Source of the DNA: a virus
Virus record (IMG/VR): IMGVR_UViG_3300010885_067901
Location: 1-20,690 of that record
Reading direction: 5' to 3' (one strand)
DNA length: 20,690 nt
The notes under the pieces are model-generated. The model worked only from the letters and a program-made list of their open reading frames with translations. It was not told the origin of the DNA and searched no databases. Both the position numbers and the translations under genes were made by a program. Each line of letters starts with the position of its first letter. Positions within the stretch are counted from its first letter, which is position 1. Below are positions 1 to 20,690 of the stretch, piece by piece.

Positions 1-19
1 CGAATTGTTCGTAGTTCAT
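1..19 (-). CDS. 5' end of an unknown gene, cut by the window edge
   Basis: An ATG (minus strand) at 19-17 opens a frame reading MNYEQF before the window ends. Its support is a Shine-Dalgarno-like GGAGAG at 34-29, 9 nt before the ATG, inside the last codons of the upstream gene. It continues the same-strand run of small genes. This is one of the few convincing ribosome binding sites in the window. Nothing can be said about function. Confidence 0.5.
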
Positions 20-20
20 A

Positions 21-350
21 TTATTTGTCTCTCCAGTGTTTGTTAGGAATGCCTCTTTTGTCTGCTACATATTGTAAAACGCCATTGCAGTCGCTTTTAC
101 TTTGCCTATACATTTCAAATAGCTTCGGAATATCTTTGTGTGGAACTCCTTCTGCATCAGCAGCAGGTGCAAAGTAATCGTTGACGTTGATGTAAAGATT
201 TACTGTGCCATTGCCATTATCATTGCCAGAAAACAAGATGCCTTCATCCAAGAGAAATGCCAGCATATCTTCTTCGTTTGGGACTTTTTCACCAGCAATT
301 TCAAAGTAGTAATTGCGTTCAATTGTAACTGTTTCAGAATATTTTAGCAT
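21..350 (-). CDS. Unknown phage protein, 109 aa
   Basis: I do not recognise this protein. It is acidic and soluble, with no membrane segment or signal peptide. The middle (about residues 35-65) is rich in Gly, Asn and Asp, and the C-terminal third is more basic. Its ATG lies 7 bp inside the end of the upstream gene (344-625), so the two are probably translationally coupled from one transcript. No clear Shine-Dalgarno sequence precedes the ATG. Its last codons carry the GGAGAG that serves the next gene. The tight packing supports a real gene. Confidence 0.7.
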   Translation of the reverse strand: MLKYSETVTIERNYYFEIAGEKVPNEEDMLAFLLDEGILFSGNDNGNGTVNLYINVNDYFAPAADAEGVPHKDIPKLFEMYRQSKSDCNGVLQYVADKRGIPNKHWRDK

Positions 351-625
351 GGCTCATTTACAATTTCAACATCAAATTCATCAACACTGCAAAATTCTCC
401 ATCCCAACGCTCACCTTCTTCAAAAATATCAATTTCATTTTCAAGTTGAGGGTTTCTCAAGCCACAGACACATATTCCTTTTATCCCGTTGAAGTTAACA
501 CAACTTTCCCATTCTTCAAGAGTCACACGAAGAAGTTGTTCAGGTGGTCTGCAATTATAATCATAAACTTCAGTTCCTTCTTTGAACCAAGTATCAGGCT
601 TTGCTGTTAGTTTGACGTATTTCAT
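344..625 (-). CDS. Unknown phage protein with scattered cysteines, 93 aa
   Basis: A small acidic protein that I do not recognise. It has six cysteines (for example C-V-C-G around residues 52-55), but they do not form a standard zinc knuckle. Its ATG overlaps the stop of the upstream gene (ATGA), which suggests coupling. It also has its own near-consensus promoter whose -10 box ends 8 nt before the ATG, so it could be transcribed separately as an almost leaderless mRNA. Being downstream of a Cys-rich gene fits a small accessory module of unknown role. Confidence 0.72.
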   Translation of the reverse strand: MKYVKLTAKPDTWFKEGTEVYDYNCRPPEQLLRVTLEEWESCVNFNGIKGICVCGLRNPQLENEIDIFEEGERWDGEFCSVDEFDVEIVNEPC

Positions 626-1131
626 TCTTTACTACTATAGAGTTTATCCCACAATTTGTCAACTTCTTTTAATGCATCACCTGCAATCTCACCAATGTTT
701 TCTTCACCAGATTCTTCAATAATATCTTTCAAAGCATTAAACATGACTTCCCACTGATCTTGGAAGCAATTATAATCCTTCAAATTGATCTCTCCATACT
801 TGCATTTGACTGCTTCACAATTGATAGGGGGGCAGCAACCTGTCTCTCCGCAGCTATCGCATTTGGCGCAATAGTCGTTTTCAGAATCAATTTGGTTTTG
901 AATATCTGGGCTATAATTTGTGTTTATTTTTTCATCATTGCTAAACTCTGCAATGATTTCTTGGTGAATAAAATAACAAATTTCAGTGGTGCCAGGAATT
1001 CTGAAACCATATACTGTTTCTTCGTCCATAATGTCTGTTCGACCTGTGCAAATACCTTCCCCTTCATATTTGTTATAGTCGTATGGACCTTGGCAGTAGA
1101 TTGTATATTTTTTATCTTTGATTGGAATCAT
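622..1131 (-). CDS. Unknown phage protein with a central cysteine cluster, 169 aa
   Basis: The middle of the protein holds seven cysteines in 23 residues (C88, C91, C94, C99, C100, C105, C110), spaced C-x2-C-x2-C-x4-CC-x4-C-x4-C. This suggests a metal (Zn or Fe-S) site or a disulfide knot. The flanks are acidic: a beta-rich N-terminal half and a C-terminal half (residues 120-169) likely helical and rich in Glu and Lys. There is no signal peptide, so cytoplasmic metal binding is more likely than disulfides. It is the first minus-strand gene after the homing endonuclease and has its own promoter at 1156-1185. I cannot assign a function. Confidence 0.75.
   Translation of the reverse strand: MIPIKDKKYTIYCQGPYDYNKYEGEGICTGRTDIMDEETVYGFRIPGTTEICYFIHQEIIAEFSNDEKINTNYSPDIQNQIDSENDYCAKCDSCGETGCCPPINCEAVKCKYGEINLKDYNCFQDQWEVMFNALKDIIEESGEENIGEIAGDALKEVDKLWDKLYSSKE
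634..662 (-). promoter_or_regulatory. Sigma70-type promoter, near-leaderless, for the 93-aa gene
   Basis: TTGACA at 662-657, a 17-bp spacer and TATAGT at 639-634. The ATG at 625 is 8 nt after the -10 box, so the expected start of transcription is 0-2 nt from the ATG. The whole promoter lies inside the 3' end of the upstream coding region. Confidence 0.75.
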
Positions 1132-1155
1132 ATTATTGTTTAATTTAGTATTGCT

Positions 1156-1185
1156 ATACTATCGTCTATTTTAGAAAAATGTCAA
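1156..1185 (-). promoter_or_regulatory. Sigma70-type promoter with inverted repeat over the -10 box
   Basis: TTGACA at 1185-1180, an 18-bp spacer and TAGTAT at 1161-1156. The ATG at 1131 follows 24 nt later, so this mRNA has a leader of about 17 nt with no Shine-Dalgarno sequence. TAGTAT (1146-1151) and ATACTA (1156-1161) form a 6-bp inverted repeat with a 4-nt centre, whose right arm is the -10 box. This could be an operator. Confidence 0.65.
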
Positions 1186-1228
1186 ATTTTTTAGAAAATT
1201 TATATTTTCAGTGTAAATAAAATTGTAT

Positions 1229-2203
1229 ATGTCCAAACTTACCAAATCTGATGAACAATCAATAATTAATAATTATTGTAAAAAATTAATGACCACAACT
1301 GAAATACAAAAAAATTTTCAAATATCTCCTAATACAATTTATAAAATATTAAAAAATAATAATATCACCTATAAAGGAAATAATTTACCTGAACACACTC
1401 AAAAGAAAATTTGCGAATCATATCAATCTGGTCAATCTGTTAAAGATATAATGAAAAATATGGAGTTAGGAAGGAGTTCTGTTTTAAAATATTTAAAAAA
1501 ATTTAAGATAAACGTAATCAATAAAGGGGTATTTGAGAGGAAATATTCTATAAATGAAAATATTTTTACCTCTATAGATTCCTATGAAAAAGCTCAGTTT
1601 TTAGGATTGATTTATGCCGATGGTTCTTTATCTAAAAAAAATAAAAATATTTCATTAAGATTAAGAGAAGATGATATTGACTACTTAAATCAATGGAATA
1701 CAGATCTTTTAAAAACTGAACGTCCAATCTCTTTTGTACAAAGAGAAAGTATGATAAGCCCTATTTCGAAAAAAGAATATAAAAGCCCTTTTCGAATGGC
1801 TATTTTAGATATTTCTTGTAAAAAAATTTATGAAGATGCTCTTGCATTGGGACTGAAACCTAATAAAAGTAAAGAAGATTTGAGAATGCCCCAAATTGAA
1901 GATCAGTTTAAATTATCATTCATTTTAGGGCTATTTGAAGGGGATGGTTGTGTCACTTTTTGTCAAAAAAGCAGGTATTTTCAAATAGCGTGCCAAGAAA
2001 ATATGGCTTTAGATGTTCAAGAATATTTAAAATCTATCGGGATTTTCTCTATTGTTTATAAAAGACATTCTATTTATATCTTACAAATTGCAAGATGGGA
2101 GGATTTAAAGAAACTTTATTCTTTATTGTATAAAGATGCGTCTATTTTCTTAAAAAGAAAAAAAGAGAAATTTGAACAGTTACTTAATAGTAGAAAAACC
2201 TAA
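1229..2203 (+). CDS. Free-standing LAGLIDADG homing endonuclease with N-terminal HTH domains, 324 aa
   Basis: Two LAGLIDADG helices are visible: LGLIYADG near residues 125-132 and LGLFEGDG near 233-240. The Asp of each ADG/GDG is a catalytic metal ligand in this family. A single chain with two motifs acts as a pseudo-dimer and cuts a long asymmetric site. The N-terminal 95 residues look like two helix-turn-helix units (about 22-45 and 68-92), probably for extra DNA contact. I chose the ATG at 1229; a TTG two codons upstream is less likely. The gene is on the opposite strand to its neighbours, is very A-rich and is not inside an intron or intein that I can see. Its last 24 bp overlap the end of the convergent gene at 2180-2764, and both ends look intact. 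Confidence 0.9.
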   Translation: MSKLTKSDEQSIINNYCKKLMTTTEIQKNFQISPNTIYKILKNNNITYKGNNLPEHTQKKICESYQSGQSVKDIMKNMELGRSSVLKYLKKFKINVINKGVFERKYSINENIFTSIDSYEKAQFLGLIYADGSLSKKNKNISLRLREDDIDYLNQWNTDLLKTERPISFVQRESMISPISKKEYKSPFRMAILDISCKKIYEDALALGLKPNKSKEDLRMPQIEDQFKLSFILGLFEGDGCVTFCQKSRYFQIACQENMALDVQEYLKSIGIFSIVYKRHSIYILQIARWEDLKKLYSLLYKDASIFLKRKKEKFEQLLNSRKT

Positions 2204-2764
2204 TCTCTCTGCTTCTTGAGGTGAAAGAGTAGCGTACCAACCTCCTCTAATGCATTTCACACCTAGTTCTCCTGTATTTTCACAGGTTTTACTACATAAA
2301 TATCCTGCAAAAGTAACCATTCCATCAATCTTTTTGTCTCCACCAGAGTAGTAGAATCTCAACTCGGAAAATTTTGATTTGATTTGATCAATCTTAACTG
2401 CTGGGGTATAAACTTTGTTGAATGCGACATACTTGTGAGATTGTGTTCGAAATTTTTCGACAAAGTTATAAAAAGGCTTGTTAAGTTCCCACTTGTTGTA
2501 TTTGGGAAACCATTTGATAAACTTTGTATGAAACCATGTAGGGACTTTAAAACATGCATTCCATAGATAATACTTCTTGCTTGTGATTACTCTTTTTGAT
2601 TGGTACTGACCTTTTGTGTATGATGTGATAGCTCCACACAACTCATCAATGATAGTTTCCCAACCTTCGGGAACCCACGCCCCGCATCGACATTCTTTGC
2701 CATTTTTCCCGTCATAAAATAAGTCGGGGTATTTATTGATTAAATATTGTTCAAAGTTTTCCAT
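2180..2764 (-). CDS. Conserved-type phage protein with C-terminal Cys/Gly-Gly-Trp motif, 194 aa
   Basis: The C-terminal half matches a pattern I know from many phage hypothetical proteins: an I-K-x-K-F-x-x-L-R-F-Y-Y-x-G-G-D segment, a helix, a Cys pair region (CSKTCEN) and a GGWYATL end. The paired cysteines plus a further C suggest zinc binding. The N-terminal half has C-R-C-G-A-W at residues 25-30 and several Trp residues. No function is established that I know of. The gene ends convergently with the homing endonuclease, and its 3' end appears complete, so the endonuclease inserted beside it rather than into it. No strong promoter or Shine-Dalgarno sequence is seen. Confidence 0.78.
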   Translation of the reverse strand: MENFEQYLINKYPDLFYDGKNGKECRCGAWVPEGWETIIDELCGAITSYTKGQYQSKRVITSKKYYLWNACFKVPTWFHTKFIKWFPKYNKWELNKPFYNFVEKFRTQSHKYVAFNKVYTPAVKIDQIKSKFSELRFYYSGGDKKIDGMVTFAGYLCSKTCENTGELGVKCIRGGWYATLSPQEAERLGFSTIK

Positions 2765-2784
2765 GTTATTTTTCTAGTAAAGCT

Positions 2785-3009
2785 TTAACGATGCTCGCAG
2801 TCGGTGAGCTTGTCGTTCTGTGAATGAAGCTGTGGACTTTGATGATCCCCCCACTTGCCGCACATGGCACACCAGTATTTAGTGCTCACAAATTCGCTCT
2901 CTGGCACGTCTGTAATGCTCACATCATTAACTTGAACATATTTCTTACCTTTTTTCTGGTACAAGGCGCGGTTATTTTGTTTGTCGTATATAGAGTTCAT
3001 TGCGTTCAT
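2785..3009 (-). CDS. Small zinc-finger-like phage protein, 74 aa
   Basis: The C-terminal third carries C-A-M-C-G (residues 47-51), two His at about 56 and 62, and a terminal C-E-H-R, which is a possible Zn site. The N-terminal part is basic. I do not recognise a family. A promoter with a 16-bp spacer ends 7 nt before the ATG, which argues for this start. The second Met (residue 4) is a possible alternative. Confidence 0.68.
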   Translation of the reverse strand: MNAMNSIYDKQNNRALYQKKGKKYVQVNDVSITDVPESEFVSTKYWCAMCGKWGDHQSPQLHSQNDKLTDCEHR

Positions 3010-3016
3010 GAATTAA

Positions 3017-3044
3017 ACTATACTTTGTATTTTAAAGGAGTCAA
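3017..3044 (-). promoter_or_regulatory. Sigma70-type promoter, near-leaderless, for the 74-aa gene
   Basis: TTGACT at 3044-3039 (one mismatch), a 16-bp spacer and TATAGT at 3022-3017. The ATG at 3009 is 7 nt further on. It fills the 36-bp gap between two genes, and no Shine-Dalgarno sequence is present. Confidence 0.72.
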
Positions 3045-3045
3045 G

Positions 3046-3609
3046 TTAAAGTTTAAATGATAACTTTTGAATTTGAGATCCTATTAATAGAAAGATTTTG
3101 CTTATTTTATATAAAATATTTCCTAATTTTCTCTGGCATTTTCCGCGAATAGTTTTACTAAAAGCGATTTGTTTTTTAATTTTTTTAGCGATCTTTTCTT
3201 CTCTTTCTAGTCTAGGAGCAGAGTCTTCTTCCTCATATTTAAACAAAGATATTTCATCGACTTTACCATTAATAAAAACAATTTTTAAATGAATCGAAAC
3301 ATCTAAAGATTCTGTTTGTAAATAGTCGTAACATATAATAGTTGTTGTGATGTCGTAAGGAATAGTCTCTGTAGAGATTATCTTCATGTATCCTTTTAAG
3401 AAATGATTTTCATCGCTTACCCATTCGCAATTGTTCTTGTTATACGTTAAGCTATCGTTTTCAATGCTGTAAGTGGCTAAAGCTTGATCAAAGTCTTTAG
3501 TTTGCAAAGATATTTCTTCGCCCTCGACTAGACTTAAATACTTATTTATTTTTTTATCAATTCCTAATAGTCTAGATTTAGAAACGATAATACTATCGAA
3601 CATGCCCAT
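3046..3609 (-). CDS. Unknown 'MGMFD' phage protein, 187 aa
   Basis: The N-terminus M-G-M-F-D-S-I-I-V followed by G-E-E-I-S-L-Q-T-K is a start I know from many small phage and plasmid hypothetical proteins, so I place the start at 3609 rather than at an in-frame Met 18 codons upstream that lies inside the preceding gene. The first 130 residues look beta-rich. The C-terminal 55 residues are strongly basic, with a hydrophobic stretch (ILYKISKIFLLIGS) that may be an amphipathic or membrane-contacting helix. It lies 5 nt after the preceding gene and probably shares its transcript from the 3878-3905 promoter. Function unknown. Confidence 0.7.
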   Translation of the reverse strand: MGMFDSIIVSKSRLLGIDKKINKYLSLVEGEEISLQTKDFDQALATYSIENDSLTYNKNNCEWVSDENHFLKGYMKIISTETIPYDITTTIICYDYLQTESLDVSIHLKIVFINGKVDEISLFKYEEEDSAPRLEREEKIAKKIKKQIAFSKTIRGKCQRKLGNILYKISKIFLLIGSQIQKLSFKL

Positions 3610-3614
3610 TTTAT

Positions 3615-3872
3615 TTAAATTTCCCAAGTTGTGTTTGAAGATGTATGGCCGCACTGCTCGCAAATATCGCGAGCAAAATCTATTTCGTCATACTGAAATA
3701 ATTTGATTAAATCAGTAACAAATAAACTACCTTCGCTGATATGATCTTGTACTTTAATCAATAAATATTGAAGAAAATTATCTGTTTCGGTTTTATTCAT
3801 TTCTCGCAAATCTTTTCCATCAACTGTCCAAGAATCGTCCATACATGTTGAATGTTGAATTATTTTTTTCAT
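3615..3872 (-). CDS. Unknown small phage protein, 85 aa
   Basis: A small acidic protein with a C-terminal C-E-Q-C-G motif (one Cys pair) and no other recognisable feature. A TTG 11 codons upstream would make it longer, but that TTG is the start of the -35 box TTGACA of a consensus-like promoter whose -10 ends 5 nt before the ATG at 3872. The ATG is therefore the better start, and the message would be leaderless. It is followed after 5 nt by the MGMFD gene. Confidence 0.68.
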   Translation of the reverse strand: MKKIIQHSTCMDDSWTVDGKDLREMNKTETDNFLQYLLIKVQDHISEGSLFVTDLIKLFQYDEIDFARDICEQCGHTSSNTTWEI

Positions 3873-3877
3873 TTCGG

Positions 3878-3905
3878 AATATATATTTGTTTCTTTATTT
3901 GTCAA
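3878..3905 (-). promoter_or_regulatory. Sigma70-type promoter, predicted leaderless
   Basis: TTGACA at 3905-3900, a 16-bp spacer and TATATT at 3883-3878, then 5 nt to the ATG at 3872. The -35 box lies in the last codons before the stop of the oxygenase gene. The expected start of transcription falls on the AUG itself. Confidence 0.78.
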
Positions 3906-4716
3906 GGGCTGGTTGGTAAATCTTTTCGCGGAACCATTTAGTCAAAACAAATTTCTCTCCCTCTTCTACTGGCATTCCCCAATGCATAGATTCCTGAATG
4001 TTTTGGCCGTCCTTTGTATCTTGCCACAAAATCATTTTGCCCATTTCAGGCTTTGATTCGTAATCTATTTTGGTGAATTTAGTGTGTCCTCCTTTGGGAG
4101 TATCGTTTAAATAAACCATTGCTGTCCAAGTGCGATTTCCTTTAGTGGCTATTTCTTTTGTTTGAAACTCAGAGTTGGGAAACAGTGTGTCAAAATGAGG
4201 TTTAAATTGCTCGCCTTCTTTGTAGTATTGACCTTGAATTTGTTCTGTGAATTTTTCGGGAACGTTAATCAAACTAAAGATTCTATCCTCTACTAAATTA
4301 ACAATATCATATTTGTTTCTGTATAAATTAGTGGTCGAGCTAGTGCGAAAATCAGAGAGAGTATTGCCTCCTGTTTGATAGTCAATAACAGAAGACTTTG
4401 TGCAATTAGCGCGAATCACTTCAATAATTTTGACGCACTCTTCCTCATTAAAGATGTTTTTGATTTCAAAAATATTTAGTTTATCAGAGAGTCTCTTCGC
4501 TGGAAATCTGGTATTAGAGAGGATCTTTTCTACGTCTAATTCTGGAGCGTTGTTTTGAACTTCAAAAATATCTGGGATTCCAAATTCGTTGATAATTAAT
4601 TCTTTTTTAAATCCTTTGTCTAAAAGAATTCCTGCGATCTCCCTTTTGGGAGAGCCTCTTTTCACATTGTCCCAAATCCAAAATTTCCAACTGTCATCAA
4701 AAGAATTAAAATTCAT
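3895..4716 (-). CDS. Prolyl-4-hydroxylase-type 2-oxoglutarate/Fe(II) oxygenase, 273 aa
   Basis: The double-stranded beta-helix oxygenase domain fills the C-terminal half. The iron ligands are visible as H174-x-D176 (in PHFD) and H245 (in SMHWG), and K255 (in GEKFVLTKW) is placed to bind the 2-oxoglutarate carboxylate. The order YKEGEQ, PHFD, RTWTAMVYLND, GGHTKF, H, G-x-K is the P4Hc pattern, so proline hydroxylation is the expected chemistry, though phage relatives have few known substrates. The first 60 residues form a separate small helical domain. I start at the ATG at 4716; the longer frame upstream runs into the divergent gene. The two genes leave a 34-bp AT-rich gap with TATA-like sequence for both promoters. 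A possible substrate is the Pro-rich protein at 20453. Confidence 0.88.
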   Translation of the reverse strand: MNFNSFDDSWKFWIWDNVKRGSPKREIAGILLDKGFKKELIINEFGIPDIFEVQNNAPELDVEKILSNTRFPAKRLSDKLNIFEIKNIFNEEECVKIIEVIRANCTKSSVIDYQTGGNTLSDFRTSSTTNLYRNKYDIVNLVEDRIFSLINVPEKFTEQIQGQYYKEGEQFKPHFDTLFPNSEFQTKEIATKGNRTWTAMVYLNDTPKGGHTKFTKIDYESKPEMGKMILWQDTKDGQNIQESMHWGMPVEEGEKFVLTKWFREKIYQPALDK

Positions 4717-4750
4717 ACTATATATACGTTTGAATCGTGTAATTTCTAGT

Positions 4751-5419
4751 ATGAAGTTTGATTCTAAGGCTAGACAAATATTCAAAAAATTGCCTAATGA
4801 CGTAAAAAACTATTTTTATGAAGTTGATGAAAAATGTAAAAATCATCAAATAAATTTTAGATTAAGCGGCGGAAAAAGCCTTAACGCTAACGGCTCTAGA
4901 TGTGGAGGATGGTTTGACGATTCAACTAAAGAGTTGGCTATAGCTTTAAATATGCCTTTAAAATGGAGTTTGTCCATTCTTCTGCATGAAGAATCTCATT
5001 TAGACCAGTGGCTAGATCAAAATTCTGTCTGGTATAATAGCAAAATTAATAACAGCTTTCAGCGTTTTTTTTCTTGGTTAGCTAAAGATTCTGAAATTCG
5101 CTACCCCTTGAAAGAAGCAAAAAATATTATTATCCTTGAAGCTGATTGTGAAAGAAGAACATTGCGAAAGATTCGCAAACGTTGGTCGCATATTATAGAT
5201 TGCGAAACTTATTCTAGGTCTGCTAATGCTTATATGTTTTCTTACTTGTGGATGGCGAAAAGTAGAAAATGGATAGGTTGCTGTGTAAAACAACAGTATT
5301 TCTTGAAGCATTTCTCCGCTAAAATGCAAAAACAATATAATTTCTTGCCAGAAAAGTATCTTAAATTATTCTTGACTCAAGACAACAAAAAACCCCTCTC
5401 CAAACGGAGAGGGGTTTAG
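4751..5419 (+). CDS. Phage HExxH putative metallopeptidase, 222 aa
   Basis: The motif LLHEESHLDQW (H79, E80, H83) is a zincin-type site, and an acidic segment ILEADCE (E130, E134) downstream could supply the third ligand. The order CGGWFDD, HExSHxDQW, LEADCE, A-N-A-Y and R-K-W recalls a phage family often annotated as metallopeptidase domain protein, whose substrate I do not know. The start is the ATG at 4751; earlier in-frame codons overlap the divergent oxygenase gene. It is the only plus-strand gene besides the homing endonuclease in the first 14 kb. Its last codons form the left and right arms of a strong terminator hairpin. Confidence 0.78.
   Translation: MKFDSKARQIFKKLPNDVKNYFYEVDEKCKNHQINFRLSGGKSLNANGSRCGGWFDDSTKELAIALNMPLKWSLSILLHEESHLDQWLDQNSVWYNSKINNSFQRFFSWLAKDSEIRYPLKEAKNIIILEADCERRTLRKIRKRWSHIIDCETYSRSANAYMFSYLWMAKSRKWIGCCVKQQYFLKHFSAKMQKQYNFLPEKYLKLFLTQDNKKPLSKRRGV
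5381..5417. terminator. Bidirectional rho-independent terminator inside a coding end
   Basis: A 12-bp stem (5390-5401 with 5406-5417), mostly C-C-C-C-T-C-T-C-C, closes a 4-nt loop (AAAC). Read on the minus strand it is followed by TTTTTT then GTTGTC, a good U-tract, so it should stop the minus-strand operon that ends with the holin-like gene. Read on the plus strand it has only three T before the TAG stop at 5417-5419, so termination there would be weaker. It codes the last residues of the plus-strand gene. Confidence 0.88.
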
Positions 5420-5431
5420 TGGGCCTGCGGG

Positions 5432-5617
5432 TTATTTGTCTTTTGCTTTGCCGATATTTAAGGCGAGCCAATCAATTACCATGTAAGCTTTCTTAATAAA
5501 GCCGTCATCCTTTGGGGTAGGAGTTAAAGCGGCGATAGCGGAACATGTTGCCACGATAGAGGTAACAATATTAAAAATGTCGATTTTGTGAATGAGAATC
5601 CAAGTGATAGCGTTCAT
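5432..5617 (-). CDS. Holin-like small membrane protein, 61 aa
   Basis: One hydrophobic segment (about residues 12-31, FNIVTSIVATCSAIAAL) is followed by T-P-T-P-K-D-D and a C-terminal W-L-A-L-N-I-G-K-A-K segment. This layout is common in small phage proteins annotated as holins or holin-like, which form lesions in the inner membrane at lysis. It is the last gene before the terminator at 5381-5417 and sits 8 nt after the metallophosphoesterase gene. No endolysin is adjacent, so a lysis role rests on the family resemblance only. Confidence 0.62.
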   Translation of the reverse strand: MNAITWILIHKIDIFNIVTSIVATCSAIAALTPTPKDDGFIKKAYMVIDWLALNIGKAKDK

Positions 5618-5625
5618 GCTTTTAT

Positions 5626-6333
5626 TTACACATAAAACGGCATATACGACTCATCAATATTTAAACATTTAAATTCTGTATTTTCGTAATTAGTTGTAGA
5701 ACTCTGATGAAAGTGTCCGTAAATCCAATTTTTTGGCTTGGTTCTTTCATATAAATAATCAAGTTGCTGACTCTCTTCAATGAGATCATTTTTCAAATCA
5801 GGGTCTTGATCGCACCAATATTTGATGTTATCAAATCCTTTGAAAGCTCCACAGACTCCTGGGCGAGTATGAGTTACAACTAAATCGTACTGACGATTTT
5901 CATATGGAAATTCGTGTTCAAGTTTGAGATTAAAGGGTTCATCGCTCCACCATGATTTACCTTCTTTGCGAAAGCGACGATCAACGCTTACTGCACCACC
6001 AACAAGTAAGATGCTTTTACCAAGCAGTTCTAATTCGCTGTAATCAGCAAGTAGAGTAATATTAGCAATCCCAAAAGGATTGTTAGTTTCTGCAAAGTAG
6101 GATGGGTCATCATGGTTGCCGCGAATTACGTAAAGATGGCAGTTGGTTTTAGTGAGAATCTTACTAAGAATAGTTAATTCGGTCTTGTAGTAATTTGGCT
6201 TGTAAAAACCTAATCCAAAATCTCCAACTTGAATAATATAGGCATCAGAAATGTTCTTTCTGATTTCATTTTTAAAAGGCCCAAACTCTGCGTGAATGTC
6301 TCCGATTAATATTATTTTATTTTTTTCCTCCAT
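5626..6333 (-). CDS. Calcineurin-like metallophosphoesterase, 235 aa
   Basis: The metallophosphoesterase signature is complete: G-D-I-H (residues 11-14), G-D-F-G (37-40), G-N-H-D-D (72-76), T-H near 154 and G-H-F-H (206-209). These residues hold two metal ions and hydrolyse phosphomono- or phosphodiesters. The length is typical for the small phage and bacterial members of the family, and the substrate (nucleotide, RNA end or protein) cannot be told from sequence. It follows a 58-codon gene after 3 nt and precedes the holin-like gene in the same operon. No Shine-Dalgarno sequence is visible. Confidence 0.9.
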   Translation of the reverse strand: MEEKNKIILIGDIHAEFGPFKNEIRKNISDAYIIQVGDFGLGFYKPNYYKTELTILSKILTKTNCHLYVIRGNHDDPSYFAETNNPFGIANITLLADYSELELLGKSILLVGGAVSVDRRFRKEGKSWWSDEPFNLKLEHEFPYENRQYDLVVTHTRPGVCGAFKGFDNIKYWCDQDPDLKNDLIEESQQLDYLYERTKPKNWIYGHFHQSSTTNYENTEFKCLNIDESYMPFYV

Positions 6334-6336
6334 AAC

Positions 6337-6513
6337 TTATTCAAGAGTATCGAAAACAAAATTTTCGCGGATTAACTCCATAATAGCATCATTTATTTTT
6401 TCTTTGATAACAATACTTGTTGGATTATCAACATGTTTATGTGCTCGGTTAAAACCTAGAGAGATTCCGTTATCAATGCATTCGGTAATTATTTTATAGT
6501 AATTTGCTTTCAT
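6337..6513 (-). CDS. Small conserved-type phage protein, 58 aa
   Basis: A minus-strand frame begins at an ATG at 6513-6511 (MKANYYKIIT) and ends with a TAA at 6339-6337. It has a C-I-D-N-G-I-S-L-G-F-N-R-A-H-K-H segment and a C-terminal D-A-I-M-E-L-I segment. Small phage proteins with this E-C-I-x-x-G-I-x-x-G-x-x-R-A-x-K-H pattern are familiar to me but have no known function. It fits the operon exactly, 7 nt after the upstream stop and 3 nt before the metallophosphoesterase ATG. It is likely helical and cytoplasmic. Confidence 0.75.
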   Translation of the reverse strand: MKANYYKIITECIDNGISLGFNRAHKHVDNPTSIVIKEKINDAIMELIRENFVFDTLE

Positions 6514-6520
6514 AATATTC

Positions 6521-6925
6521 TTATTTTAATTTGCTTTGAATGATAGCATCAGTTCCTTTAGCCCACGCTTCATTAATCTCATCAATGGTGGTCCAGCATT
6601 CGTTTGGTAACGCATCTGGTGGCCCAATGATTTTCATGCACGCCTCTAGAGCTTCAAGCAACTCGGTGTTGTTGGTTTTGACTTTATTGAGTTCAGCTAC
6701 TAATTTTTCCACTTTCGGCGCTCGATCTTTTAAATCTCCGCGAGAACGAATGATGCTTTTGATTTTTACTTGATTGTCATGGGCAGCTTTCCATTGATCG
6801 CGCTCTTTATTAGCTTCTGCCAACTCGCGTTCAAGTTGTCGGGCAAAGTCGGGCGCAATGCAGAGATCGCCTTCTTTGCATGTCATGCTTTCGTTTGCGT
6901 CTGTGCGTGGTGTTGGTATTTTCAT
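6521..6925 (-). CDS. Phage coiled-coil protein with 'PTPRTDA' start, 134 aa
   Basis: The N-terminus M-K-I-P-T-P-R-T-D-A is a common opening of phage small proteins, followed by D-F-A-R-Q-L-E-R-E-L-A-E-A and a heptad-like helical region (about residues 30-95) that suggests a coiled coil. I start at this Met (6925), 4 nt after the upstream stop; an in-frame Met 11 codons earlier would overlap the upstream gene. The C-terminal part contains C-W-T-T-I-D-E-I and is probably also helical. The family has no known function that I am aware of. Confidence 0.75.
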   Translation of the reverse strand: MKIPTPRTDANESMTCKEGDLCIAPDFARQLERELAEANKERDQWKAAHDNQVKIKSIIRSRGDLKDRAPKVEKLVAELNKVKTNNTELLEALEACMKIIGPPDALPNECWTTIDEINEAWAKGTDAIIQSKLK

Positions 6926-6929
6926 AATT

Positions 6930-7514
6930 TTACGTCCAAAAATATTCGCGATAATCAATCATTTTTTTTAAGATGTTAGAGTCTGTTTCTGAGATAAGAA
7001 TATTGATTTTATTCATTTCTCCGTAGAGTTCATTATAAGATTTGCCTTTTAAATGATTTGGAAGGGGATAGGGAGGATAAAGAATATCTGCTTGAGCTTC
7101 ACAATTTGGTCTGCCAACAGTAATCCAATGAGCGGAAGAGTCAAGCCAATTCTTAAATTCGCGATGTTTTTCTGTCCCATCCCAATCAACGTAAGATTGA
7201 TCGGCTTCTTTCTTGAAGCTAACAATCATTGCGAAATTAACATCCACAATCAAACTGCTAATATCGGCCCATGTTTTAGGGATGGCTTTGCGAATTTCTT
7301 GGTGCTTAGGTTTAAAAAAACATTTCACTTTGTAAAAGAAATCGTCCCACTTCCATCCCCAACTGCGAAAATAATAATAAACATCTTCTCGTAGCCAATA
7401 TTGAAAAGGGTATTTTTCTTTCGTTTCTTGTTTCCACGATGCCCAATCATCTAAAGACAAGCTATGTGGATTTTCATAAATGAATGAAGCTTTTTGTTTG
7501 ATCGGTGTTTCCAT
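6930..7514 (-). CDS. Unknown Trp-rich phage protein, 194 aa
   Basis: A Trp- and Tyr-rich soluble protein (about nine Trp), with R-S-W-G-W-K-W-D-D near residues 50-58, I-P-K-T-W-A-D-I near 78-85 and V-D-W-D-G-T near 109. Phage proteins with the I-P-x-T-W-x-D and N-F motifs are familiar as hypothetical proteins, but I know no function. The ATG at 7514 is directly preceded by the best promoter in the window (-10 box TATAAT ending 5 nt before the ATG), so the message should be leaderless. It is the first gene of the transcript running through to the holin-like gene. Confidence 0.75.
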   Translation of the reverse strand: METPIKQKASFIYENPHSLSLDDWASWKQETKEKYPFQYWLREDVYYYFRSWGWKWDDFFYKVKCFFKPKHQEIRKAIPKTWADISSLIVDVNFAMIVSFKKEADQSYVDWDGTEKHREFKNWLDSSAHWITVGRPNCEAQADILYPPYPLPNHLKGKSYNELYGEMNKINILISETDSNILKKMIDYREYFWT

Positions 7515-7519
7515 AACTG

Positions 7520-7547
7520 ATTATACCATTGATTTTTCTTTTGTCAA
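7520..7547 (-). promoter_or_regulatory. Perfect-consensus sigma70 promoter, predicted leaderless
   Basis: TTGACA at 7547-7542, a 16-bp spacer and TATAAT at 7525-7520, then 5 nt (CAGTT) to the ATG at 7514. The promoter lies over the last codons and stop of the UVDE gene. Both hexamers match the consensus exactly. Confidence 0.88.
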
Positions 7548-8432
7548 ATCTCTGATCTTAAAAATAGCCTGACATTTATTTTTTAACTCTATATCATAGA
7601 ACACTTCTCTACCATAATCCTCTGGAGTAGCGGTTGGCATGTCAGCGTGTTTGCGAGTACCGTCAATGCCTTCGCTGTAGTGAAACAATGGCGTTGTAGG
7701 CCAAGTGTCATAAGCAGCGTCAAAAGCCTCTCTGGGAGTCAAGGAATCGCCAAGAATGCTGTGATGCAAGCTATCGTAGGTGATTGGAATGCCGCGAGTA
7801 TTGTGAAAGTATTTGATCAAGTTCTTGATGCCCCAAATACCTCTGGCGTTGTCATTGTTTTCTAGAACTAAACGTTTGCGAATATTGTCTGGCAGTTCGT
7901 CATATACTGACAAGACTTTATCAGCGATTGCTTGAGTATTTCCTTCCTGACGGACATGGATGTTGAGCGGAGAACGATAGTCTTCTGGCAAGTCTAAGAG
8001 ACTAAAGATTTCAGCGTGCTGTTTGAGGTCTGCAATGCTGTTGTCGATGCACTCTTTCTTGTCAGATGACAAGGTGATGTATTCGCTAGGGTGGGAGGAT
8101 AAACGAATAGGCTTTTCTGCCAAAGTCTTTTTGATAGCATCGCACGTTTCTTTGATGCTGGAAAAGTTTGGCAAGTCAGAGATTGATAGCCGCAAATCTT
8201 TGTGCGTTAAGATTGGAGCAAGAGAAGATGAGACTCTGTAGCCTTGGATATTGTTGTTTTGGCAAAACTTAATTGTTTGATGAGTCATCTTGAAGTTGTG
8301 CAAGATGCGCTGAGAAAGCTCGTTGATAGCTTGGTCAAAAGGCAGTTTGGCGAATTGAGTATATGTCATCGAACGGAAGTTGTGTCCGTTGTCAGATAGT
8401 GTCTTGGAGATACAGCAAAGGGCTAAATTCAT
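7521..8432 (-). CDS. uvsE: UV damage endonuclease, UVDE/Uve1 type, 303 aa
   Basis: This TIM-barrel endonuclease nicks DNA 5' of UV photoproducts and starts excision repair without UvrABC. The UVDE pattern is visible: GYRVSSSLAP (64-73), LSSHPSEYITL (111-121), NIHV with H159, LVLENND with E191, TYDSLHH (218-224), HYSEG (251-255) and D-I-E-L-K-N-K near 280. The metal-binding His, Glu and Asp residues of the family are present and the length is normal. I start at the ATG at 8432, giving the usual first beta strand (MNLALCCIS). A TTG 11 codons upstream is part of a -35 box. The gene has its own promoter and probably protects or repairs phage DNA. UVDE is uncommon in phages. Confidence 0.9.
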   Translation of the reverse strand: MNLALCCISKTLSDNGHNFRSMTYTQFAKLPFDQAINELSQRILHNFKMTHQTIKFCQNNNIQGYRVSSSLAPILTHKDLRLSISDLPNFSSIKETCDAIKKTLAEKPIRLSSHPSEYITLSSDKKECIDNSIADLKQHAEIFSLLDLPEDYRSPLNIHVRQEGNTQAIADKVLSVYDELPDNIRKRLVLENNDNARGIWGIKNLIKYFHNTRGIPITYDSLHHSILGDSLTPREAFDAAYDTWPTTPLFHYSEGIDGTRKHADMPTATPEDYGREVFYDIELKNKCQAIFKIRDLTKEKSMV

Positions 8433-8437
8433 ACTAG

Positions 8438-8465
8438 AATCTAGCCCATCTATGCTGAATGTCAA
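8438..8465 (-). promoter_or_regulatory. Sigma70-type promoter, predicted leaderless, for UVDE gene
   Basis: TTGACA at 8465-8460, a 16-bp spacer and TAGATT at 8443-8438, then 5 nt to the ATG at 8432. It occupies the 33-bp gap after the kinase-like gene. Spacing from -10 box to ATG is identical to the promoters at 7520 and 3878. Confidence 0.75.
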
Positions 8466-8909
8466 TTACGATCTCAATATTTTTTCAGGATCACGTTCTC
8501 GCGGTCCTTTTTCAACGCTCGTCCAACTTTCAAAATCAATTAAAAATAATTTGCCACTATCAGATTCTACAACATTTTTCCAACGAATATCATTGTGATG
8601 AATTCCATACTTATTCGCTAGTAAGTCATTCATTCTTTTGATTTCCGCCTTGAACTTGTAACGATCTTTTGGCGCATATTTGATGTTTAATGATTCACCA
8701 ACATACTTGGTGATGATTAACTTTTCTTCTGGCTTAGTGCTTATAAGCGGAGCTATAAAATCGCAATCGGATAAACTAAAATACGCGAACGCTTCTTTCT
8801 TAAATTTATTAACTGTTTTTAAGTATTTGTATACAAGTAGTTCATTGTTGATTTCATGTAGTTCTAGCCTCTCAGTCGAAACTCCTTTTTTAAATTCTTT
8901 AATCAACAT
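8466..8909 (-). CDS. Minimal protein-kinase-fold protein, 147 aa
   Basis: A catalytic loop HHNDIRWKN (residues 104-112; D107 and N112) and a metal-binding D-F-E (125-127) match the kinase fold in the form seen in small bacterial and lipopolysaccharide-kinase-like proteins. A possible hinge (KLIITKYVGESL) lies at 63-74, and a candidate Lys-Glu pair may be K28 and E39. At 147 residues it is far shorter than a normal kinase: the N-lobe is reduced, with no glycine-rich loop, and the C-lobe ends soon after D-F-E. It may phosphorylate a small molecule or sugar, or have lost activity. It is the last gene of the operon from 11416. A TATATT lies 6 nt before the ATG but lacks a good -35 box. Confidence 0.7.
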   Translation of the reverse strand: MLIKEFKKGVSTERLELHEINNELLVYKYLKTVNKFKKEAFAYFSLSDCDFIAPLISTKPEEKLIITKYVGESLNIKYAPKDRYKFKAEIKRMNDLLANKYGIHHNDIRWKNVVESDSGKLFLIDFESWTSVEKGPRERDPEKILRS

Positions 8910-8912
8910 AAA

Positions 8913-9008
8913 TTAAATATATCGTCCTATTGCTTCAATGAAGCGCAAAATCTTTTCTAAAAATAAATTGATCATTAATTCTTTGATTTGTTTGAGGCGA
9001 TTAAACAT
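8913..9008 (-). CDS. Probable 31-aa peptide gene between sigma factor and kinase-like gene
   Basis: An ATG at 9008-9006 overlaps the last codons of the sigma factor gene, and the frame runs 31 codons to a TAA at 8915-8913, 3 nt before the next ATG. It thus fills exactly what would otherwise be a 91-nt gap. The peptide is basic at its start (MFNRLKQIK) and then has an amphipathic or membrane-active helix (INLFLEKILRFIEAIGRYI). An AAGGA lies 2 nt upstream of the ATG, too close to be ideal, so reinitiation after the sigma factor is more likely. No homolog is known to me; short frames like this can be chance. Confidence 0.42.
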   Translation of the reverse strand: MFNRLKQIKELMINLFLEKILRFIEAIGRYI

Positions 9009-9585
9009 ATTCCTTGGATAGTCTTTCTATTTCTGATTGAAGTTTTTTGGTCATTTTATGTTTTGCGACATAAAAAGCACCGACTGTTACTTTATATTTT
9101 TCAATAATCTCTTCTTTGCTTTTCTCCTTTAAGAAAATATCGCAAAAAATATCATACTCTTTGCCTGATCTAGTGGTCTTCAAATTGTTTAAAGCAATTT
9201 TAATTAGTTTTTGCTTATATTTGTGGTCAGACTTATTCTCCACGGTGCAGTCTTCGCTTCCTTGACTCTCCATTAATTCGTCATCACCAGAGATGAAATG
9301 CTTAGTTTGAGTCTTATTTCTGCGGATAATGTCGATCATTCTCCATTTTGCAAACTTTTGAATCCAAGCGTGAAGACATCCCTTTGATGAATCAAATTTA
9401 TTATTTTTAAATTGATTAGCCATTGCTAAGAAAATATCTTGAATTGTATCTTCGGCATCTTGATTGTTAAGATTGTATGAGTGGGTCAATGAACGAAAAT
9501 AACCATAATAATGAGTATAAAATTCGTTCCAATCTTTAGCATTTGTCCAATCTTTAAGATCAATTTCGGATGGCTGTTCAATCAT
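9001..9585 (-). CDS. Phage-encoded ECF-type RNA polymerase sigma factor, 194 aa
   Basis: Region 2 is clear: Y-Y-G-Y-F-R-S-L (about 26-33), the D-A-E-D-T-I-Q-D-I-F core-binding segment (43-52), then G-C-L-H-A-W-I-Q-K-F-A-K-W-R-M-I-D-I-I-R-R (69-89), which recognises the -10 element. A linker rich in polar residues (90-125) leads to region 4, where a helix-turn-helix (about 155-185, K-Y-K-V-T-V-G-A-F-Y-V-A-K-H-K) recognises the -35 element. The W-R-x-I-D and A-K-H patterns resemble ECF factors I associate with Verrucomicrobiota. It probably directs host RNA polymerase to phage promoters different from the TTGACA type, perhaps the late tail genes; this is inference. No anti-sigma factor is evident, apart from the odd 31-codon frame next door. 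Confidence 0.82.
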   Translation of the reverse strand: MIEQPSEIDLKDWTNAKDWNEFYTHYYGYFRSLTHSYNLNNQDAEDTIQDIFLAMANQFKNNKFDSSKGCLHAWIQKFAKWRMIDIIRRNKTQTKHFISGDDELMESQGSEDCTVENKSDHKYKQKLIKIALNNLKTTRSGKEYDIFCDIFLKEKSKEEIIEKYKVTVGAFYVAKHKMTKKLQSEIERLSKEYV

Positions 9586-9586
9586 A

Positions 9587-9772
9587 TTAAAATGGAGCTT
9601 GATCTTCGTCGATTATTTCGAACGGTGGGGTTTCTATCTTGAAAGTATTTCTCAATGCTGTCGTAACAGCATCTATTGCTCTGCATGTTTGATAATCATC
9701 GCTATAACCAAACATACGAGATTCATGTTCTAAGTTGGATATCAGTTCTGTAATTTGAGCGTTTATATTCAT
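9587..9772 (-). CDS. Unknown small phage protein, 61 aa
   Basis: A small acidic helical protein with S-R-M-F-G-Y-S-D-D-Y-Q-T-C-R-A-I in the middle and an acidic tail. No family recognised. Its ATG overlaps the stop of thyX (ATGA) and its own stop is 1 nt before the sigma factor ATG, so it is certainly part of the operon and likely translated by coupling. Confidence 0.68.
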   Translation of the reverse strand: MNINAQITELISNLEHESRMFGYSDDYQTCRAIDAVTTALRNTFKIETPPFEIIDEDQAPF

Positions 9773-10479
9773 AGGCCAAAAGCTTCAAGGGTATATTTGA
9801 AGGGGTTGCCTTCGATATTCTTTACAAGAGTAAGCATATAGTCTGCAATGTCGCGAATTTCTTTCTGAGCTTTTGGTTTGTTACGAAGACTCAAGAAGTG
9901 ATAAAAAGACCTCCAGTTAAACATAACGTCAGCTTGAATCTGAGAGTTGTATGTTTTGAAGAAACGGGCACTTTCTTTGGCGCGTTTACGGCCAAGAATA
10001 GGTTCAAGGTCTTTGAGGCATTGGTGGTAGAGATCATTGCCTAATTTTGTGTATTCTTCCAATACACTGCTCCATTCAATCTCATTTGGCTCGTATAAGC
10101 CTCTATCACTATCAAACACTGCTAGATAAGAAGAATTTGTAATTGTAATATCTTTATCTTTCCAATCATCAGGAATGTAATACTTATCCTCCTTCAGTTC
10201 TTTGTATCTCGCACTCTCACCATTAATAGAACATCCAATTCGGTGTTTTAGGAGATGGATGTGGCTAGCGATGTCACAATCCACAAGAAAATGAAGACTG
10301 CTTTTTTCAAAGGGCGTATGATGTCCAGCATCTGCAAGCATTTTTAATAGTTTAGGAATCCGCTCTCGCTTCTCCTCTGTAATGTCTCGACTAGTGCTTG
10401 TCCAAGCAGAACACGCATGAATTTCGTCGCTTCCGTAAAATCCGATTAATTCTACCTTATTAGTGTTAATTTCGCTCAT
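9769..10479 (-). CDS. thyX: Flavin-dependent thymidylate synthase ThyX, 236 aa
   Basis: ThyX makes dTMP from dUMP using FAD and methylene-tetrahydrofolate. The signature is present as K-H-R-I-G-C-S-I-N-G-E-S-A-R-Y (residues 78-92), a variant of RHRxxSxNxxSxRY with Lys for the first Arg. H53-H54-T-P-F-E and the C-terminal S-F-Y-H-F-L-S-L-R segment also match, and the length is normal for the family. It overlaps the preceding lipoprotein gene (ATGA) and the following 61-aa gene (ATGA), so it is expressed as part of the operon from 11416. Phages carry it to boost thymidine nucleotides, which suits a very AT-rich genome. Confidence 0.95.
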   Translation of the reverse strand: MSEINTNKVELIGFYGSDEIHACSAWTSTSRDITEEKRERIPKLLKMLADAGHHTPFEKSSLHFLVDCDIASHIHLLKHRIGCSINGESARYKELKEDKYYIPDDWKDKDITITNSSYLAVFDSDRGLYEPNEIEWSSVLEEYTKLGNDLYHQCLKDLEPILGRKRAKESARFFKTYNSQIQADVMFNWRSFYHFLSLRNKPKAQKEIRDIADYMLTLVKNIEGNPFKYTLEAFGL

Positions 10480-10718
10480 GGTTGAGGAATGAATCTAGAA
10501 ATTTTTTGCTCTAGTTGTTCTACTGTTTTTTCTGAATGCCAAATCTCCACAACATCACCAGAAATATAATCTCCGATTGTTGTTTTAACCGCTGTATTCG
10601 CAGGTAAGAACAAAGCTTCTGGCTGTTCTAGTCTTCGTTGAGAGACTGATTTTGAATCAATTTTATTAGTGTTGCAGCAAGAAGCGGCGAACATTGTTAA
10701 AAGTAAGAGTTTTTTCAT
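10476..10718 (-). CDS. Small lipoprotein, candidate outer-membrane spanin, 80 aa
   Basis: A signal peptide (MKKLLLLTMFAAS) ends at a lipobox-like A-A-S-C, giving a mature lipoprotein of about 66 residues. The mature part has A-L-F-L-P-A-N-T-A-V and V-V-E-I-W-H-S-E, then a short helix. Phage lipoproteins of this layout next to a coiled-coil protein are often Rz1-like outer spanins. It begins within the last codons of the upstream coiled-coil gene (4-nt ATGA overlap), as expected for a two-gene spanin. A Cys at +2 is unusual. It could instead be a host-surface lipoprotein with another role. Confidence 0.6.
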   Translation of the reverse strand: MKKLLLLTMFAASCCNTNKIDSKSVSQRRLEQPEALFLPANTAVKTTIGDYISGDVVEIWHSEKTVEQLEQKISRFIPQP

Positions 10719-10963
10719 AAGTTATTTTGCTTGAGGAACAGATTTAATTTTTCCTTTTCTTCGATAATTTCGTCCATTAATCTCTTTGCTTGAGCTTGTT
10801 CATCTGATTTAGCGATTGAACGAAGTTCTTCTCTTTTCTCATTGAGCTTGTTAACTCTAGAGGAATGCTTTTCTAAAATATCGTAAAAATAAGATTTATT
10901 CTTAAGTTTAAGAAATTGAACGCCAAGCTCAAGCAGTAATTTTACTGTTGCTAATAAAGGCAT
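10715..10963 (-). CDS. Coiled-coil protein, candidate inner-membrane spanin, 82 aa
   Basis: An N-terminal hydrophobic stretch (about residues 2-20, PLLATVKLLLELGVQFL, with one Lys and one Glu) is followed by a long charged helix (about 30-80) rich in Lys, Glu and Leu and predicted to form a coiled coil. This is the shape of an Rz-like inner spanin, which links to an outer lipoprotein and fuses the membranes at lysis. The charged residues in the hydrophobic part weaken the case for a true membrane anchor. It overlaps the lipoprotein gene downstream by 4 nt. A purine-rich GAAGAAG precedes its ATG. Confidence 0.55.
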   Translation of the reverse strand: MPLLATVKLLLELGVQFLKLKNKSYFYDILEKHSSRVNKLNEKREELRSIAKSDEQAQAKRLMDEIIEEKEKLNLFLKQNNL

Positions 10964-10965
10964 TT

Positions 10966-11163
10966 TTACTTCTTCGTAGATTCAAAAATAATCTTTTCCT
11001 CTTTGTCCACACCTGCTTCGCAGACATAGCCTCCGATATGTTTTGCACAATCAAGTGCCCATGAATAGGCATCTTGAAAACACATATCATAAGAAGCTTG
11101 ATGATCGCCCTTGTGATTATAAACGCTATACCAACTAACACCAGATTTACCTTTTGTTTTCAT
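10966..11163 (-). CDS. Unknown small phage protein, 65 aa
   Basis: A small protein with W-Y-S-V-Y-N near the start and D-A-Y-S-W-A-L-D-C-A-K-H-I-G-G-Y-V in the middle. No known family. It lies 2 nt before the coiled-coil gene and 10 nt after the 80-aa gene in one operon. A longer overlapping frame on the same strand (10929-11141) is out of register and discounted. Confidence 0.66.
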   Translation of the reverse strand: MKTKGKSGVSWYSVYNHKGDHQASYDMCFQDAYSWALDCAKHIGGYVCEAGVDKEEKIIFESTKK

Positions 11164-11173
11164 ATTTAATGAT

Positions 11174-11416
11174 TTAATGATTTTGAGAGACTTTGATTAG
11201 GGTTTCGTGAATTAAATGACGGGTTTCGCGGTCAACTACTCGACCATCAACTTGAGGAAGTTCGTTTACAACCTCGTCAAAGTCAAGACCAAAAGCGGAA
11301 CATAGTGATTTTACTTTACGAAAGACTCCAATTTCCTTGTATTTAAGGATTGCCCAGCACAAATCAATTTGCTCTGGGGTTGCTTCTCCAATTGCATTGG
11401 CAAGTTGCTTGCTCAT
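11174..11416 (-). CDS. Unknown small phage protein, 80 aa, first gene of the ThyX/sigma operon
   Basis: A small helical protein (A-T-P-E-Q-I-D-L-C-W-A-I-L-K-Y; then F-G-L-D-F-D-E-V-V-N-E-L-P) that I do not recognise. A perfect-consensus promoter lies 39 nt upstream of its ATG, so unlike most genes here it has a real 5' leader of about 33 nt, AT-rich, without a Shine-Dalgarno sequence that I can see. The transcript would continue through the lytic, thyX, sigma and kinase-like genes to about 8466. Confidence 0.68.
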   Translation of the reverse strand: MSKQLANAIGEATPEQIDLCWAILKYKEIGVFRKVKSLCSAFGLDFDEVVNELPQVDGRVVDRETRHLIHETLIKVSQNH

Positions 11417-11455
11417 GTATTTATTTTAATATTATTTGAGATTTATCTTCTATCT

Positions 11456-11483
11456 ATTATAGCATATTAACAATGCTTGTCAA
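11456..11483 (-). promoter_or_regulatory. Perfect-consensus sigma70 promoter with 5' leader
   Basis: TTGACA at 11483-11478, a 16-bp spacer and TATAAT at 11461-11456. It overlaps the stop codon and last codons of the glycosyltransferase-like gene. It is the only strong promoter besides that at 1156 where the ATG is far away (39 nt), leaving room for a leader of about 33 nt, so it may be regulated differently. Confidence 0.85.
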
Positions 11484-12371
11484 GACGTTTCTCTTCTCGA
11501 CAAGAGCTTTTTCTTTCCACTGCTGGAGATAATCCTGATAGAAAGAAGTATTTTCGGTTTTCTGAATCAATTCCTCTTCGGAATTAACAAAGAAATGATC
11601 AGGAACATTATAACCAGACAACTCGACGGTATTTTTACAGTTACCATCAAAAAGAGGAAGTACGTTATAATTAAGAGACTCGTAAAATCTGTTAGCCAAG
11701 CAATTATAATTGTTATGATTGATTTCGTCTTCGATATACAAAGATGTTTTAAAGTCAAGCAAGCCATCTTTTGACCAATTGATTCGATCAATAAAAGGAC
11801 CGTTAACGCTAGCGTTCGAAAACTTTTCCCTATTCTTCTTGTGAGTAGATACTGTAACATAGCCTTTTAAATAATTCTGAAAAGACAAGACACGATCTTT
11901 GCGGAAAGATCCGTAATACACGCAACCTTTCTTTTCTTTTGTCGTCAAGATAGGGTCGAACACTAAACTATTTAAGTTAACGAAGTTCCACTTATCCACA
12001 TACTTCTCGACAATTTTGGAGATGTTTGCGCTATGATTAGCAATGACTTGGTAGCGGCGACCAGCTTTCGCAGCCATCCATAGGATGCGCGGCTCACCAA
12101 GATTATACTCGTTAGTGATATGAAAGAGTTCGGCATTTGGACTTTGTTCTAGCCATTTGTAATCCACATATGAATAGTGGCTAGCATGATTGAAAATGAT
12201 TTTGTCATAGTTTGGCTCAATAACATCATTGACTGATGGGTAGCTCCAAATCAAATCAACTTGGTGGCCCAAAGTGATTAGGTGGTCTTTAATCTGCTTT
12301 GCATTTAACCAGTGCAAGTTTTGCGGTTCTTTCAAGGAACCTTTGTGTGAATCAATTAGTAGGATTTTCAT
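11457..12371 (-). CDS. Glycosyltransferase-like protein, 304 aa
   Basis: The N-terminus MKILLIDSH (a first beta strand) and a G-H-Q-V-D-L-I-W segment are typical of a GT-B Rossmann domain. Near the C-terminus N-R-F-Y-E-S-L-N-Y-N-V-L-P-L-F-D resembles the nucleotide-sugar binding segment (E plus aliphatic strand) of GT4-like enzymes. I start at the ATG at 12371; the longer frame upstream is inside the 86-aa gene. It overlaps that gene by 20 nt. Acceptor and donor cannot be told. Its neighbours include a sulfotransferase, so sugar addition followed by sulfation of a phage or host component is plausible, as is modification of phage protein or DNA. Confidence 0.68.
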   Translation of the reverse strand: MKILLIDSHKGSLKEPQNLHWLNAKQIKDHLITLGHQVDLIWSYPSVNDVIEPNYDKIIFNHASHYSYVDYKWLEQSPNAELFHITNEYNLGEPRILWMAAKAGRRYQVIANHSANISKIVEKYVDKWNFVNLNSLVFDPILTTKEKKGCVYYGSFRKDRVLSFQNYLKGYVTVSTHKKNREKFSNASVNGPFIDRINWSKDGLLDFKTSLYIEDEINHNNYNCLANRFYESLNYNVLPLFDGNCKNTVELSGYNVPDHFFVNSEEELIQKTENTSFYQDYLQQWKEKALVEKRNVLTSIVNML

Positions 12372-12612
12372 ATTGTGAGAATTCAATGGCGATTTTGCCG
12401 AGACTGTTATCAATAGCGCAGTATCCTTCAAACACAAGTACTTTTTCGAAAACTCTTGTTTTAGTGATTTCAAAAAGTAAATCTTCTTTTTCTGGAATTC
12501 TCAAAATGTGCATAGACGGGTCGATTGACTTTAGCTCGCAATTTTCGAATATTTTATCCATCCACTCTTGGTGAATGTCGTTTGCTCCAACAACTTTAAT
12601 ATTTCCTGTCAT
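12352..12612 (-). CDS. Unknown small phage protein, 86 aa
   Basis: A small acidic protein, predicted alpha/beta, with W-M-D-K-I-F-E-N near the start and T-R-V-F-E-K-V-L-V-F-E-G in the middle. I do not recognise it. It has its own promoter with the -10 box ending 5 nt before the ATG, and its end overlaps the glycosyltransferase-like gene by 20 nt, which suggests coupled production. Confidence 0.66.
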   Translation of the reverse strand: MTGNIKVVGANDIHQEWMDKIFENCELKSIDPSMHILRIPEKEDLLFEITKTRVFEKVLVFEGYCAIDNSLGKIAIEFSQYENPTN

Positions 12613-12617
12613 GCTAT

Positions 12618-12646
12618 ATATTAATACTTGTATTTGAACATGTCAA
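12618..12646 (-). promoter_or_regulatory. Sigma70-type promoter, predicted leaderless
   Basis: TTGACA at 12646-12641, a 17-bp spacer and TAATAT at 12623-12618, then 5 nt (ATAGC) to the ATG at 12612. It overlaps the last codons and stop of the sulfotransferase gene. A shifted TTAATA with a 16-bp spacer is an alternative -10 box. Confidence 0.75.
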
Positions 12647-13274
12647 TATCTCGTTCAAAAATCTTTTCAACGGTGCGCTTGGATTTAAAATCAAAATAAT
12701 CATGATAATGTCCTCTCTTTGAAGAGTTGTCATGGGGCAAATTTGGAACAATATGATTAATGTTACAGTCTTCTAGCATTCCTGAGAAATCTGTTTTTAA
12801 AGATTCAAAACGCAAAACAAAATTAGGAACAAACATTCCTTCTAGCCAAGAACTTTGATCATGAATAGCAATAAAGTTTTTGTCTTGTTCTTCATATTTA
12901 ACCATCATCAATTCACAGAATTCCGCGAAAGTCATTTGAGAGTCCATTTTATATAACTTTCCCAAATCGTTTTTTAACGCAAATTCATACATCGAAATCG
13001 CTCTGTCCCAAGGGTTTCTTACTACAGCGAAGGACATATAGTTGTGAATCATGTTTCCCATTACTAAACTGATTTCATCAGGCTTTGCATGAGTAGGCGA
13101 AAACCAATTGCGATAAGTTTTATCTTTTAAATAACGATCAAATTCTTTCTTGTGCTTGTGGATAAGATTCAAGTCTCCTAAATGATTATAAATAGAAGTA
13201 CTAGCATTCTTAGGGATACGAACAAAAATCATGCTCCAAATCCATTTATGCGTGCATGGAGATATTTCTAGCAT
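12621..13274 (-). CDS. Sulfotransferase family protein, 217 aa
   Basis: The two PAPS-binding segments are present: a 5'-phosphosulfate loop F-V-R-I-P-K-N-A-S-T-S-I (residues 17-28) and a 3'-phosphate segment V-V-R-N-P-W-D-R-A-I-S-M-Y (84-96). The C-terminal F-D-F-K-S-K-R-T-V-E-K-I-F-E-R-D helix is usual in the Sulfotransfer_2 group, which sulfates carbohydrate acceptors. The start overlaps the upstream nuclease-like gene by 7 nt; a later Met at residue 15 (13232) is possible but cuts close to the first strand. The acceptor is unknown. Being beside a glycosyltransferase-like gene favours a glycan target. Confidence 0.85.
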   Translation of the reverse strand: MLEISPCTHKWIWSMIFVRIPKNASTSIYNHLGDLNLIHKHKKEFDRYLKDKTYRNWFSPTHAKPDEISLVMGNMIHNYMSFAVVRNPWDRAISMYEFALKNDLGKLYKMDSQMTFAEFCELMMVKYEEQDKNFIAIHDQSSWLEGMFVPNFVLRFESLKTDFSGMLEDCNINHIVPNLPHDNSSKRGHYHDYFDFKSKRTVEKIFERDIDMFKYKY

Positions 13275-13786
13275 TTAGGCCAAACTTTAAATTTTAAATT
13301 ATCGAAAATATCTGAAAATTTAATAATTGAAATCTCGTCTTTGCGACCCTGCCTTTGATATATCTTGTATAAAGCATCTTTAGAAGAATTCACTCTAGAG
13401 TTTTGATCTACCTTTTTCATGCAGAGTTTCCATAAAGAACTTCTGTTGACTATAATGAAATCTTTTTCCCTTTCAAAAGAAATGTATTCAGCCGCTCCAA
13501 TTAACCATCCGCCGTTTCCAGCAACATTTAAAAACTCTACCCAAATCAATTCGTCATTAACATTAGAGTCTGTTCTTTTGATTTTCTTCTGAGCTTTAAT
13601 GTCTAAAGAGAGTGTCGGATAGTTCTCTTTAGATAAAAACACATCTATATGAGACAACTGTTGTTTTCTATCTGCCTTGATAGCTTTCCAACCTTGTCTC
13701 TCAGCAATGGAAATGAAAAGGTCTTCTGCATTATGTCCATCGTCAGAACATTTTCCTGAAAAATCAAATTTATTACGGTATTTCAT
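13268..13786 (-). CDS. PD-(D/E)XK nuclease-like protein, 172 aa
   Basis: The restriction-endonuclease fold is suggested by an early helix with N-A-E-D-L-F (E21), S-H-I-D-V-F-L (D48) and D-I-K-A-Q-K (D62 and K64), which match the E, D and D-x-K positions of the active site. After this comes E-F-L-N-V-A-G-N-G-G-W-L-I-G-A-A-E, a strand-loop-strand typical of such phage nucleases. It could cut host DNA or act in recombination. Its ATG is 14 nt inside the end of the GNAT-like gene. A TATAGC ends 5 nt before the ATG but no good -35 box is present. Confidence 0.65.
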   Translation of the reverse strand: MKYRNKFDFSGKCSDDGHNAEDLFISIAERQGWKAIKADRKQQLSHIDVFLSKENYPTLSLDIKAQKKIKRTDSNVNDELIWVEFLNVAGNGGWLIGAAEYISFEREKDFIIVNRSSLWKLCMKKVDQNSRVNSSKDALYKIYQRQGRKDEISIIKFSDIFDNLKFKVWPKC

Positions 13787-14297
13787 AAAGAGCTATATTA
13801 TTATCAAAAATTTGAAAATTAAAAATTCTAACTATTGTTTTAATGTATTTGTCTTTTTTTCGTTCACGGTTGACGTTTCCTATAATAAATTGAACTTGGC
13901 ATTTTTCTTTTAAAAAGTGAAAAATATCATAAGCCACTCTCTTTAGTTCAAAAAGATTGCGGTGATCTGTGGCGGCAAAAACAAATTCGCAAGCATTTAA
14001 TTTCGCTAAGTGCGCTGTTTGGATTGAGTAAACCTGAGTCTTTCTCTCCGAATCAAAAGCAATGAAACCTATTATTTTAGATTCTTGACGAGAGTAAATT
14101 ATTTTTGTGTTTTCAATTAAATAATCAAAATAGCTTTCGGTTTCTCTGTGAAGATCAGATAAAGTCTTAGTCTTAAAAGATAAAGGCTTTGATTTAGCAA
14201 AAAATACCCTGTATAAAGAGCGCAATTCCTCTTTAACTTCTTCTTCTCCAAGAAATTCGTGTAAATTATACTCAACGCCTTTATTATTTATAGTCAT
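13773..14297 (-). CDS. GNAT-like protein, 174 aa
   Basis: The middle (K-I-I-G-F-I-A-F-D near residue 75) looks like the central strand of an acetyltransferase fold. A later G-N-V-N-R-E-R-K-K-D-K-Y segment and N-F-Q-I-F at the end could be the acetyl-CoA loop and last strand. The signature R/Q-x-x-G-x-G/A is not obvious, so catalytic activity is uncertain. I start at the ATG at 14297; an in-frame Met 8 codons further upstream would lie inside the divergent tail gene. Its start codon shares the tetranucleotide CATG with that gene. Phage structural or internal proteins with this fold exist. Confidence 0.5.
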   Translation of the reverse strand: MTINNKGVEYNLHEFLGEEEVKEELRSLYRVFFAKSKPLSFKTKTLSDLHRETESYFDYLIENTKIIYSRQESKIIGFIAFDSERKTQVYSIQTAHLAKLNACEFVFAATDHRNLFELKRVAYDIFHFLKEKCQVQFIIGNVNRERKKDKYIKTIVRIFNFQIFDNNIALYEIP

Positions 14298-15318
14298 GCC
14301 AATCAACAATAAAATCTCCAATGACCTAGTGGATTTAGAACCAACTGCGGTTTTGGAATTTTACAAGCTTTATTATGATACGATCAATGAACCCGATTCT
14401 TTTTTCCCTTTTCATCCTTGCTCTCATGGAATTGAAGGCAATGTAGTCTTGAACGAAATTTCATATTTGCCAATTGCAGTGGAAGTTGAAGATTTTGAGA
14501 CTAACGCTTTTAATAGAATTAATAGACCTCGTATTCGCATTAGTAATGCTGGCTTAACCATTAGTCAAGTTTTAAGGCGTAAAAACGATTTTAAAAATGC
14601 AAAAATAGAACGAATTAAAATCTTTTTAAAATATATTGATGACTCTAATTTTGAAGGCGGCGTTAATCCGTTTGGGGTTGCTGATCCAACCGCAGAAATC
14701 AATAAAGATACTTACATCATCTCTCAGAAGTTGCAAGAAAACAAATTAATTGTTGAGTTCGAATTGACCGCTCCGTTTGATTTGGAGAATTTTACCATTC
14801 CTGGCCGTTTGGTATTGTCTCGCTATTGCTACTGGCAATACAGAGGGGTTGGCTGCAATTATTTTGGTCAACCCGTTTGTCAAGAAAATGATAAAAATTT
14901 TACTGTTATTCCAACAGGAGCTTTCAATTTCCAAACAACTGAGAACGAATGGAATTATGGCAAGTCTTATAATAGCGGCGAAATCATCTACGCAACTACA
15001 GACAAAGATCCTTTTCGCACTTGGTATGTATGCAGCATTCAGCATACAGCTTCAGAAAATAATCATCCTAGTTTAGACGTTTCTCCTTGGGAGAAAGACG
15101 GTTGTTCTAAAATCATTTCTTCTTGTAGAAAGAGATTCGCTAATACTGAAATATCTTACTCTGGATATTTGGGGGCAACAGCTAATACAGGAAAAACAGT
15201 ATATAATTTAGTGCCAGCAACTCTTAACGCCGATCCGTTAGTGGCTTATTTGCCCTTCGGCGGCTTTCCAGCAACAGACAAATATCAATATGGAGCTTCA
15301 TATAAAGGTAGAAAATGA
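14296..15318 (+). CDS. L: Minor tail protein L-like (tail-tip Fe-S protein) with a domain insertion, 340 aa
   Basis: The gene matches lambda gpL, a tail-tip protein that binds a 4Fe-4S cluster. The paired cysteines C178-x8-C187 and C270-x6-C277 have the same spacings as the lambda ligands. G-V-A-D-P-T near 127-132 and L-P-F-G-G-F-P near 319-325 also fit. Between the two Cys pairs lie 83 residues, against about 23 in lambda. This insert (about 205-268) has W-N-Y-G-K-S-Y-N-S-G-E-I-I-Y, Y-V-C and S-P-W-E, the layout of a CBM5/12-like chitin/polysaccharide-binding module. The gene starts the plus-strand tail run, and its ATG overlaps the divergent ATG by 2 bp. Upstream tail genes (tape measure, M) are absent here. 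Confidence 0.88.
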   Translation: MPINNKISNDLVDLEPTAVLEFYKLYYDTINEPDSFFPFHPCSHGIEGNVVLNEISYLPIAVEVEDFETNAFNRINRPRIRISNAGLTISQVLRRKNDFKNAKIERIKIFLKYIDDSNFEGGVNPFGVADPTAEINKDTYIISQKLQENKLIVEFELTAPFDLENFTIPGRLVLSRYCYWQYRGVGCNYFGQPVCQENDKNFTVIPTGAFNFQTTENEWNYGKSYNSGEIIYATTDKDPFRTWYVCSIQHTASENNHPSLDVSPWEKDGCSKIISSCRKRFANTEISYSGYLGATANTGKTVYNLVPATLNADPLVAYLPFGGFPATDKYQYGASYKGRK

Positions 15319-15694
15319 TTTTAAAGACATTCTTAAATTTTTAAAAGATCATAGTGATCGTTATTTTAATATTGAATGTTGCGCTTTTGTTGGTTTAAGA
15401 AATGGGGTTTATATATCTCAAATTTTAGCTAATCGCTCTCCAGAGCCTAATTCTTTTTTTTGCGTTGATCCTTTGGATTTTTTAAAATTCAAAAGCGAAA
15501 ATGAATTATTGTTTATCTTCCACTCTCATCCTCATACAAGCGCTGATTTTTCCGAGATGGATAAGTCTAATGCTGAAGCTTGTTGCTTGCTGTCTCTTGT
15601 TTACTCTGTGGTTGATAATAAATTTGCGCTTTACGAGCCTCAAAATCATGAAATAGATGTAAATATATTAAACAAGGTAAAAGGTTATTTATGA
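15290..15694 (+). CDS. K: Tail assembly protein K-like, JAMM metalloprotease domain only, 134 aa
   Basis: The JAMM zinc motif is complete: H78-S-H80-x10-D91 (H-S-H-P-H-T-S-A-D-F-S-E-M-D) with E29 as the likely general acid/base in the upstream E-C-C segment. Lambda gpK has this Mov34/JAMM half plus an NlpC/P60 peptidase half; this protein ends right after the JAMM domain, so the NlpC/P60 part is missing or encoded elsewhere. The start lies 29 bp inside the L gene, and no Shine-Dalgarno sequence is seen, so coupling to L is likely. It overlaps the next gene by 4 nt (ATGA). Confidence 0.85.
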   Translation: MELHIKVENDFKDILKFLKDHSDRYFNIECCAFVGLRNGVYISQILANRSPEPNSFFCVDPLDFLKFKSENELLFIFHSHPHTSADFSEMDKSNAEACCLLSLVYSVVDNKFALYEPQNHEIDVNILNKVKGYL

Positions 15695-16293
15695 CAGAAG
15701 TTTATTTACATGGCATTCTAGCAAAAAAATACGGTTCAAAACATCGTATAGCGATCTCTCAACCAAAAGATTTATTGGGGGCGATGGAAGCTAACCATGA
15801 TGATTTTTTAATAGATTTAAAAAATTTATGCAAGCAAAACATACATTATACTTATGTAATAAATGGTAAATGGATTAAAAATAAAGAATCTAGTAAAGAA
15901 AAAATTAAAAGATTAGATTTTGTTCCAATAATTTTAGGTAGTGGAATGATTGCATTCACTCTTGTTCTTACTGTTGCGAGTGCTGTATTTTCATATATTC
16001 AAGCTGGAAAAGTGGAGTATCCAAAAATACCTGGAGCAGAAGGGGTTTCATCCGCTTTTAACAAGTCTTTAGCGTTTTCTAATAGAGAAAATATTATGGA
16101 ACAAGGCAATCCTGTTCCTCTTGTTTACGGAAGATTAAGGATTGGGTCTTTTGTTGTACAATCATCTGTAAAATCTTTCCCATTATCTTTATCATTGGCA
16201 GATGAATTCATTAATAGCTCTTCTAAAAAAGGTAGTAATCAAACCGCTATTATTGATAGTACGAATTCCAATGCTATAAGCGTATCAAATTAA
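15691..16293 (+). CDS. I: Tail assembly protein I-like, 200 aa
   Basis: The N-terminus V-Y-L-H-G-I-L-A-K-K-Y-G and A-M-E-A-N-H-D-D-F (31-39) match the gpI family, a ubiquitin-like beta-grasp domain that in lambda assists tail-tip assembly. A Gly-rich hydrophobic segment (about 78-103) follows. The C-terminal part has Q-G-N-P-V-P-L-V-Y-G-R-L-R-I-G-S (138-153), a stretch typical of the C-terminal half of the family. Its position between K and J and the 4-nt overlap with K support the call. The last 40 residues are Ser- and Asn-rich and probably flexible. Confidence 0.88.
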   Translation: MTEVYLHGILAKKYGSKHRIAISQPKDLLGAMEANHDDFLIDLKNLCKQNIHYTYVINGKWIKNKESSKEKIKRLDFVPIILGSGMIAFTLVLTVASAVFSYIQAGKVEYPKIPGAEGVSSAFNKSLAFSNRENIMEQGNPVPLVYGRLRIGSFVVQSSVKSFPLSLSLADEFINSSSKKGSNQTAIIDSTNSNAISVSN

Positions 16294-16295
16294 AT

Positions 16296-19200
16296 ATGAA
16301 TCATTTCATTCAAAAAAATTTCAGTTTTCTTCAGGGGGCTGGAGGTGGGCCTAAAAAACCAGATCCTCCATCACCTCCAACTTTAAAACCACCAAAATTA
16401 GGTGATTTACAAGCTCTTTCTTCTTATGAGTATGTTGAAAATGTAGATTTAATTTCTGACGGAAGCATTGATGGTTTAGTAAATCAAAATGGCGAATATG
16501 TTAATGATTTGCAGATTTTCGAAGGGATTTATTTAGAAGATGTTCCTATTAAAACTGAATCCCTTACTACCGAAAGTAATACTGTTCAAACTTTTAATCT
16601 TTCTTTTATTGGAACTGGTTTTTCAGGAATAATTAATGGATTTTCTGGCCATTATTACGACTCTCAGAATAATTTTTTAGATAGAACCTTAAGCTCTACA
16701 GTTCCTTCATTGACTGGATATTTAAACGGAGTAGGATATTCTGTTTTAAACTCTAAAAAAGATATAGCAAATAATATATATTCATCAATTCAAGAAATTA
16801 ATTCTAATTTAAAATTACAGTCTTACTCAACAGATTCTCTTATTTACAAACAGTTGCGCTCTATTAGCGCTAAATACAATTACGAATCTTCAAAAGAAAT
16901 TCAATCTTATTTATTACCAAACTTGCCTCAAGAATTTGATGAAGATTATCCATTTTTTTGCTTAAAATTAAACATTACTGGAAACGCTCTCCCAGAGAGT
17001 TACTCCTCTAATATGTTTACATATCTTGATGGCGATTTGACAAATCAAACATATTTACCCCTTGAGAGTACAGAATTGCAAAATAGAAGATTTATTTCTC
17101 CTCCTTTAAAGATTGATTTAACTTATTATAACTCATTTATTTCAAACGAAATTGTGGCAGAGCGTTTATGTGGTTCTATGTATATTTTTGCTTATAAAGA
17201 AAATGATAAACCGTTACAAAATTCAATTGATGCAATTATTAATAGTATTAAATCTATTAAATCAATAAATTCTTATTCTAAATATAATTTTGGTAATGCG
17301 TCAATGGAAATTCGTAATGGTGATGAATTACAGAAACCTTTAAGTTTATTTACTAAAACTTATTTAGATAGAAGTTACGGAGCAGTATTGCGCGGACCTT
17401 TCGCTAAAAATAGATCAGTAGCTACTTTAGTTTCAGCGGGAAATATTCCAATTAAAAGCGACTTTAATCCAAATTCAGAACAAGCAAAAACAGGGGTAGA
17501 TGTGTCTATAAGATCTGATACCATTGCTTACGAAGATTATCTACTAGCTATAAATAATAATACGTTATTTAAAACTAGCACAACGACCATTGAATCAGCG
17601 GATAATATATTAAAAAATAAGACAACAATTAATATTATTGGTTCTTCTGATAGCGAGAATGAAATAGTTGTTTATATTTTGATAAATTTAGGTTACAACG
17701 GGGGTCCAGGGATTGGAATCAGCTATAACTATTGGGAAAAAAAATGTTCTATAACTTTAAATAAACTAACAGGTAAATTTAATCCAATACTCACTATCTT
17801 AGATGCAAATGATCCTCCTAGTGTACAAATAATTAAAAGTGAATCTATAGATCATAATGGATATATTCGATCTAATGACGATATTCAAACTACTGGTTGG
17901 AATTGGTCAAAGTCACCAACAGCGGCAGAATTAAGCTCAATGTTGTTGGCTTGTTTGGAGTTTTGCAAACAATCAAAGGGTAGTGATGACGACCGTTATA
18001 CTGGTAATGTACTTGCAGATAAAGTAACCGCTGAAATCATTAGTTTTTCTAATTGGAATAAAGATTATATTGATAGCTCCTCTGAGCCAGCTAGTCCAAT
18101 TGTGCATATAATCAATAATCCTAATGTGGATAAGGTTTATATCTCTATTTCTGTAAGAGTTTTGAAAGACACGGCTCAAAAAGACCTTACTTTAAAAAAA
18201 TATGGTATTGCAATACCCGAAGATAATCAAAAGGTATCTGCTGGAACCTCTGTACCTTCATTGGTTAATTTTAAAATTGAAATTGGTTATCAAGATAAAA
18301 ATAGTGTAGAGACAATATTTTCTAGTAAAGAATTTCAAATTAAAGGCATTGCTGATTCTCCTGCATCTATTGATATTGGAAGAGAAGAAAATAATAATGA
18401 TTTCGTTATTCCAAAATATACAAGATTTATCATGGGTTCTGAGCAAAATTTCGCTGCTCCGCTAATTTTGCCCGAAGCTAAACCTTATAGAACTCGTTTT
18501 GTAAGAGTTTATCGCACAACACATGAATCATACTCTTCTCTTGTTAGGCGAGAAATTGCTCTAGAAAAAATCAGCGAAATTATTAATCTTCCATTTTCCT
18601 ACCCATACTCTACTATTTGTGGATTGAAATTAGATGCCCGTACACTACCTCAAATTCCTGCTAGAAGTTATGACGCTAGATTTAAAAAAGTATTTGTGCC
18701 TAGTAATTATTTTCCTTTAAAAGCTAACGGAAAAGATAAACGCTATCTCACATCTTTTGAATTAGTTGAATTTAAAAAATCCACTTATCCCATTAATGAT
18801 AAAATTATTTATAAAGGAAACTGGGATGGTACTTTTAAATTTGCTTGGACAGATAATCCTGCTTGGATTATTTTTGATTTATTAATCAATAGAAGATATG
18901 GTTTGGGTAACTTTATTTCTCCAACTCAAGTCAACTATTGGGAATTGTATAAAATAGCTCAATTTTGTGACGCTGTAGATAAAAATGGATTATTTGTTGG
19001 AGTCTCAGCGGCAGATGGAGGTTTAGAGCCTCGTTATGGTTTTAATGGGGTTATTGCGGATAAAACTAATGTTTTTGACATGATCAAATCTATTGTCGCT
19101 TCATTCAAAGGCAATATGTTTTATACCAATTCTGAAATTAGCTTTACTAATGATCGTTTAAAACCAATCATGTCTTCATTTAATAACAGTAATGTTAAAG

Positions 19201-20438
19201 ATGGATATTTTAGTTATACAAACTCTCGTAAGGATTTACAGTATAATGTTATTGAGGTTTCTTATTTAGATAGAGACGATTTATTTAAAGAAAAGATCGA
19301 ATACGTTGAAGATGCTGATGATATTAAAACGAGAGGCATTTTAAGAACTACCGCTCAAACTTTTGGCGTAACAAGTCGCGCTCATGCTAAACGCATTGGT
19401 GAACATACTATTTACTCGACAATCAATGAAGATCAGAATGTCCAATTTGTAGGAGGTTTGGAAACTCTTCTTTGTAGGCCAGGCGATTTAATCTCTATCA
19501 ACGATGAATTGCGCACTCTGAAAAAACATGTGGGAAGAGTGTTGGATATAGATTTAGCTAACAGTATAATTCACACTAACATTGATTTAACTGCTGGAAA
19601 TTTTAGTCCTACAGGATTATTAGCACAGCTTTCTGTTTTAATTCCTACTGGTAAAAATCAATTTGATGATTTCTATAATTTAGCAAAAAGCCCAAGCAAG
19701 TTAAGCATCAGTCAATTATATCAGACTGACATCCCTCAAAATGTTGTTTTTAACGCTACTGGTGTGAATGTTAGCGGTTTTGGCGCAAAATTTTTTCTTG
19801 ATACAAGCATTAGTAATTCTGGATTACCTTTATTAGAAAACGCCAAGATTGGAGTTCCTTGTTCGGTTACTCTAGCTAATACCGCTCAAGAAGTATACAA
19901 AATCCAATCAATTAAAGAACTAAACTTGAATGAATACGAGATCGTCGCTTCTAAATTCGACACTGGCAAATTTGCTGAAATTGAAGCTGGAGAAACTCTG
20001 AACGATTTCTACTCATCTTTCCCATCTACTCGTCAAATTCAGGTTAATGAAGGCGCTGCATACTCTGTGAGTAATCAAGCAAAGTATGATCTCACTGGAG
20101 TTCCCTTGATCACATCTTTCACTACTGGTAATTTTGACGCTCAAAATGATGTTATTGATATTAATGGAACGTGGCAGTCTGTGAATAACGCGAACTCTTA
20201 TAACGTGGAACTAATCACTCCAAAATATAGAAGCATTAAAACACAAACTTCTCTTAATTCCGTGGTCTTTGAAGACCAATCAGAAGTGGGAGTATTTAAA
20301 TTAAGAGTGTCTGCTGTTCAGACTGGCGTTTATCCAGTTTTAATTTCAGCAACTCATTCTGCCACTTTAAAAGTATTATCATATACTGCCCCTGTTCGTA
20401 GTAATGGAATTATAGGAAATATACAATTTAATACTTAA
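16296..20438 (+). CDS. J: Tip attachment (host specificity) protein J-like, 1380 aa
   Basis: This is the large central tail-tip protein that forms the tip and binds the host receptor. The N-terminal Gly/Pro-rich part (about 14-35) leads into V-D-L-I-S-D-G-S-I-D-G-L (50-61), the hub opening common to the family. A TipJ-type domain is clear at about 795-935, with F-V-P-S-N-Y-F-P, W-D-G-T-F, D-N-P-A-W-I-I-F-D-L-L and R-Y-G-L-G. Residues about 1268-1358 look like a fibronectin type III domain, often the receptor-facing part. It is longer than lambda J (1132); the extra length is mainly at about 100-650, which I cannot assign. It follows I after 2 nt. No terminator is seen after its stop. Confidence 0.9.
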   Translation: MNHFIQKNFSFLQGAGGGPKKPDPPSPPTLKPPKLGDLQALSSYEYVENVDLISDGSIDGLVNQNGEYVNDLQIFEGIYLEDVPIKTESLTTESNTVQTFNLSFIGTGFSGIINGFSGHYYDSQNNFLDRTLSSTVPSLTGYLNGVGYSVLNSKKDIANNIYSSIQEINSNLKLQSYSTDSLIYKQLRSISAKYNYESSKEIQSYLLPNLPQEFDEDYPFFCLKLNITGNALPESYSSNMFTYLDGDLTNQTYLPLESTELQNRRFISPPLKIDLTYYNSFISNEIVAERLCGSMYIFAYKENDKPLQNSIDAIINSIKSIKSINSYSKYNFGNASMEIRNGDELQKPLSLFTKTYLDRSYGAVLRGPFAKNRSVATLVSAGNIPIKSDFNPNSEQAKTGVDVSIRSDTIAYEDYLLAINNNTLFKTSTTTIESADNILKNKTTINIIGSSDSENEIVVYILINLGYNGGPGIGISYNYWEKKCSITLNKLTGKFNPILTILDANDPPSVQIIKSESIDHNGYIRSNDDIQTTGWNWSKSPTAAELSSMLLACLEFCKQSKGSDDDRYTGNVLADKVTAEIISFSNWNKDYIDSSSEPASPIVHIINNPNVDKVYISISVRVLKDTAQKDLTLKKYGIAIPEDNQKVSAGTSVPSLVNFKIEIGYQDKNSVETIFSSKEFQIKGIADSPASIDIGREENNNDFVIPKYTRFIMGSEQNFAAPLILPEAKPYRTRFVRVYRTTHESYSSLVRREIALEKISEIINLPFSYPYSTICGLKLDARTLPQIPARSYDARFKKVFVPSNYFPLKANGKDKRYLTSFELVEFKKSTYPINDKIIYKGNWDGTFKFAWTDNPAWIIFDLLINRRYGLGNFISPTQVNYWELYKIAQFCDAVDKNGLFVGVSAADGGLEPRYGFNGVIADKTNVFDMIKSIVASFKGNMFYTNSEISFTNDRLKPIMSSFNNSNVKDGYFSYTNSRKDLQYNVIEVSYLDRDDLFKEKIEYVEDADDIKTRGILRTTAQTFGVTSRAHAKRIGEHTIYSTINEDQNVQFVGGLETLLCRPGDLISINDELRTLKKHVGRVLDIDLANSIIHTNIDLTAGNFSPTGLLAQLSVLIPTGKNQFDDFYNLAKSPSKLSISQLYQTDIPQNVVFNATGVNVSGFGAKFFLDTSISNSGLPLLENAKIGVPCSVTLANTAQEVYKIQSIKELNLNEYEIVASKFDTGKFAEIEAGETLNDFYSSFPSTRQIQVNEGAAYSVSNQAKYDLTGVPLITSFTTGNFDAQNDVIDINGTWQSVNNANSYNVELITPKYRSIKTQTSLNSVVFEDQSEVGVFKLRVSAVQTGVYPVLISATHSATLKVLSYTAPVRSNGIIGNIQFNT

Positions 20439-20440
20439 AT

Positions 20441-20446
20441 TATAAT
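20441..20446 (+). promoter_or_regulatory. Possible -10 box before the Pro-rich gene
   Basis: TATAAT followed by 6 nt (ATAGAT) and the ATG at 20453, the same close -10-to-ATG arrangement seen on the minus strand. No convincing -35 hexamer lies 16-18 bp upstream, so this may be chance in AT-rich DNA. Confidence 0.35.
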
Positions 20447-20452
20447 ATAGAT

Positions 20453-20690
20453 ATGCCTACACCATCTCCGACACCTTCGCCGCCGCCGCCAACGCCATTT
20501 CCAACGCCTTCGCCAACACCGCCACCGCCAACACCGTCTCCAACGCCGTCTCCAACGCCGTCTCCAACACCGCCGCCAACGCCGTCACCAACACCATATC
20601 CAACGCCGCCGCCAACGCCTCCTGCGACTTTACCTGAATACCCAGGGGTATTTAATTCTTTTTCTCCTTCTGAATCTCCAGTAGGTACAG
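20453..20690 (+). CDS. Start of a Pro-Thr/Ser repeat protein, cut by window edge
   Basis: The frame opens M-P-T-P-S-P-T-P-S-P and continues for about 60 residues as near-perfect P-T-P-S-P / P-P-P repeats, then changes to ordinary sequence (L-P-E-Y-P-G-V-F-N-S-F-S-P-S-E-S-P) up to the edge. The repeat would form a stiff polyproline-II rod; Thr and Ser within it are typical O-glycosylation sites. Codons are mostly CCG/ACG, unlike the A/T-ending codons around. Being just after J, it is likely a tail fibre, tail-tip or other surface protein. The protein runs off the window, so function remains open. Confidence 0.8.
   Translation, partial: MPTPSPTPSPPPPTPFPTPSPTPPPPTPSPTPSPTPSPTPPPTPSPTPYPTPPPTPPATLPEYPGVFNSFSPSESPVGT
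20534..20569 (+). repeat. 12-bp tandem repeat, three copies, within the Pro-rich gene
   Basis: Three adjacent copies of CCGTCTCCAACG (the last ends in A), each encoding P-S-P-T. Looser copies extend either side over about 20457-20630. Such repeats can gain or lose units by slippage, in frame because the unit is 12 bp. Confidence 0.85.

Follow-up and report, generated by a model that had tools for sequence, protein, structure and literature searches.

Promoters at the start codons of a phage contig

In a virus record from IMG/VR (20,690 bases, 34% G+C; the whole of this stretch is referred to as the window), several minus-strand genes start only a few nucleotides downstream of a promoter, raising the question of whether their mRNAs begin at the start codon itself. 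The explanation favoured here, with a probability of about 0.86, is that these are leaderless sigma70-type promoters, typical of a whole phage group that probably infects a leaderless-tolerant host. Minus-strand genes predominate in the left 14 kb of the window, and their products include the UV damage endonuclease UvdE (7521..8432, minus strand; PF03851, E 1.7e-38), ThyX, a 2OG-Fe(II) oxygenase, a metallophosphoesterase, a sulfotransferase-like protein, a phage sigma factor (9001..9585, minus strand; Sigma70_r2, 8.9e-8; phrog_1740, 8.8e-16) and numerous small proteins. The right part, on the plus strand, encodes a lambda-type tail tip (phrog_18, L-like; phrog_30; phrog_32; phrog_31, J-like). 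The left-hand genes are presumptively called early, from their gene content only.

Six promoters, all on the minus strand, have the -10 box ending 5 to 8 nt before an ATG (given below as -35 box, spacer, -10 box, gap and ATG position). That of uvdE is TTGACA-16-TAGATT-5-ATG8432 (8438..8465), and three others also have a gap of 5 nt: TTGACA-16-TATATT-5-ATG3872 (3878..3905; present in 3/3 orthologues), TTGACA-16-TATAAT-5-ATG7514 (7520..7547; the two hexamers match the consensus at 12/12 positions) and TTGACA-17-TAATAT-5-ATG12612 (12618..12646; in 10/12 orthologues, always at 5 nt). TTGACT-16-TATAGT-7-ATG3009 (3017..3044) was found in all five of five orthologues. The sixth, promoter-like site, TTGACA-17-TATAGT-8-ATG625 (634..662), is doubtful; it is the least certain of the set because it lies within a stretch coding for a conserved peptide and because the same DNA in L053 and L054 has a different gene downstream, at a greater distance, so that the match may be coincidental. 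Two further minus-strand promoters have longer leaders: TTGACA-16-TATAAT (11456..11483), separated from ATG 11416 by a 39-nt A-rich stretch without a Shine-Dalgarno (SD) sequence, and a TTGACA promoter (1156..1185) whose -10 box ends 24-26 nt before ATG 1131 and which is not conserved in L054/L055. Next to this non-conserved promoter, a plus-strand homing-endonuclease-like gene (1229-2203; phrog_4645) lies amid the minus-strand genes.

Hexamers, spacers and gaps of the six sites all agreed with the first-pass annotation of this DNA, as did the two promoters with longer leaders; TTGACA/TATAAT-like hexamers 16-18 nt apart mark the elements as sigma70-type. The same annotation had described SD sequences as mostly absent, and SD-like sequence was indeed detected at 0 of the 33 called starts in the window. 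Its description of promoters embedded in upstream gene ends also held, several of them overlapping upstream stop codons: promoter 7520-7547 sits in the 3' end of uvdE, the stop codon of which falls in the -10 box, and the -10 box of promoter 12618-12646 includes the TAA of the sulfotransferase gene upstream.

Excess over chance and conservation in related phages

The strict motif followed by an ATG 4-8 nt downstream occurred six times on the minus strand of the window and not at all on the plus strand. The first-pass annotation had proposed a comparison with shuffled sequence, and in 1,000 second-order shuffles of the window the mean was 0.27, with none of the 1,000 reaching six. Loose promoter-like matches were not enriched in the window (77, against 79 in shuffles) and were therefore of no use here.

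Many related phages were retrieved from among viral contigs, with J, UvdE and the proteins 11457 and 7514 as queries, and were searched with the pattern TTGACN-N15/16-TANNNT-N4/8-ATG, the reversed pattern serving as control. Over 23 related IMG/VR records the strict pattern greatly outnumbered the reversed control, at 21 versus 1 matches in the 148-kb record G012 and 16 versus 0 in the 51-kb record G017. At 52 of the 124 TANNNT-5/6-ATG sites in these two records, the -35 region matched TTGACA at five or more of six positions, compared with a shuffled expectation of about 2.5.

Conservation could be followed most closely for uvdE, where the conserved N terminus of the protein fixes the start codon. 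The related loci span about 46-95% protein identity and have differing upstream genes; 22 of 23 distinct loci carry TTGnnn-N16/17-TANNNT 5-8 nt before the ATG, the gap being 5 or 6 nt at all loci except L054, and the one remaining locus has CATCAT at that place. By a strict TTGAC criterion the distant uvdE phages L036 and L037 appeared to be without the feature; this was rejected, their -35 box being TTGATT or TTGTAA. Relatives of gene 7514 have kept the promoter with gaps of 4-5 nt (4 nt in L015 and L016), and close relatives of gene 11416 have kept both the promoter and the longer A-rich leader.

Probable position of the transcription start

Across G012, G017, G006 and G007, gaps between the -10 box and ATGs that open an ORF were 5 nt at 34 sites and 6 nt at 39, and no other value exceeded six sites; these counts are not all independent, because G006 and G007 have sites in common. 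The same peak was seen in single genomes, with 16 sites at 5 nt and 21 at 6 nt in G012, and 6 and 11, respectively, in G017. The base at -1 was a pyrimidine at 62 of 68 sites, compared with 366 of 661 (55%) other ORF starts (Fisher p 1.3e-9), and in G012 alone at all 37 of 37 sites; the base directly 3' of the ATG was A in 61 of 68. A pyrimidine before a purine (YR) is the usual signature of a start site, expected 6-8 nt beyond the -10 box in sigma70-type promoters. Since the pyrimidine is at -1 and the A of the ATG comes six or seven bases after the -10 box, transcription most likely starts (+1) at this A, as judged from sequence signatures. With a gap of 5 nt, the A is the sixth base downstream of the -10 box, one base less than is optimal in E. 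coli.

Some observations count against the leaderless reading: this short distance at a gap of 5 nt, the 4-nt gap in two relatives of gene 7514, and the two window promoters that possess leaders. SD-like sequence was at or near background in the relatives and the window. The 5/6-nt peak, the -1 pyrimidine, the deep conservation at uvdE and the lack of SD sequences make the leaderless reading, with mRNA starting at or next to AUG as the first-pass annotation had it, the best supported one at the level of sequence. Leaderless genes are characterised by a constant 5-7 nt between the -10 box and the start and by an absence of SD sequences, and both features were found.

Alternative explanations and proposed mechanism

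A dense genome might produce a similar picture by compaction, if ordinary promoters were squeezed up to start codons with transcription starting at no fixed place, the mRNAs beginning a few nucleotides inside or before the ORF and protein being made mainly from read-through polycistronic mRNA. The coding density of 0.92-0.99 (simple ORF calling) and the overlap of several promoters with upstream stop codons are in line with this, but compaction predicts broad gaps, whereas 73 sites lay at 5 or 6 nt with at most six at any other gap, and it predicts neither the -1 pyrimidine nor a uvdE promoter that is conserved although the genes upstream are unrelated; we consider it improbable. Still less probable is that the repeated elements are operators or other protein-binding sites and not promoters. 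The inverted repeat that spans the uvdE start (see below) would suit such a role; yet that repeat is peculiar to uvdE, its sequence changing from one lineage to the next, while the constant parts of the elements are exactly the -35 and -10 hexamers with a 16/17-nt spacer, the remainder varying freely, and the elements are strand-specific and fixed relative to the ATG. Chance matches in AT-rich DNA, for which the lack of enrichment of loose promoter-like matches might speak, can be given hardly any weight, being refuted by the shuffles, by the reversed control in relatives and by the gap histogram.

Under the leaderless reading, the sigma70-type promoters, presumably read by host RNA polymerase, would be placed such that transcription begins at the first base of the ATG. 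Such mRNAs would be leaderless, and ribosomes would bind the 5'-terminal AUG without an SD sequence and translate the first gene of each unit. As many of the promoters fall within the 3' end of the gene upstream, neighbouring genes could be transcribed separately with no need for intergenic space. The whole phage group would be built in this manner, probably in a Verrucomicrobiota/Planctomycetota-like host tolerating leaderless messages.

Inverted repeat at the uvdE start

A terminator scan revealed an inverted repeat spanning the start codon of uvdE (8420..8447, minus strand), with its 5' arm in the promoter and its 3' arm in codons 2-5. The duplex z at this start was -2.4, and base-pairing of the promoter with codons 2-12 of uvdE had a mean z of -1.8 relative to shuffles over 18 loci, the effective number of which is lower since the loci are related. 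At the other leaderless starts the values were -0.3 to -0.5, and hairpins there showed no clear excess over shuffles. Several lineages had stronger pairing at uvdE than shuffles, involving three or more different registers, and several others showed none; the arms thus vary in sequence and register among phage lineages with pairing retained. It is possible, by analogy, that the hairpin would hide the AUG in read-through RNA only, the locally initiated transcript escaping it. Start-occluding hairpins are known for genes e, soc and 49 of phage T4, and that of gene e resembles the uvdE hairpin in having its 5' arm inside the promoter (PMC3014915). Elsewhere in the window, a strong terminator-like hairpin of 12 pairs (5390-5417) lies between the convergent genes 4751-5419 (plus strand) and 5432-5617 (minus strand).

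A second motif upstream of start codons

A blind search for 7-mers in front of start codons returned TATATT and, in addition, GTGTAAA, the latter seen 11 times against 0.5 expected in G012 and 9 times against 0.3 in G006 plus the window. The pattern GTGTAAW-N6/7-ATG occurred 43 times, compared with 2 for the reversed pattern, in 20 records, several of which are near-copies of one another. Its gap to the ATG (window, G012, G017 and G006) peaked at 7 nt (11 sites) and 8 nt (5 sites), and the motif was frequently located upstream of structural genes. Two instances in the window are GTGTAAA-7-ATG at start 5617 of a 61-aa gene (5615..5631, minus strand), retained in front of the same gene in relatives, and GTGTAAT-7-ATG at start 4751 of a plus-strand gene (4737..4753, plus strand), the same in G001, G016 and G018. 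By our reading, the 61-aa gene is holin-like.

Judging from the letters and spacing, GTGTAAW may constitute a second class of leaderless promoter, and a candidate late one, for which the phage sigma factor (9001-9585) would be the natural candidate reader. The motif is like the T4 late promoter TATAAATA in its letters and in how far it lies from the start: the octamer TGTAAANN terminates 5-6 nt before the ATG, the same distance as that of TATAAATA from its start site. The T4 late system uses gp55, whereas the window sigma factor matches phrog_1740; T4 mRNAs also carry SD leaders, unlike the predicted GTGTAAW transcripts. A more tentative, and rather unlikely, extension combines an early class read by the host sigma factor and a late GTGTAAW class read by the phage sigma factor, both leaderless, with the uvdE hairpin silencing the start in read-through RNA. 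If this were true, most transcription units would avoid leaders and SD sequences, and only the leaderless uvdE transcript would be translated.

Relation to known leaderless systems

Leaderless phage transcripts are already known. Middle and late transcripts of the Thermus phage phiYS40 are leaderless (reviewed in PMC3594737), and the window group is similar to it in being phages with much of the genome expressed, here by prediction, from leaderless mRNAs. In phiYS40, however, leaderlessness has been shown experimentally and linked to changes in IF2/IF3, whereas for the window group we infer it from sequence; the group is also unrelated to phiYS40 and uses mainly sigma70-type promoters with a consensus -35 box. 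For Cluster O mycobacteriophages, three predicted SigA promoters that place +1 on the start codon have been described (PMC4351075), compared with dozens in the largest relative of the window, kept across a diverse group. A likeness in promoter layout is offered by Akkermansia muciniphila, a member of the Verrucomicrobiota, which has -35/-10/YR promoters with transcription starting at AUG, although these are measured and belong to cellular genes, while those of the window group are predicted and belong to phage genes. Cappable-seq of this bacterium gave 10% leaderless starts, with a YR motif, compared with 0.4% in E. coli (PMC4782308).

Within the open-access library searched, no earlier account turned up of these phages, of leaderless sigma70-type promoters at the density seen in them, or of the GTGTAAW class. 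Outside Actinobacteria, Deinococcus-Thermus and archaea, leaderless translation is difficult to investigate. A phage group fixing dozens of starts at AUG would supply a clean natural set of leaderless promoters, offering strong, short promoter-start units that are open to testing. Fixed starts would also settle gene starts for annotation and suggest the translation style of the host; standard gene callers, where tuned to SD sequences or normal leaders, may put starts in the wrong place in genomes of this kind.

Host and associated gene content

A host that favours leaderless translation, as hinted at in the first-pass annotation, is the favoured reading. DUF1501 and DUF1549/DUF1553 genes are typical of Planctomycetota and Verrucomicrobiota, and are present in the relative G006 (L067:9866-12875), not in the window; DUF1501 is found as well on plasmids of Catenovulum and Haliscomenobacter, and the genes in G006 may be a host clue or auxiliary genes. 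Their presence in a relative suggests a host from Verrucomicrobiota/Planctomycetota, an assignment that is tentative and only somewhat favoured. These genes and the lambda L-K-I-J type of tail tip make an actinobacterium or Deinococcus an improbable host. SD sequences are scarce in some Verrucomicrobia (PMC10783764). tRNAs gave no host assignment, no close cultured phage was found (cultured matches being only distantly related), and ribosomal protein S21, considered as a phage translation aid, was rejected, as none was present in 20 contigs. Scanning genome contigs with the gpL tail protein yielded only one match, a 7-kb contig of a related phage within a Bacteroidota MAG, and this MAG showed no motif excess (13 versus 32 in the control).

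Among the tail genes, the gpI-like tail assembly gene (15691-16293) is single in the window and present as two diverged tandem copies in L004, L006, L009, L013 and L014. At the contig end (20440-20690), a low-complexity frame rich in proline and threonine (MPTPSPTPSPPPP...) has stalk-like counterparts in G006 and G012. In G012, an intein containing a LAGLIDADG endonuclease splits the terminase large subunit (L061:9407-12556).
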